DNA from: a virus
Virus record (IMG/VR): IMGVR_UViG_3300045253_000092
Span: 1 to 44,599 of that record
Reading direction: 5' to 3' (one strand)
DNA length: 44,599 nucleotides
Shown: positions 1 through 44,599 of the stretch, one piece after another
How the letters are laid out: each line of letters begins with the position of its first letter
Numbering within the stretch: the first letter of the stretch is position 1
Position numbers and translations under genes: made by a program
The notes under the pieces: generated by a model
What the model saw: the letters and a program-made list of their open reading frames with translations, nothing else
Told to the model about the DNA's origin: nothing
The model's database searches: none

Positions 1-106
1 CGCGGCATCCCACGCGGCATCCCCCGCGGCATCCCACGCGGCATCCCCCGCGGCAGCCCACGCGGCAGCCCTCCCGGCATCCCACGCGGCAGCCCACGCG
101 GCATCC
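1..106. repeat. 12-bp tandem repeat array, left end
   Basis: Eight full 12-bp units plus a partial one. The consensus on the + strand is CGCGGCAKCCCN, with an occasional CCCGGC start. The array encodes the four-residue repeat of the leftward gene and continues at the right end of the window. It is exactly in codon phase, so gain or loss of units keeps the frame. Confidence 0.95.
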
Positions 107-564
107 GATGCCGTCCGCGCAGACTTCAGCACCGGCAATACATCGGTGGCCGTGACCTTCGTGATCTCCGGCAGCGCCCGAATCGCCGCCGCGTGGTCGA
201 CCAGGCTCGGTACGAGGTCTAGCCATGCCGGGGTAAACGTGCGGCAATACCAGTCGAGCACGAGATAGGACCGGCGCAGCTCAACCTCGTCACCGTCTGC
301 CGTTCCTAGAACGTCCCGAAGCAGCGGGCGCAGCAGGCGCGTGCGGTCGGGCTCTTGCAGCCGGTCATTCCACGCGACCATCAGACCGCGGATCGTCGGT
401 GCGACGCACCGCGGCTCATCGCTGTGCTTGCGGCCGGCCAGCCACGCCGCTACCTCCATTGCGCAATGGCCGTCAGCAAAGGATCGGTGCGATCCGTGGT
501 CGAGATTGATGGTGTCGAGGAGCGCCAAGCGATCCGCCAGGATGCGGGGCTGCGTCTTGCTCAT
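1..564 (-). CDS. Ala-rich 4-residue repeat protein, N-terminal part (continues across the window ends)
   Basis: Starts at ATG 564-562, overlapping the stop of the ERF-family gene in an ATGA junction, and stays open for 188 codons to base 1. Residues 1-150 are ordinary sequence (begins [16 protein letters not shown]; contains [14 protein letters not shown]) with no family I recognise. From about residue 153 it becomes a helix-favouring repeat of period four: a Trp, Gly or Arg, then Ala or Asp, then two Ala ([16 protein letters not shown]). The C-terminal part is at the other end of the window (44164-44599). Joining the two ends directly leaves one extra C that breaks the frame; a one-base overlap at the join restores it. 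The true repeat number is therefore unknown. The whole protein has at least about 330 residues. Function unknown. Confidence 0.8.
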
Positions 565-1472
565 TTGTCGGCCTCCGGCGAGTTCGGCACGGCAGAGAAG
601 GGATCGTCGTCCATTGCCTCGGCGATCTTGCCCTGCAAGTATGCGGCAACGGCCGCGAGCTTGTCCGGCGGCAGCTTCTCCACGTCGGCCCACGTCTCGG
701 CGCCGCAGGCTTCCTCTACGAGCAGAGCCTTGGCGTCGCGGCCCAGTTTGCCCGTCGCGGGCACCAGGCGGTGGAGCAGGTCCTTGATGGTCGCCAGCAG
801 GGCGAAGGCGGCATCGGGATCGTGCCCGTTGGCCGGTGGCCCGAAAGCGGCGTCTATCGCCTCCGCCACGGCTGACGGCGGCGGGGCGAGGTCGGCAAGA
901 CGGCGCGGCGCAGGGGGGCCGCCGCTGGCCTTCAGCGCGGCGCCAAGCGGCTTGGACAGCGGCAGCTTGGCCGCCGCCACCACCTCGTGCTTTGTGTGAT
1001 CGGGGTCCAACGCGGCGTCGTCGGCCACCGGGATGGTGAAGGTCTGAAAATAGGCGTACTTCGTGGCGATGCTCATCGCCTTGTTAGCCGCCTTGTCGGC
1101 GGTGTCCATCGCCTCGCCCACGGTGACGGTGGATACGCTGGAGCCGTCGCTAGCCCAAAACGTCGTGCGCTGAGTCAGCCGGACGTGGAAGATGACTCCA
1201 CCCTTGGCTGTCTGGCGCTCGGTGTAGTGCGGGCCGTCGAGTACCTCCGAGGTGGTGAACACTCCGTGCTCGCAGAGCGGCCCGTGCGCGGCGTTGTACA
1301 CGTCGTCGATGCCGCGGAAGTGGAAGCCTTGCTGCTGGTTTTTACGGTCCTTGCCTATGGATCCGATGGCATGGGCGATCTTCGGCATCAGCCCGTAGAT
1401 CAGCGGGGGCGCCGGTACCGCCCACCTCGTTTCCGTCTGCCAGTCAGCGTCGTGGGTCGTTGAGGGCTGCAT
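561..1472 (-). CDS. erf: ERF-family single-strand DNA annealing protein
   Basis: Predicted recombinase that anneals complementary single strands in phage recombination, working with the nuclease encoded just upstream. Residues about 25-170 carry the ERF hallmarks: an Ile-Gly-Lys-Asp-x-Lys-Asn stretch running into a GFHFRGIDDVYNAA segment (residues about 40-62), a VGEAMDTADKAANKAMS segment and an ATKYAY motif. The C-terminal 110 residues are Ala/Pro-rich and probably a flexible tail for partner binding. Length (303 aa) is normal or slightly long for the family. The start ATG lies 29 bases inside the end of the exonuclease gene, suggesting translational coupling. Family call is firm; the exact partner is inferred from position. 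Confidence 0.9.
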   Translation of the reverse strand: MQPSTTHDADWQTETRWAVPAPPLIYGLMPKIAHAIGSIGKDRKNQQQGFHFRGIDDVYNAAHGPLCEHGVFTTSEVLDGPHYTERQTAKGGVIFHVRLTQRTTFWASDGSSVSTVTVGEAMDTADKAANKAMSIATKYAYFQTFTIPVADDAALDPDHTKHEVVAAAKLPLSKPLGAALKASGGPPAPRRLADLAPPPSAVAEAIDAAFGPPANGHDPDAAFALLATIKDLLHRLVPATGKLGRDAKALLVEEACGAETWADVEKLPPDKLAAVAAYLQGKIAEAMDDDPFSAVPNSPEADK

Positions 1473-2354
1473 CGGTATCCTCCCTGTTGGCCCGTAGGCC
1501 CTGCATCACGTCCTCTGCGATGGCCCATGCCGGCGCCTCGATCTCCACCAGGTCCTCGCCGTAGCCTGGCCAGTGGTCTGTCCGCAAGCACTCCTCCCAC
1601 ATAGCGACGGCGCGACGCCACTGCCTCGCGCCCAGCGCCAGCAGCTCGCGGGACGGCGCCGCCTGGATGACGCCATAGGGCTCCTCCACCTCAGCGATGA
1701 GCCAGAGGTAAGACACCCGCCCGGCGTTCTCCGGCACCAGCGTCTCTACGGCCTCGGTGTAGGCGGCAGCCGAGACGTGCCATCCGTACTTGACGGCGTG
1801 AGCGCCCCTGGAAGCGTCCCGTGCGTTGGCGGTGGTCTTGAGATCCGCGATGACGGCCGCGCCATCCTGCGGCAGCGCGTCCATGCGTCCACGGCAGAGG
1901 ACACCGCCCGCGGACTTCCAGAGCGCTGTTACTTCATGGCGCATGCCCTCCAGTTCGGGAATCTGGCAGCGGATGGCGCTGGCTGCCCGCTGGAGCCCCG
2001 CGAGCTTCGCGGGGAGTATGGGGATAGTCCCTCGCGCCCTCGCGGCGTCTCGGGCCTCCTGTGCCACCTTGGTACGGTAGTCCTTGGCGTCCACCACTAC
2101 CAGCTCGGCTCCGCCGCCCAAGAGCATGTCGTGGATGATGGAGCCGGTGTCCAGGGCGGCGCTGCTCTCGTCTGCCGGCCGGGACATGCCCAGCCGGGGA
2201 TGGGCGAGGTAGGAGTGCGCCGGGCTCCTGGTGAGCAGTAGGTGCGCGAGAGACGCGGAAAGCGTCGGCGTCTCGGCCAGATCGTCGGCGTGGTAGCGGG
2301 CATGCGAGATGCCCGCGTGCAGGCCCTCCGTCAGCGCCCCTGAGAGTAGTTCGG

Positions 2355-2358
<4 letters not shown>
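1444..2358 (-). CDS. PD-(D/E)XK exonuclease, RecE/DUF3799-like
   Basis: Probable 5'-3' exonuclease that makes single-stranded tails for the ERF-type annealer encoded next. The start is taken as GTG 2358-2356 because it overlaps the upstream stop in a GTGA junction; the open frame upstream of it is antisense to, or out of frame with, the Ala-rich repeat and is not credible. In the 304-residue product I see a G-x-I-x-H motif (TGSIIHDML, H76), an Asp at 160 in GRMD, and a D172-L-K174 pair in VIADLKTT, which together form the expected PD-(D/E)XK active site, then a YGWHVSAAAY helix typical of YqaJ/RecE-type nucleases. It is near the usual size for phage nucleases of this type. Confidence 0.85.
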
Positions 2359-2944
<586 letters not shown>

Positions 2945-2948
<4 letters not shown>

Positions 2949-3103
2949 GGCTGCGCCCCTGAAAGCGCCTCGTTCACGAGGGCGCGGCAGGCGGCCAGGC
3001 CGCCGATGTGGAGGCTGTCGCGCATCCAGCGAGCGAGCCCCTCGGCGTCTCCCTTGTGCTGGTCAAGCCAGCGCAGGACCATCGCGCGGGTATCAGCGCT
3101 CAC
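2945..3103 (-). CDS. Small hypothetical protein, 52 aa
   Basis: GTG start (3103-3101) overlapping the stop of the 95-residue protein, and a stop overlapping the start of the Imm-5-like gene, so it is held by GTGA junctions at both ends. Product begins VSADTRAMVLRWLDQHKGD and contains ARWMRDSLHIGG; it is predicted to be all helical and roughly neutral. No family recognised. The tight junctions are the main reason to accept it. Confidence 0.7.
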
Positions 3104-3387
3104 GGCCGGGGCTCCGCGGTGAGCTGGACGATCTGGCCGCAGGTGGTGACGACGAGATGGTCTCCCGGCTTGAACATCGCAGCGTCCTTGCGGATCTTGT
3201 CCGCTAGGAACGGCGGGCAGTCCGGCTCGATGGTGAGGCGCAGGCCACGATAGGACAGGAAAGCTAGGCGCTTGTAATCGCCGTTGGCGGTCGCGCCCCG
3301 ATCCGCGTAGACGACGCCTTCCGGGTACAAGCCGCAGAAGAGCCGCTGGTGTTGCGTGACGTGGCCGGCGTAAGGCTTCTCGCTCAT
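3100..3387 (-). CDS. Hypothetical protein, 95 aa
   Basis: ATG start with an AAAGGTAGG-type ribosome site a few bases upstream. The product (MSEKPYAGHVTQHQRLF...) looks like a small beta-rich domain with GLYPEGVVY, YKRLAFLSYRGLRLTIEPDCP and GDHLVVTTCGQIVQL segments. No signal peptide or membrane segment. No family recognised. It lies in the early leftward operon and its stop overlaps the next start. Confidence 0.7.
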   Translation of the reverse strand: MSEKPYAGHVTQHQRLFCGLYPEGVVYADRGATANGDYKRLAFLSYRGLRLTIEPDCPPFLADKIRKDAAMFKPGDHLVVTTCGQIVQLTAEPRP

Positions 3388-3420
3388 GGTGGCCTACCTT
3401 TCTCGACGTTGTGGAGGGTA

Positions 3421-3469
3421 AGTCCTCCGCTCTGCCGCGCCCGCTGTCGGGCCGGCAGGGCGCAGGACT
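3421..3469 (-). other. Intergenic stem-loop
   Basis: AGTCCT (3421-3426) pairs with AGGACT (3464-3469) and GCGCCC (3437-3442) with GGGCGC (3458-3463), leaving a 10-base bulge on one side. It begins at the stop codon of the 76-residue gene and could attenuate leftward transcription. No T-run follows, so a classical intrinsic terminator is not supported. Confidence 0.3.
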
Positions 3470-3699
3470 CAGCCGCCGTTAGCCGTGGCGTAGCAGCCTT
3501 CCGGCGTGTACTGGAGGGCGTTCCACCACGCCTCGTGCGCCTTGAGCATCTGCGGCACGTAGGCCGCGCCGCTGTCATCGCTGCGCCACGCCCTCACCAT
3601 GCGGTCGTAGGCCAGCAGGGCGTCGAGCCGAGCCTGATACTCGGCGGGCGTCAGACAGCGGTAGGTGGAGCGGTTGAAAGCCATTTGGAGGGCGCTCAT
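3469..3699 (-). CDS. Hypothetical protein, 76 aa
   Basis: ATG start preceded by a strong GAGGAG ribosome site. The product (MSALQMAFNRSTYRCLTPAEYQ...) has a helical middle with LDALLAYDRMVRAWRSDD and an aromatic-rich end (HEAWWNALQYTPEGCYA). No family recognised. Second gene of the leftward operon. Confidence 0.65.
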   Translation of the reverse strand: MSALQMAFNRSTYRCLTPAEYQARLDALLAYDRMVRAWRSDDSGAAYVPQMLKAHEAWWNALQYTPEGCYATANGG

Positions 3700-3711
3700 G
3701 GTCGTTTCTCC

Positions 3712-3933
3712 TCAGAGCCCGAGTGCGGCATCAGCGGCGGCGCAACGCTCTTTCCATTCCGCATCCCACTTCGCCGTCAGGACGCGGGCCTCGGCTTGCC
3801 GTTGCTCGTAGCCTTCCGCGTCGCCGTTCCGCCTGTGCCAAGCCGCGAGAATGGGGCGGTTGCGGCAGCCGTCGCAGCAGATCTTGCCGCAGTAAGCCGA
3901 CAGGCACGTAGTGGGATAGCTGACCTTCGCCAT
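3712..3933 (-). CDS. Small Cys-rich protein, 73 aa, first gene of leftward operon
   Basis: The frame is open further upstream, but the ATG at 3933 has a near-perfect GGAGG site seven bases away, and the upstream part runs into the promoter, so I start here. Residues 10-22 hold five cysteines (TCLSAYCGKICCDGC), probably a zinc-binding knuckle. The rest is a charged helix (EGYEQRQAEARVLTAKWDAEW). It is the first gene after the leftward promoter, hence very early. Its 15-base leader-start segment recurs exactly at 39497-39511. Possible small regulator or host-takeover factor; unproven. Confidence 0.7.
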   Translation of the reverse strand: MAKVSYPTTCLSAYCGKICCDGCRNRPILAAWHRRNGDAEGYEQRQAEARVLTAKWDAEWKERCAAADAALGL

Positions 3934-4062
3934 AGAAGCCTCCAGAACCCCGGCAACCGGCCGACCGCCCGAATGGGTGTCGAGGCCGAGCGAACGATCA
4001 GCCGGCGCCGGGGAAGTCTGAGGATGGGTGGTGGGGACTGGCATCTCGGCCTCGACCTGCAC

Positions 4063-4091
4063 AGAGTAGCAAATGGTATGTACCCTGTCAA
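4063..4091 (-). promoter_or_regulatory. Leftward early promoter (sigma70-type)
   Basis: On the minus strand: TTGACA (4091-4086), exactly 17 bp, then TACTCT (4068-4063). The -35 is perfect; the -10 keeps the TA and final T. Predicted start is near 4056, giving a leader of about 120 bases before the first gene at 3933. A copy of the GGTATGTACC palindrome (4075-4084) lies in the spacer, a classic place for a repressor to block RNA polymerase. Confidence 0.8.
4075..4084. promoter_or_regulatory. Putative operator, copy 1 (GGTATGTACC)
   Basis: Ten-base near-palindrome inside the spacer of the leftward promoter. Same motif as at 4149, 5811 and 11909. Confidence 0.55.
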
Positions 4092-4148
4092 TAGGCCACG
4101 ACGCCCGCTTCTCAATCCCTTACATCTGTCACACGGCACACTAGGTGT

Positions 4149-4158
4149 AGTATGTACC
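4149..4158. promoter_or_regulatory. Putative operator, copy 2 (AGTATGTACC)
   Basis: Nine of ten bases match the motif. It overlaps the ATG (4152) of the first rightward gene, 65 bp from copy 1, so the two copies flank the divergent control region. A weak -35/-10 pair (CTTACA at 4119, TAGGTG at 4142) would give a transcript with almost no leader. Confidence 0.45.
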
Positions 4159-4394
4159 GCGTGGCAGCACCACAAGAGAAGCGCTCCGCGAGGCATCGGG
4201 CGAGCTTGACGCTCGACCACGGGCGCATCCAGGAGATCCTACGCGGCCTCGACCGCGCCGCTCCCCTCAACGTCAAGCGCGCGGAGCTAAGACAGCTCGT
4301 CGGAGCTTGGCTCGTCGTCAACGCCAGGACCATCGACAAGGTGCCGCTAAGCCCCGCAGATGCCGCCAGGGAGCCGCGACGCCTAACAGGTTAG
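4152..4394 (+). CDS. Small basic protein, 80 aa, first rightward gene
   Basis: Starts at an ATG embedded in an operator-like site and ends at TAG 4392-4394. The product (MYRVAAPQEKRSARHRASLTL...) is Arg-rich with a predicted helix pair (HGRIQEILRGLDR and KRAELRQLVGAWLVV). No ribosome site is visible, which fits a leaderless message. Position opposite the leftward promoter is typical for a regulator, but no DNA-binding family is recognised. It could also be a spurious frame. Confidence 0.5.
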   Translation: MYRVAAPQEKRSARHRASLTLDHGRIQEILRGLDRAAPLNVKRAELRQLVGAWLVVNARTIDKVPLSPADAAREPRRLTG

Positions 4395-4733
4395 TACTTG
4401 GAAAAAGGTCATTCCAAAAAACCGTGTCAAGCCCCTACGCGGTCCCCTAGAATCAGTCACTTACAGTCGCCGCCGTCAGACCCCGTGCTACTCTACGCGC
4501 ACCCCCTAAATCCCTCAGACGCGCGCGCGCCCGGCTTCTAACTCTGAAGCCAACTGACGACGACGGGCAACAGACAGACCGCAGCAGCCGCCAGGAGGAC
4601 CGAGCGCAGCGGATGACCACCGCCGGACACGCAGCCCACGCGATCCGGCGGAAGAGCCGTGAACAACAAGAACACGGAACACCCCCTCCAGCCTGCGCCA
4701 CGACCTCGCAACAGAACACGGCGCAGCCAGCGA

Positions 4734-4771
4734 AGCCAGCCCGCGACCTGCCGGACGTCCGCGGGCTGGCT
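4734..4771. repeat. Perfect 12-bp inverted repeat (hairpin)
   Basis: AGCCAGCCCGCG (4734-4745) and its exact complement (4760-4771) around a 14-base loop. Very stable as RNA or cruciform. No T-run follows on either strand, so a simple terminator is unlikely. Confidence 0.8.
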
Positions 4772-4806
4772 GGTCCTGGAAGCTGCTGCGTGACCACAGA
4801 AGGACC

Positions 4807-4834
4807 GGAGGGCAACTGCTGTTGACGGCCCTCC
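4807..4834. repeat. 7-bp inverted repeat
   Basis: GGAGGGC (4807-4813) and GCCCTCC (4828-4834) around a 14-base loop, the same loop length as the stronger hairpin 36 bases upstream. May be part of one folded RNA. Confidence 0.5.
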
Positions 4835-5207
4835 TCTGACGAGCGAACGGCTGCTGAGCTACACCGGACGGCTTGCGAGTCTCCCACGGCGCCGGGTGCT
4901 ACGCGTCAGCGGAGCACAGCGCCGGTAACAGCGCGCGCGAGGGGTACGCCACAGCTTCCCCTCGGCTCCGCTCCGCTCCCCGCGCCACTGCCGAAAGCAC
5001 ACACACCCCCGTCCCGGACTTGCAGACGCCGCGGGCGGAAAGAAAGTCGCCCTACACATCGCCAATAGTTTCGCGGGTCCCCCCGGTTTTGCCGTTAGCC
5101 CGCGTGGCTTCGTCTCTTCGTTGTCGTAGTCAGGATTCAGGGCGCAAGGTGAGTGGTGCTCCGGATCGGGAGGTGTAGCGGACTCGCAACAGGAGTAGAA
5201 TGGAGCG

Positions 5208-5489
5208 GTGCTGTTCTTCGAGGTCATAGTCGTAGCGCTGTTGCTAGGACTTCACTGGAGGCTGTGGACGATGAGCAAGGAAGTGGACGATCTGACGGCG
5301 GCGGTGGCGTCGTTGACGCAGGCGGTGTCGGATGCGAGCGCGGAGCTGTCTTCACTGGCGTCGGCGCTGGTGGCGAGCCAGAGCGATCCGGCGGCGGTGG
5401 AGTCTCTGGCGGGCCAGGTGAGCGCGCAGGCGTCGGCGCTAGAGGCGGCAGTGGCGGCGGCGAAGCCGGCTCCTCCCGCGGCGCCGTAG
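5208..5489 (+). CDS. Small membrane-anchored coiled-coil protein
   Basis: From GTG 5208 the product is 93 aa: a hydrophobic segment (LFFEVIVVALLLGLHW, residues 2-17), then a Ser/Ala-rich coiled-coil (KEVDDLTAAVASLTQAVSD and onwards) and an Ala/Pro-rich end. An ATG at 5271 with a better ribosome site (GGAGG nine bases upstream) would give a 72-residue soluble coiled-coil without the membrane segment. Both starts are possible. Short proteins with this coiled-coil are common in phages; role unknown. Confidence 0.65.
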   Translation: MLFFEVIVVALLLGLHWRLWTMSKEVDDLTAAVASLTQAVSDASAELSSLASALVASQSDPAAVESLAGQVSAQASALEAAVAAAKPAPPAAP

Positions 5490-5500
5490 ATTCGGGGCCT

Positions 5501-5575
5501 CGTGGCCGCCGGATTGGCTCTGCGGGGTTCCCGGCAATTCTGCCGAGAAAACAGACGTTCGGTCCGGCGGCCACG
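5501..5575. other. Nested inverted repeat: 13-bp outer stem with inner hairpin
   Basis: CGTGGCCGCCGGA (5501-5513) pairs perfectly with 5563-5575. Between them lies a second perfect hairpin, CGGCA-ATTC-TGCCG (5532-5545). The whole fills the gap between two small membrane-protein genes. It is not a tRNA (no cloverleaf) and has no T-run. A structured RNA, a processing site or a site-specific DNA element are possible. Confidence 0.6.
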
Positions 5576-5597
5576 ATCTTAAGTGGAGGGCATCGCC

Positions 5598-5789
5598 ATG
5601 AACGTACTTGTCCTCATCGTCGTACTCTTCCTGCTCTTCGGCGGTGGCGGCTACTGGTACGGTGACGGCACGCAACGCTGGCGCCCCGGTCCCGGCCTCG
5701 GTGGCGGCATCGGACTGCTGCTCGTCGTGCTGCTGGTCCTGTGGCTGCTGGGCTACCTCGGCGGCGGCGGCACCTACCTTCACCGCTAG
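5598..5789 (+). CDS. DUF3309-like small membrane protein, 63 aa
   Basis: ATG 5598 with GGAGGG upstream. Two hydrophobic segments (residues 2-16 VLVLIVVLFLLFGG and about 41-58 IGLLLVVLLVLWLLG) flank a GYWYGDGTQRWRPGPG linker. The order membrane segment, aromatic-Gly linker, GGGIGLLL, second segment matches the small DUF3309 family, widespread in proteobacteria and their phages. Function of the family unknown. It could act on the host membrane early in infection. Confidence 0.7.
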   Translation: MNVLVLIVVLFLLFGGGGYWYGDGTQRWRPGPGLGGGIGLLLVVLLVLWLLGYLGGGGTYLHR

Positions 5790-5793
5790 CCCC

Positions 5794-5822
5794 TTGACAG
5801 CGGCGGCGTAGGTATGTACCAT
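5794..5822 (+). promoter_or_regulatory. Rightward promoter with operator over -10
   Basis: TTGACA (5794-5799), exactly 17 bp, TACCAT (5817-5822). The operator motif GGTATGTACC (5811-5820) covers the -10. Predicted start near 5829-5830 is at the ATG (5831) of the next gene, so the message would be leaderless. Confidence 0.7.
5811..5820. promoter_or_regulatory. Putative operator, copy 3 (GGTATGTACC)
   Basis: Identical to copy 1, overlapping the -10 of the rightward promoter. Confidence 0.55.
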
Positions 5823-5830
5823 CATCGGTG

Positions 5831-6229
5831 ATGGGTACGCCGTCGTTCAACGAGCTTATTAACGTGGCCGGCAAGGCGCTGGCGATGGAAGACGCGCGCC
5901 TGGAGGCGGCGCGGCTGCGCCGCGAGCGCAACGCCTGTCTCTGCGAGGTGGCCGAGCCGCCCGAGTATGACGTTGGGAGCGACGGCACGCAGCCGTGCTG
6001 GAAGCAGTGGGACGACGAGCATCGGGACGACGGCGTCGTTCCTGTGCGCAACCCGAAAGGCAACTGGTGTCCGACGTGCCTGCGCCGCGAGGAGCTACAC
6101 GAGGCATTCATTGCTGCCGGACGCTTGCTGTCGAGCCGAAAGGGAGCGCTCGCAAGCGCCTGTCGAGCGTTTCACCGCTGCCCGAAAGATCAACCGCTGG
6201 CGTTCATCGATGTGGAGCGCTCGTCCTGA
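5831..6229 (+). CDS. Hypothetical Cys-containing protein, 132 aa
   Basis: ATG 5831 (a GTG directly before it would add one residue). No ribosome site: the promoter predicts a transcript starting at the ATG. Residues 1-35 form a helix (FNELINVAGKALAMEDARLEAARLRR); then CLCE, PCWKQW and a WCPTCLRREELHEAF knuckle suggest a zinc site; a helix and a CRAFHRCP segment follow. No family recognised. First gene of the main rightward unit; its stop overlaps the next start (ATG at 6229). Confidence 0.65.
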   Translation: MGTPSFNELINVAGKALAMEDARLEAARLRRERNACLCEVAEPPEYDVGSDGTQPCWKQWDDEHRDDGVVPVRNPKGNWCPTCLRREELHEAFIAAGRLLSSRKGALASACRAFHRCPKDQPLAFIDVERSS

Positions 6230-6375
6230 TGGGACGCCTGCCGCACAGTTCGTTTCGGATCTCGCCCGAGGGCAAGAGGCTTCTCGGGCTGTTGGCGTTT
6301 CACCTTGGGATGTCTCGGACGCAGGTGTTGGAGCTTCTGGTGCGGGAGGCGGCCAGGTCGGTGGGAGTGTCGTGA
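6229..6375 (+). CDS. Ribbon-helix-helix (CopG/Arc-like) DNA-binding protein, 48 aa
   Basis: ATG overlaps the previous stop (TGATG). The product has the full ribbon-helix-helix plan: a strand HSSFRIS (residues 6-12), helix A PEGKRLLGLLAFHLG, a Met-Ser turn, and helix B RTQVLELLVREAARSVG. The length is right for the family. Such proteins dimerise and bind short palindromes, so it is a candidate ligand for the GGTATGTACC sites, but no direct evidence links them. Confidence 0.75.
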   Translation: MGRLPHSSFRISPEGKRLLGLLAFHLGMSRTQVLELLVREAARSVGVS

Positions 6376-6376
6376 G

Positions 6377-6541
6377 ATGGACGAGCGCAAGGGACGGCAG
6401 GACGTGCTAGCGGCACTGCGGCAGGCGACGGAGAGAATCCTGCGCCCGGCCGTGGTGGGACCGCTCACGCCTGCGGACCGGGAGCTGCTGTCTCGTCTCG
6501 AGATTCTGTGGCCGGATCCGAAGACTACGGAGGGGACATGA
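6377..6541 (+). CDS. Small hypothetical protein, 54 aa
   Basis: ATG two bases after the ribbon-helix-helix stop, ending in an overlap with the next start. Product begins MDERKGRQDVLAALRQATER and continues ILRPAVVGPLTPADRELLSRLEILW. Predicted two-helix protein. No family recognised; accepted because it fills the gap exactly. Confidence 0.6.
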   Translation: MDERKGRQDVLAALRQATERILRPAVVGPLTPADRELLSRLEILWPDPKTTEGT

Positions 6542-6741
6542 AGCTGACGAGCAAGAAGCGGGACAGTCTGAAGAAGAGCACCTTTGCCCTGCCCGGGGAG
6601 CGGAAGTATCCGATACCCGATGCCAGTCACGCCGCGAACGCGAAGGCGCGTGCGGAGCAGCAGTTCAAGGCCGGCCACCTGTCGGTGGGCGAGAAAGAGA
6701 CGATCGACGCCAAGGCCGACCGCAAGCTCCGGGGGAAGTAG
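6538..6741 (+). CDS. Small phage protein of the ALPGxRKYPI type, 67 aa
   Basis: ATG 6538 overlaps the previous stop (ATGA). The product has a conserved phage signature: a Lys-rich start (KLTSKKRDSLKKS), FALPGERKYPIPDASHAANAKARA, a Gln-rich helix and a basic end (KADRKLRGK). Proteins with this motif are common in phage genomes and usually lie near capsid or packaging genes. Their role is unknown; a nucleic-acid-binding or capsid-associated part is plausible. Confidence 0.75.
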   Translation: MKLTSKKRDSLKKSTFALPGERKYPIPDASHAANAKARAEQQFKAGHLSVGEKETIDAKADRKLRGK

Positions 6742-6744
6742 CCG

Positions 6745-7125
6745 GTGGCCGACGCAGAGCCGTTCGTTGTCCTGGCTTGGGCTCTCTTGGAGACCCTCCA
6801 GTGTCGCTTGGACAGGCCGGTAGATCAGCACGACGCCAAGCCGATCCTGCGGGCATCCAAAACCATCCACGGCCTGGAGATTCCTAGAGAGCCGCTCATC
6901 ACCGAGGTGGAACGCGCGCTATCGGTTAGGTTTAACGAGCGCAGCCGCGAGGACTTGGAACGAAGCCACGCCACCCGCGAGATGAAGGCCGACATTGGAC
7001 TCTTGACCACGCGGATGGCACAGCTACAGGGAGAGATCGATGCCCTACGACGAGGTGATGCACAAGTGGAAGGCGGGGAAGCTGCACTCGGGAAGCAAGA
7101 AGGGTCCGCAGGTGACGAGCCATAA
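6745..7125 (+). CDS. Hypothetical protein, 126 aa, helical
   Basis: GTG 6745, three bases after the previous stop. N-terminal half contains PFVVLAWALLETLQCRLDRPV and KTIHGLEIPREPLI; C-terminal half is a coiled-coil (EMKADIGLLTTRMAQLQGEIDALRRG). No family recognised. Its last 86 bases overlap, in another frame, the well-supported gene starting at 7040. Confidence 0.55.
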   Translation: MADAEPFVVLAWALLETLQCRLDRPVDQHDAKPILRASKTIHGLEIPREPLITEVERALSVRFNERSREDLERSHATREMKADIGLLTTRMAQLQGEIDALRRGDAQVEGGEAALGKQEGSAGDEP

Positions 7126-7219
7126 GCAAGCGGAAGCAATCATGCTCTCCGAGAAGCGGAAGTCCGAGGGCGGCAAGGCCGCCGAGTACAAGCCGAAGGG
7201 CAAGGGCAAGAAGCGGTGA
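7040..7219 (+). CDS. DUF6496-like small basic phage protein, 59 aa
   Basis: ATG 7040 with GGGAGAG six bases upstream. The product shows the typical signature of this small family: MPYDEVMHKWKAGKLHSGS, a KKGPQVTSHKQAEAIMLSEK core and a Lys-rich tail ending KPKGKGKKR. Strongly basic, so possibly nucleic-acid binding. Family function unknown. It overlaps the end of the previous gene by 86 bases, and its TGA overlaps the next GTG. Confidence 0.8.
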   Translation: MPYDEVMHKWKAGKLHSGSKKGPQVTSHKQAEAIMLSEKRKSEGGKAAEYKPKGKGKKR

Positions 7220-7536
7220 TCCGTCCGATGGAGATGCCGGCTCGGCGGCCGGAGCGGTGGGTGATCCACTTCGTGCCCGCCGCTCCCAAGGCTTGCCAGG
7301 GCTGTGGCCGGCAGTCCATCTATCCCATCGTCAGCATGGCGAAGACCTTCGGTCCGGCAGACTCCTACGAGCAGGCGCTCGCCCGCGTCGAGCAGAAGCT
7401 CAAGGCCGATCCGGTGTGGGCCTCGACGTTCTTCCGCGCGATGGGGCACGGACGCTTCTATCCGGTCCGCATCGACGCCTACGTGGAAATGCCGGACTTC
7501 TCCGAGGTGGCCCACCGCATCGAGGTGGCCGGATGA
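7216..7536 (+). CDS. Hypothetical protein, 106 aa
   Basis: GTG overlaps the previous stop (GTGA). Product contains a CQGCGRQ knuckle at about residue 28 and a basic/aromatic middle (SYEQALARVEQKLKADPVWASTFFRAMGHG). A mixed alpha/beta fold is likely. No family recognised. Confidence 0.65.
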   Translation: MIRPMEMPARRPERWVIHFVPAAPKACQGCGRQSIYPIVSMAKTFGPADSYEQALARVEQKLKADPVWASTFFRAMGHGRFYPVRIDAYVEMPDFSEVAHRIEVAG

Positions 7537-8039
7537 AGGAAGATCAGCCGCCAGCGCCTCTAGCAACGCCGCTGAGCTTCTTTCTGAGTAAACCGGAGTT
7601 CCAGGCCACCTATGCGCTCGCCTTCGCTCTGGAGGCCAGCGGCGAGGGCGAGGAGAGCCCGAGCTTCGGCGAGTCTTTGAAGGCCGCCATCCGCCGCCTG
7701 CACCGCGCCGGCTACGACTACGTGGGCCTGCGGATCGACGATCACGGCGGCATCGTGCCGAAGGGCGGTATCATTGAGCCAAAGAACGAGCTGTACTTGC
7801 ACATGCTCTCCCTCGGCGTCTCTCCCGACTACCGCCACGCCTGTGACGCTCTCGTGGAGCTTCTTGACCGCCACCAGATCCACGAACCACGCCTGCGCGA
7901 CCTCGCCACCTGGGCGCGTGATCTGGTCTACCGGCAGGCCAAGGAAGCTCCGGAGCCGCCGGATGAGTTCAAGCAGCAGACCGTAGAGGCACTCAACGCC
8001 GTGGGCATCGCGGCACTCGGCGAGGGGAGGAGTCATTGA
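7533..8039 (+). CDS. Hypothetical protein, 168 aa
   Basis: ATG 7533 overlaps the previous stop; the frame is open much further upstream, but that part is a shadow of the previous gene. Product begins MKEDQPPAPLATPLSFFLSK, with helices (YALAFALEASGEG, SLKAAIRRLHRAGYDYVGL) and a C-terminal helical half (YRHACDALVELLDRHQ, ARDLVYRQAKEAPEP). No family recognised. Confidence 0.65.
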   Translation: MKEDQPPAPLATPLSFFLSKPEFQATYALAFALEASGEGEESPSFGESLKAAIRRLHRAGYDYVGLRIDDHGGIVPKGGIIEPKNELYLHMLSLGVSPDYRHACDALVELLDRHQIHEPRLRDLATWARDLVYRQAKEAPEPPDEFKQQTVEALNAVGIAALGEGRSH

Positions 8040-8236
8040 AGAAGCGCTACGTCACGTCCGAAGTGCCGCTCACCGAGGAGCAGATGACCGAGCTGCACAG
8101 CCTGCGCATGGAGACAGACATGCCGTTCGAGATGAAGCTCAACGAGCTGGCCGGCGGCGGCGAGCACAAGCCGGGCGATCTCGTCGTCTCCTGGCAGCGC
8201 AACCGCATTCTCGTCACCGAGGAGCGCGAAGAGTGA
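8036..8236 (+). CDS. Small hypothetical protein, 66 aa
   Basis: TTG start overlapping the previous stop, with an excellent GGGAGGAG ribosome site that settles this rare start. Product begins with Lys-Lys-Arg after the initiator, then PLTEEQMTELHSLRMETDMP and a beta-like end (KPGDLVVSWQRNRILVTEE). No family recognised. Confidence 0.65.
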   Translation: MKKRYVTSEVPLTEEQMTELHSLRMETDMPFEMKLNELAGGGEHKPGDLVVSWQRNRILVTEEREE

Positions 8237-8511
8237 CTGACACCGGAGAAGGCTTCTCCCTCGTCCCCCGCGGCTCCCGGCTACTCGTCAAGAAGGATGA
8301 GAGCGAGGAGAAGATCGGCGGCATCGTCATCCCCGCCGAGTACCGCGACCGGCCCACCAGCGGACGCGTCGTCGCCATCGGTCCGGAGCAATCCGAGTTC
8401 GCCGTGGGCCAGCGCGTCATCTTCGGCCAGTTCTCCGGCATGGACCTGGTGACGAAGGCCGGCACGCAGTACCTTTTGGACGCGGATGAGATCCTGGGGA
8501 GCCTGCCGTGA
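8233..8511 (+). CDS. GroES-like co-chaperonin (first copy), 92 aa
   Basis: Predicted lid for host GroEL, the role shown for T4 gp31 in capsid folding. The cpn10 fold is clear: LVPRGSRLLVKKDE strand, KIGGIVIPAEYRDRP (mobile-loop region, with the IGGIVIP motif at about residues 32-38), SGRVVAIGPEQ, a GQRVIFGQFSG segment and a closing YLLDADEILGSL. Length is close to the bacterial 95-100 residues. GTG start overlaps the previous stop. A second, more divergent copy lies 194 bases downstream. Confidence 0.9.
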   Translation: MTDTGEGFSLVPRGSRLLVKKDESEEKIGGIVIPAEYRDRPTSGRVVAIGPEQSEFAVGQRVIFGQFSGMDLVTKAGTQYLLDADEILGSLP

Positions 8512-8708
8512 TCTGCGGTCGGTGCGGAGCTGACAAGCACAAGCTGTGCTTCAGCGGCGACGGCCGCGGCGGCTTTCATCCGTGGTGCCGAGAGTGCGAG
8601 GGAAAGTTCCCCTCGGCCGCCCAGCGAGAGCGCGAGTCTGCACGCGCCGAGGCTCGCACTCGCCGTGCGCAGTGCCAAGACGCCTTCACCAACGGACGGC
8701 GCCGATGA
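8508..8708 (+). CDS. Small zinc-ribbon protein, 66 aa
   Basis: GTG overlaps the first GroES-like stop. Residues 3-31 show CGRCGADKHKLCF and HPWCRECEGKF, two CxxC knuckles about 20 residues apart. The rest is a highly charged helix rich in Arg/Glu/Ala. Resembles small phage zinc-finger proteins; a nucleic-acid role is likely but unproven. Placed between the two GroES-like genes. Confidence 0.7.
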   Translation: MICGRCGADKHKLCFSGDGRGGFHPWCRECEGKFPSAAQRERESARAEARTRRAQCQDAFTNGRRR

Positions 8709-9082
8709 TCCCGCTCGATGACTCCAAGCTGGCGAAGCCACGGCCCGGCGAGCTGTGGATCCAGCGGGACGAGAATCACATCCGCGCCGTGGGCATCGTC
8801 ATCCCCGATCACGTCAAGCGCGGCGTGGAGCATCCCATCTCCACCGTCTTTGCCGTGGGCGTAGGCGTGGAGGACTTCAAGCCCGGCGATCGCGTTCTCG
8901 TCCGTCCATCTGCTGGGCGCATCATCCGCTTCGGCGAACGCGGCGAGCTGGTGCTGCGCGTCATCAAGCCCTCGGCGGTGCTGGCAGACGTGCTCACCGA
9001 GGATCAGGTACGCATCAACATCGAGGAGCATCAGTTTCGCGGCTACTACGTGCCGCAGGAGCTTGTGGTGGAGGCGGAATGA
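8705..9082 (+). CDS. GroES-like protein (second, divergent copy), 125 aa
   Basis: ATG 8705 overlaps the previous stop; the upstream open frame is a shadow. Residues about 10-90 follow the cpn10 plan: KPRPGELWIQRDE strand, an AVGIVIPDHVKRGVEHP mobile-loop-like segment, STVFAVGVGVEDFKPGDRVLV and an LVLRVIKPSAVLADV end. A 30-residue C-terminal extension follows. More divergent than copy one, so it may have a special task or form mixed rings. Call rests on pattern and position. Confidence 0.7.
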   Translation: MIPLDDSKLAKPRPGELWIQRDENHIRAVGIVIPDHVKRGVEHPISTVFAVGVGVEDFKPGDRVLVRPSAGRIIRFGERGELVLRVIKPSAVLADVLTEDQVRINIEEHQFRGYYVPQELVVEAE

Positions 9083-9357
9083 GCCGCGAGTGGGCAGCCG
9101 TAACTGACAAGGGTGTGCAGATAGGGCCTCTGTGCGAGACGCCTACGAAAGCCCTCCAAGACGCTAAGGATTGGTTCGATAGCTATTGGCGCTTGAGTCC
9201 CGAAAAGAGAAGGCCGCAAGACAATCCGGGCGAGCCCGTCCTGCACCTCATTCCTATTTGGGAATGGGATGATAAGAGCCACTGGATGACCGCTCTCAAG
9301 GATCGCTGTGGTGGCATCAAGTACTTGGCCCCCCCCGGCGCTGGATCGGAGACTTAG
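9079..9357 (+). CDS. Hypothetical protein, 92 aa
   Basis: ATG overlaps the previous stop (ATGA). Begins MSREWAAVTDKGVQIGPLCET and contains LQDAKDWFDSYWRLSPEKRR and VLHLIPIWEWDD. Trp-rich (five Trp). Codon use has more A/T in third positions than its neighbours, which may mark a recent arrival. No family recognised. Confidence 0.6.
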   Translation: MSREWAAVTDKGVQIGPLCETPTKALQDAKDWFDSYWRLSPEKRRPQDNPGEPVLHLIPIWEWDDKSHWMTALKDRCGGIKYLAPPGAGSET

Positions 9358-10008
9358 GTGGCCTGGGGCGTCAGCGCCAACCAGCAGAAGTCGCGCTGGC
9401 AACATGCCTTCGGCCTAGAGGAGCCGCAGCTCGTCGCCGCCTTTGAGGCGCTCGACGCCGACTCCATTGCCCTCTTCCAGAGCGTCTCTGCGCGCATCGG
9501 CTACGTGAAGTTCCAAGAGTACCCGGTGGAGACGTACAAGCGCGTCGCCCGGCTTGCCCTCTTCGATCTCTTCTCCGACAGGCCCGACGACTTCAAGGCC
9601 GCGAAGATGAACATGAAGATCGAAGACGTGGCCGGCTGGCGCACGCATCCCATGTATCCGCTCATGGTGGACGAGGTGAAGGCCGCCATGAAGGGGGAGC
9701 TAGAGGATGCCCGCGCCACCGCCGAGGTGCTGCGCGAGGACGCCACGCGCGCGGCCAAGACCCTGCGCAACGCCTCCCGCTACTCCACCGGCAAGCGGGA
9801 CAAGCTCAACGCCGCGCGGGATCTCGTTGACAGGGCGGACCCCAAAGTGCAGAAGCGGGAAGAGAAGCACGTCCTGGCGCTGGACGAGGGCACCATCGCG
9901 CAGCTCCACGCCGCGCTCGGGACGCTGCGCACCGCGGGTCATCTGCCGAGCGGTGAGGCCAAGGCGCTGGAGGCGGGCGACACCATCGACGCCGAAGTGG
10001 TGCCGTAG
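9358..10008 (+). CDS. Probable terminase small subunit, 216 aa
   Basis: GTG directly after the previous TAG. Likely recognises phage DNA and feeds the large subunit. It lies one short gene upstream of the large terminase. The product has an N-terminal helical region (EEPQLVAAFEALDADSIALF, YKRVARLALFDLFSD), a long central coiled-coil (residues about 110-140) and KRDKLNAARDLVDRADPKVQ, reminiscent of small terminases. No clear helix-turn-helix seen, so the call leans on position. Confidence 0.6.
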   Translation: MAWGVSANQQKSRWQHAFGLEEPQLVAAFEALDADSIALFQSVSARIGYVKFQEYPVETYKRVARLALFDLFSDRPDDFKAAKMNMKIEDVAGWRTHPMYPLMVDEVKAAMKGELEDARATAEVLREDATRAAKTLRNASRYSTGKRDKLNAARDLVDRADPKVQKREEKHVLALDEGTIAQLHAALGTLRTAGHLPSGEAKALEAGDTIDAEVVP

Positions 10009-10178
10009 TGGCGAAGAAGTGCAAAGACAAGCGGTGTTACGAGATGAAAATGGCCGCCGAATTATTTGCCTTCGGAGACGGTCTGCGCGCGTACCCATGC
10101 CCGGAATGCAAGGGGTGGCACCTCACTTCCCAGCGCGTTGAACAGTCGGCATGGGTGAAGCGTGCCGTCCGTCCCTAG
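10008..10178 (+). CDS. Small zinc-ribbon protein with CPECKGWHLT motif, 56 aa
   Basis: GTG overlaps the previous stop (TAGTG); ends 17 bases inside the terminase gene. Residues 1-20 start VAKKCKDKRCYEMKMAAELF; the core YPCPECKGWHLTSQR is a well-known phage mini-protein motif (CPxCxxWHLT). The two Cys pairs (C5/C10, C31/C34) probably bind one zinc. These proteins are common beside packaging genes; role unknown. Confidence 0.75.
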   Translation: MAKKCKDKRCYEMKMAAELFAFGDGLRAYPCPECKGWHLTSQRVEQSAWVKRAVRP

Positions 10179-11892
10179 CCACACCGAGGACTTCCGGCAA
10201 GAGCTGCTGGCCCTCGGGCGTAGCAGCCTCTACCTTTTCGCCAAGGTCATCCTCGGGATGGCCGACCTTACCGAGAGCCTGCACCTTGATCTGTGCTCGT
10301 TCTTAGAGGGAAGGAAGGGGCCGTGGCGCCGAGCCCTGGTCTGCGCGTTTCGCGGATCCTTGAAGTCCTCGCTCTGCACCATCGCTTATCCACTTTGGCG
10401 CGGGCTCTACATCCCCGGATACTCGACAAAGCTGATCGAGGGATCTGAAGACCTGGCGAGATCCAACCATTTTCGCAGTCACTACTACGACCGCTTCACC
10501 ACGGGCGACAAGGCGCAGTTCCTCTACTGGCTCTACTCGCATCGCATCCCCGACGACTTCCAGGGCTGGAGCGTCCATCAGATTCAGTTCAAGTCTCCCG
10601 TATCGGGGTCGCCATCGGTGTCTTACGCCGGCCTGGAGAGCAAACTAGAGGGTTACCACGGCGATCTGATCGTGCCAGACGATCTAGAGGGCGCTGATGC
10701 GCAGAACAGCGAAGCCCGCAACGATGCCGCCTGGAGGAAAGTGGCGCAGGCCACTCCACTGCTGCGCGACCCCCGCACGGGCCAGATTCTCGTCGTCGGC
10801 ACGCCGTGGGGTCCGTCGCCTCTCGTCTGGAAGATCCGCCGGTTCGACAAGGACGACGGCGGTAGCGGCACGCTGGACAACAAGAAGCGGGACACTTGGA
10901 AGGTCTGGTGGAAGCCCATCATTGGCGAGGACGGCAAGAGCGTCTGGCCGGAGCGCTTCCCCGACTCCGTGCTGCCCTCCCTCCAGATGGACCGGGCCAC
11001 CTGGCAGACGCAGTACCTCCTAGAAGAGCGGGCCGAGTCCACTACCGTCTTTGACATGGCGACCGTGGAGGCGGGCTTCTGGAAGTGGCGCGTGCCGGGC
11101 CAGCTCCTCGGCTATCCGGCCTACGAAGTGGACGAGGAGAACAACGACTTCAAGCGGGACAAAAAGGGCCGGCTCAAGCTCGCTATCAAGAAGGCCGATC
11201 CCCGCTACCTCCGCTACTACATCCACGGCGATCCCAAGCACAAGAGCGGGCAGAAGAAGCACGCGGTGGACGACCGGCCCGCCCGAGCGGCCATCGTCGT
11301 GGTAGGCGTTTCCGAGGACTCGCACGCCTTCGTCATGGAGGAGTGGTGCTCTCCTACTGCCGGCCTGGAGGAGTTCGCGGACAAGTTCTTTCACTTCTAC
11401 CGCCTCTACGCTCCCTATCGGGCCACGATGGAGCCCACCGGAGCGCAGAATTGGTTCTGGGCCTACGCCCGCGAGCTGGAGCGGGGGAAGTACCGGAACC
11501 TCCAGAGCCTCGGCCGCTGGGGCGCTCCGTCGCGCCGGTTGCCGAAGCTCACCTCGGTGCTGCTCGAATCCACCAAGAGCACGAAGAATAAGGAGGGCTG
11601 GATCATCGAGCAGCTCTCCTCGTGGTTCGACCTCGGCTTGCTCCACATCAGCGCCGACAAGCAGAACATTCGCAGCGAGTTAGCCGCGTTTCCCTCGCTC
11701 TCCACGCCGGTGGACTTGCTCGACGCCCTGTCCCACGGACCGCCGCTGTGGCAGCCGCCGGCCTCCACCGAGCTGACCATGACGCTCCAGCGCCGGCAGC
11801 AACTCGTCGCCATGCAGGCTGAGAAATACACCGGATACAGAAACCCCTGGGCGTCCGAGCCCGAGACGGGAGAATTCGACACCCCCAACTGA
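10162..11892 (+). CDS. terL: Terminase large subunit, 576 aa
   Basis: Motor and nuclease that packages DNA. ATPase part: Walker-A-like AFRGSLKSS (residues 62-70, a deviant P-loop as in many podovirus terminases), Walker B LIVPDDLE (170-177), coupling motif VVGTPWGP (212-219). RNase-H-type nuclease part: an Asp in YYIHGDPKHK (354-362), then a strand-rich core (RAAIVVVGVSEDSHAFVMEE) and TMEPTGAQNW (423-432). GTG start, overlapping the zinc-ribbon gene by 17 bases. Normal size. Followed by a promoter, so the head genes can be expressed separately. Confidence 0.95.
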   Translation: MPSVPSHTEDFRQELLALGRSSLYLFAKVILGMADLTESLHLDLCSFLEGRKGPWRRALVCAFRGSLKSSLCTIAYPLWRGLYIPGYSTKLIEGSEDLARSNHFRSHYYDRFTTGDKAQFLYWLYSHRIPDDFQGWSVHQIQFKSPVSGSPSVSYAGLESKLEGYHGDLIVPDDLEGADAQNSEARNDAAWRKVAQATPLLRDPRTGQILVVGTPWGPSPLVWKIRRFDKDDGGSGTLDNKKRDTWKVWWKPIIGEDGKSVWPERFPDSVLPSLQMDRATWQTQYLLEERAESTTVFDMATVEAGFWKWRVPGQLLGYPAYEVDEENNDFKRDKKGRLKLAIKKADPRYLRYYIHGDPKHKSGQKKHAVDDRPARAAIVVVGVSEDSHAFVMEEWCSPTAGLEEFADKFFHFYRLYAPYRATMEPTGAQNWFWAYARELERGKYRNLQSLGRWGAPSRRLPKLTSVLLESTKSTKNKEGWIIEQLSSWFDLGLLHISADKQNIRSELAAFPSLSTPVDLLDALSHGPPLWQPPASTELTMTLQRRQQLVAMQAEKYTGYRNPWASEPETGEFDTPN

Positions 11893-11908
11893 TGGTGTAG
11901 GAGACTTC

Positions 11909-11918
11909 GGTATATACC
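11909..11918. promoter_or_regulatory. Putative operator, copy 4 (GGTATATACC, perfect palindrome)
   Basis: The only perfectly symmetrical copy. It lies just upstream of the -35 of the head-gene promoter, a position that suits an activator or a looping repressor. Confidence 0.5.
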
Positions 11919-11923
11919 ATCCA

Positions 11924-11952
11924 TTGACACTCCAGCGGTCGGGGGCTACGCT
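11924..11952 (+). promoter_or_regulatory. Promoter of the head-gene block
   Basis: TTGACA (11924-11929), exactly 17 bp, TACGCT (11947-11952). Predicted start near 11959, downstream of the terminase stop. This leaves about 20 bases before a possible CTG start of the portal at 11979. Confidence 0.75.
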
Positions 11953-12047
11953 CCTAGCCGACCCGGAGCGTCAAGAAGCTGGCGAAACCCACTCCCGAAC
12001 AGCTTCAGACGGCGGCTGATCTTGCGCAGGCTGCCTCGCCTGAGGCG

Positions 12048-14132
12048 TTGTCCGCTATCTTCGGTCCCTCCAGTATCCCCACCCAAGAGCCCGTAGAAGA
12101 CGATCCTTCCTCAGTAGATCCGGGGGCGCTCGTCGGCAATCCCGATGGCTCCCTGGATCTGTCCGAGGAAGCGCTGGAGGATCTCACCCGCCAGCTCATG
12201 GATACCCTGCGTGCCCACGACGCGGCCATGAAGAGCCGCTGGGACCGCGAGGAGGAGATCGAGCGGGCCTACGCGATGATCCCGGATAGTAACCGGGGCG
12301 GCCTGGTGCCCGACGCGGCGCGGATGGTGTCCTCGATCACGCAGGCGTTCGTGGATCAGGCTTCGGCGCGTATCTCACGCGGCATCATGGAAGTGAAGCC
12401 GCTGATGAAGGTGGATCCCATCGTCTCGGCCGGGCAGGAAGGCCAGATAGCCGTAGACCTCGCCAAGAGCGCGGAGCAGTTCTACCAGTCCTACGTCATG
12501 GACGACCTGGACTTTGAGACGCTGCTGCCCATCGCCGTCAAGCGCTGCGTGAAGCTTGGCACCGCCGTAGTCCGGGCCATGTGGAAGACGAAGCGGCGGG
12601 CGTTCTGGACCGGCGGCACGCGTAAGGTCAAGGAAGTGGGCTACTTGGACGTGCAGATGCCGGAGAACCACAACGTGGTCTGCTGGCCGCTCAATGTCAT
12701 AGACGCCCAGGATGCGGTCATGTTCGGGCACCGCAACCATCTGACCGAGGGCGAGTTCCTGACCATCGCCGCCGGTCTCAACGTCCCCGCCGATCAGGTG
12801 GAGCAGATTCTCGCCGAGCACACGCCCGACGAGCGGGCGAAGAATCTGCTCAAGAATCAGGATATCAAGGTGTCTCGGGACGACGTTGCGGCGCACATCA
12901 CGCTCACCGAGCTGTGGTGTGACTACGCCCTCGGCGACGAGACGGAGCCCACGAAGTTCTGCGTGGTGCTCCACGAAGACACCGAACAGATTCTTTGGGT
13001 GGGCTACAACCGCCTCCGCTCGCAGAAGCATCCCTACTTCCCCATCCACTACCAGCGGGTAGACGGGAGCTTCTGGAGCAAGGGCGTCGGCCATGAGCTG
13101 CTGTACGTCCACGCCGCGGACTCCGCTTTCCGGAATCTGGAGATGGACAACCTGCGGGCCACGGCCGCGTGGGTCATGCTCTTCAAGGCCGGCAGCATGG
13201 CCGAGTCCCTGTCGGATCGCGTCTCGCCGGGCCAGCGGATCATCACCGAGAGCCCCGACGAGGACTTCGCCACCAAGCAGCTCGGCGGCGATCTGACGAT
13301 GCTCCAGGAGGCCAAGCAGGCCAACTACCAAGACGGCGTGCAGGTCACGGGGCTAGCCTCGGTGCTGATGGGCATGGGCGACCCGGCCATGAAGTCCGGC
13401 GCCTCGGCTACCGCCGTCGTCTCCCTCATCGAACAGGCCGGCAAGAAGTTCGGCGACGTGGACGCCACCGTGCGGGACGGACTGGAGGAGCTGTACATCC
13501 ACATCATGGAGACGGTGGCTCAGTTCGCTCCGGACGGCCTGTACTACACCTTCCTTGAGACAGCGGACGCTGCGCGCGTGCGCCTGCTCCGTTTCCTGCC
13601 GCCACAGGGCGATATCGCGCGAGTCTTCAAGATTCACGCGCAGGCCCCCTCGGCGGCGATGAACAAGGAGAGCTTCAAGGAGCGTCTGCTCGCCCTCTAC
13701 CAGCTCACCACGGCCCACATCAACCTCTACATGCCTCTCGCCATGCAGACGCTCCAGCAGAGCAATCCGGCTGAGATTCCGCGGCTCCAGTTCCAAGTCT
13801 GCCAGTTGCTCCAGAGCCTCTACGATCAGGTGATCGAGGCGCATGAGGTGCCCGGCGTCATCAACAACGCTCCCGACGTGGGCCAACAGGAGCCGTGGGA
13901 CCAGATTCTCAACCAGGCGCAGCAGCAAGTGCAGATGCTCCAGGGCCAGATGCAGCAGATGCAGCAGCAGCTCCAGCAGGCCCAGGCGCAGGGCACCGCT
14001 GCCAATCCCACCGTCATTCAGCCGGCCAATCCGCAGGGTAACGCGCCGCAGCAGGGTCCGACCGCTCCGCCGCCGCCGCAGGGCCAGCCGTGGCCTCCGC
14101 AGGTGCCGCAGCAGCAGGGGATGATGCAGTGA
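12048..14132 (+). CDS. Portal protein, about 694 aa (may start upstream at 11979)
   Basis: Forms the twelve-fold ring through which DNA enters and leaves. Large podovirus-type portal: N-terminal acidic stretch, EEEIERAYAMIPDSNRGGLVP, a long mixed core with WSKGVGHELLYVHAADSAFRNLEMDN, and a C-terminal Gln/Pro-rich tail (residues about 620-694, QMQQMQQQLQQAQAQG). The TTG at 12048 is the first usual start codon. However, the frame is open and looks protein-coding back to 11979 (reading LAKPTPEQLQTAADLAQ), where a CTG lies ten bases after GGAG and 20 bases after the predicted transcript start. Family call rests on size, position after the terminase and overall pattern. Confidence 0.85.
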   Translation: MSAIFGPSSIPTQEPVEDDPSSVDPGALVGNPDGSLDLSEEALEDLTRQLMDTLRAHDAAMKSRWDREEEIERAYAMIPDSNRGGLVPDAARMVSSITQAFVDQASARISRGIMEVKPLMKVDPIVSAGQEGQIAVDLAKSAEQFYQSYVMDDLDFETLLPIAVKRCVKLGTAVVRAMWKTKRRAFWTGGTRKVKEVGYLDVQMPENHNVVCWPLNVIDAQDAVMFGHRNHLTEGEFLTIAAGLNVPADQVEQILAEHTPDERAKNLLKNQDIKVSRDDVAAHITLTELWCDYALGDETEPTKFCVVLHEDTEQILWVGYNRLRSQKHPYFPIHYQRVDGSFWSKGVGHELLYVHAADSAFRNLEMDNLRATAAWVMLFKAGSMAESLSDRVSPGQRIITESPDEDFATKQLGGDLTMLQEAKQANYQDGVQVTGLASVLMGMGDPAMKSGASATAVVSLIEQAGKKFGDVDATVRDGLEELYIHIMETVAQFAPDGLYYTFLETADAARVRLLRFLPPQGDIARVFKIHAQAPSAAMNKESFKERLLALYQLTTAHINLYMPLAMQTLQQSNPAEIPRLQFQVCQLLQSLYDQVIEAHEVPGVINNAPDVGQQEPWDQILNQAQQQVQMLQGQMQQMQQQLQQAQAQGTAANPTVIQPANPQGNAPQQGPTAPPPPQGQPWPPQVPQQQGMMQ

Positions 14133-14296
14133 GGGGCACGTTCCAACTGTGGCGCAAGCGCGTCGTGAGGATGAACTGGAATCGCCGCCGCCTTCGCTCG
14201 CGAGGATTTCGTCCGGACTGGCGGATGGCGTACTCGCGGGACAAAAACCTGATCCTGCACCGCCTGGTGTGGGTGAGCCGAGGAGAGCGTATCTAG
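14129..14296 (+). CDS. Very basic small protein, 55 aa
   Basis: GTG overlaps the portal stop (GTGA). Product reads VRGTFQLWRKRVVRMNWNRR at the start and contains RSRGFRPDWRMAYSRDKNLI; about a quarter of residues are Arg or Lys. No Cys. Likely nucleic-acid or capsid-interior binding, but no family recognised. An internal ATG at 14171 is an alternative start. Confidence 0.55.
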   Translation: MRGTFQLWRKRVVRMNWNRRRLRSRGFRPDWRMAYSRDKNLILHRLVWVSRGERI

Positions 14297-14590
14297 ATGC
14301 CGTTTTGGGGCGAACTCGGCGGCCATCCCGGCTGGCAGTGGCTCTTCAAGGCGCCGGACTCTCCCGTGGTGAAGCGGATCGCCGAGTGCCATTCGCTCCT
14401 AGCCAACGAGCGGATCAACGAGCCCAGCAAGATCGCTTACCTCCGCGGCGTTCTCGCCACGCTCATGTGGCTGGAGCGACTGCCGACGTTGATGTACGCC
14501 GAGGAAAACAAGCTCACCGAGGAGCAGCAGCAGGCGGTAGACCGTCACGATACGCGCCGCAAGCTGGCGTGGCTGCCGAGGGTGTTTTGA
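14297..14590 (+). CDS. Hypothetical protein, 97 aa, head region
   Basis: ATG follows the previous TAG directly, with GAGGAGAG upstream. Product (MPFWGELGGHPGWQWLFKAPDS...) has a helical middle (VVKRIAECHSLLANERIN, YLRGVLATLMWLERLPTLM) and a charged C-terminus. No family recognised. Position between portal and scaffold suggests a minor head role. Confidence 0.65.
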   Translation: MPFWGELGGHPGWQWLFKAPDSPVVKRIAECHSLLANERINEPSKIAYLRGVLATLMWLERLPTLMYAEENKLTEEQQQAVDRHDTRRKLAWLPRVF

Positions 14591-14629
14591 CCGTCACTTC
14601 CCCGCTAGCCGGGCCGTGACACGGAGGAC

Positions 14630-15424
14630 ATGATGCCTGACGAGACAGTGTATCCAGACCCCAACGAGACGACGAGCGAAGCTCCCCAGCAGCCGGATCC
14701 GCGGGAAGTGGCCGCAGCGGCTTGGCAGAAGACCGAGGCCCTGGAGCAACGACTCAACCAGACGCAGCAGTGGGGCCATCAGAACGCCTCGCGGGTGCAG
14801 CACCTCGAAAGCGTCCTCGGCCAGTACGAGCAGCAGCGCCAATACGAGCAGCAGCGCTACCAGCAGGCCCGCGCACTGCCGCCGCCGCAGTACCCGGATC
14901 CCGAGGAGTACATCAACACTCCCGAGAAGATCCAGCAGGCGATCCAGGCCACTGGCGGCTTCGTCATGGCAAACGCCCTGGCGCAGATCGCTCCCCTCGC
15001 TCAGCGCATGGCCGCCTACGAGCAGCAGATGCAGCCCATCGTGCAGCAGGCCGCTCGTAGCGCCTTCGGCCAGGCCCGCGCCGCGCTCGCTCAGAGCGGC
15101 GTGGACGAACAGACCTTCGATGAGCTGGCCCCGCAAGTGTGGGAGCAGCTCAAGCGCACCCCGGCCCTCGCCGCTGATCCGCTGTCCGTGGCGCAGGCTA
15201 CGGTGGCCATCGGCGTGCAACAGGGCCGCCGCTTCAACGCTACCGGAAACAACGAAGCCCCTCCCCCCTCCATCGGCGTAGGCGGCGCGGGCAGTAACGC
15301 TCGGCGTTACGGCAAGCCCCAGGCCAGTCCCTACGTCCGCGAGGTGGAGAAACTGCTCGGCGTCCGCTTGAATGACAAGAGCAAAGCCGAGATGAATCAG
15401 ACCGTGCAGAGGTACAAAGGCTAA
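14630..15424 (+). CDS. Probable scaffolding protein, 264 aa
   Basis: Internal assembly guide for the procapsid, inferred from position just before the capsid genes and from composition: acidic start, Gln-rich coiled-coil (LEQRLNQTQQWG, YEQQRQYEQQRYQQ), an Ala-rich helical middle (residues about 105-190), and a basic C-terminal helix (EVEKLLGVRLNDKSKAEMNQ) such as scaffolds use to bind capsid protein. ATG-ATG start with GGAGG upstream. No sequence family recognised; typical scaffold length. Confidence 0.7.
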   Translation: MMPDETVYPDPNETTSEAPQQPDPREVAAAAWQKTEALEQRLNQTQQWGHQNASRVQHLESVLGQYEQQRQYEQQRYQQARALPPPQYPDPEEYINTPEKIQQAIQATGGFVMANALAQIAPLAQRMAAYEQQMQPIVQQAARSAFGQARAALAQSGVDEQTFDELAPQVWEQLKRTPALAADPLSVAQATVAIGVQQGRRFNATGNNEAPPPSIGVGGAGSNARRYGKPQASPYVREVEKLLGVRLNDKSKAEMNQTVQRYKG

Positions 15425-15945
15425 TGGAACTGCGCGAACGTGCCCCGGACAGAACGGCCCTTCCTCCCGTCCTCGTGGAGTGGGCCAAGGACAAGGGCTA
15501 TTTCCTCTCTCTCATCAACAAGCACGACGACATACAGTCGCAGCAGAGCTTCTACGAGCGCTTCGCCGTACAGTTGGAGGATCTGCCCGAAGAGATCCGC
15601 GATGCCGTCAAGAGGACGCGAGCGTTCGACACCAAGGCCGGCTATCTCCAGCGCGCGGACTGCTACGTGTGCGCGCAACCGCTCAGTGCCCGCGAAGACA
15701 TGGAGCGGCAAGCGGAGATGCGCCGGTCGGCGATGGAGTCCGAAGAGGCAGACCGCTCCACGCTGGAGGACATCATCAAGCAGACCTCCGGCGGCGTGGC
15801 TCACCTCGTCGAGAACAAGAATCAACCGGTGTCGGCGCACGCGATGCCCACCTCGGAGCTTCTGTCTCCGCAGCAGCGGGCGGCGCTCAAGGCGGCGGTG
15901 GACGCGCAGAAGAAGGCTCGGCAGAAGCAAGCGGCGGCAGACTAG
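15424..15945 (+). CDS. Hypothetical head-region protein, 173 aa
   Basis: ATG overlaps the scaffold stop (TAATG). Predicted helical: FLSLINKHDDIQSQQSFYER, EDLPEEIRDAVKRTRAF, a CYVCAQ knuckle at about residue 80, then a charged coiled-coil and a Lys/Gln/Ala-rich end. Could be a second assembly or minor capsid protein. No family recognised. Confidence 0.6.
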   Translation: MELRERAPDRTALPPVLVEWAKDKGYFLSLINKHDDIQSQQSFYERFAVQLEDLPEEIRDAVKRTRAFDTKAGYLQRADCYVCAQPLSAREDMERQAEMRRSAMESEEADRSTLEDIIKQTSGGVAHLVENKNQPVSAHAMPTSELLSPQQRAALKAAVDAQKKARQKQAAAD

Positions 15946-15957
15946 GGAGGCCACCAG

Positions 15958-16494
15958 ATGGCTTTCACGTATCCCAAACTGGAGCTGAAGGTAGTCGGTG
16001 CAAACGACGCCTGGCTCTCCTATCTCAAGAAGACGCTGCCGGAAGGCGGGTCGCAGACCTTCAAGGGCGGCGCGCCGCTGGTGTTTTCCAGCGGTCTGCT
16101 CATCGAGGCCACCTCGGCCTACAACCCGGGCAACCAGAAGTGCGCGGCCATTTCGACGGCGTCTGCCAGCGGCGTGACGAGCGCCGGCCTCGACGTGATC
16201 CTGGCGGCTCCGTTCCTGCTCATGGAGGTGAATCTCCTGGCGGCGGCGGCGGCCAGCCACACCTATGCGGCTGCCGACCTCGGCATCAGCACGGTGGGTC
16301 TTGCCAAGGCCACCAACCTCGCCGGCACCGGCCGTGACGGCTGGTATGGTGTCTCCGGCGGCACCGCGGCGCTGCACACCATCAGCAACATCACCACCTT
16401 CCAGCAGCCCGGCGTGGCGACCGTGGGCGCCCAGGTGGGCGATATCAACGCTCGCGTGCTGGCCTACTTCATCAGCACTGCAATCGACTGGTAG
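15958..16494 (+). CDS. Putative capsid-associated protein, 178 aa
   Basis: ATG with GGGAGG nine bases upstream, 15 bases before the major capsid gene. Beta-rich, Ala/Gly/Thr-rich composition (KGGAPLVFSSGLLIEATS, GVATVGAQVGDINARVLAYF), as in decoration or head-fibre proteins. No membrane segment and little charge. The role is inferred from its place directly before the capsid protein. Confidence 0.6.
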   Translation: MAFTYPKLELKVVGANDAWLSYLKKTLPEGGSQTFKGGAPLVFSSGLLIEATSAYNPGNQKCAAISTASASGVTSAGLDVILAAPFLLMEVNLLAAAAASHTYAAADLGISTVGLAKATNLAGTGRDGWYGVSGGTAALHTISNITTFQQPGVATVGAQVGDINARVLAYFISTAIDW

Positions 16495-16509
16495 GTAGGA
16501 GCCAACACC

Positions 16510-17427
16510 ATGCCATCTTTCGCCAACGTCCATCAGCTCTCCGAGTGGACCGACTACATCCAGATCGGTCTCCGCCAGGTGTACGAAGACACCATCCCGC
16601 AGATCCCGAAACAGTACGAGTCCTGGCTGCGCGAGGTGAAAGCCAAGGACTGGACCGAGAACAAGATCGTCAACACCGGCCTCGGCGCCATGCCCACCAA
16701 GACCGTGGGCGGCGACTTCTCGACCGACAAGAAGATCACCGCGACGAAGAACGCTTACTCGCTGACCGCCTACGGCCTGGGCGTCCTCATCGAGTACGAG
16801 TTGGTCGCGTGGGACAAGTACGACATTTTCACCGACATGACCAAGGAGCTGGCGAAGGCGACGGTGGATCGCCTCAACATCATCGCCTACTCGATCCCGA
16901 ACAACGCCTTCGGCACCACCACGGGCTACACCATCTACAACGGCGAGGCGATCTTCAAGAACAGCCACACCCGTCTCGACGGTGGAACGTGGAAGAACCG
17001 TCCGGACACCGACGTGTCGCTCTCCTACCTCGCTCTGCAACAGGCGCGGATCGACCTCGCCATCCTCCAGAACGAGCGCGGCCGGTACACTCCGGTGCGC
17101 CCGAAGACGCTGCTGTGCTCCGAGGCCAACCGCTGGATCGCCGACACCATCGTGAAGACGGACAAGCGGCCCGGCACCGCGGACCACGACATCAACACCG
17201 TAGCGAGCTGGGGCATGAGCGTGGAGTCCTCGCCCTTCCTGACCACGGACGAGAACTTCTTCGTTTTCGGTCCCAAGGACAACGTGCAGATCGAGCTGCG
17301 CATGGGCCATGAGCCGCAGTACCGGCAGGACTACGACGTGCGCAACTGGAATCAGATCATCTCGTGCTACATGAGCGTCGGCATCGCCGTCCTGCACAGC
17401 CAGGGAGCTTGGGGGTCAGCCCCCTGA
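16510..17427 (+). CDS. Major capsid protein, 305 aa
   Basis: Expected shell protein of the head. Position after the scaffold, a GTAGGAG-type ribosome site, high GC at third positions and size fit. Sequence features compatible with the HK97-like gpT/Mu-type major head subunits: an N-terminal helix region, the segment SLTAYGLGVLIEYELVAWD with DRLNIIAYSIPNN (long spine-helix region, residues about 95-130), YNGEAIFKNSHTRL, and a C-terminal beta part with KTLLCSEANRWIADTIV and FVFGPKDNVQIELRMG. No separate protease gene is seen. Confidence 0.85.
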   Translation: MPSFANVHQLSEWTDYIQIGLRQVYEDTIPQIPKQYESWLREVKAKDWTENKIVNTGLGAMPTKTVGGDFSTDKKITATKNAYSLTAYGLGVLIEYELVAWDKYDIFTDMTKELAKATVDRLNIIAYSIPNNAFGTTTGYTIYNGEAIFKNSHTRLDGGTWKNRPDTDVSLSYLALQQARIDLAILQNERGRYTPVRPKTLLCSEANRWIADTIVKTDKRPGTADHDINTVASWGMSVESSPFLTTDENFFVFGPKDNVQIELRMGHEPQYRQDYDVRNWNQIISCYMSVGIAVLHSQGAWGSAP

Positions 17428-17471
17428 GAGGCTGACGAGGCATCTAAACCGCTCTCCAAACGGAGCTACCA

Positions 17472-18464
17472 ATGGCCTATAAGACCGATCTCAAAGCGGG
17501 CGTCACCGTCTTCTCCGAACTCGGGCCGCGGTTCTGGCGCGGAATCAAGACGAATGCCGCCGTCACTCCCAATCAACTGCTCGACATGGACACCAACGGG
17601 GCCGTGGGTCCGGCGGTGGTCAACAGCGGCACTGTGGTAGGGGTTTGCCCGGGCGGGACCACTCTCGCCACGGGCAAGTCCTTCCAGCGTTCCGGCATCA
17701 GCTTCGGGCCTTGCGTGTTCAAGGCGGATGGCATTCTCACCGCCGGGCAGTTCGTGAAGGCCGCGGCGGCTGGCCGTGTGTCTCAGTGGGTCAGCTCGAC
17801 TCTCTCCGGCACCACGATCAAGGCCACCACGGCGGGCGGCAACGCGGCCAACCAGCCGTCGAACGACATTGTGCAGGTGGTGTCGGCCAGTGCCGGTGAC
17901 ACCACGCAGACCGTGACGCTGATCGGCACGACCACGGCCGTCAACACCGTGGTGGTGGAAACCATCGCTCTCAACGGGACCACGGCGGTGGACTCGGTGA
18001 AGACGGATTGGGGCATCATCCTCGCGGTGAAGCTGTCGGCGTCCTGTGCCGGCACCGTCACCGTCCGGGTGAAGACTGGCCCGGCCACGATCACCACGCT
18101 GACCACGGGCGTGCTCAGCAAGGGCGTCAACACGGTGTCGTCATCGGGCACCACGCAATACGCCTACAACGCCATTCCTACCGCGGTGGCAAGCGGCGCG
18201 TCCACCAAGCAGCTCGGCCTCCAGGGCACCAACAGCGCCGGAACGACCATCTACGACTCCAAGGCCCTCAACGGGACCACGGCGGTGACTTTCAACACCG
18301 CGTTCAAGACTGTCACCGAGGTGTACGACCTCGACCTCGCCACGGCGACCACCGCCACGGTGAGCGTGGGGGCTGCGGACGGCGGGCATCTGCGCGTCGG
18401 TCGCACCTTCGAGAGTGCCACTGCGCAGGATCAGCTCGTAAACGGCTTCCTCAATCCGGGGTAA
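17472..18464 (+). CDS. Capsid decoration-like protein with two Ig-like repeats, 330 aa
   Basis: Residues 1-110 (MAYKTDLKAGVTVFSELGPRF..., LTAGQFVKAAAAGRVSQW) look like a small capsid cement protein of the DUF2190 kind. Then two copies of a Thr/Ala/Val-rich beta domain follow, each with the marker ALNGTTAV (at about residues 171 and 260) spaced about 90 residues apart and each ending in a TVTVRV/TATVSV strand. This suggests a cement protein with surface-displayed domains that may bind carbohydrate or the host surface. ATG with GGAG in a small hairpin. Confidence 0.65.
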   Translation: MAYKTDLKAGVTVFSELGPRFWRGIKTNAAVTPNQLLDMDTNGAVGPAVVNSGTVVGVCPGGTTLATGKSFQRSGISFGPCVFKADGILTAGQFVKAAAAGRVSQWVSSTLSGTTIKATTAGGNAANQPSNDIVQVVSASAGDTTQTVTLIGTTTAVNTVVVETIALNGTTAVDSVKTDWGIILAVKLSASCAGTVTVRVKTGPATITTLTTGVLSKGVNTVSSSGTTQYAYNAIPTAVASGASTKQLGLQGTNSAGTTIYDSKALNGTTAVTFNTAFKTVTEVYDLDLATATTATVSVGAADGGHLRVGRTFESATAQDQLVNGFLNPG

Positions 18465-18469
18465 CGACG

Positions 18470-18748
18470 ATGCCGTTCGTCACCAGCATCATCACCGACA
18501 TGGGCGCGGTGACGCCCAGCGACACGGTAGATATCCTCGGGGTGTCCACGCAGCAGAACAAATCCCCATCGGTGCAGGTGCGTGGCCTGCACAACAACGG
18601 TGCGGCCGGGGCGCAGGTGCCGATTCTCCTGCGCAACGGCCACGCCGTGACCATCCAGCTCAACGCTGGGGACTTCATCGAAATCTCCGTCAAGCGAGTG
18701 AAGGCCACCGGGCTGACCGGCGGCGCCTCACTGCTCTGGTTCACGTAA
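18470..18748 (+). CDS. Small beta-rich virion protein, 92 aa
   Basis: ATG five bases after the decoration gene. Product begins MPFVTSIITDMGAVTPSDTV, with GVSTQQNKSPSVQVRGLHNN and a hydrophobic beta end (IEISVKRVKATG, GASLLWFT). Pattern fits small phage head-fibre or decoration proteins. No family firmly recognised. Confidence 0.6.
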   Translation: MPFVTSIITDMGAVTPSDTVDILGVSTQQNKSPSVQVRGLHNNGAAGAQVPILLRNGHAVTIQLNAGDFIEISVKRVKATGLTGGASLLWFT

Positions 18749-18758
18749 GGGAGGCTCT

Positions 18759-18947
18759 GTGAGCAAGAAGATGAAGAACGATTACGGCGCCGGCATGGGC
18801 GCCGGCAAGCACGGCCCGAATCAGACGCCACACGACCACCACGGGCACAAGCGGGCTGGCTACGACTCGCCGAAGGTGCCGAAAGGCGGCAAGGGCGGCG
18901 GGATGAAGGGCGGCCAGACGAGCGGCACCGGCTGCGTCAACTGCTAA
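18759..18947 (+). CDS. Small Gly/His/Lys-rich protein, 62 aa
   Basis: GTG with GGGAGG six bases upstream. Product MSKKMKNDYGAGMGAGKHGP..., with HDHHGHK (possible metal site), a KGGKGGGMKGG run and a terminal GCVNC. Basic and probably disordered. Similar short proteins occur beside phage capsid genes. Role unknown. Confidence 0.6.
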   Translation: MSKKMKNDYGAGMGAGKHGPNQTPHDHHGHKRAGYDSPKVPKGGKGGGMKGGQTSGTGCVNC

Positions 18948-18983
18948 CTCTGTCTCTCTCCCGAGGGGGGGTGATCTCCTATC

Positions 18984-19289
18984 ATGTCTCCGCGCTATGC
19001 GGGCTATCCACCAACTGACAGAAACACGAATGAGCCCCAGCAGGAGGCATGTATAGGGGGCTCGGCGAGCTTTGTGGCGCAGCAGTCGGGGCGATTCATC
19101 TCTCGCAGTCAGACGTTGACGGTCTCCGCGGACACGTCATCTGCGACCGCCCATCGTGCCAGCAGTTCCGCGACAACGTGCCGTATCAACAGCTACGGCG
19201 TGAGAATCCAACCCCGTCAACGTGGGGCCAGGGGCGGCGTCTCCTGGGTAGCCCGCAAGAGTTTCTCGGAGAGGACGCCTACGACGTGA
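18984..19289 (+). CDS. ORF overlapping the start of the next gene in another frame
   Basis: ATG 18984 has the strongest ribosome site in this stretch (GGGGGTGAT, one mismatch to the ideal, eight bases upstream). Its 101-residue product begins MSPRYAGYPPTDRNTNEPQQ and is Ser/Thr/Arg-rich after residue 30. From 19049 to 19289 it overlaps the 362-residue frame, which lies in the -1 frame. It may be the true N-terminus of that protein read through a frameshift, a separate short protein, or a frame broken by a sequence error. Confidence 0.35.
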   Translation: MSPRYAGYPPTDRNTNEPQQEACIGGSASFVAQQSGRFISRSQTLTVSADTSSATAHRASSSATTCRINSYGVRIQPRQRGARGGVSWVARKSFSERTPTT

Positions 19290-20137
19290 GCACGCATTCC
19301 TACCTCGCCTTCTCGTCCACCTCTCCGGGCGGCGGTATCGCTCACGCCTCGCTCTACGCCGACAACGGCTTCGTCAGCGAGCTGGCGTCGGCCACGTTCC
19401 CCTCGGTGGGCGTGGTGTACGGCGAGGTGGCGCTGGACTCCCGCCATATCGCCTTCCTGGGCAGCACCGCGCTCCAAGTGTGGAACCTTGACAGCAACAC
19501 GTTCACCGACTGCTCGCACGCCAGCGGCGTAACGGCCCTCGGTATTCAGCGGGGCTCGACGCACAGCAAGGCGTATTGGGCCGAGTCAACTGGACCGACC
19601 GTCTACAAGCTCTACTCGGTGGACGCCGCCGGGGTGGTGGTGCAGATCAACGCCGGCCAGGACACGCTAGCGGCAGCGCCCGCGGGGACGGTGCAACTGG
19701 CGTACACGCACTGGATGGGCAACGAGATGCGCATCCCGGTGTCGGGCACGAAGGCTCAGGCCGGCTACATCCGCCTCGGCGCATTCAAGTCCGCCTTCGT
19801 GAGTGATCCGTCGTGGCTGGCCGGCGACCCGGCTACCTGGTCGTGGTACGGTGGCCCGTCGTGCTCGGATAACGCGAGCTGCCTGACCGTGGCCGCGACG
19901 GTGGCGAGGGCCTTCACGGCGAGTCCGCCCACCGAGGTGGCAAGCGTGGTGAACCTCGCGGGGCGGGATCCATCTGCTGGGAATTGGGACGCCTCGCCGT
20001 TTGAGCCGGAGGGCGTCATCACCTCTGGCGCTGGCGAGATGGCCCGCATCCCGCTCATCCGCACCGTGCCGCAGTGGAGCACTCTGGACAACGATGCGTC
20101 GGGCGCCCAGCCGTCGCAGCTCTGGTGCTTGGACTGA
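19049..20137 (+). CDS. Putative virion structural protein, 362 aa
   Basis: ATG 19049 is preceded by AGGAGG but at a spacing of one base, which is poor. The first 80 residues have two Cys and less typical codon use; from about residue 80 the product is a convincing beta-rich protein (STHSYLAFSSTSPGGGIAHA, GVVYGEVALDSRHIAFLGST, VYKLYSVDAAGVVVQINA) that reads like a beta-propeller or surface protein. No family recognised. Its stop overlaps the start of the adaptor gene. N-terminus uncertain. Confidence 0.7.
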   Translation: MYRGLGELCGAAVGAIHLSQSDVDGLRGHVICDRPSCQQFRDNVPYQQLRRENPTPSTWGQGRRLLGSPQEFLGEDAYDVSTHSYLAFSSTSPGGGIAHASLYADNGFVSELASATFPSVGVVYGEVALDSRHIAFLGSTALQVWNLDSNTFTDCSHASGVTALGIQRGSTHSKAYWAESTGPTVYKLYSVDAAGVVVQINAGQDTLAAAPAGTVQLAYTHWMGNEMRIPVSGTKAQAGYIRLGAFKSAFVSDPSWLAGDPATWSWYGGPSCSDNASCLTVAATVARAFTASPPTEVASVVNLAGRDPSAGNWDASPFEPEGVITSGAGEMARIPLIRTVPQWSTLDNDASGAQPSQLWCLD

Positions 20138-20811
20138 TGGCCACCATCGCGCGCCGCTACTTCTCGGACATGGCCACTGAGGTCAATTACAGGCTCGGCA
20201 ACCGCGGCGAGACGGGCTTCTCGACCCGCGTGCAGAACTGGATCACGGCGGCGTACTACCGTATCGCCACAATGTTTCATCACTACGAGATGGACGTGGA
20301 CGCGCCGCTGCTGTTCGTGCCGTCCGGCGCGACTTACGCGGTGCTGCCATCAGAGTGCTTCCTGCTCGTCTCGGTGGATCTGCTCACCGGGGCTGGAGTG
20401 TGGAAGCGCACCCTCAAACAGATAGACCCGCGCGCGTTGTTCGCAAAGTCCAGCACAACCGCCAATGAACCAACGGAATGCACGCGATACGGCGCGCGGG
20501 TCTACTTTCCCGATCCTACGGATGCCGCCTATGATCTGCGGCTCCGTTACATCAAGATGCCCGCGGCGCCAGACTTCACAGCCAGCGCGGCCTACTCTCA
20601 GCTCTCCTGGGTGTGGGATGAGGCGATCATGGAGCTAGCCACGGCGAACGCGAGCGCTGCGGTGTGGCGCCCGGACGTGGGGTCCGCCTACATGCAGTCC
20701 CTCGCGGCGTGGATGGCTCAGCAGACGCAGCCGCAGCTCAACGAAGAACCGCAGGCCGACCGGCCGACGCGCAACATAGAAAACCGGCCGCCCGGCGGCA
20801 AACAGGGGTAA
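20137..20811 (+). CDS. Head-tail adaptor-like protein, 224 aa
   Basis: ATG overlaps the previous stop (TGATG). Pattern of phage adaptors (as in phage SU10): helical start (YFSDMATEVNYRLGNRG, VQNWITAAYYRIATMFHHYE), then a beta segment VPSGATYAVLPSECFLLVSVDLLTG, a second beta part (YDLRLRYIKMPAAPDF) and a final helical region (WDEAIMELATANASAAVWR). Sits under the portal in the assembled tail by analogy. A second adaptor-like gene lies at 21185. Confidence 0.65.
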   Translation: MATIARRYFSDMATEVNYRLGNRGETGFSTRVQNWITAAYYRIATMFHHYEMDVDAPLLFVPSGATYAVLPSECFLLVSVDLLTGAGVWKRTLKQIDPRALFAKSSTTANEPTECTRYGARVYFPDPTDAAYDLRLRYIKMPAAPDFTASAAYSQLSWVWDEAIMELATANASAAVWRPDVGSAYMQSLAAWMAQQTQPQLNEEPQADRPTRNIENRPPGGKQG

Positions 20812-20814
20812 GGC

Positions 20815-21183
20815 ATGGCGAACGAAGGTACTATCGCGGCCTCGCTGGCGCTCAACAAGAGCGGCACCTCGATATCCCTGCCGCTCGGCCCGTTGTCGTT
20901 CACCGTCAGCGGTACGGGCTACACGCAGGATCGCATCAGCGTCGGGATCACCGAGCAGACGTTCACCAACATCAACACCACGGCCGGCGGCTACTGCCTC
21001 GTCATCAATCGAGACGCCACCAACTACGTGCAGATCCGCCGAGCCACGGGGCAGTCGGCAACCATCCGCATTCTCCCCGGCGAGTTTGCGCTGTTTCGCC
21101 TCGACGCGTCGAGCGCGTCCGTTCCGTACATCATCGCCAACGCGGCGCCGTGCGACTGCGAGCTGCTGGTGCTGAGCGCCTGA
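20815..21183 (+). CDS. Small beta-sandwich virion protein, 122 aa
   Basis: ATG preceded by GGGGTAAGG. Product resembles a common phage protein type: SLALNKSGTSISLPLGPLSF, VSGTGYTQDRISVGITEQTF, CLVINRDATNYVQIRRATGQ, IRILPGEFALFRLDAS and PYIIANAAPCDCELLVLSA. The NLDATNYVxIR-like and LKPGExALFRL-like segments are shared by many phage head-fibre or tail-accessory proteins. Role unproven. Confidence 0.7.
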   Translation: MANEGTIAASLALNKSGTSISLPLGPLSFTVSGTGYTQDRISVGITEQTFTNINTTAGGYCLVINRDATNYVQIRRATGQSATIRILPGEFALFRLDASSASVPYIIANAAPCDCELLVLSA

Positions 21184-21184
21184 A

Positions 21185-21871
21185 GTGCAACTGAGCTGGC
21201 AGCAGATCCGCGATTACTATCGGCTTGCCGCCGGCAACGCGACGGCGGCAATGGCCGAGGAGTACGTGCATTTGAGCGCTGCCTATCAGTGGGCGTGCGA
21301 CCAGCTAGACCTCAACGAACTGCTGGCGAAAACCACGGTGGGCTGTCAGATCGGCGTGGACTACGTAACGACGCCGCCGGACGCCTTCAGCGTCTACTCC
21401 GTCACCGACGTGACGCAGCAGTACCGGCTCGACCCTGAGCCGGCCGGGATGCGTGGGCGCACGCGCTACCTGCTGAATAACGGGATGCCGGCTCCCGGCC
21501 TGCCGCGCTACTACGCGCTCCAGGGCAAGCGGATCTACCTGCGCGACACGCCCAACGCCGCGGATATCCTGACGGTCTACTACAAGAAGCAGCCCTCGGC
21601 GATCACGTCGTCGGACTTGTCCACCTCGCCGGATCTGCTGCCGCAGCAGTATCACTGGCCGCTCGTCTGGTACGCGGCGGCTAACTACTACATGCTGCAC
21701 CCCGACGAGGACACGTCCGGAGATGGCGAGGGAGCGGGCCGCGCGGACGCGCTGATGAACAAGGCCATGACCGCCATCGCCACGCCGCCGACGCAGGATC
21801 AGAAGAACGATCCCGACCGGCGGGAGTACGTGCGAATCCAGGGCTACAGCTTCAACGTGGGCGGCCGATGA
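21185..21871 (+). CDS. Second head-tail adaptor-like protein, 228 aa
   Basis: GTG one base after the previous stop. Same plan as the protein at 20137: helical start (WQQIRDYYRLAAGNATAAMA, YQWACDQLDLNELLA), VDYVTTPPDAFSVYSVTDVT, a PRYYALQGKRIYLRDTP strand pair, LTVYYKKQPSAITSSD, then PLVWYAAANYYMLHPDEDTS. Typical adaptor/connector fold in podoviruses. Four-base overlap with the next gene. Confidence 0.65.
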   Translation: MQLSWQQIRDYYRLAAGNATAAMAEEYVHLSAAYQWACDQLDLNELLAKTTVGCQIGVDYVTTPPDAFSVYSVTDVTQQYRLDPEPAGMRGRTRYLLNNGMPAPGLPRYYALQGKRIYLRDTPNAADILTVYYKKQPSAITSSDLSTSPDLLPQQYHWPLVWYAAANYYMLHPDEDTSGDGEGAGRADALMNKAMTAIATPPTQDQKNDPDRREYVRIQGYSFNVGGR

Positions 21872-23979
21872 GCGAGAAGTTCATCGACATTCTGCCGGGC
21901 ACTGGCTGGAGCGAGACGGCACCGTGGCGGTCGCTAGATCCCACGGACAACACCCGCGTTCGCCTGGGCCGCATCATGGCCGGCGTCGGCGGCGGCGAGG
22001 CCATCCCGGCGTTCCGGCATGCCGTCAACGTCGCCTTCGACTACGGCCGATGCCGCATGCGACCGACCATCGCGGACGAGGCGGGTCCTACCGTGGTGCT
22101 TCCTAACGCCGGTAACGACCAGGCCACGATGTGGATCCATCGCGGTGTAGTCGCCATCGAAAACGCCACGACGCGCGGACTTCCGGTAGACACGCCGGTG
22201 ACGATTCTCGTCACCAGCCGCGAAGTGTGGCTCAACATGGGGTCGTGGGTGAATCTCACGCCCACCTACACCACGGGCACCGTAACGGTCACGAATGGCA
22301 GCGCCACCGTGGCGGGAGCGGCCACCGCGTGGTCGGCGCGCTTCATCGCCAAGGGCGATCTGTTCTCGGTGGACGGCACGACGTGGTATCGAGTTACCGA
22401 CGTGGTAACGGGAGTCTCGCTGACCCTGCACACCACTTACGCCGGCTCCACGGCAGCGGGCAGCACGTACATCATCCGGCGGTGTTTCGGCGGCAACTCC
22501 ACGCCGGGGAATTGGGCCAACAACCTCACCGCATGCCTGTTCAACGGCGACCTCTACATTGCCGGAAATACCGTGATCGGTCTGCCGGGCCGAGTGACTG
22601 CCGGTCCCAATAACGAGGTGGGCGGCCCCGGCGTGCTGAAGATCGGCAACATCTTCAACAGCGGCAATCAGACCACCACCTACCTGATGGCTCGCCATCC
22701 GGTGGTGGCCGGGATCGCCACCTTCGACGGGAATGCCCAGGACCGCCTCTTGGACATTCTCGGGATGGAGCTGATGCAGGACGGCCGCGTGCTGCTGGCG
22801 ACGCATGAGCAGCCGACCGCGGTGTACCTCGCCGGGCAGACGCAGACCATCGGCAATCGGCTGCGCTACTCCTCGCATCTCGACACCACGGTGTGGACGA
22901 CTCCTCCTGGCGGCTTCGTGGATCTCGTCGGCATCTCCGACCGCTACGTGTCCGGTCTGAAGGGGATCCGCGGCAGCTTCGCGGTTCACTTCCCCGACGC
23001 CATCGCGCTGGCACACCCGAGCGGACAGGACGATCCGCCGGTACGCATTGAGAGCAGCGCCAGCCGTACCGGGACGATAGACAATCACTCCATCGCCACC
23101 GACAGTTCGGGCGGCCAGTTCTTCGTGGACGAGCACGGCGGCGTGTTCAACTTCAACGGCTCAACCTCGCAGAAGGTGACAGAGGGGCTGGATTACGAGA
23201 CTGGCGGCTTTCAGGAGTTCAGCGGAGGGCCTCCACCGGGATCTGTAGGCGGCAAGGGGCTGTCTTGTGGCGCATACGACCCGTTCTCCGGGGCGTACTG
23301 GCTGGCGCTGACCTATACGGGGTCAGTGCAGGGCATCTTGCGCTACGACACCGCCGTGTATCAGGTCTTCCCTGACGGTCGCGTGGCGAAATGGATCTTC
23401 GGCAACGTAATCTTTGCGTTGGGTCGCAGCCCGGTGATTCCAGCGCGAATGGTGGCCGGTCTTGGCACTGGCGCCGGGAATGCGGCTACCGCGCTGTATG
23501 CCTCTGTGGATCCGTTTGGCACGACGGACAGCACGACTCCACCGACGTGGACAGTGGGTGGTCCAACAACCATCATCTTCGGGTCTGGCGTGGTGGCTCC
23601 CTATGTCACCACCGACTACCTGTCTCCTGCTGGGCCGGGAAATGACTGGACGCTCTCCCGGCTCACCGCGTGGCTGGCTCGTACCAAGGACGATGCCCCG
23701 GCGCCCATCGTCTCGCAGACGGTGACTGCCCAGGTACGGACGGTCGGCAGTACGAGCGCGACCAACTATGGCGTTGGTACTCGCACGGTCAGCGTTCCAG
23801 CGGCGTCAGATACCGGAGATTTCATGGTGGAGTTCACCGACGTAATCACTGGAGAGGCGCTGGCGGCGCAGTTGACGGTGGGGTCGCTGTCCGGCTCCAA
23901 CATCGCTAGCGCCCTGGAGCTGACGCGCCTGCGGCTATGGTACACGGAGCAGGGTCCGAGCATGGCGGTGGCGCGATGA
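21868..23979 (+). CDS. Large tail nozzle/tube-like protein, 703 aa
   Basis: ATG overlaps the adaptor stop. Long beta protein with many short strands, as in the nozzle (gp12/gp10-like) proteins of podoviruses. Residues about 135-205 form a phage module seen in many tail proteins (TGTVTVTNGSATVAGAATAW, then AKGDLFSVDGTTWYRVTDV, TLHTTYAGSTAAGSTYIIRR). Later segments (LLDILGMELMQDGRVLLATH, SSGGQFFVDEHGGVFNFNGS) suggest propeller blades. Expected to extend the tail below the adaptors. Confidence 0.75.
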   Translation: MSEKFIDILPGTGWSETAPWRSLDPTDNTRVRLGRIMAGVGGGEAIPAFRHAVNVAFDYGRCRMRPTIADEAGPTVVLPNAGNDQATMWIHRGVVAIENATTRGLPVDTPVTILVTSREVWLNMGSWVNLTPTYTTGTVTVTNGSATVAGAATAWSARFIAKGDLFSVDGTTWYRVTDVVTGVSLTLHTTYAGSTAAGSTYIIRRCFGGNSTPGNWANNLTACLFNGDLYIAGNTVIGLPGRVTAGPNNEVGGPGVLKIGNIFNSGNQTTTYLMARHPVVAGIATFDGNAQDRLLDILGMELMQDGRVLLATHEQPTAVYLAGQTQTIGNRLRYSSHLDTTVWTTPPGGFVDLVGISDRYVSGLKGIRGSFAVHFPDAIALAHPSGQDDPPVRIESSASRTGTIDNHSIATDSSGGQFFVDEHGGVFNFNGSTSQKVTEGLDYETGGFQEFSGGPPPGSVGGKGLSCGAYDPFSGAYWLALTYTGSVQGILRYDTAVYQVFPDGRVAKWIFGNVIFALGRSPVIPARMVAGLGTGAGNAATALYASVDPFGTTDSTTPPTWTVGGPTTIIFGSGVVAPYVTTDYLSPAGPGNDWTLSRLTAWLARTKDDAPAPIVSQTVTAQVRTVGSTSATNYGVGTRTVSVPAASDTGDFMVEFTDVITGEALAAQLTVGSLSGSNIASALELTRLRLWYTEQGPSMAVAR

Positions 23980-24536
23980 GCCGCAACAAACAGGCGAATC
24001 AGCGCTTTCGCCCTACGCCGGCACCAAAGGACTACGATCCTGGATGGCTGGATCAGCAGTTCCGCACGCTGGAGCAGGTACTCTCGCTCGCCACGGCGAC
24101 GCTGGAGGGCGGCCCGATCACCGGACAGACCATCGGCTATGATTTTCCCTTCTCTGGCTACGACAACACGCTGGGTGGCGCTGACGCGACGATCCGCCTA
24201 CGCCTCGTCACGGAGTGCATCTTTGAGCCGCTGTTCTTCGGCGTGACGGCGCACTCGGTCACGGTGGTGGCTACTACGTGCGCGCTGCGCTACGGGACGG
24301 CCGAGACAGACGTGCTGTCGGCCACGCCGATCACTCTCGCCGTGGGAACGAACTTGCAGACCAATCGCGCGGCGTCCGCCGACTTCGCGGTGACGGAGAT
24401 TCCGCGGCAGACCATCTTGACGGTGGTACTCGTCGTGCCCATCGGCGCGGCGCTGGAGGGCTTCGGAGCTCGGCTGGTGGGCTATCGCGGCGGCCGTATC
24501 CCGGCGGCGGGAACAACCGGAACACTAGGGAGGTAG
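23976..24536 (+). CDS. Hypothetical virion protein, 186 aa
   Basis: ATG overlaps the previous stop (ATGA). Residues 1-45 are polar and helical (RTLEQVLSLATATLEGG); the rest is beta-rich (IRLRLVTECIFEPLFFGVTA, VTVVATTCALRYG, ILTVVLVVPIGAALEG). Looks like a tail or fibre accessory domain. No family recognised. Confidence 0.65.
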   Translation: MSRNKQANQRFRPTPAPKDYDPGWLDQQFRTLEQVLSLATATLEGGPITGQTIGYDFPFSGYDNTLGGADATIRLRLVTECIFEPLFFGVTAHSVTVVATTCALRYGTAETDVLSATPITLAVGTNLQTNRAASADFAVTEIPRQTILTVVLVVPIGAALEGFGARLVGYRGGRIPAAGTTGTLGR

Positions 24537-24540
24537 ACGA

Positions 24541-25404
24541 GTGGGCCTGAATGACTTCCTATACGGCACGCCGCCCACCACGTCTTTCCTGAAGACTGGC
24601 GGGACGCAGGCTCCCTTGGCGAGCTTCGCCAAGTCGATGGGCAACTATCTCAAGGGGCTCATCGGCCAGCCGGCGCCGGTCTATCAGGGCAAGCTGGATC
24701 CGGGGCTTTCGCCGACGCTCCAGAACATCGGTCAGATGCTCCAGGGCTACGCGATGCGGACGCCGGAGGTGATCGCCGGGGCGAGCGGCGGCCTGCCGGG
24801 CGGGTACATGGCGGCTTACAAGCCGCCGCCGGCCTGGGATCCGACCAACTCCTACAACTTCGCCTTCAAGTCGCCGAACTTCCCGGCGATGCGTGGGTAC
24901 TTCGGCAATCCGGCGGTGCCGGCGTCGGGCGGTGGCAGCGGAGCGCAGGCGCCGTTTATGCCGGTGGGTCCGGGCACCGCGGCGGGCTGGCCCGGCTTCG
25001 CTGGCGGCCAGCAGTTCAACTTCGGCTTCAACGGCGGCGCTGGGCCGACGCAGATGGGGCAGGCGGTGTCGTCTGGCGGCCAGCCGAATGGCGGCCTATC
25101 GTCAGCCCTCATGGCGATGCTGGGCGGTGGCGGCGGCCCCGGAGGCCCCGGTGGTGGCCCTGGAGCTCCGGGAATGTCTTCCGGAGGTGGTGGAGCGAAT
25201 CAGGGATTCGGTGGCATCCCTGGTGGCGTGAGCGGTTGGGGCGCCGGTCCTACTGCCGGCGGCGGCAACTACGCCGTGGGTAACATGCCGATGCACAGCG
25301 GGCCGATGCAGCAGGGCGGCTCGAACAACATCGCGTCGCTGCTCCAGGCGCTCATGGGCGGTCAACAGCAGCAACAGCCGGGTGCTCCCGGCGGAGGTTG
25401 GTGA
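24541..25404 (+). CDS. Gly/Gln-rich virion-associated protein, 287 aa
   Basis: GTG with GGGAGG eight bases upstream. Residues 1-90 are ordinary (FLYGTPPTTSFLKTGG, FAKSMGNYLKGLIG); after residue 110 the protein is low-complexity, rich in Gly, Pro, Gln and Met, with a GGGGGPGGPGGGPG run. Probably disordered. Followed directly by a second protein of this kind. Such proteins may pack inside the virion or tail; function unknown. Confidence 0.65.
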   Translation: MGLNDFLYGTPPTTSFLKTGGTQAPLASFAKSMGNYLKGLIGQPAPVYQGKLDPGLSPTLQNIGQMLQGYAMRTPEVIAGASGGLPGGYMAAYKPPPAWDPTNSYNFAFKSPNFPAMRGYFGNPAVPASGGGSGAQAPFMPVGPGTAAGWPGFAGGQQFNFGFNGGAGPTQMGQAVSSGGQPNGGLSSALMAMLGGGGGPGGPGGGPGAPGMSSGGGGANQGFGGIPGGVSGWGAGPTAGGGNYAVGNMPMHSGPMQQGGSNNIASLLQALMGGQQQQQPGAPGGGW

Positions 25405-25405
25405 G

Positions 25406-26455
25406 ATGCCATTCGGTGGACCCTTCGGCGACACTCCGCTGGGCGGCGGCGGTTACGCGCAGAACTGGATGCAGAACCATCCGCAGCAGCCGCCTCCCGG
25501 CGGCATGGGCATCATGGACCCGATCCGGCAGCAAGTGCCCGGCGGCGGCATGGCGAAGCCCAATTTCAACAACCGCATCCCCGGAGGCCCGCATGAGGGC
25601 GGCGGGTACGGCGGTGGTCCGATGCCGCCCTACGGTGGCGGCGGCAGCCTCGGCCTGGGCGGTTTCCAGTCGTGGGGCGGCGGCCAGCCGGTGCGTCCGC
25701 CGAACGGCATGTTCCCGCCGCAGGGCGGCAACGGCCGTGGTGGCGGCATCATGCCCGGTGGCGGTGGTGGCGGGTACGGCACGGCTGTTGGCGGCGGCCT
25801 CAACCCCGGCGCGCAGGCTGGTGGCGTGCAGAGCACTGGCGGCGGGCAGGCCAGCGGCTTCGGTGGGATCCACGGCGGCCTGGGAGGCTTCCAGCCGGGC
25901 CAGCTCCAGCAGCAGGGCGGGCAGTGGGGAGGCATGGGCCAGCATGGCGGCTTCCAGCCGCTCGGCGCGCACGCGATGGGGCAGATGCCGCCGCCCAACA
26001 TGGGCGCCAGTCAGCCGCCGGGCTCGCCGTTCATGCCGCCGGGGCAGCAGCAGGCTCAGCAGGCGCAACAGCAGGACATGATGCGGTCGATCAACCAGAT
26101 GCAGCCGGGACAGCAGGGCGGCGCTGAGCGGGCGCCGTGGATGGGCGGTATGCAGCAGCCGACTCCGCCGTGGATGCAGGGGCCGGGCGGTGGGCCGCCG
26201 GGGGGGATCTTCTATCCGACCCCTGGCCGTGTGGTGACTGGCGCCGGCGGATTTAGCAACATGCAGCCACCGGGCGGTGGCCCGCCGCCGCAACAGCCGC
26301 CGATGTGGGATCCCCGCAACGTCGGCGGTGCGCCGTACCAAGTGAATCCCGGCTACGGCGGGCCGCAGATGCCGCCGCCACAACAGCCGCAACCGCCCAG
26401 CAGCGTCGGCACCGATCCCAACACCGGCGCGGGCTTCTCCACTGGCTGGTGGTAA
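25406..26455 (+). CDS. Gly/Pro/Gln/Met-rich low-complexity protein, 349 aa
   Basis: ATG 25406 just after the previous stop. Nearly the whole length is low-complexity (GYAQNWMQNHPQQPPPGG, GGGGSLGLGGFQSWGGGQPV, FMPPGQQQAQQAQQQDMM). No folded domain is visible. High GC3 and exact gene spacing show that it is translated. Could be a virion-internal filler, an ejection lubricant or a condensate-forming protein; all of this is speculation. Confidence 0.65.
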   Translation: MPFGGPFGDTPLGGGGYAQNWMQNHPQQPPPGGMGIMDPIRQQVPGGGMAKPNFNNRIPGGPHEGGGYGGGPMPPYGGGGSLGLGGFQSWGGGQPVRPPNGMFPPQGGNGRGGGIMPGGGGGGYGTAVGGGLNPGAQAGGVQSTGGGQASGFGGIHGGLGGFQPGQLQQQGGQWGGMGQHGGFQPLGAHAMGQMPPPNMGASQPPGSPFMPPGQQQAQQAQQQDMMRSINQMQPGQQGGAERAPWMGGMQQPTPPWMQGPGGGPPGGIFYPTPGRVVTGAGGFSNMQPPGGGPPPQQPPMWDPRNVGGAPYQVNPGYGGPQMPPPQQPQPPSSVGTDPNTGAGFSTGWW

Positions 26456-26599
26456 ATGATCGGCCCGAAGCTCAGCTTCCCGCATCTCAACTTCGACCGC
26501 GAGGGGGCCGGCGGCGGCCCCAGCGGATCCGGTTTGCTGCTGGAGACTGGCGGGGGGTATCTTCAACTCGAGAACGGCTCGTACATTTTGCTGGAATGA
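26456..26599 (+). CDS. Tiny beta-repeat protein, 47 aa
   Basis: ATG directly after the previous TAA. Product MIGPKLSFPHLNFDREG..., ending GLLLETGGGYLQLENGSYIL with a short rest. The LLLETGG-LQLENG-ILLE repeat is a known motif at the ends of phage tail proteins and in small companions of fibres. Possibly a fibre tip or trimerisation piece. Confidence 0.6.
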   Translation: MIGPKLSFPHLNFDREGAGGGPSGSGLLLETGGGYLQLENGSYILLE

Positions 26600-26607
26600 G
26601 GTAGGCG

Positions 26608-27882
26608 ATGGCCGACACCAAACTTTCCGCTCTCGCCGCCGCCGTTAGCATTGCGGACACGGATCTGCTCTATGCCGCCGTGGGTGGAGTGAGCAAGTCC
26701 GTCACGCCCGCGGTGCTGCGGACGCAGCTCACGTCAGTGACATTGCCGGTGACTGCCGGTGGGACCGGAGCGACCACCCTTACCGCGCACGGCGTGCTGA
26801 TCGGCGCTGGGACCAGCGCGGTAGCCATCACCGGTGCAGGCACAAGCGGCCAGGTACTGACGAGCAACGGTGCGAGCGCTGACCCGACGTTCCAGGCGGC
26901 TAGTGGTGCCAATCCTGCCGGTAGCGGCAGTGAGATCAACGCTCGCAGCAACGCCACAACCTTTCAGGCGGTGACAGGTAGCAGCACCACATCGGGCGGT
27001 ATCGCGCTTGTCGAGCAGACGGCTGCCAACGTGCCGCTGTCCGTCACCGGCGCTGCGTCGCAGAGCGGCGACCTGCTCCAGCTAACAGCAAATGGCGGCA
27101 CAGCCGGCGCCCTCTTTAAGATCGGCTCTGCTGGTCGTGTGTTTATCCCTAACGCCGGCAACGCGTCTGCGCCTCAATTACAAATTGGTGACGCGTCGAC
27201 AGGATACGGGTTTTTCAGAAATTCTGCCGATGACGGCACCGTGGTCTATCTGGCGACGAACAGCGTAGGGACGTTTAGTTTTCGCGCCTCCGGCTATATG
27301 GGGATGATCTCTGGTGGCACCCTGTTTTGGACTAACTCCTCGACTAGTTCAAACATTGGGTCTGGTGACACTGGAATAACCCGCTCTGCCCCCAAGGTCA
27401 TTGCCTTTGGTGATAGCCAATCAAACGCGAACGGCTGGTACAACTACGCCGGCACCTCCCGCGTCACCGCCGACGTAACCAACGCCACCGCCACGATGGC
27501 GGCAATCACGGGGCTGTCAGCCGCCCTCATCGCCGGCCGCGCGTACCAAGTCACCCTCTCTGTCAAGTGCGTTAACAGCGCCGCTGCCGAGGGTATCCAG
27601 TTTGACTTCAACGGCGGTGCCGCTACAGCCACTGACTTCTGGATGGCCGCTGGCATTCTCGCCAGCGGTGGCACCGACGTAGTAGGTACAAACATCTCCA
27701 CGACGCTGGGCGGCGCCATCAACTTCACCACCTTCACTGGCGAGTCGGTCGTCACCTTCACCGGCTATATCAAGTGCAACGCCGCCGGCACCTTCATTCC
27801 GCGCATGGCCGAGAACACCACGGCTGTTGGCACCGCTACTGTCCGCAAGGGGTCGTGGATGACGTTGGTTGACGTGCCGTAA
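26608..27882 (+). CDS. Tail fibre protein, 424 aa
   Basis: Host-contact fibre. N-terminal KLSALAAAVSIADTDLLYAA is the usual attachment segment; then TLPVTAGGTGATTLTAHGVL, IGAGTSAVAITGAGTSGQVL and TSNGASADPTFQAA repeats typical of fibre shafts; the C-terminal 150 residues (WYNYAGTSRVTADVTNATAT and on to GSWMTLVDVP) form a beta domain, likely the receptor binder. No chaperone or peptidase domain is seen. Codon use in the middle (27160-27430) has more A/T, which suggests exchange of that part. Confidence 0.8.
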   Translation: MADTKLSALAAAVSIADTDLLYAAVGGVSKSVTPAVLRTQLTSVTLPVTAGGTGATTLTAHGVLIGAGTSAVAITGAGTSGQVLTSNGASADPTFQAASGANPAGSGSEINARSNATTFQAVTGSSTTSGGIALVEQTAANVPLSVTGAASQSGDLLQLTANGGTAGALFKIGSAGRVFIPNAGNASAPQLQIGDASTGYGFFRNSADDGTVVYLATNSVGTFSFRASGYMGMISGGTLFWTNSSTSSNIGSGDTGITRSAPKVIAFGDSQSNANGWYNYAGTSRVTADVTNATATMAAITGLSAALIAGRAYQVTLSVKCVNSAAAEGIQFDFNGGAATATDFWMAAGILASGGTDVVGTNISTTLGGAINFTTFTGESVVTFTGYIKCNAAGTFIPRMAENTTAVGTATVRKGSWMTLVDVP

Positions 27883-28313
27883 TGAGGCGCTGGTTGTCAC
27901 TGCTACTCGCCTTCGCCTTCGGCTGCCACGGCAGCTCCCCGGCAGAGCCTATCGGCGGCAAGTCTCTCGCCACTCCCTACGGCGTAGTCATCGTGCAAAC
28001 CAACGGCTACGCCTTCGACGAGTCGGCGGCGGTCTGCGCCATCGTTGCCGGCTACCAAGACGCGGCCAAGCAAGATCGCCGCGCGACGCAAGTCTCGACG
28101 CGCGGCCTTGTCATTTCCGTGGTGGCAATGCCCGAGGGCGTGGCGGCTCAGTACCTGCCGTTCTACACCATGATCCAGGTGGCGCCGGGACAAGAGCGAG
28201 CACTCACGGCGGAGACGCTACACTTCCTCTGTCACCGCCTCGGTGGAGATAGCTGTTGCGCTGCCGCAGATCGCGGCGGTGCGGTTAACTGCAAGGGAGA
28301 CTCCAATGGATGA
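27882..28313 (+). CDS. Predicted lipoprotein, 143 aa
   Basis: ATG overlaps the fibre stop (TAATG). Residues 1-15 are a lipoprotein signal (MRRWLSLLLAFAFGC) with the lipobox AFGC, so mature protein would start at Cys15 and attach to a host membrane. The mature part contains GVVIVQTNGYAFDES, AVCAIVAGYQDAAKQD and ETLHFLCHRLGGDSCC (possible metal or disulfide site). Candidate for superinfection exclusion or lysis; no family recognised. Confidence 0.65.
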   Translation: MRRWLSLLLAFAFGCHGSSPAEPIGGKSLATPYGVVIVQTNGYAFDESAAVCAIVAGYQDAAKQDRRATQVSTRGLVISVVAMPEGVAAQYLPFYTMIQVAPGQERALTAETLHFLCHRLGGDSCCAAADRGGAVNCKGDSNG

Positions 28314-28572
28314 GCCGCAGGTCCGTAGTTCCGTCCTTCTGACCGCCGAGGAAGCCGCGTTCGTGTGGCGCCTCATCAACGCGGTGCCGGCGATCCCCGG
28401 CAACATGGTCAAGGTAGCCGCGGCGGTGGTCGCCCGCGTGGAGGCAGCGGCAACGCCGGCTGACGGGCAGGCCGACGTGGTGATCGCGCCGCACGTCCGC
28501 AAGCGGCGCCAGCCGCGCGTGAAGGTAGAGGCGGTGGTCAACGGCAGCGAGGCGGCGGGCGCGCCGGTCTAG
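28306..28572 (+). CDS. Small hypothetical protein, 88 aa
   Basis: ATG 28306 with GGGAGA upstream, overlapping the lipoprotein gene by eight bases. Product: SSVLLTAEEAAFVWRLINAV, an Ala/Val-rich helix (VAAAVVARVEAAATPADG) and a basic end (HVRKRRQPRVKVEA). No membrane segment. No family recognised. Confidence 0.6.
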   Translation: MDEPQVRSSVLLTAEEAAFVWRLINAVPAIPGNMVKVAAAVVARVEAAATPADGQADVVIAPHVRKRRQPRVKVEAVVNGSEAAGAPV

Positions 28573-28575
28573 GCG

Positions 28576-29985
28576 ATGCCATACGAGGGCGGCTACGGAG
28601 GCTACGCGCCGGACCAGCTCGGCGGTGTCATCGACACGTCCGGCGGGGGCCTCGATCCCGGCTTCGCGTGGAGTACGGCTCCCGGCGGCCAGTTTCCCGG
28701 CGGTGAGTATTTCGCCAACGAGCTGGCGACCGCCCTCGGCCTCACTCCGGAGCAGTTTACTCAGCGCATGGCCGCCAATCCGCAGTACAAGAACATTCTG
28801 GAGGGCCTCCACGGCACCGGAATTACGGGCGGTATTGGCGGCCTCGCGCGCATGTTCGGGAGCAACATCCGCAACAGCAGCGGTGTGGGTGGCGTGTCGG
28901 ACAACTACGGCATCGCGGACAACAACATGTTCAGCGGTCCCGGCGGTGCCTACGGTCCATTCAGCGGGCCGACGCGCGGCCTGGCGGACCAGAACGTGGC
29001 GCCCAACGGCATGGCCGACTTCCCCGACTTCGGCCAGTTCGGCTCGCAGCCCAACAACGGTAGCAGTGCGACTACCCCTGGCAAGCACCACGGCGGCGGC
29101 GACGCCGTGACGCCGCACGGTCTGCCGGTCTATCCCGGCGTCAACTACACGCCGAGCTTCCTCGGCTGGCAGCCGGTGGACGTGTGGGCTGGCCAGCAGT
29201 TGAACCAGCATCCGACGTTCGTGGGCGGCGGCCAACTGCCGCAGGCGCCCGGCGGCCTGCCGCTGGCGCCGGCCGGCGGCGGCAAGAAGCCCAAGAAGGG
29301 CGGCGGGCTCGGTGGCAAGCCTCCGGTGCCGATGGGCAACGGCAAGGGTGGCGGCGTGCTGACTGGCCTTGGCGGCGGCGGTGGCGCTACGAAGCCGCCC
29401 GGGGGCACCGCTGGTAGCGATCAGCAGCAGTTCACACCAGAGCAGCTCAAGACGCTCCTGGGGCTCATGCAGGGCGCCACGGGGGCAGATCCAAACACGG
29501 CGATGGGCGTCCTCGGCTCTATCGGTCGGCATCTCGGCCCCGGCCTGGGACAGATGGCCGGCACGCAGACCGGCTTCAATACGTCAGACCTGTTCGGCAA
29601 CACCCGTGGCGCCTTCGACGATCCCACCGCTGGAGTGCGTAACACGGCGGGCATGCCCAACCAGACGCCCATCTCGCCGGCCCTGTTCGCCACGCTGTTC
29701 GGGGAGACTGGCCTCGGCGGCGAGGCGGCCTACCGCGATTTCATGATGAGCCAGGGCATGAGTAAGCCGGAGGTGGACTCTCTGCTCGGTGCGGCCCCGA
29801 GCAGCTCCGTGGTGCGTGGCCCAGGCGGGTATCAGTTTGAGCAGAACGCGGGTGAGCCCATCGCGTGGGGCGGCTCGGGAGCGTCGCCGGGGGCTGGCAT
29901 GTCTGGCGTCGGCAGCGGTGGTGGCGCGTTCTCGTCGCTGGGCGATCTCGACCGCACCGGCAGTGGCTACATCTTCAAGATTTGA
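28576..29985 (+). CDS. Gly-rich internal virion protein, 469 aa
   Basis: ATG three bases after the previous stop. Ordinary stretches (residues 45-90, FANELATALGLTPEQFTQRM; 275-330, QQFTPEQLKTLLGLMQGATG; 360-390, LFATLFGETGLGGEAAYRDF) alternate with Gly/Pro/Lys-rich linkers (GGGKKPKKGGGLGGKPP). First of four large proteins in a row that by place and make-up are probably ejected with the DNA. No family recognised. Confidence 0.65.
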   Translation: MPYEGGYGGYAPDQLGGVIDTSGGGLDPGFAWSTAPGGQFPGGEYFANELATALGLTPEQFTQRMAANPQYKNILEGLHGTGITGGIGGLARMFGSNIRNSSGVGGVSDNYGIADNNMFSGPGGAYGPFSGPTRGLADQNVAPNGMADFPDFGQFGSQPNNGSSATTPGKHHGGGDAVTPHGLPVYPGVNYTPSFLGWQPVDVWAGQQLNQHPTFVGGGQLPQAPGGLPLAPAGGGKKPKKGGGLGGKPPVPMGNGKGGGVLTGLGGGGGATKPPGGTAGSDQQQFTPEQLKTLLGLMQGATGADPNTAMGVLGSIGRHLGPGLGQMAGTQTGFNTSDLFGNTRGAFDDPTAGVRNTAGMPNQTPISPALFATLFGETGLGGEAAYRDFMMSQGMSKPEVDSLLGAAPSSSVVRGPGGYQFEQNAGEPIAWGGSGASPGAGMSGVGSGGGAFSSLGDLDRTGSGYIFKI

Positions 29986-29994
29986 GGTGAGCAG

Positions 29995-31038
29995 ATGCCA
30001 ATGACACTGGCGACCGGCGAGGGTGGTGGCGCGCTGGGCCAGGGCGTTAGCCCGCCCGCTACTCCGGCCTACGACCCGAACCAGTACGGCGCGGTGAGCG
30101 GCAGTGCGTGGAACACGCAGCCGGGTCCGTGGATGACGCCAGGCAGCGGCAGCACTCCCGCCACAGGCGCCGACGCGGGCTCGGGCGCCGGCAGTGGCTA
30201 CGCCTCGCTGATGGGCAACATGGACACGCTCGCCAAGCAGCCGATCCAGGGCGTCAATGGCACTCCCTACGGCAATCCGCCGAACAACATTCCGGGGATG
30301 CCTGGCTTCACGCAGATCAACGACTACTACAAGAGCCTGATCCCGGTCTACCAAGATCAGTCCAACCAAGCTCTGCGCGGCGCCATGTCCACTGCTGGCT
30401 TCGGCGGGACTCGCTACGGCTCGGCGGCGGCCAACTCGGCTGCCGACGTGGGCGCTCGCTACAACAATCAGATGCAGTCTCAGATCAACCAGATGAGCCA
30501 GGGCCAGATCAACTCCGATCTGGACCGGGCGATGCAGCAGTACATCTCGGACAATCAGCTCCAGGCCGCCGACCAGCAGGGCGCCGCAGCGCAGCAGTCG
30601 GCCTACTACAACTACATCCTCGGCCAGCAAGGGCTGGAGCAGAAGGCCAACGAAGACGCGCTCAACTACTCGCTGGGCTCGGGCCAGATGGGGCTGGACT
30701 ACTACAACGCGGACCAGTCGGCCAACCAGTTTGCGATGCAGTATCCCTATCAGGCCGCGCTGTGGCAGAACCAGATCTTCCAGGGTCAAGTGGACCCGGC
30801 GATGCAGTTCGGCCAGTACGAGCAGGGGCGGCAGGACCAGTTCAGCAACCTCGCGTATCAGGACTGGAATCAGAACAAGTACGGCATGCTGCCGATGCTG
30901 GGCGGCTGGGCGGCTGGGATCAATGCCGGCAGTCCCGGCAGCGTGATCCCATATCAGTCGAGTCCGGGTACGCCGAGCCAGGCCAATACGTTGGGCTCGC
31001 TGCTCGGCGGGCTCGCTGGACTCTTCGGCGGCGGGTAA
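29995..31038 (+). CDS. Internal virion (ejection) protein, 347 aa
   Basis: ATG with GAGGTGAG upstream. Disordered start (residues 1-85), then a long Gln/Asn-rich helical region: YYKSLIPVYQDQSNQALRGA, GGTRYGSAAANSAADVGARY, LDRAMQQYISDNQLQAADQQ, and a hydrophobic Gly-rich tail (LGSLLGGLAGLFGGG) that may insert in membranes. This GGTRYGS plus helical Gln-rich pattern is known from phage proteins of the ejection set. Exact function inferred. Confidence 0.65.
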   Translation: MPMTLATGEGGGALGQGVSPPATPAYDPNQYGAVSGSAWNTQPGPWMTPGSGSTPATGADAGSGAGSGYASLMGNMDTLAKQPIQGVNGTPYGNPPNNIPGMPGFTQINDYYKSLIPVYQDQSNQALRGAMSTAGFGGTRYGSAAANSAADVGARYNNQMQSQINQMSQGQINSDLDRAMQQYISDNQLQAADQQGAAAQQSAYYNYILGQQGLEQKANEDALNYSLGSGQMGLDYYNADQSANQFAMQYPYQAALWQNQIFQGQVDPAMQFGQYEQGRQDQFSNLAYQDWNQNKYGMLPMLGGWAAGINAGSPGSVIPYQSSPGTPSQANTLGSLLGGLAGLFGGG

Positions 31039-31041
31039 GAC

Positions 31042-32406
31042 ATGGCCGGCTACAAGGTCATCGCTACCGGCTTCAGCGATCCGGGCTTCTACCAGGATCA
31101 GCAGCAGCGGCTCGCCATGATGCTGTCGGGCCTGTCGCAGCAGGCGGAGCAGCGCAAGCAAGCCGAGGACGAGCAAGAGCAGCAGGAGATGAAGCAGGTG
31201 CTCTCGCTGATCCAAGACACGAGCTTGCCGCCCGACGCGCGGGCCTCGATGGCGAACGACCTGTCAGTGCGCTACGGCGAGAAATATCCGTGGATCAAGG
31301 ATCTGGCGAGCAGCCTCGGCGGCCAAGCTGGCGCGCGGCAGGCCATCGCGCAGCAGTGGCAGGACGCCGGTACGAGCTTCCAGAAGCGGCTGTCGGACCT
31401 GACAACGACGCAGCAGCAGCAGTCCGAGGTGTTGCAGGCCGCGCCAGACGAGGTGCCGCACGACGGCGGCGCGGCCGTGGGAACGATCCCCAACGTGGCG
31501 AAGATCGCCGGCCAGCAGCTTCTCCAGCAGCAGACTTCGCCCTTCTGGCGGGCCTACGGCGAGCTGACGCCTCCCGCGCAGGCGATGGTGGCGGCGTACT
31601 ACAAGCAGCAGGGGCTCGGGGATCAGGTGCCGTTCCCGGACTACAGCCGGATGAACCCGCAGATCGCTCAGGTGGCCGCCATGTACGGCACCAGCAGCCC
31701 GCAGTATCAGGCGGCTATCCAGTCCAGCACCGGGTTGTCCATGAGCGCCGCCGAGAAGCAGAAGCTCGATCTGGAAGACCAGCAGACGACGCAGCAGGCG
31801 CTCGCCGCCCACGGCATGCGGCAGCAGGAGCACGGGCAAATCGCCTCAGACGCTCGCGCGCTGCAAGCTCAGCGGGCGGCCGACTCCACAAAGCTGGCAC
31901 AGCTCCACGCCAATCTTCAGCTCAGCACCGGCCAGCAGCTCATTCAGGACCGCGCGGCGGCCCGGCCTGCGGGCACGACCGGCGCGGCGACAGATATCAA
32001 TTCGTTCTACAAGGGCATCGAGCCGCAGGTCAAGTCGTTCACCACGCCGCAGCAGGGGCCAGACGGCACGGTGGCGCCGCCGATGAGTCGCCGGGACGCT
32101 GTAGCTAGGGTGGTGGGCCAGAACGTCCCCGAGTTGCAACAGGCGTTCACCGACGCGGCCGACAAGATTTCCACCATGCCCCTGCCCGATGCCATCAAGA
32201 TTGCGCGGGTCAAGAAGCTGCACGACACCATCGCGTCCTCTCTCTTGCGCCGCGTCGATCCTTGGTCGCTGGCCGCGCACGTTCGCCAGTCAGCCGGACT
32301 GCCGATAGCGCAGCAGCCCACGGGTCCGCAGGTGCCTCCCGCTCCCGACGTGTCACAGCCGATGATGCAGGACCAGGGCGGCGAGGAAGAGGATGGGCAG
32401 CAGTAG
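31042..32406 (+). CDS. Internal virion (ejection) protein, 454 aa
   Basis: ATG four bases after the previous stop; overlaps the giant protein gene by 14 bases. Almost all helical and Gln-rich: LAMMLSGLSQQAEQRKQAED, QQWQDAGTSFQKRLSDLTTT, QAMVAAYYKQQGLGDQVPFP, LALxQR-type heptads around residues 255-310. No enzymatic motif is seen. By order and composition comparable to internal core proteins of T7-like and P22-like phages. Confidence 0.65.
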   Translation: MAGYKVIATGFSDPGFYQDQQQRLAMMLSGLSQQAEQRKQAEDEQEQQEMKQVLSLIQDTSLPPDARASMANDLSVRYGEKYPWIKDLASSLGGQAGARQAIAQQWQDAGTSFQKRLSDLTTTQQQQSEVLQAAPDEVPHDGGAAVGTIPNVAKIAGQQLLQQQTSPFWRAYGELTPPAQAMVAAYYKQQGLGDQVPFPDYSRMNPQIAQVAAMYGTSSPQYQAAIQSSTGLSMSAAEKQKLDLEDQQTTQQALAAHGMRQQEHGQIASDARALQAQRAADSTKLAQLHANLQLSTGQQLIQDRAAARPAGTTGAATDINSFYKGIEPQVKSFTTPQQGPDGTVAPPMSRRDAVARVVGQNVPELQQAFTDAADKISTMPLPDAIKIARVKKLHDTIASSLLRRVDPWSLAAHVRQSAGLPIAQQPTGPQVPPAPDVSQPMMQDQGGEEEDGQQ

Positions 32407-35400
32407 CGCGCTACCAGACCTCTCCGATATCTTCGCGGACAACACCGACGCGGGGCCTTCCCCGGACACGTCGAATCTGCCCGACCTGTCCGGCCTGTTT
32501 GCCGACACCGCGGTAGGCACGACCAAGCCGAAGCCGATGCCCAACCTGTCCTCGGTGTTTACCGGGCCGCCAGAGCCCAAGGCGAAGAAGCGGCCGGTGC
32601 TGCCGTGGGAGGACCCCAACAATCCGCTGGTGCAGGCGGCCAAGAAGGGCGAGGCAATGCCCACGGCCGAGGCAGAGCAGCTCGGCCCGGACCCCGGCAC
32701 GGTCATGCCGGCTGCACGCCAGGCGGCTAACCTCGCGGCCGGCTGGGTCTACGGCATCCCGGAGCGGCTGGGCATGGCGCCCGAGGGCACCTACCAGCAG
32801 ATGCAGTCGGATCTCAACGACGAGCGGCAGCGGGCGCTGGAGCACGGCCACGAGGTGGCGCAGACGCTCGCCATCCCCGCTGGCCTCGCGCTGGGCATGG
32901 TCCCCTCGCTGACGGCAGCCAAGGTGGCGCAGGGCGGCCTAGCCGCCGCGGAGGTAGCCGCGCCGAGCCTCGCCAGGAAGCTGGCCGGGGTAGCGGCGGC
33001 AGGGGGCGAGGGAGCCCTCCAGGGCGGCCTACAAGCCACGGGGGAGAGCCCAGAGGACCAGGCCAAGATGGCGGCGCTCGGGGCCGTCCTGGGCTCTGCT
33101 GGGGCCTCTGGGCGGCTGATCCCCGAGGGCCGGTTCAACCCCTCGACGGCAGAGCCTTCTCCCACAGCGCCGGGGCCGGGGGGTTCTCCTCCCCCGCAAC
33201 CGGCCCCGGCACCCGCCGAGGTATCTGCCGCAGTAGACGTGCCAGCCGTCAAGTCCACGGCGGACATGACGCACGCCGAGCTACGGGCGGCTTTCTTGAC
33301 CAGCGAGAAGACCGGCCTGCCCAACCGCCGGGCCTTCGATGAGGTACAGACCGCGCAGCCCAAGCCGGTGGTGGTGCTCTCGGACGTGGACGGGCTCAAG
33401 TACATCAATGACAGCGCCGGCCACGACACGGGCGACCAGCTCTTGAAGCTCAAGGCAGACGCCTACAAGGCTGCGGGAGTGGACGCCTACCACGCAGGCG
33501 GCGACGAGTTCATCGCCCGCTTCGACAGTCCGGAGCAGGCTTCCGCGGCGATGGCGCAGGTGAAGCAACACCTCGGCAATGCCCAGCTTGACTACAGCAC
33601 GCCCGATGGACAGGTGCGACTCTCGGGAGTAGGATTCTCCTATGGCGCAGGCAGCGACCTCGCATCCGCAGACGCCGGCCTTAGAGCTGCAAAGGAAGCT
33701 CGACTCGTTGCGGGAGAACGTGCTCCGCGCGGAGAACCGCCTCCCAACCTTGGCCGAGTACCACAGCCTGATGCCGGCGGGGTCGAAGCTGGTATCCGTC
33801 CAGCCGTCAGCGAGGACGCCGCCACCGTCAGCCGGCCCATCCCGCCCGACCTCCGGGCCGCCGCTGCCGCCAGGGCCGCCGGAGCGCTCACCGTCGAGCC
33901 TCCCGCGCCGCCGGAACCGCCGTTAACCACCAGCCTCAAGAACGCGGTGGCCGGCGCCGAACGCGCCGACCGGGGACTGCCGCCGGTAGAGCACTCCCCG
34001 CTGCAACTGCGTGGCGATCAGGCCATTCTCGACGCCGGCAAGTCTGCGGTGGAGAACGGCTCGGTGGATCCCCGCGCGCTAGCGCAGTCCATCGTGGACA
34101 AGCCGCGGGGAGTGTCCGTGGAGGAAGGCGGCGCGCTGGCCTACGACCGGATGCGGCTAGCGAACGCCCGGCAGGAAGTGCAGCAGCAGGTATTCCAGGC
34201 GCAGGACGCCGGCCAGCCGGTCAGTCCGGAGCTGCGGCAGAAGCTCGCGTCCATCCAAGACGCCTACGACGTGAACGACCAGGCGATTCACCACGCCGGC
34301 ACGGCCTGGAGTGACATTGGCAACTTCCGCCAGCGGTTCATCAAACAGGACTACTCGCTCGCCCAAGTGATGAGCCGGGCGAAGGCGGCCACGCCCGATG
34401 GCGTGGTGCCCGAGCAGGCCGCTAGCCGCCTCGCGCAGACCGACCGCCTGCTCCAGACCGCTCAGACGGCCCTGGACGAGCACACGCAGGGGCTAGGCGA
34501 CCGGGAGCTGAATCGCTCGGTGGCGAGGATGCAGCGCTACGCCAAGCGGTCTTCCGCTCGCGCCGCGACGGCTGCCCAACTGGACGCCGAGTTTGAGGAG
34601 ATGCGCGGGCGCTTCCGCGCTGCTGCCGCTACGCCACGCGCCGGCCTGGACCCCGAGCTGGTGGGCCAGCTTGGCGAGATGGCTTTCAACCGAGTGCGCC
34701 GCGGGGTCAACACCGCAGCCGAGGTGGTGGATCACGTCTATCAGGCGGTCAAGGATCACATTGACGGCATCACGCCCCGTGACGTGCGTGACGCCATCTC
34801 GGGATACGGCAAGACCAGCCAGCCGAGCACTGATCCGGTGGCAGCCAAGGCGCGCGACCTGCGGGCGCAGATGCGCCTCATCTCCTCGCTAGAGGATGCG
34901 CAGGCGGGCCAGGAGCCGCTGCGGTCTGGCTTCCAGCACGCACCGGCTAGCCCGGAAGTCCAGGCCCTGCGCAAGCAAGTGATGGACGCCATGCGCGCCA
35001 ACGGCATCAGGGATCCGCAGGCGCAGTCGCTCCAGGCGTACAAGACCAAGATCCAGAACCAGATCGCCAAAATGGAGGGCGGCGACTTCTCCACGCCGCA
35101 ACGCCGTCCGCTCAAGCTCGACGCGGAGGCGCAGGCGTTGCGCACCAAGGCGCAGGCTCTCCGCGCCAAAGCTGCGCCACAGACCGGCGACTCGGCGCGC
35201 ATCCAGGCTCGCAAGGCGGCGATGCTACGCCAGGCCAAGCAACTGGAATCCAACATCGCGCGCATGGAGACTACGGGCAAGAAGCCCGCGCCGGTAGTGC
35301 GCAAGCCCATCCCGCTGGATCAGGAGGGGCTAGCCCTCCAGGCCAAGGTGGAGACGCTGCGGGCGCGGCAGGATGCAGTCATTCGCCAATTGGACCGCAA

Positions 35401-36787
35401 GAACCGTGGCGGCCTCAGCAAAGCGGGAGACTTCGCCGTTGGCCTGCGTCGCGCCGTGCTGCTCAGCAGCCCCCGCAGCCTCGGCAAGATCGCCAGCTCG
35501 GCTGTCTTCGGCAAGATGGCGGCGAGGCCCGCCGAGGAGCTCGCAGGGGCCTTCTGGAGCAAGCTGCCGGGCATCCGGGAGATCGCCGCCAAGGCGCCCA
35601 CGGAGGGCTCTGCGGGCCTGCGGGCCACCCTGCGCGGGGAAGGCTCGGCGCTAGGCCAGATCGCGGATCCGGAAACCTACCGGGACATTGGCCGCACTCT
35701 CAAGACCGGAGCCGGCGTGCTGGACAGCAAGCGCATGGATCCCGGCACCGGAGAGAAGTTCGATCCGCAGTCGGTGGCTTCGTTCTTCGGCCGGGCGCAC
35801 GGCGCGATGAAGGTGCTGCCGCAGCGGGCCGAGTTCATGCGGGCGCGATCCCGGCTGATCGACTACTACGGTGCCCACCCCGAGCTGAAGGTGGATCCGT
35901 CCACCGCCGAGGGCTCCGCGCGCATCATCGAGGAAGCCAAGGCGAAGTCCCTGGAGGCGAAGTTCCAACAGCCCAACGTGCTGCATACCGCCTTCCACAC
36001 GGGCATTGCCCAACTCAAGAAGGCTGGCGGCGGGTACGAGGCAGCGGCTCACGCGCTTGAGTTCCTCATGCCCATGACTCACATCGCCAGCAACATCGCG
36101 ACGGAGGGCACGGACTACGCCGCCGGGCCAGCGAAGGCCATGCTCCAGATCCTCCGCAGTCGCGGCGTGGACAAGATGACGCCCGAGCAGGCCGACTACG
36201 TGATGCGCAACATCAAGAAGGGCACGGTAGGCTGGGCGCTCGGGGGAGCGGTCATGGGCCATCTCATCAAAGCCGGCGGCTTCTATCAGGAGGGCGACCG
36301 CCGCAAGCCCGGCGATCTACCGGCCGATACCGTCTCCATCGGCGGAGTGCAGCTCCCCCGCTGGCTCACCGGGCATCTGCCCATCGCCTCGGCCATTCAA
36401 GTGGCCCAGGAGCTTCGCAAGAATCCCAACGCGCAGGGCGTGCTGAGGGCAGCGAATGGCATCGCCCAGGAGCTTCCCTACTACGAGATGTACAACGCGG
36501 CCAAGAAGGGCGTTGCCGGCGAGGGCTACGGCGCGCCCAATCAGGTGCGGCGGGACTATTGGGGGGACATTGGCCGCTCCACCATCCTCCCGCCAGACCT
36601 CCCGCGCGTGGCTCGTGTGCAGGATCAGAAGACCGGCAAGCCAGCCACCACGGCGCAGCTCGTCGGACTTGCCGACGCTGACCCGGCCCGCCACCGCTAC
36701 GCGCAGACCATCGCGCAAGAGTTCAAGCTGGGCATCCCCGGCTACCGCAAACAGGTGCCGGCAACGAAGCCGAGGGCCACACCGTGA
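32393..36787 (+). CDS. Giant putative ejection protein with internal GGDEF domain, 1464 aa
   Basis: ATG with GAGGAAGAGG upstream. N-terminus: three copies of a short motif (LPDLSDIF 7-14, LPDLSGLF 29-36, MPNLSSVF 49-56). Residues about 100-250 are amphipathic and Ala/Gly-rich, apt for membrane passage. Residues about 295-430 are a GGDEF domain: TGLPNRRAF (307-315), SDVDGLKYINDSAGHDTGD (330-348, with metal Asp331 and substrate Asp340), AGGDEF (368-373) and a closing ADAGLRAAKEAR helix. All core catalytic residues are present; the inhibitory RxxD before GGDEF is absent (AGVD). The remaining 1030 residues are helical with linkers, as in large phage internal proteins. If active it would make cyclic di-GMP in the host after injection. 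Catalysis and packaging in the virion are inferred. Confidence 0.8.
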   Translation: MGSSSALPDLSDIFADNTDAGPSPDTSNLPDLSGLFADTAVGTTKPKPMPNLSSVFTGPPEPKAKKRPVLPWEDPNNPLVQAAKKGEAMPTAEAEQLGPDPGTVMPAARQAANLAAGWVYGIPERLGMAPEGTYQQMQSDLNDERQRALEHGHEVAQTLAIPAGLALGMVPSLTAAKVAQGGLAAAEVAAPSLARKLAGVAAAGGEGALQGGLQATGESPEDQAKMAALGAVLGSAGASGRLIPEGRFNPSTAEPSPTAPGPGGSPPPQPAPAPAEVSAAVDVPAVKSTADMTHAELRAAFLTSEKTGLPNRRAFDEVQTAQPKPVVVLSDVDGLKYINDSAGHDTGDQLLKLKADAYKAAGVDAYHAGGDEFIARFDSPEQASAAMAQVKQHLGNAQLDYSTPDGQVRLSGVGFSYGAGSDLASADAGLRAAKEARLVAGERAPRGEPPPNLGRVPQPDAGGVEAGIRPAVSEDAATVSRPIPPDLRAAAAARAAGALTVEPPAPPEPPLTTSLKNAVAGAERADRGLPPVEHSPLQLRGDQAILDAGKSAVENGSVDPRALAQSIVDKPRGVSVEEGGALAYDRMRLANARQEVQQQVFQAQDAGQPVSPELRQKLASIQDAYDVNDQAIHHAGTAWSDIGNFRQRFIKQDYSLAQVMSRAKAATPDGVVPEQAASRLAQTDRLLQTAQTALDEHTQGLGDRELNRSVARMQRYAKRSSARAATAAQLDAEFEEMRGRFRAAAATPRAGLDPELVGQLGEMAFNRVRRGVNTAAEVVDHVYQAVKDHIDGITPRDVRDAISGYGKTSQPSTDPVAAKARDLRAQMRLISSLEDAQAGQEPLRSGFQHAPASPEVQALRKQVMDAMRANGIRDPQAQSLQAYKTKIQNQIAKMEGGDFSTPQRRPLKLDAEAQALRTKAQALRAKAAPQTGDSARIQARKAAMLRQAKQLESNIARMETTGKKPAPVVRKPIPLDQEGLALQAKVETLRARQDAVIRQLDRKNRGGLSKAGDFAVGLRRAVLLSSPRSLGKIASSAVFGKMAARPAEELAGAFWSKLPGIREIAAKAPTEGSAGLRATLRGEGSALGQIADPETYRDIGRTLKTGAGVLDSKRMDPGTGEKFDPQSVASFFGRAHGAMKVLPQRAEFMRARSRLIDYYGAHPELKVDPSTAEGSARIIEEAKAKSLEAKFQQPNVLHTAFHTGIAQLKKAGGGYEAAAHALEFLMPMTHIASNIATEGTDYAAGPAKAMLQILRSRGVDKMTPEQADYVMRNIKKGTVGWALGGAVMGHLIKAGGFYQEGDRRKPGDLPADTVSIGGVQLPRWLTGHLPIASAIQVAQELRKNPNAQGVLRAANGIAQELPYYEMYNAAKKGVAGEGYGAPNQVRRDYWGDIGRSTILPPDLPRVARVQDQKTGKPATTAQLVGLADADPARHRYAQTIAQEFKLGIPGYRKQVPATKPRATP
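33642..33926 (+). CDS. Possible overprinted ORF inside the GGDEF segment, 94 aa
   Basis: In the +1 frame of the giant gene, ATG 33642 has AGGA seven bases upstream. Residues 1-55 look protein-like (ALELQRKLDSLRENVLRAEN, LPTLAEYHSLMPAGSKLVSV). Over about 33640-33800 the main frame loses its usual GC preference at third positions (about half instead of most), as expected if a second frame is also constrained. After that the ORF becomes Pro/Ser/Arg-rich, like a shadow. It might be a real small protein or the scar of two compensating frameshifts. Confidence 0.35.
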   Translation: MAQAATSHPQTPALELQRKLDSLRENVLRAENRLPTLAEYHSLMPAGSKLVSVQPSARTPPPSAGPSRPTSGPPLPPGPPERSPSSLPRRRNRR

Positions 36788-37224
36788 GCAGGCCGCGCCG
36801 CCTAGCGCTCCTCGCCTTCGTGCTGACGTGGCTCCCCGCTACGGCAGCCATGCTGGGCATAGCCAGGAGCGGCGCCGCCGCCAGCGCAGCTGCTGCAGCC
36901 GGCTCAGCCAGTAGCATCATCACCGCCAACAAAACAGCCATCGCGGTTGCCCTCATCATGGCCGTGCCGGCTTCGCTGGGGGCGTTGGTCAGCACCTGGG
37001 TGCTGGTGCGCACCACTCGGGTCGCCACGAAAGCTGCCGCCGAACGCGCGGCGCAAGATACTAAGCTGACCGAGATCCACGTTCTCGTCAACGACAGCTT
37101 CAGCAAGCTGACGGCCAAGTTCGACGCCAGCCAAGAGGAAGTCCGCCATCTCACAGAGCAGCTCGCGGACTCACGCACCACGACGGCAGACCTGCGCACC
37201 GAACGAGACAAACCGAAGGAGTGA
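36784..37224 (+). CDS. Membrane protein with coiled-coil tail, 146 aa (lysis cassette)
   Basis: GTG overlaps the giant gene stop (GTGA). Two hydrophobic segments (residues 7-26, LALLAFVLTWLPATAAMLGI; 52-75, AIAVALIMAVPASLGALVST) and then a charged coiled-coil (AAERAAQDTKLTEIHVLVND, FDASQEEVRHLTEQLADSR). Could be a holin or an inner-membrane spanin; the IHVLVNDSF segment recurs in small phage membrane proteins. Position before the holin-like gene supports a lysis role. Confidence 0.6.
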   Translation: MSRPRRLALLAFVLTWLPATAAMLGIARSGAAASAAAAAGSASSIITANKTAIAVALIMAVPASLGALVSTWVLVRTTRVATKAAAERAAQDTKLTEIHVLVNDSFSKLTAKFDASQEEVRHLTEQLADSRTTTADLRTERDKPKE

Positions 37225-37228
37225 CCAA

Positions 37229-37609
37229 ATGCCAGTGAATCCAGCTCCAGACCCGGCGGCGGTAGTCGTCGCGGTGCAGTCCACCTCTCCGTGGAAAAAC
37301 AAACAGCTCTGGCTGAACGTCGTCGCCATCGCCGTGTCGCTGCTCTCGACGCCGGCCATTGTGCAAGCGCTCGGGCCAGTCGTGGGCGCCTCGATCATCA
37401 CTGCCGTGCTCGCCACGCTCAACATCATCCTGCGCCTGTACTCGTTCAACCCGCTCACCGGCACTCCCGGAGCGACCGCGGCAGCCGTGGCTCAGCCGGC
37501 CGCTCTGGCGGCCTCGGTGGCCGCCCCATCGCCTACGCTGGTGGAGGTGGTACCCCCGCCGGCTGGTACGCCATCGCGCCGCGCCACCGACCAACCGCCG
37601 AAACCGTGA
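37229..37609 (+). CDS. Holin-like protein, 126 aa
   Basis: ATG with GAAGGAG upstream. Typical small phage holin: WKNKQLWLNVVAIAVSLLS, a short loop, VVGASIITAVLATLNIILRL ending in RLYS (two membrane segments, residues about 26-70), then a Pro/Ala-rich cytoplasmic tail. The NIILRxxT/S ending of the second segment is common in holins. Would make membrane holes for the endolysin two genes on. Confidence 0.75.
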   Translation: MPVNPAPDPAAVVVAVQSTSPWKNKQLWLNVVAIAVSLLSTPAIVQALGPVVGASIITAVLATLNIILRLYSFNPLTGTPGATAAAVAQPAALAASVAAPSPTLVEVVPPPAGTPSRRATDQPPKP

Positions 37610-37616
37610 GGTGAAC

Positions 37617-37964
37617 ATGAAACGCTTACTCGTCGCCGCCGTCCTGCTGCTGGCCTCCTGCGCCGGCAAGTCACCCGAGCAGACCGCCCTAGAAACCATC
37701 CGTGGCGCTGCCGCCGCCCGCTACGACGTGCTCTTTGCCGCCGGCAAGGCGCACAAGACCGGCGCCATCACCGACGCCCAGCTCAAGACCATCGTCAAGG
37801 ACGGTGACGTGCTGCGTGGAGCCCTCGACGCCGCCGTGGCTACTACCAGCGCCTATGCCGCCACAAAGGGCGCCAGCGGGTCGCTAGACGTGTCGGCCGT
37901 GGCAACGGATCTCGTCCTTCTCACCCGCGATTGGGAGGCCCTCAATGGCAGCCATCAGCCTTAG
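37617..37964 (+). CDS. Predicted lipoprotein, 115 aa (possible outer-membrane spanin)
   Basis: ATG preceded by GTGAGG. Lipoprotein signal MKRLLVAAVLLLASC with lipobox LASC and mature N-terminal Cys15-Ala-Gly. The mature part is helical (TALETIRGAAAARYDVLFAA, LDAAVATTSAYAATKGASG). In a lysis cassette a lipoprotein of this size is a natural spanin candidate, but it lacks the Pro-rich character of many outer-membrane spanins. Confidence 0.65.
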   Translation: MKRLLVAAVLLLASCAGKSPEQTALETIRGAAAARYDVLFAAGKAHKTGAITDAQLKTIVKDGDVLRGALDAAVATTSAYAATKGASGSLDVSAVATDLVLLTRDWEALNGSHQP

Positions 37965-38187
37965 CCCCGAAGCCCTCTCGGCCCTCGTCAACCTCGGCAT
38001 CAAGCTCGCGACCGACGAGGTGACGCGCTACCACGAAGCCCAGGCCGAGACGCTGACCGACGAGCAGATCGTGGAAGCGTGTGCAGCTATCACCGCCGAC
38101 ATGGAGAGTAGCGTCGCCATCGTCAAGGAAGGCGAGGATAGCGTGCGCTCGGGAGCGTCTGGCCTGCCGGAGAAGGGCGCCGACTGA
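37945..38187 (+). CDS. Small acidic protein, 80 aa
   Basis: ATG with GGGAGG seven bases upstream, overlapping the lipoprotein end by 20 bases. Helical and acidic (SPEALSALVNLGIKLATDEV, TDEQIVEACAAITADMESSV). No membrane segment. Its stop overlaps the endolysin start. No family recognised. Confidence 0.6.
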   Translation: MAAISLSPEALSALVNLGIKLATDEVTRYHEAQAETLTDEQIVEACAAITADMESSVAIVKEGEDSVRSGASGLPEKGAD

Positions 38188-38606
38188 TGATTGCCACGCC
38201 GAAGTGGCTAGACATAGCCTTTGGCGAGGTCGGCGTCTCGGAGGTGCCCGGCCCCGGCGCCAATCCACGCATCGTGGAGTACGACGCCTGCACCACGCTC
38301 AAGTCCACCAGCGACGAGGTGCCGTGGTGCTCGGCCTTCCTCTGCTGGGTCATGGAGCAGGCGGGCGAACCCAGCACGCGCTCGGCGATGGCCCGGTCAT
38401 GGACCAACTACGGCATCCCGGCCGTCCCGGTGGTCGGCTGCGTCACCGTCCTGCGGAGGGGCAGTAACCCCGCGCAGGGACACGTCGGACTGCTCCTAGA
38501 CCGCCACGACGGCTGGGTGTACCTGCTCAGCGGCAATACCGGCAACCGGGTAGAGGTGGCCCGCTTCCCCGAGAGTGACGTACTGAGCTACCGGCTGCCG
38601 GAATGA
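38187..38606 (+). CDS. Endolysin, CHAP-like cysteine peptidase/amidase (TIGR02594 type), 139 aa
   Basis: Cuts host peptidoglycan at lysis. The family pattern is complete: PKWLDIAFGEVGVSEVPG at the start, NPRIVEYDA, then the nucleophile motif EVPWCSAFLCWV with Cys48, TRSAMARSWTNYG, GHVGLLLDRHDG with His99, and LLSGNTGNRVEV with Asn117. Length is typical of this minimal endolysin. No signal peptide, so it needs the holin. ATG shares a base with the previous stop. Confidence 0.9.
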   Translation: MIATPKWLDIAFGEVGVSEVPGPGANPRIVEYDACTTLKSTSDEVPWCSAFLCWVMEQAGEPSTRSAMARSWTNYGIPAVPVVGCVTVLRRGSNPAQGHVGLLLDRHDGWVYLLSGNTGNRVEVARFPESDVLSYRLPE

Positions 38607-38695
38607 GGCGCCACCCCTGCCGCCCCATCGGCTGCCTGGCGGTGATCCTGGGAGCGGTGGGCTGGATAGCCGCCTGGGCCTGGGATCGCAGGTAA
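38603..38695 (+). CDS. Tiny membrane peptide, 30 aa
   Basis: ATG overlaps the endolysin stop (ATGA). Product begins MRRHPCRPIGCLAVILGAVG and ends with a Trp-rich half and Asp-Arg-Arg; one membrane segment (residues about 9-26). Could be a small lysis helper, for example a second holin or a spanin remnant. Accepted for its coupling and clear membrane segment. Confidence 0.5.
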   Translation: MRRHPCRPIGCLAVILGAVGWIAAWAWDRR

Positions 38696-38697
38696 GA

Positions 38698-38847
38698 GTG
38701 GGGGCCCTCGACACGCCTTTGCTGGTCGCCCATCTCGAGGCGTTGCGGCGCGGCGAGGCGGTGGAGGTGCCCATCTACGACTTCGTGCGCCATCGGCGCA
38801 GCGGGCAGACGGTGCTCGCAAGACCTGAACGACTTTTCTTTCTCTGA
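38698..38847 (+). pseudogene. Uridine-kinase-like fragment, 49 aa
   Basis: GTG two bases after the previous stop. The product aligns by eye with the middle of bacterial uridine kinase: LDTPLLVAHLEALRRGEAVE, then VPIYDFVRHRRSGQTVLARP, where E. coli Udk has DHSLLLEHLQALKRGSAIDL and PVYSYVEHTRMKETVTVEP. The P-loop before this block and the catalytic and C-terminal parts after it are missing; the fragment ends in ERLFFL and a TGA. It lies at the convergence of the two operons. Either a decayed captured host gene or a small protein re-using the fold fragment. Confidence 0.65.
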
Positions 38848-38854
38848 AGGGCCG

Positions 38855-39181
38855 CTACAGCTCCTCGAGCCTCGCCGCCCGCAGCAGTCTGAAGAAGTCC
38901 TCGGCTTGGAGCACCACTACCCACGGAGTGCGGTTCCGCCGATGGGCTACCACGGGGATCTTGTCCCCGGCGTCGTGGCGGGCCTGCGCCAGTGCATCCC
39001 ACAGCCGGAAGGCTTCGGTCAGTTTCGTCTCGATGTGGAAGGGAGCCAAGTCCTCGCACACCACGTCGGGGGAGTCCGGGCTGCCGCTGAATTGCTGCCC
39101 GCGCCGGGCCTCGTAGCCGTGCTCCCGCAGCAGGGCGGCGAATTGGCGTTCCCCACGGCAACCCTTTTCCCGGCTGTTCAC
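38855..39181 (-). CDS. Holliday-junction-resolvase-like PD-(D/E)XK nuclease, 108 aa
   Basis: GTG start overlapping the upstream stop. Small endonuclease fold: KGCRGERQFAALLREHGYEA with Glu11, SPDVV with Asp39, and FHIETKLTEAFRL with Glu51-x-Lys53 complete the active site; then DALAQARHDAGDKIPVVAHR and TPWVVVLQAEDFFRLL. Length and order match Hjc/VRR-NUC-like phage resolvases. Expected to resolve branched DNA before packaging, complementing the ERF and exonuclease at the other end of this operon. Last gene of the leftward unit. Confidence 0.8.
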   Translation of the reverse strand: MNSREKGCRGERQFAALLREHGYEARRGQQFSGSPDSPDVVCEDLAPFHIETKLTEAFRLWDALAQARHDAGDKIPVVAHRRNRTPWVVVLQAEDFFRLLRAARLEEL

Positions 39182-39501
39182 TTCCGCTCCCGCGCGATGG
39201 CCGCAAGCACGTCGTCTAGAGCGGCGTTGTAGCCGAATCCGAAGGGCCGGCGTGCGTCCTTGATGCGCAGTGCCTCGACCGCCGCTTCGACGTTGCGGAG
39301 AGACTCCGGGGAATCCCGAACGGCTTCGCGCAGGGCGGTCAACGCTGTCTCAAAGTAGCTCTTCACTTCCGCTCCGCCACGGCCTCGCTGAGCGTCCGCG
39401 TGGGCTGCCATCGCCTTATTCTGCGCGTCGTCGGCAGAGTCGGCCTCCACCAACACCGTCCCACGAGTCTTCCACTCCAGTTCCACCTGCCACAGTGCCA
39501 T
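39178..39501 (-). CDS. Hypothetical protein, 107 aa
   Basis: ATG with the same GGAGGCTTCT leader as the gene at 3933. Residues 1-40 look like a small beta-alpha domain (WQVELEWKTRGTVLVEADSA, DDAQNKAMAAHADAQ); the rest is helical (YFETALTALREAVRDSPESL, YNAALDDVLAAIARERK). The start resembles phage DpdA-unrelated small domains with an xVxVEAxxxxxA pattern. Function unknown. Confidence 0.6.
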   Translation of the reverse strand: MALWQVELEWKTRGTVLVEADSADDAQNKAMAAHADAQRGRGGAEVKSYFETALTALREAVRDSPESLRNVEAAVEALRIKDARRPFGFGYNAALDDVLAAIARERK

Positions 39502-39510
39502 AGAAGCCTC

Positions 39511-40323
39511 CTAGAATGCCTCGCCGCGGGCTACAGCGTCCGCAGCAGTCCAATCGAGCAGCACCTTGGTACCGGACCAGCCAGCGCCCCACAGAGGCTC
39601 AGAAGCCCCCTCCAGGCCCGCCGCGAACCAACTGTAAAACGAGCCGTCCGGCCGCTGCCGCACGTGGTAGTCGAACCGCGACGGCAGCCGGGCCACACCA
39701 CCGACGAGGGCCGCCGGGCTCGCGCCGGCAGCGAACGCCCGCTTGAGCAGCGGTATCGAGGCATCGTAGCTGCCCACCTTCGGCGTCCGCGGCGGATTCC
39801 GCCAGCCGTCCAGCAGCGCCGGGATCACCTTGTTGCGGTTGGGATTCTCGTAGACAGGTTGGGCGGGGCCACCGTCGCGAGTGCCCGGCAGGATGACGTG
39901 CGGGCCATCGGCGTCGGTGTAGATGCAGCGGGCGGCTAGGTTCGTCTCGTTGTTCCACGCGTGCGCCGCCTCAGATTCCAGCGCCACGCTCTTGAGCAGC
40001 CGCGCGGCGAGCAGATCGCCAGCGAAGGCCATCAGCCACAGTTGCGCATGCGAGCTCGTCGAAACTTCGGTGCGGGTCAACAGGCCGTCGCTACAAGGCC
40101 CGTAGGTGTCCAGCAGCGCGTAGTGGGCCAGCTTGCGGGCGATGGCTTCCTTGCCCGCCGTGGACGGCTGAAGGCACCAGATAGTGGCTGCCATCGCGTG
40201 CTGGTTGGGGCTAGTGCAGCCCGGAGGCCAGCCGCCATTAGGAGGCAACGGAAAGACGTGCGGCGGTGGACCGCCCGTCCCGAAGGCCCATAGGGTTTCG
40301 GCGCCAGCGTGTTCCCAGCCCAT
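39511..40323 (-). CDS. Hypothetical protein, 270 aa
   Basis: ATG with GGAGAG eight bases upstream. Product begins MGWEHAGAETLWAFGTGGPP, with a Trp/aromatic-rich helical body (ATIWCLQPSTAGKEAIARKL, LLTRTEVSTSSHAQLWLMAF, AHAWNNETNLAARCIYTDAD) and YENPNRNKVIPALLDGWRNP. No signal, membrane segment or recognised motif. Composition hints at an enzyme or an alpha/alpha-toroid-like fold, but nothing proves it. Its first 86 bases overlap the upstream gene in another frame. Confidence 0.6.
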   Translation of the reverse strand: MGWEHAGAETLWAFGTGGPPPHVFPLPPNGGWPPGCTSPNQHAMAATIWCLQPSTAGKEAIARKLAHYALLDTYGPCSDGLLTRTEVSTSSHAQLWLMAFAGDLLAARLLKSVALESEAAHAWNNETNLAARCIYTDADGPHVILPGTRDGGPAQPVYENPNRNKVIPALLDGWRNPPRTPKVGSYDASIPLLKRAFAAGASPAALVGGVARLPSRFDYHVRQRPDGSFYSWFAAGLEGASEPLWGAGWSGTKVLLDWTAADAVARGEAF

Positions 40324-40432
40324 TACTTGCTCTCCTGTTTGTCGTCATCCTCTGCCATCTTGAGTACATCACTGCCGCGTAGCCGAAGTTGGGAACCTCG
40401 CCACTCCACAGCACCTCGTCGTGGTCGCTCAT
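40238..40432 (-). CDS. Small basic protein, 64 aa
   Basis: ATG at 40432 overlaps the upstream stop (ATGA). Begins MSDHDEVLWSGEVPNFGYAA; the second half (MTTNRRASNGLGTRWRRNPM) is Arg-rich and coincides with the start of the next gene in another frame. The natural end may be lost through a frameshift: another frame gives MAEDDDKQESK and a stop just before the next start. Confidence 0.4.
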   Translation of the reverse strand: MSDHDEVLWSGEVPNFGYAAVMYSRWQRMTTNRRASNGLGTRWRRNPMGLRDGRSTAARLSVAS

Positions 40433-40815
40433 CGTTCTGGTACTCCGTCTAGCTCTTGCTGTAGCTCGGCGTTCTCTTTGCAGACATGCACCAGCGCGCT
40501 CTTGAGCAGCGGCGTCAAATCGCCCAGCACTTCGTAGCCGCCGCGACTCACGAGCACGTCGCCGCGTGCCAGCACTTCCACCTGGTACTCGCCGAACACG
40601 AAGGTACGCGGAGAGACGGTGCGTAGATCGCCCACCTCGCGGTGCAGGGCCTCCAGGTCGCGGACCTGCTCGGCTAACTCGTCGCGTTCGGCAGCAAGTG
40701 TCGCCAGCGAGACGGCAATGCCTCCCTCCAGCTCCCCGATAAGCCGATCTCTGTCGCGTATCGCCTCGTCGCGCTGTTGCACCACACGGTCGTAGTCGGG
40801 GCACTGGCGCCTCAT
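40429..40815 (-). CDS. Coiled-coil protein, 128 aa
   Basis: ATG 40815, coupled at its end to the next gene. Residues 10-60 form a strong coiled-coil (DYDRVVQQRDEAIRDRDRLI, LATLAAERDELAEQVRDLEA); then a small beta part (FVFGEYQVEVLARGDVLVSR) and a final helix. No family recognised. Confidence 0.6.
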   Translation of the reverse strand: MRRQCPDYDRVVQQRDEAIRDRDRLIGELEGGIAVSLATLAAERDELAEQVRDLEALHREVGDLRTVSPRTFVFGEYQVEVLARGDVLVSRGGYEVLGDLTPLLKSALVHVCKENAELQQELDGVPER

Positions 40816-40940
40816 TGGACACCTTCGCTCGCGGGCAGCGCGCTCATGCCGAGCACAAAAACGTTGATCGCTGCGTTGCGGTCACGGCCTTCGCTCTCCT
40901 CCCTCGCACCGGCGGCAACTCGCGGGCGGCCGGCGGGTCA
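40812..40940 (-). pseudogene. Short frame with TnpB-like zinc-knuckle remnant
   Basis: ATG at 40940 overlaps the upstream stop and opens a 19-codon frame (MTRRPPASCRRCEGGERRP). In an adjacent frame the following bases read EGRDRNAAINVFVLG and end with TGA just at the next start. Together (CRRC, then RDRNAAINV) this resembles the C-terminal CxxCG...DRDxNAAxNI block of TnpB-type proteins, but it would need a frameshift. It may be a decayed piece of such a gene or chance. Confidence 0.3.
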
Positions 40941-41990
40941 TGGCGTGTCCTTAACAAACGTGAGTGACCCTTCGAGTGCCCACGTCTGCGTGTAGTTGCA
41001 CCGGCAGCACTTCCACCCGCTCGTCGTGGCAATCAGGTCGCCGCAGCCGTTGGCGCAGGTGTACGGGTGGACGTTCTCGGCTACCTGATAACGGTTGAGA
41101 GCCACCACCTGCTCCTCGGTCCACGGCGCAGTGATGTGGCTGCCCGACGTGTCTCCTGCGTCGAGGGCGTCGAGGTACTCTCGTGCGGCAATCAGCTCAT
41201 CGGTATACGTCGGTCCGCGGTACGGCCCTGCATGACTCTGCGCGATTGACCACACCAGCCAATAGCGCGGATCGTCATGCGTTCTGTCGAGGCTCTCGAC
41301 GAGGTTACGCAGTAGCCGTTGAGCCACGGCCTCGCTGCTCATCGCGTCGTCACGCTGAAGGTTGAGGTCATCCATCTCCCGCTCGGCCTTCTCCAGCGCG
41401 GCGCGGGCGGCGGCGAGGTCTTTCTCGGCGAACAGCACTCGCACGTTGGCGCGCTCCGCTGCCTCGTCGGTCGGCATCACTGACAGGTCGATGTACGCAC
41501 CGCCGCCGATCTGGATCGACCACGCGAGCCTGCCGGCTGGCTTCACGTCGGGCTGATCGTGGGTGATGCTGAACTCGCCCTCCAGCACGGCACGCACAGC
41601 CTCGGCCAGCTCGTGCGCGGGCTTCGCGTCACCACGCCACGGTGCAGCGATCAGGTCGAGGTCGCGCGTCTCGCTGCCGTGAACGCCGACCGCGTAACCC
41701 ATCGCCCGCGCCACCTCGCGCACCTTGACGAGCGCCTCGGGGTACTTCTTTTGCCCGCGCATGAGGTTGCGTGTCGCGGTGACCTCGCTAGTCAATCGCA
41801 GGTTCTCCTCGCACGCCTCGCGGTGCAGGGCCTCCAGGGCGGCCCAGGCGGCGTCTGCGGCGCGCTCAGCGGCGAGCAATGGGAGATCGACATCCATCGC
41901 CATATCAACTAGGGCATCGACTGCCTCGCGCGCTTCCTTCAGCGCGTTCGCCAGCTGTTGCTCCATCGAGGTGGTCATCTCTCGCTCCAT
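40938..41990 (-). CDS. Three-part phage protein with nucleotidyltransferase-like motif and zinc ribbon, 350 aa
   Basis: ATG 41990. Residues 1-80 and 185-235 are coiled-coil. Residues about 88-175 form a domain seen in many phages: ARAMGYAVGVHGSETRDLDL, APWRG, and WSIQIGGGAYIDLSVMP. The HGSxxRDLDL piece with a later Asp resembles a reduced nucleotidyltransferase active site (Gly-Ser, Asp110, Asp112, Asp168). Residues about 310-340 hold a zinc ribbon (TCANGCGD, KCCRCNYTQTW). Activity unproven. Stop overlaps the next frame. Confidence 0.65.
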   Translation of the reverse strand: MEREMTTSMEQQLANALKEAREAVDALVDMAMDVDLPLLAAERAADAAWAALEALHREACEENLRLTSEVTATRNLMRGQKKYPEALVKVREVARAMGYAVGVHGSETRDLDLIAAPWRGDAKPAHELAEAVRAVLEGEFSITHDQPDVKPAGRLAWSIQIGGGAYIDLSVMPTDEAAERANVRVLFAEKDLAAARAALEKAEREMDDLNLQRDDAMSSEAVAQRLLRNLVESLDRTHDDPRYWLVWSIAQSHAGPYRGPTYTDELIAAREYLDALDAGDTSGSHITAPWTEEQVVALNRYQVAENVHPYTCANGCGDLIATTSGWKCCRCNYTQTWALEGSLTFVKDTP

Positions 41991-42310
41991 GATCCGAGCA
42001 CGCTCGGCTCTCTTGCCTCACGGCACGGCGCTCTCTGTCGTCCGATGTTCATCGACTCCAGCATCTCGTTGCGCAGCTTCGTCTCGACGCCGTTGAGCGT
42101 TCGGCTGCCGCGCGTATGCCCGTGCAGTCGCAGTGACAGCGCCGCCGGACCCGGATAGATCCCGCGCGACCATAGCCAGCGAACGGCGCGGCGGATGCGC
42201 TGCTCGCGGGTGCCGGGAGCGCCATCGCGTGGGATGAATATCTCGGCATCGTTGCCGATCATCGGCTGATAGCGCTTGTACTGCCGCGCGCGGAGGTCGG
42301 GCGCGATCAT
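41975..42310 (-). CDS. Winged-helix-like DNA-binding protein, 111 aa
   Basis: ATG 42310 is preferred over earlier in-frame starts because it follows the upstream stop closely. Residues about 35-85 look like a helix-turn-helix: REQRIRRAVRWLWSRGIYPG, PAALSLRLHGHTRGSRTLNG, VETKLRNEMLESM. Pattern xAVxWLxxxGxxPGPxAISxRLxG is typical of small phage regulators. Overlaps the 350-residue gene by 16 bases. Confidence 0.6.
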   Translation of the reverse strand: MIAPDLRARQYKRYQPMIGNDAEIFIPRDGAPGTREQRIRRAVRWLWSRGIYPGPAALSLRLHGHTRGSRTLNGVETKLRNEMLESMNIGRQRAPCREAREPSVLGSWSER

Positions 42311-42314
42311 GCGG

Positions 42315-42614
42315 TCACGGTCCGTACTCCACTCGCTCGCACGCGCCGCCACGGATTACGATCATCGGTAGCTCGCTGCCGTAGCAGTAAACCTGGAACC
42401 ACGGCACGTAGGCCATCTCGCCAACCACGTTCACAGCCACGATCTTCGTCACGTTGTGCGGTGCGTTGTTAGCGCTGCCGACCTTCCAGCGCTTGTCTCC
42501 CGCGCTGATTGACGTTATCGGCCTGTCGTCCTTGGTGAAGTCATGCTCGCCACTCATTTCGTTGGCTTCGCGCAGCTCGGCCAGCCGCTCCGCGCTCAAG
42601 GTAGTACCGCTCAT
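42315..42614 (-). CDS. Hypothetical protein, 99 aa
   Basis: ATG 42614 overlaps the upstream stop (ATGA), which decides the start. Helical N-terminus (LSAERLAELREANEMSGEHD), then beta-rich (RWKVGSANNAPHNVTKIVAV, GEMAYVPWFQVYCYGSELPM, IVIRGGACERVEYGP). No family recognised. Confidence 0.6.
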   Translation of the reverse strand: MSGTTLSAERLAELREANEMSGEHDFTKDDRPITSISAGDKRWKVGSANNAPHNVTKIVAVNVVGEMAYVPWFQVYCYGSELPMIVIRGGACERVEYGP

Positions 42615-43624
42615 GGAGACACGCACTGGAGCAGGCGCCCCGTCGAAGGTTGCAGCGGCGCCAGCCTCGCCCGCCGATTCTTGCTAATGTACTTCCACGC
42701 CCCACTCAGTACCTTGTCGAGCGCCACCATCGCATCACTCGGCGGCGGGCTGCACTGCGGCGCAGGCGGGCACGGCGGCACCGTGGGGCACGGAGTGGCG
42801 GTCGGTTGTAGTGTGGGAGTCGGCACAGGCGTCGGCACCGGCGTGGGTGTTGGTGTCGGCGGCGGCGTCTCCCCGCACGGTGGGTCGTTGACCTCGTACA
42901 ACGTGTAGTCCCGCCAGATCGCATGCGGGATCGGCGGCAGCACACCGCAGGGCTTCGTCCGATCCGAGATATGCGCCGGGTTCGCCGCCGTGCCGCCTTG
43001 CATGAAGGCCACGACCCATGCCCCGTAGTAGTTGTCACCCCGGCGCGCCTGATACTGAAGGTCGGTCGACTCCGTGGTACTCGCGCAGCTCGGGCTCAGT
43101 GGCTCGCCGTATGGCCCCTGCCCACCGTGCGTCGAGGCGTTCCCCAGCGCGGTGTCGTTGTTGCCGGACAGCTCGCAGCAGTACCCCGAGATCGTCTTGC
43201 CGACGAGCGAAGCCCAGTTCGTTTGGCCGTAGGCCGCCTCGTAGGCCGCGCGGGTCTCGTCGTTTGGCATCGCCGAGGGGAAGCCCGGCGTCTGGTTGTA
43301 GCGGCCGATGAACGCATTGAGCAGCGCGAGGTTCGGCAGCGGCACGTTGTTGGGCCACGGGTCGGGCTTGCCTGCATATGCCGCTGGCGCGTAGCCGGTG
43401 TGGCATGGAACCCCAGCGGCGAGCGCCTTGCCGAGCGCGTACTGGCCAGCGGTCTTACGCGTCGGTAGATGGGCGTGCTCAAACATCGTCTCGATGTCGG
43501 TGTCAACGACGGTGGCTGGCGGTGGCGGCACGCTCCACGCCCACCGGGCCAGCAGCATCGTCACCGCGAGGGCCACGGCGGCGATGATGAGGCAGCGCCG
43601 CCGGAAGGCTTCGGCTTCGCTCAT
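42611..43624 (-). CDS. Membrane-anchored exported protein with Pro/Thr linker, 337 aa
   Basis: ATG 43624 overlaps the upstream stop. Residues 10-30 are a signal-anchor (RCLIIAAVALAVTMLLARWA). The body has paired cysteines (ISGYCCELSGNNDTALGNAS, CASTTESTD, TKPCGVL) expected to form disulfides outside the cytoplasm. Residues about 250-290 form a linker of Pro-Thr repeats (PPPTPTPTPVPTPVPTPT). Unusual in an early phage operon; a role at the cell envelope, such as blocking other phages, is possible. No family recognised. Confidence 0.65.
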   Translation of the reverse strand: MSEAEAFRRRCLIIAAVALAVTMLLARWAWSVPPPPATVVDTDIETMFEHAHLPTRKTAGQYALGKALAAGVPCHTGYAPAAYAGKPDPWPNNVPLPNLALLNAFIGRYNQTPGFPSAMPNDETRAAYEAAYGQTNWASLVGKTISGYCCELSGNNDTALGNASTHGGQGPYGEPLSPSCASTTESTDLQYQARRGDNYYGAWVVAFMQGGTAANPAHISDRTKPCGVLPPIPHAIWRDYTLYEVNDPPCGETPPPTPTPTPVPTPVPTPTLQPTATPCPTVPPCPPAPQCSPPPSDAMVALDKVLSGAWKYISKNRRARLAPLQPSTGRLLQCVSP

Positions 43625-43833
43625 GCGGTCCTCTTGCTGATATTAGAAACGTTTCTACTGGTGAGCTTGAGTCGCAATTCGCCGTTCTCCCGGCGCAGCT
43701 TGCGGATGAGCCGCTCCTGCTCGCGGATCGTCTCGGAGAGCGTCCGGCAATGCTGCCTGAGCTGCTCCTCGGCGTCGCCCCGCCAGTCGGCTGCATCTGC
43801 CACAGCCTTGTCAGCACCGTTGTAGTGTCTCAC
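43621..43833 (-). CDS. Small coiled-coil protein, 70 aa
   Basis: GTG start with GAGGAGGG upstream. Helical and charged (AEEQLRQHCRTLSETIREQE, RLIRKLRRENGELRLKLTSR). Stop overlaps the next gene. No family recognised. Confidence 0.6.
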   Translation of the reverse strand: MRHYNGADKAVADAADWRGDAEEQLRQHCRTLSETIREQERLIRKLRRENGELRLKLTSRNVSNISKRTA

Positions 43834-43836
43834 TAG

Positions 43837-44160
43837 CTAACCCTCCTCTTTCCAGGCGGTTATCCGTATCTCGCGCATGGCAGCGCCCAGCTCGGTCAGG
43901 CCCTCACAGTCGAGTATCATTCCGATGTACCCGTGTCGTTGGTCGCTTGGTATCCGGCCACTCCAGATGAGTGACTCCAGGCGGCCGAGGGCCAAGTCCT
44001 TCATATCGCGCATTATCCGCTCGCCGTGCGGCCCATCGAAAACTGATAGCGGCGGCCATGAGGTCCACCAGCGACAGCCGAGGCAGCGGAGCCACGGCTG
44101 CCCATGATCCCCGGTCATCACCCGCAGGAGCGCTCCGCAGCGCGGACAGGCTAGCGGCAT
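43837..44160 (-). CDS. Zinc-ribbon protein (Lar-like), 107 aa
   Basis: ATG 44160, three bases after the repeat gene. CPRCGALLRVM and RCLGCRWWTSWPP form a two-knuckle ribbon (Cys5, Cys8, Cys26, Cys29), similar to Lar restriction-alleviation and related phage ribbons. The C-terminal part is helical (MRDMKDLALGRLESLIWSGR, LTELGAAMREIRITAW). Function unproven. Confidence 0.65.
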   Translation of the reverse strand: MPLACPRCGALLRVMTGDHGQPWLRCLGCRWWTSWPPLSVFDGPHGERIMRDMKDLALGRLESLIWSGRIPSDQRHGYIGMILDCEGLTELGAAMREIRITAWKEEG

Positions 44161-44163
44161 CCA

Positions 44164-44599
44164 TTACAGCTCCGCTGGCAGGCCGGAGGCGTCTGCGATC
44201 ACGAGCACCGGCTCGACGCGATGTAGCGCAGCCATGCGCCGCACCAAGTCCTGCATGCTGATCTGGAGCGCTTCGACGGTGGGGCGTAGGGCATCCCCCG
44301 CGGCAGCCCACGCGGCAGCCCTCCCGGCATCCCCCGCGGCATCCCACGCGGCATCCCCCGCGGCAGCCCACGCGGCAGCCCTCCCGGCATCCCCCGCGGC
44401 AGCCCACGCGGCAGCCCTCGCGGCAGCCCACGCGGCAGCCCTCCCGGCATCCCCCGCGGCAGCCCACGCGGCATCCCTCGCGGCAGCCCTCCCGGCATCC
44501 CACGCGGCATCCCACGCGGCATCCCCCGCGGCAGCCCACGCGGCATCCCTCGCGGCAGCCCACGCGGCATCCCCCGCGGCATCCCACGCGGCATCCCTC
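44164..44599 (-). CDS. Ala-rich 4-residue repeat protein, C-terminal part
   Basis: Continuation of the gene at 1-564 across the window ends. It reads the same four-residue repeat ([16 protein letters not shown], with AG breaks where the DNA has CCCGGC), then leaves the repeat near 44290 into [20 protein letters not shown] and [20 protein letters not shown], stopping at TAA 44166-44164. The closing part is an amphipathic helix plus a beta strand. Other frames here give repeats such as MPRG but cannot be joined to a start or end with normal sequence. Confidence 0.75.
44291..44599. repeat. 12-bp tandem repeat array, right end
   Basis: Twenty-five full 12-bp units (44299-44598) plus one partial unit before and one base after, same consensus as the left end. 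Together with the left part at least 33 complete units. Short-read assembly often stops in such arrays, which explains the window ends. Confidence 0.95.

Follow-up and report, generated by a model that had tools for sequence, protein, structure and literature searches.

Four boxes with the core GTAYRTAC, each single, are spread over 7.8 kb of the window (the whole stretch of 44,599 bases that was analysed), and we consider it reasonably probable that the phage's own 48-residue ribbon-helix-helix (RHH) protein uses them as operators. Putative binding of a single regulator at all four boxes, as proposed in a sequence-only reading of this DNA, is well supported by their rarity, their position and comparison with other phages. 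The proposal yields a testable regulator-operator pair for a small uncultured phage that has no close relative in the databases examined.

Palindromic boxes and their promoters

The exact palindrome GGTATRTACC was found three times in the window, at 4075, 5811 and 11909, compared with 0 expected from 100 shuffles. The copy at 4149, AGTATGTACC, has one mismatch to this pattern. The sequence-only reading had counted four copies of the full palindrome, and its count therefore holds only for the 8-base core GTAYRTAC. This core has four matches in the 44,599 bases (4076, 4150, 5812 and 11910) against an expectation of 0.30, and four or more were reached in 0 of 100 shuffles. Among the 64 palindromic NNNYRNNN cores, that with GTA was the most over-represented (Poisson P 0.0007, uncorrected for 64 tests). 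Matches did not abound within genes in this comparison with the shuffled expectation; one extra one-mismatch match to GGTATRTACC lies at 33343, within a long gene. The non-coding fraction of the window, 0.101 by our own gene list, holds all four cores provided that the gene for an 80-residue protein starts at GTG 4161; with ATG 4152 as the start, the core at 4150-4157 overlaps the beginning of this gene. A second box was sought 10-14 bp from each of the four boxes and was found at none.

Exact TTGACA-17-TANNNT promoters are present at three sites on the two strands of the window (-4091, +5794 and +11924), compared with 0.023 per simulated window, and each carries one exact palindrome. The probability of three random sites all falling within -55..+5 of the three promoters is 7e-8. 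The earlier assignment of these boxes to such promoters was confirmed, one falling within the spacer, one covering the -10 and one preceding the -35. Box 1 (GGTATGTACC, 4075..4084) lies within the 17-bp spacer of the predicted leftward promoter PL (4063..4091, minus strand), a consensus match with TTGACA at 4091-4086 and TACTCT at 4068-4063, and is centred at about -23.5. Box 3 (5811..5820) has the same sequence as box 1 and its four-base TACC opens the -10 of the predicted rightward promoter PR (5794..5822, plus strand; TTGACA, 17 bp, TACCAT), with a centre at about -13.5. Box 4 (GGTATATACC, 11909..11918) is the only perfectly symmetric copy of the four. It is centred at about -45.5 relative to PH (11924..11952, plus strand; TTGACA, 17 bp, TACGCT), the predicted promoter before the head genes, and ends 5 bp ahead of the PH -35. 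Box 2 (AGTATGTACC, 4149..4158; exact core at 4150-4157) is separated from box 1 by 74 bp and overlaps both ATG 4152 and the weak -10 (TAGTAT, 4148-4153) of a candidate promoter, P80 (4126..4153, plus strand; CTGTCA, 16 bp, TAGTAT), whose -35 matches at 4 of 6 bases.

The 48-residue protein and the genes around the boxes

The first gene behind PR (5831..6229, plus strand) encodes 132 residues (133 from GTG 5828) in a frame that is clearly the best of six, and its product was without a family match. The PR message is probably leaderless, because the candidate ATG at 5831 is only 8 bases beyond the -10. The proposed regulator, the 48-residue RHH protein, is encoded directly downstream (6229..6375, plus strand), its ATG overlapping the stop of the preceding gene (TGATG); since the frame is open from 5995, this start is a predicted one. 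On the PL side, leftward genes spanning 561..2358 (minus strand) encode an ERF-type annealing protein (561-1472) and a RecE/exonuclease VIII-like nuclease (1444-2358). The 80-residue protein (4152..4394, plus strand; shorter if it starts at GTG 4161) is encoded behind box 2. The terminase large subunit (phrog_38; 10162..11892, plus strand) is the last gene ahead of box 4, and the genes behind PH (12048..17427, plus strand) run from the portal (12048-14132) through the major capsid protein (16510-17427). An Rfam search of the window gave no match. An exact terminal repeat was not found at the contig ends, which have a 69-base word in common.

The structural model of the 48-residue protein (pLDDT 87) has a strand-helix-helix fold that superposes on Arc and CopG. 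It aligns with Arc, CopG, TacA, AtaR and NikR over most of its length (Z 4-6, VIA-align), and Arc and TacA were the top rows in Foldseek. The strand is extended in the monomer model, though not called as strand. No RHH family match was obtained for the protein in Pfam (including RHH_1), PHROGs (including phrog_6506) or NCBIfam, and its assignment as an RHH protein is therefore one of predicted fold and not of sequence. Arc of phage P22 is among the closest solved folds (1baz, 1par, 1b28); Arc has a single operator region, located between two promoters, whereas the window has four boxes at four places.

Binding at several sites is known from small RHH proteins of archaeal viruses. SvtR (SIRV1) and AvtR (AFV6) repress their own genes and bind several sites on the viral genome, SvtR also binds the promoter of a structural gene, and AvtR is both a repressor and an activator (PMC5569661). 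Those proteins act at archaeal promoters, have other operator sequences and oligomerise along DNA, whereas the window was compared through the distribution of its boxes, which lie in bacterial -35/-10 promoters.

The same core in other phages

The promoters ahead of Arc-like RHH genes in mycobacteriophages (phrog_6506) carry a pair of GTAYRTAC boxes at a distance of 12 bp. Paired boxes were present in 10 of 12 loci picked by the Arc-like protein, and the cassette RHH protein was encoded in all nine mycobacterial loci (9/9) picked by paired-box DNA, counts that are not independent events because the mycobacterial cassettes are interrelated. The 12 protein-picked loci are different phages, taken from 62 phage records with an Arc-like protein; the stretches examined from Philonius and the Microbacterium phage Hendrix lacked a GTAYRTAC core. 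Two paired-box scans gave 9 and 14 loci, together including nine mycobacterial loci (8 viral, 1 Mycobacteroides) and one VapBC-like locus, and at least three of the matches were inside apparent ribosomal protein S12 genes. In Mesorhizobium, an apparent AbrB-type VapB and PIN VapC are preceded by paired boxes of identical sequence, so an RHH protein cannot be deduced from the box sequence by itself. Scanning for TTGACA-N11-GGTAYRTACC-NT gave 14 loci, half of which (7) were the mycobacterial cassette; the other seven were without an adjacent second box and without an RHH match to the cassette HMM. In Majeke, a locus also reached through its protein, TTGACG-N11-GGTATATACC-GT has the same box-to-promoter register as PR.

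Like the window, the phrog_6506 cassettes (e.g. Majeke gp56, DillTech15 gp67 and prophi104-2) have a GTAYRTAC core at the cassette promoter, and in several of these loci a box overlaps the -10 (TACCGT, TACAGT) as it does at PR. They also share the order of one or more short genes followed by an RHH gene of roughly 50 residues with an overlapping start, as in the window (5831-6229, 6229-6375). In contrast to the single, dispersed boxes of the window, theirs are paired and are confined to the cassette, although 5 of 13 records have a single stray core elsewhere. A DNA methylase adjoins the cassette in most of the phrog_6506 loci seen. The window RHH protein has no detectable sequence homology to phrog_6506, and an HMM of the mycobacteriophage RHH proteins left it unmatched; the hhalign probability was 4.6%. 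In an alignment the two families have R10 and S/A8 in common, both in the strand whose counterpart in Arc and CopG faces the DNA. The 48-residue protein had been one of two candidate regulators in the sequence-only reading, and it gained clear support from its RHH fold, from the location of its gene behind the box at 5811 and from the same core before mycobacteriophage RHH genes. We propose GTAYRTAC as the operator of the mycobacteriophage Arc-like repressors; a literature text search, including GGTATATACC and GGTACATACC, found at listing level no publication naming such an operator.

Searches for the phage's own relatives gave no close relative in IMG/VR for the terminase, a 330-residue protein (17472-18464) or the 80-residue protein, none for the terminase in genome_contigs, and none among phages by megablast of 10000-34000. 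A scan for the arrangement of boxes 1 and 2 gave no match. GGTAYRTACC was present in one of 29 distant-relative loci, gathered with a three-row terminase alignment.

Proposed regulation and competing readings

We infer the binding, repression and timing, and any effect on PH, as follows. Transcription from PR would cover the 132-residue gene first and the RHH gene after it. The accumulating RHH dimer would bind the box over the PR -10 and repress its own gene, shut off the recombination genes from the box in the PL spacer, and also bind the box at P80. The boxes at 4075 and 5811 are likely sites of repression, since they cover core promoter elements. At PH the dimer would occupy the same side of the helix as at PL and PR and could help or hinder the polymerase; activation at 11909, proposed from one box centred at -45.5, is only possible. 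It is rather unlikely that the 48-residue RHH protein is the whole switch, using four single same-face boxes to silence itself together with the early leftward genes while turning on the head promoter. If it were, a cassette that seems only self-regulating in mycobacteriophages would here have become a genome-wide early/late switch and, with PH activated, a very small one for a bacterial phage.

RHH proteins are mostly repressors, and there is a substantial, though less than even, chance that boxes 1-3 are RHH repressor operators while box 4 is roleless or repressive at PH (e.g. blocking alpha-subunit contacts), with no early/late switch. This would be a variant of the preferred explanation and compatible with it. 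The -35 of PH is perfect and its -10 equals that of PL in quality, and SvtR and others are repressors (PMC5569661), both of which favour a box 4 without an activating role; its perfect symmetry argues the other way, as does its helical phase, two to three turns from the places of the other boxes with a phase range of 1.0 bp (P 0.027, post hoc).

Two other readers of the boxes were considered. The 80-residue protein (4152) could be a divergent-operator repressor that controls its own gene as well as PL and also targets PR and PH, given that box 2 overlaps its start, that the divergent promoter 74 bp off contains box 1, that its frame is coding-like and that its model shows an extended stretch and then two helices. 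This model is, however, of low confidence (pLDDT 66), Foldseek and VIA-align gave neither an RHH nor another convincing DNA-binding match among the few chains ranked, no relatives and no family matches above cut-off were found, and the gene is not behind PR. We regard this role as improbable: although its start overlaps a box, the second candidate of the sequence-only reading gained no support from fold, family or relatives. An RHH assignment of the 80-residue protein was unsupported by sequence or fold searches. We give an equally low probability to a host regulator, such as a GntR-type protein or an AbrB-type antitoxin, through which the phage would sense its host. Host GntR (consensus GTNTANAC) and LexA motifs were weighed as candidates. 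The paired boxes before the VapBC-like pair in Mesorhizobium fit this reading, but one of the boxes is followed by an RHH gene of the phage itself, and other phages show the box-RHH arrangement again. The TACC that begins the PR -10 could suggest that the boxes are chance or promoter sequence, their TAC being merely part of a -10. This we hold to be very improbable, with four cores found against 0.30 expected; the box positions also vary (-13.5, -23.5 and -45.5), and the box is thus not a promoter element.

Palindromes at the predicted promoters of the window

The sequence-only reading had reported four copies of GGTATRTACC. Those at 4075, 5811 and 11909 are exact, but the copy at 4149 is AGTATGTACC and departs from the palindrome. 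The core GTAYRTAC occurs four times in the window, solely at these four places, against 0.30 expected, and a count of at least four was reached in none of 100 shuffles. With one mismatch allowed, 16 cores were found versus 15.9 expected, which is chance level, so no weaker boxes stand out.

TTGACA-17-TANNNT was found three times when both strands were searched (0.023 expected per simulated window, from 300 first-order Markov simulations). The proposed tie between three boxes and such promoters was borne out, with one exact palindrome at each: within the spacer of the leftward promoter PL (4063-4091; centre -23.5), over the -10 of the rightward promoter PR (5794-5822; centre -13.5) and upstream of the -35 of the head-gene promoter PH (11924-11952; centre -45.5), counted from a start placed 7 bases past the -10. 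Pairwise, the centres lie 10, 22 and 32 bp from each other, so that on a helix of 10.5 bp their phases span 1.0 bp (P 0.027, post hoc). The 4149 box overlaps TAGTAT (4148-4153), which reads as a candidate -10 after a weak CTGTCA. A leaderless message is probable for PR, where an ATG lies 8 bases past the -10.

Boxes within PL and over the PR -10 would block polymerase; because of this placement, it is likely that the leftward genes are repressed and that the ribbon-helix-helix (RHH) gene is autorepressed. The box at PH could be activating, repressing or without effect. A full early/late switch, in which the RHH protein also turns on PH, seems to us rather unlikely.

Candidate readers of the boxes

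We predict, with somewhat better than even confidence, that the boxes are read by a 48-residue protein of predicted RHH fold (6229-6375, + strand; 6229 is an inferred start in a frame that is open from 5995). Family searches gave no RHH family match for it. Its AlphaFold2 model (pLDDT 87) matched Arc, TacA and CopG weakly in Foldseek (E 0.6-2). VIA-align matched it over 40-48 residues, with Z from 5.9 down to 4, to chains of an S. islandicus dimeric protein, CopG, Arc, CopASO, TacA, AtaR, NikR and ParG. Values below 8 are modest for a small helical protein, but by name most of these rows belong to RHH proteins. The rival 80-residue protein (4152-4394, + strand) yielded a weaker model, with no RHH rows among the few chains that structure comparisons ranked. 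A precedent for the proposed self-repressing, multi-site RHH protein of the window is offered by SvtR and AvtR, small viral RHH proteins described in PMC5569661 as repressing themselves and binding several viral sites, with activation too in one case.

Paired boxes in mycobacteriophage cassettes

In mycobacteriophages, the GTAYRTAC core accompanies an Arc-like RHH gene. An IMG/VR scan for TTGACA-N11-GGTAYRTACC-NT returned 14 loci, seven of which share an arrangement: two (once three) GGTATATACC boxes lie 12 bp apart, the first supplying the TACC of the -10, followed by a gene of ~134 residues. Matches to the promoter region of one of these seven loci, L043, run at 89-95% in two Mycobacterium abscessus prophages, and a 28-base stretch of the locus also matches 12 M. 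smegmatis phage records. At L037, the gene after the ~134-residue one encodes an Arc-like RHH protein that occurs in 62 phage records, is annotated as an Arc-like repressor in many and matches phrog_6506, an Arc-like family of mycobacteriophages. Twelve loci were fetched from these 62 records; two cores 12 bp apart precede the cassette in ten, and the other two show no core in the DNA fetched. The flanks of the paired cores vary among phages (GGTATATACC, TGTATATACG, CGTATATACG, TGTATATACA). Paired-box scans gave nine mycobacterial loci, and all nine encode a phrog_6506-type protein, eight directly and the ninth once more DNA was fetched. All 13 whole records that were searched (7 picked by box, 6 by protein) contain the pair; eight are without any further core and five have one elsewhere. 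For the mycobacteriophages the natural reading is local autoregulation.

The cassettes in L037, L043 and L050-L061 have varying first genes (phrog_8485, phrog_6718, phrog_8611 and others) and are oriented opposite to their neighbours, mostly with an adjoining DNA methylase. Such Arc-like RHH cassettes have the look of self-regulated modules that can be exchanged, and they might be toxin-antitoxin-like pairs.

Whereas the mycobacteriophage boxes are paired, those of the window are single (no second box at 10-14 bp from any) and spread across 7.8 kb, and each exact -35/-10 promoter found in it has one. Sequence and profile comparisons detected no homology between the window RHH protein and phrog_6506, although alignment shows R10 and S/A8 of the strand in common. 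Because homology is undetectable, the link lies in the core of the operator, the order of the cassette and the fold rather than in demonstrated descent. Two genes of Mesorhizobium sp. J18 that by eye form a VapBC-like pair lie behind two GGTATATACC boxes with a spacing of 12 bp (L076:4972-4993), so proteins other than RHH may use the box sequence.

Genome content

The window is a single complete IMG/VR virus record of 44,599 bases. Its + strand carries the genes for terminase (phrog_38), portal (phrog_1216), major capsid and tail proteins, its - strand those for an ERF-type annealing protein and an exonuclease VIII-like nuclease. The proteins scanned, which cover part of the genes, included no integrase and neither an RNA polymerase nor a DNA polymerase. 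A GroES-like co-chaperonin gene (8233-8511; Pfam Cpn10, E 4e-13) lies upstream of terminase, and in the distant relative vir526 the matching place is taken by a gene for a 10 kDa chaperonin. A stretch of ~750 bases (4395-5150) that separates the 80-residue gene from the following one holds no clear gene, with low codon scores in all frames and no match in Rfam.

The leftward gene at 2355-2948 contains a GGCGGCGTAGGCGGC-type repeat (2440-2640) encoding an Ala/Tyr-rich stretch. Both window ends (1-130 and 44280-44599) are built of a GCGGCATCCC/GCGGCAGCCC repeat; their comparison found no exact terminal repeat, and a 69-base word is common to both. A - strand frame runs across the ends and encodes repeats of a 12-residue type.

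Follow-up and report, generated by a model that had tools for sequence, protein, structure and literature searches.

An intact open reading frame of 1464 codons (32393-36787, + strand) in the viral sequence analysed here, the window (44,599 nucleotides, positions 1 to 44,599 of IMG/VR record IMGVR_UViG_3300045253_000092), appears to encode the large, polyvalent-type and gp16-like ejection protein of a podovirus, which carries a delivered, feedback-free diguanylate cyclase module, a reading to which a probability of roughly 0.6 is given. The presence of a real, and not a chance, GGDEF domain in this protein is confirmed by profile searches and structural modelling. If the reading is correct, a second-messenger enzyme would arrive with the genome and act before any phage gene expression, and viral entry would directly target cyclic di-GMP (c-di-GMP).

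The GGDEF domain, together with a family-specific tail, occupies residues 281-450 (33233-33742, + strand). The first-pass annotation had noted GGDEF motifs inside an ejection-type protein, and these were found where it had placed them, with TGLPNRR beginning at residue 307 (33311), DVDGLKYIN at residue 331 (33383), GHDTGD at residue 343 (33419) and GGDEF at residue 369 (33497). It had located the domain correctly, but its end at about residue 430 was set too early; the tail at residues 441-450 belongs to the domain, which therefore ends at about residue 450. A Pfam search, one of the checks that it had proposed, gave a match of the GGDEF profile PF00990 to residues 306-434 (E 4.2e-10, 40.1 bits against a curated cut-off of 23.8 bits), and PHROG 5594 matched residues 285-450 (E 7e-18); the NCBIfam domain model TIGR00254 scored 36.0, slightly under its cut-off of 37.4. 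The structure prediction and comparison with PleD that it had also proposed favoured a GGDEF fold. An AlphaFold model of residues 281-455, built from a 54-sequence viral alignment, has a pLDDT of 96 and a pTM of 0.89, and 140 of its residues superpose on PleD (1w25, Z 15.6) with a deviation of 2.5 A. The best PDB fold matches are diguanylate cyclases (Z 15-17.5), headed by SiaD (Z 17.5) and DgcR (Z 17.3), and the closest relatives of solved structure are likewise GGDEF proteins, mostly diguanylate cyclases. The top match among viral models is a giant protein with 40% identity, followed by the GGDEF protein of Bordetella phage CN1. SiaD, DgcR and PleD have the fold and catalytic residues of the window domain in common with it, but differ in sequence, with an identity of about 25-29% across the aligned part, and in possessing sensor or receiver domains and, in most, an inhibitory I-site.

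Conservation of the active site was assessed across 59 non-redundant members of a viral GGDEF family. The earlier claim that all catalytic residues are present is borne out, since the metal, base and phosphate residues D331, N339, D348, D371, E372 and K434 are all found in the window domain and vary little or not at all among the family members. The first metal ligand D331 (PleD D327; 33383-33385), the guanine-binding N339 (PleD N335; 33407-33409) and the phosphate-binding K434 (PleD K442; 33692-33694) are each kept in 59 of 59 members, as are D371 and E372 within the GGDEF loop (residues 369-373, 33497-33511), the first Gly of which is Ser in 39 of 59 relatives. The guanine-binding D348 (PleD D344; 33434-33436) is Asp in 56 members and Asn in three. 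G347 and R443 complete the invariant set, and K336 differs once. R443 (58 of 58) lies in the tail GERAPRGEPP (residues 441-450, 33713-33742), in which R446 and G447 are nearly invariant; the tail motif GxR(A/G/S)xRG, which follows the final helix, is a specific feature of the viral family, does not occur in the bacterial controls and forms a high-confidence part of the AlphaFold model. Catalysis is probably under selection in the family, because it is exactly the catalytic set that is strictly kept among domains with 29-49% whole-domain identity to that of the window; this conservation is the strongest argument that the enzyme works. A Hypr-type (cGAMP) specificity was considered and is disfavoured, D348 being kept.

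The first-pass annotation had proposed that the RxxD feedback-inhibition site is replaced by AGVD (residues 361-364, 33473-33484). The loss of the I-site stands, but AGVD is just one possible register, the loop being one residue shorter than that of PleD and RxxD occurring in neither register. RxxD was found in one of 65 viral domains and in eight of nine bacterial controls, these nine being domains from one bacterial genome (a tenth row labelled as bacterial is a faecal phage scaffold).

Many bacterial GGDEF domains are degenerate sensors, and an intact GGDEF catalytic sequence can persist for GTP binding only. It is conceivable, though unlikely, that the delivered domain is a sensor that binds GTP or c-di-GMP, or an oligomerisation element, and not a working cyclase. 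The Ser in place of the first Gly in most relatives would fit such a role, as would the position of the conserved Arg after the catalytic Lys, which stands at K+3 as opposed to K+4 in PleD. However, degenerate sensors usually lose the GGDEF or metal residues, while D331, D371, E372 and K434 are fixed in 59 divergent domains, and the I-site, which is the usual sensor site, is precisely what has been lost.

The family was assembled from IMG/VR in two steps, in which a first alignment of solo proteins with the window domain detected 31 loci and a second alignment of fused domains detected 80, about 60 of them strong. The domain lies inside a giant open reading frame in most of them. Among the 59 non-redundant members, 48 are in large proteins, the window included, and 11 stand alone. 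In a phylogenetic tree the window domain groups with fused viral domains, apart from bacterial ones, but the deep split is weak (SH-aLRT 75) and a single origin of the viral family is therefore not claimed. Scanning bacterial genomes with a single GGDEF sequence yielded one weak match, and none of the plasmid records searched at E 1e-10 carries the fused-type domain. When 50,697 phage records were searched with a fused-type domain, every match listed was of the solo Yuavirus/Vojvodinavirus type, and the search thus identified no isolate with a fused domain. These solo proteins of about 155 amino acids (YuA gp44, CN1, MP1412) are the nearest GGDEF domains among sequenced phage isolates. They belong to the viral family, with 35-39% identity to the window domain, no I-site and the GxRxxRG tail, but differ in being separate proteins encoded outside the structural module and in missing about 19 residues before the last strand; their genes adjoin an antirestriction gene.

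The assignment of the 1464-residue protein to the ejection apparatus is based on gene order, protein size and related contigs. The window encodes a terminase large subunit (10162-11892, + strand; phrog_38 E 7e-40) and a portal protein, or head-tail connector (12048-14132, +; phrog_1216 E 1e-10, phrog_332 E 3e-6), both of podoviral type, followed by a probable major head protein (16510-17427, +; phrog_133 E 8e-10, phrog_4523 E 1e-8) and a tail fibre protein (21868-23979, +; phrog_2712 E 1e-13). No convincing match to a tape-measure protein was obtained among the window proteins searched. Contiguous with one another among these late genes are a gene for an Ala/Gln-rich protein of 347 amino acids, gp14-like by position (29995-31038, +), one for a protein of 454 amino acids, gp15-like by position and size (31042-32406, +), and that for the 1464-residue protein. 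A CHAP-domain/TIGR02594 protein, a probable endolysin, is encoded downstream of the trio (38187-38606, +; PF05257 E 1e-6, TIGR02594 E 5e-32). Podoviral ejection operons encode gp14-like proteins of 181-240, gp15-like proteins of 431-982 and gp16-like proteins of 609-1337 amino acids, in that order (PMC8954989). The gp16-like assignment follows from the position of the third protein, a size near that of these gp16-like proteins and the recurrence of the trio in related contigs, although the first and third proteins are somewhat above the corresponding ranges. Like T7 and P22 gp16, the protein is encoded by the third and largest gene of its operon; in contrast, no sequence match to them was found, and T7 gp16 has a peptidoglycan hydrolase domain in place of GGDEF. 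Profile searches gave no direct family match for the 347- and 454-residue proteins, no family match of the trio to T7 gp14, gp15 and gp16, and no match of the 1464-residue protein to a known gp16 family.

In seven contigs (L009, L012, L014, L016, L018, L027 and L031) the GGDEF giant likewise comes at the end of a similar run from small through medium to giant, and in two of these, L014 and L009, the small protein matches PHROGs that bear the name DNA ejection. In L011, a tail protein (5e-96), an internal virion protein (phrog_418, 2e-23) and a phrog_992 head protein precede the GGDEF open reading frame, which is followed by a virion structural protein (phrog_684, 1e-233) and a tail spike or fibre. 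Several independent contigs share this arrangement with the window, and the L011 neighbours belong to internal-virion and virion-structural families; it is therefore highly likely that the 1464-residue protein is one of the ejection (internal virion) proteins, as had been supposed in the initial annotation. A single-sequence scan of IMG/VR with the window terminase found no relatives, and no clear counterpart of the window terminase or portal turned up in those GGDEF-bearing contigs that were searched, which therefore do not appear to come from close kin, although empty answers of this kind are not conclusive.

GGDEF is the only recognised enzymatic domain of the 1464-residue protein, the remainder being an uncharacterised carrier. 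The C-terminal carrier region (residues ~471-1456, 33803-36760, + strand) is common to giant phage proteins that have no GGDEF domain, with blastp matches to L219 (E 1e-102), L218 (E 2e-61) and L221 (E 4e-16); GGDEF is absent from these and from two further carrier relatives, L220 and L223. In L218 (3462-10952) a ddrB-ParB domain is joined to the carrier region where the window protein has GGDEF, and L031 is the sole contig found with both GGDEF and the next ~300 residues of the window protein. Single-sequence scans of IMG/VR with the whole protein and with its C-terminal region found no relatives, alignments being needed, and structure prediction of the C-terminal region was unusable (pLDDT 38). 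A second carrier provides a comparable case. The GGDEF open reading frame of L011 (4825-6738) is homologous at both termini to a Uetakevirus (epsilon15-like) protein of about 600 residues (SPN1S_0018; ZX5 QTH80060), which lies between a 'head protein' and a 'virion structural protein' and has a coiled-coil-like stretch where L011 has GGDEF (comparison with L215, L216 and L217). Homologues in ZX5, SPN1S and Pseudomonas phage HB2107-3I have both ends in common with L011 and lack GGDEF. As relatives of the last ~950 residues of the window protein and homologues of the L011 protein both occur without it, GGDEF is, judged from these comparisons, a removable module on ejection-type carriers, and as the carrier exists without it the domain would not be essential to ejection.

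Short repeats are found at the N-terminus of the window protein (PDLSDIFAD, LPDLSGLFAD and PNLSSVF; residues 8-57, 32414-32563, + strand). Two or three short acidic/aromatic repeats are common at the start of giant ejection-type proteins, each with its own motif in L056, L061, L062, L092, L102 and L105 (DPWAGF three times in L105). One design with differing motifs possibly represents a packaging or docking signal.

Alternatively, the enzyme could be active in the cell that produces it, at a late stage of infection, as with the solo Yuavirus proteins, and not be ejected into a new host. This is quite unlikely, but consistent with the genes of the solo Yuavirus and Vojvodinavirus members, which adjoin an antirestriction gene and are not part of the structural module, and with the solo viral GGDEF of Bordetella phage LK3, which has been linked to biofilm, LK3 lysogens forming more of it (PMC8471281). 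In the window and its fused relatives, however, the domain is encoded within the third gene of an ejection trio, and it occurs within giant proteins alongside domains known from injected polyvalent proteins. Ejection of the cyclase with the genome is the preferred reading. A podoviral gp16-like protein would have gained an accessory GGDEF module of the viral family ahead of a carrier of ~950 residues. The 1464-residue protein would be packaged in the head and exit before or with the DNA, placing the GGDEF domain in the host cytoplasm. The C-terminal part of T7 gp16 is thought to reach the host cytoplasm as a multimer (PMC8954989), and similar behaviour here would concentrate several GGDEF copies at the entry site, which would suit a domain needing two partners. 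Two or more neighbouring copies could then meet and convert GTP to c-di-GMP. With no I-site there would be no shut-off by product and synthesis would persist at physiological c-di-GMP, so that even a small number of copies could cause a local rise in c-di-GMP in the first minutes after entry. For phage entry it can be the local c-di-GMP, and not the global level, that counts: infection of E. coli by phage N4 needs the cyclase DgcJ, apparently acting locally (PMC8669472). The likeliest purpose would be to reprogramme the host surface or envelope early, by way of c-di-GMP receptors, as in superinfection control, or to interfere with nucleotide-based defences. The initial annotation had proposed a shift of the host to a sessile state, altered phage receptors or an effect on nucleotide-signalling defences as possible outcomes, and these remain conjectural.

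GGDEF polyvalent proteins are of a kind put forward before, by Iyer et al. in 2017 (PMC5512222), whose relevant passages say that GGDEF occurs, though not very widely, in polyvalent proteins predicted to be injected, and suggest interference with nucleotide-based defence as a possible role. The proteins described there are likewise giant and predicted to be injected, with GGDEF amid unrelated domains, as in an Acetonema longum prophage (WP_004096050.1), whereas in the window protein, which is encoded in an ejection trio of podoviral type, GGDEF is the single enzymatic domain recognised. The passages concerned contain no analysis of catalytic residues, I-site or family. What is new here is the viral GGDEF family, characterised by an active site that does not vary, the lack of an I-site and the tail motif, together with natural pairs in which one carrier has the domain and the other does not. 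No experimental test of the activity or delivery of such viral GGDEF proteins was found in the literature searched, and the family alignment, the invariant site and the natural carrier pairs make the 2017 prediction concretely testable.

Panoptes defence works with decoy nucleotides (PMC12657218), and it is a speculative and improbable extension of the preferred reading that ejected proteins bear an interchangeable, feedback-free cyclic-dinucleotide synthase warhead, which would pre-empt nucleotide immunity or silence decoy-restrained Panoptes from the first minutes. Similarly improbable is an active site tuned to another cyclic dinucleotide or a linear product against CBASS, Panoptes or type III CRISPR immunity, for which the SGDEF loop of most members, the extra invariant Arg443, the other host-conflict-attributed domains of sister proteins and the use of decoys by Panoptes might speak, but both guanine-specific residues are kept (N339 in 59 of 59 and D348 in 56 of 59), making GTP the likely substrate, and no link to a defence system was found, PADLOC giving no match.

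The other domains of the sister GGDEF giants are ART-PolyVal, LPD5, LPD38, InPase, RadC and a strawberry-notch/SNF2-type helicase, on sequence evidence a set of the kind that marks polyvalent proteins. InPase is present in 14 giant GGDEF open reading frames and lies within ~150 residues of GGDEF, on either side, in L062, L065, L068, L069, L071, L072, L074, L078, L086, L087, L093 and L114. A GGDEF-InPase pairing for removal of pyrophosphate, the by-product of the cyclase, was considered and rejected as not specific, only three of 80 InPase loci carrying GGDEF. Elsewhere in the window, an ERF-type single-strand annealing protein (561-1472, - strand) and an adjacent DUF3799 PDDEXK-like nuclease (1444-2859, -) are likely to constitute a phage recombination pair, and residues ~83-176 of a 350-residue protein (40938-41990, -) match PHROGs 35913 and 31354, both of unknown function. 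In L012, two adjoining open reading frames resembling GNAT acetyltransferases (1927-2866) lie directly upstream of the ejection trio.
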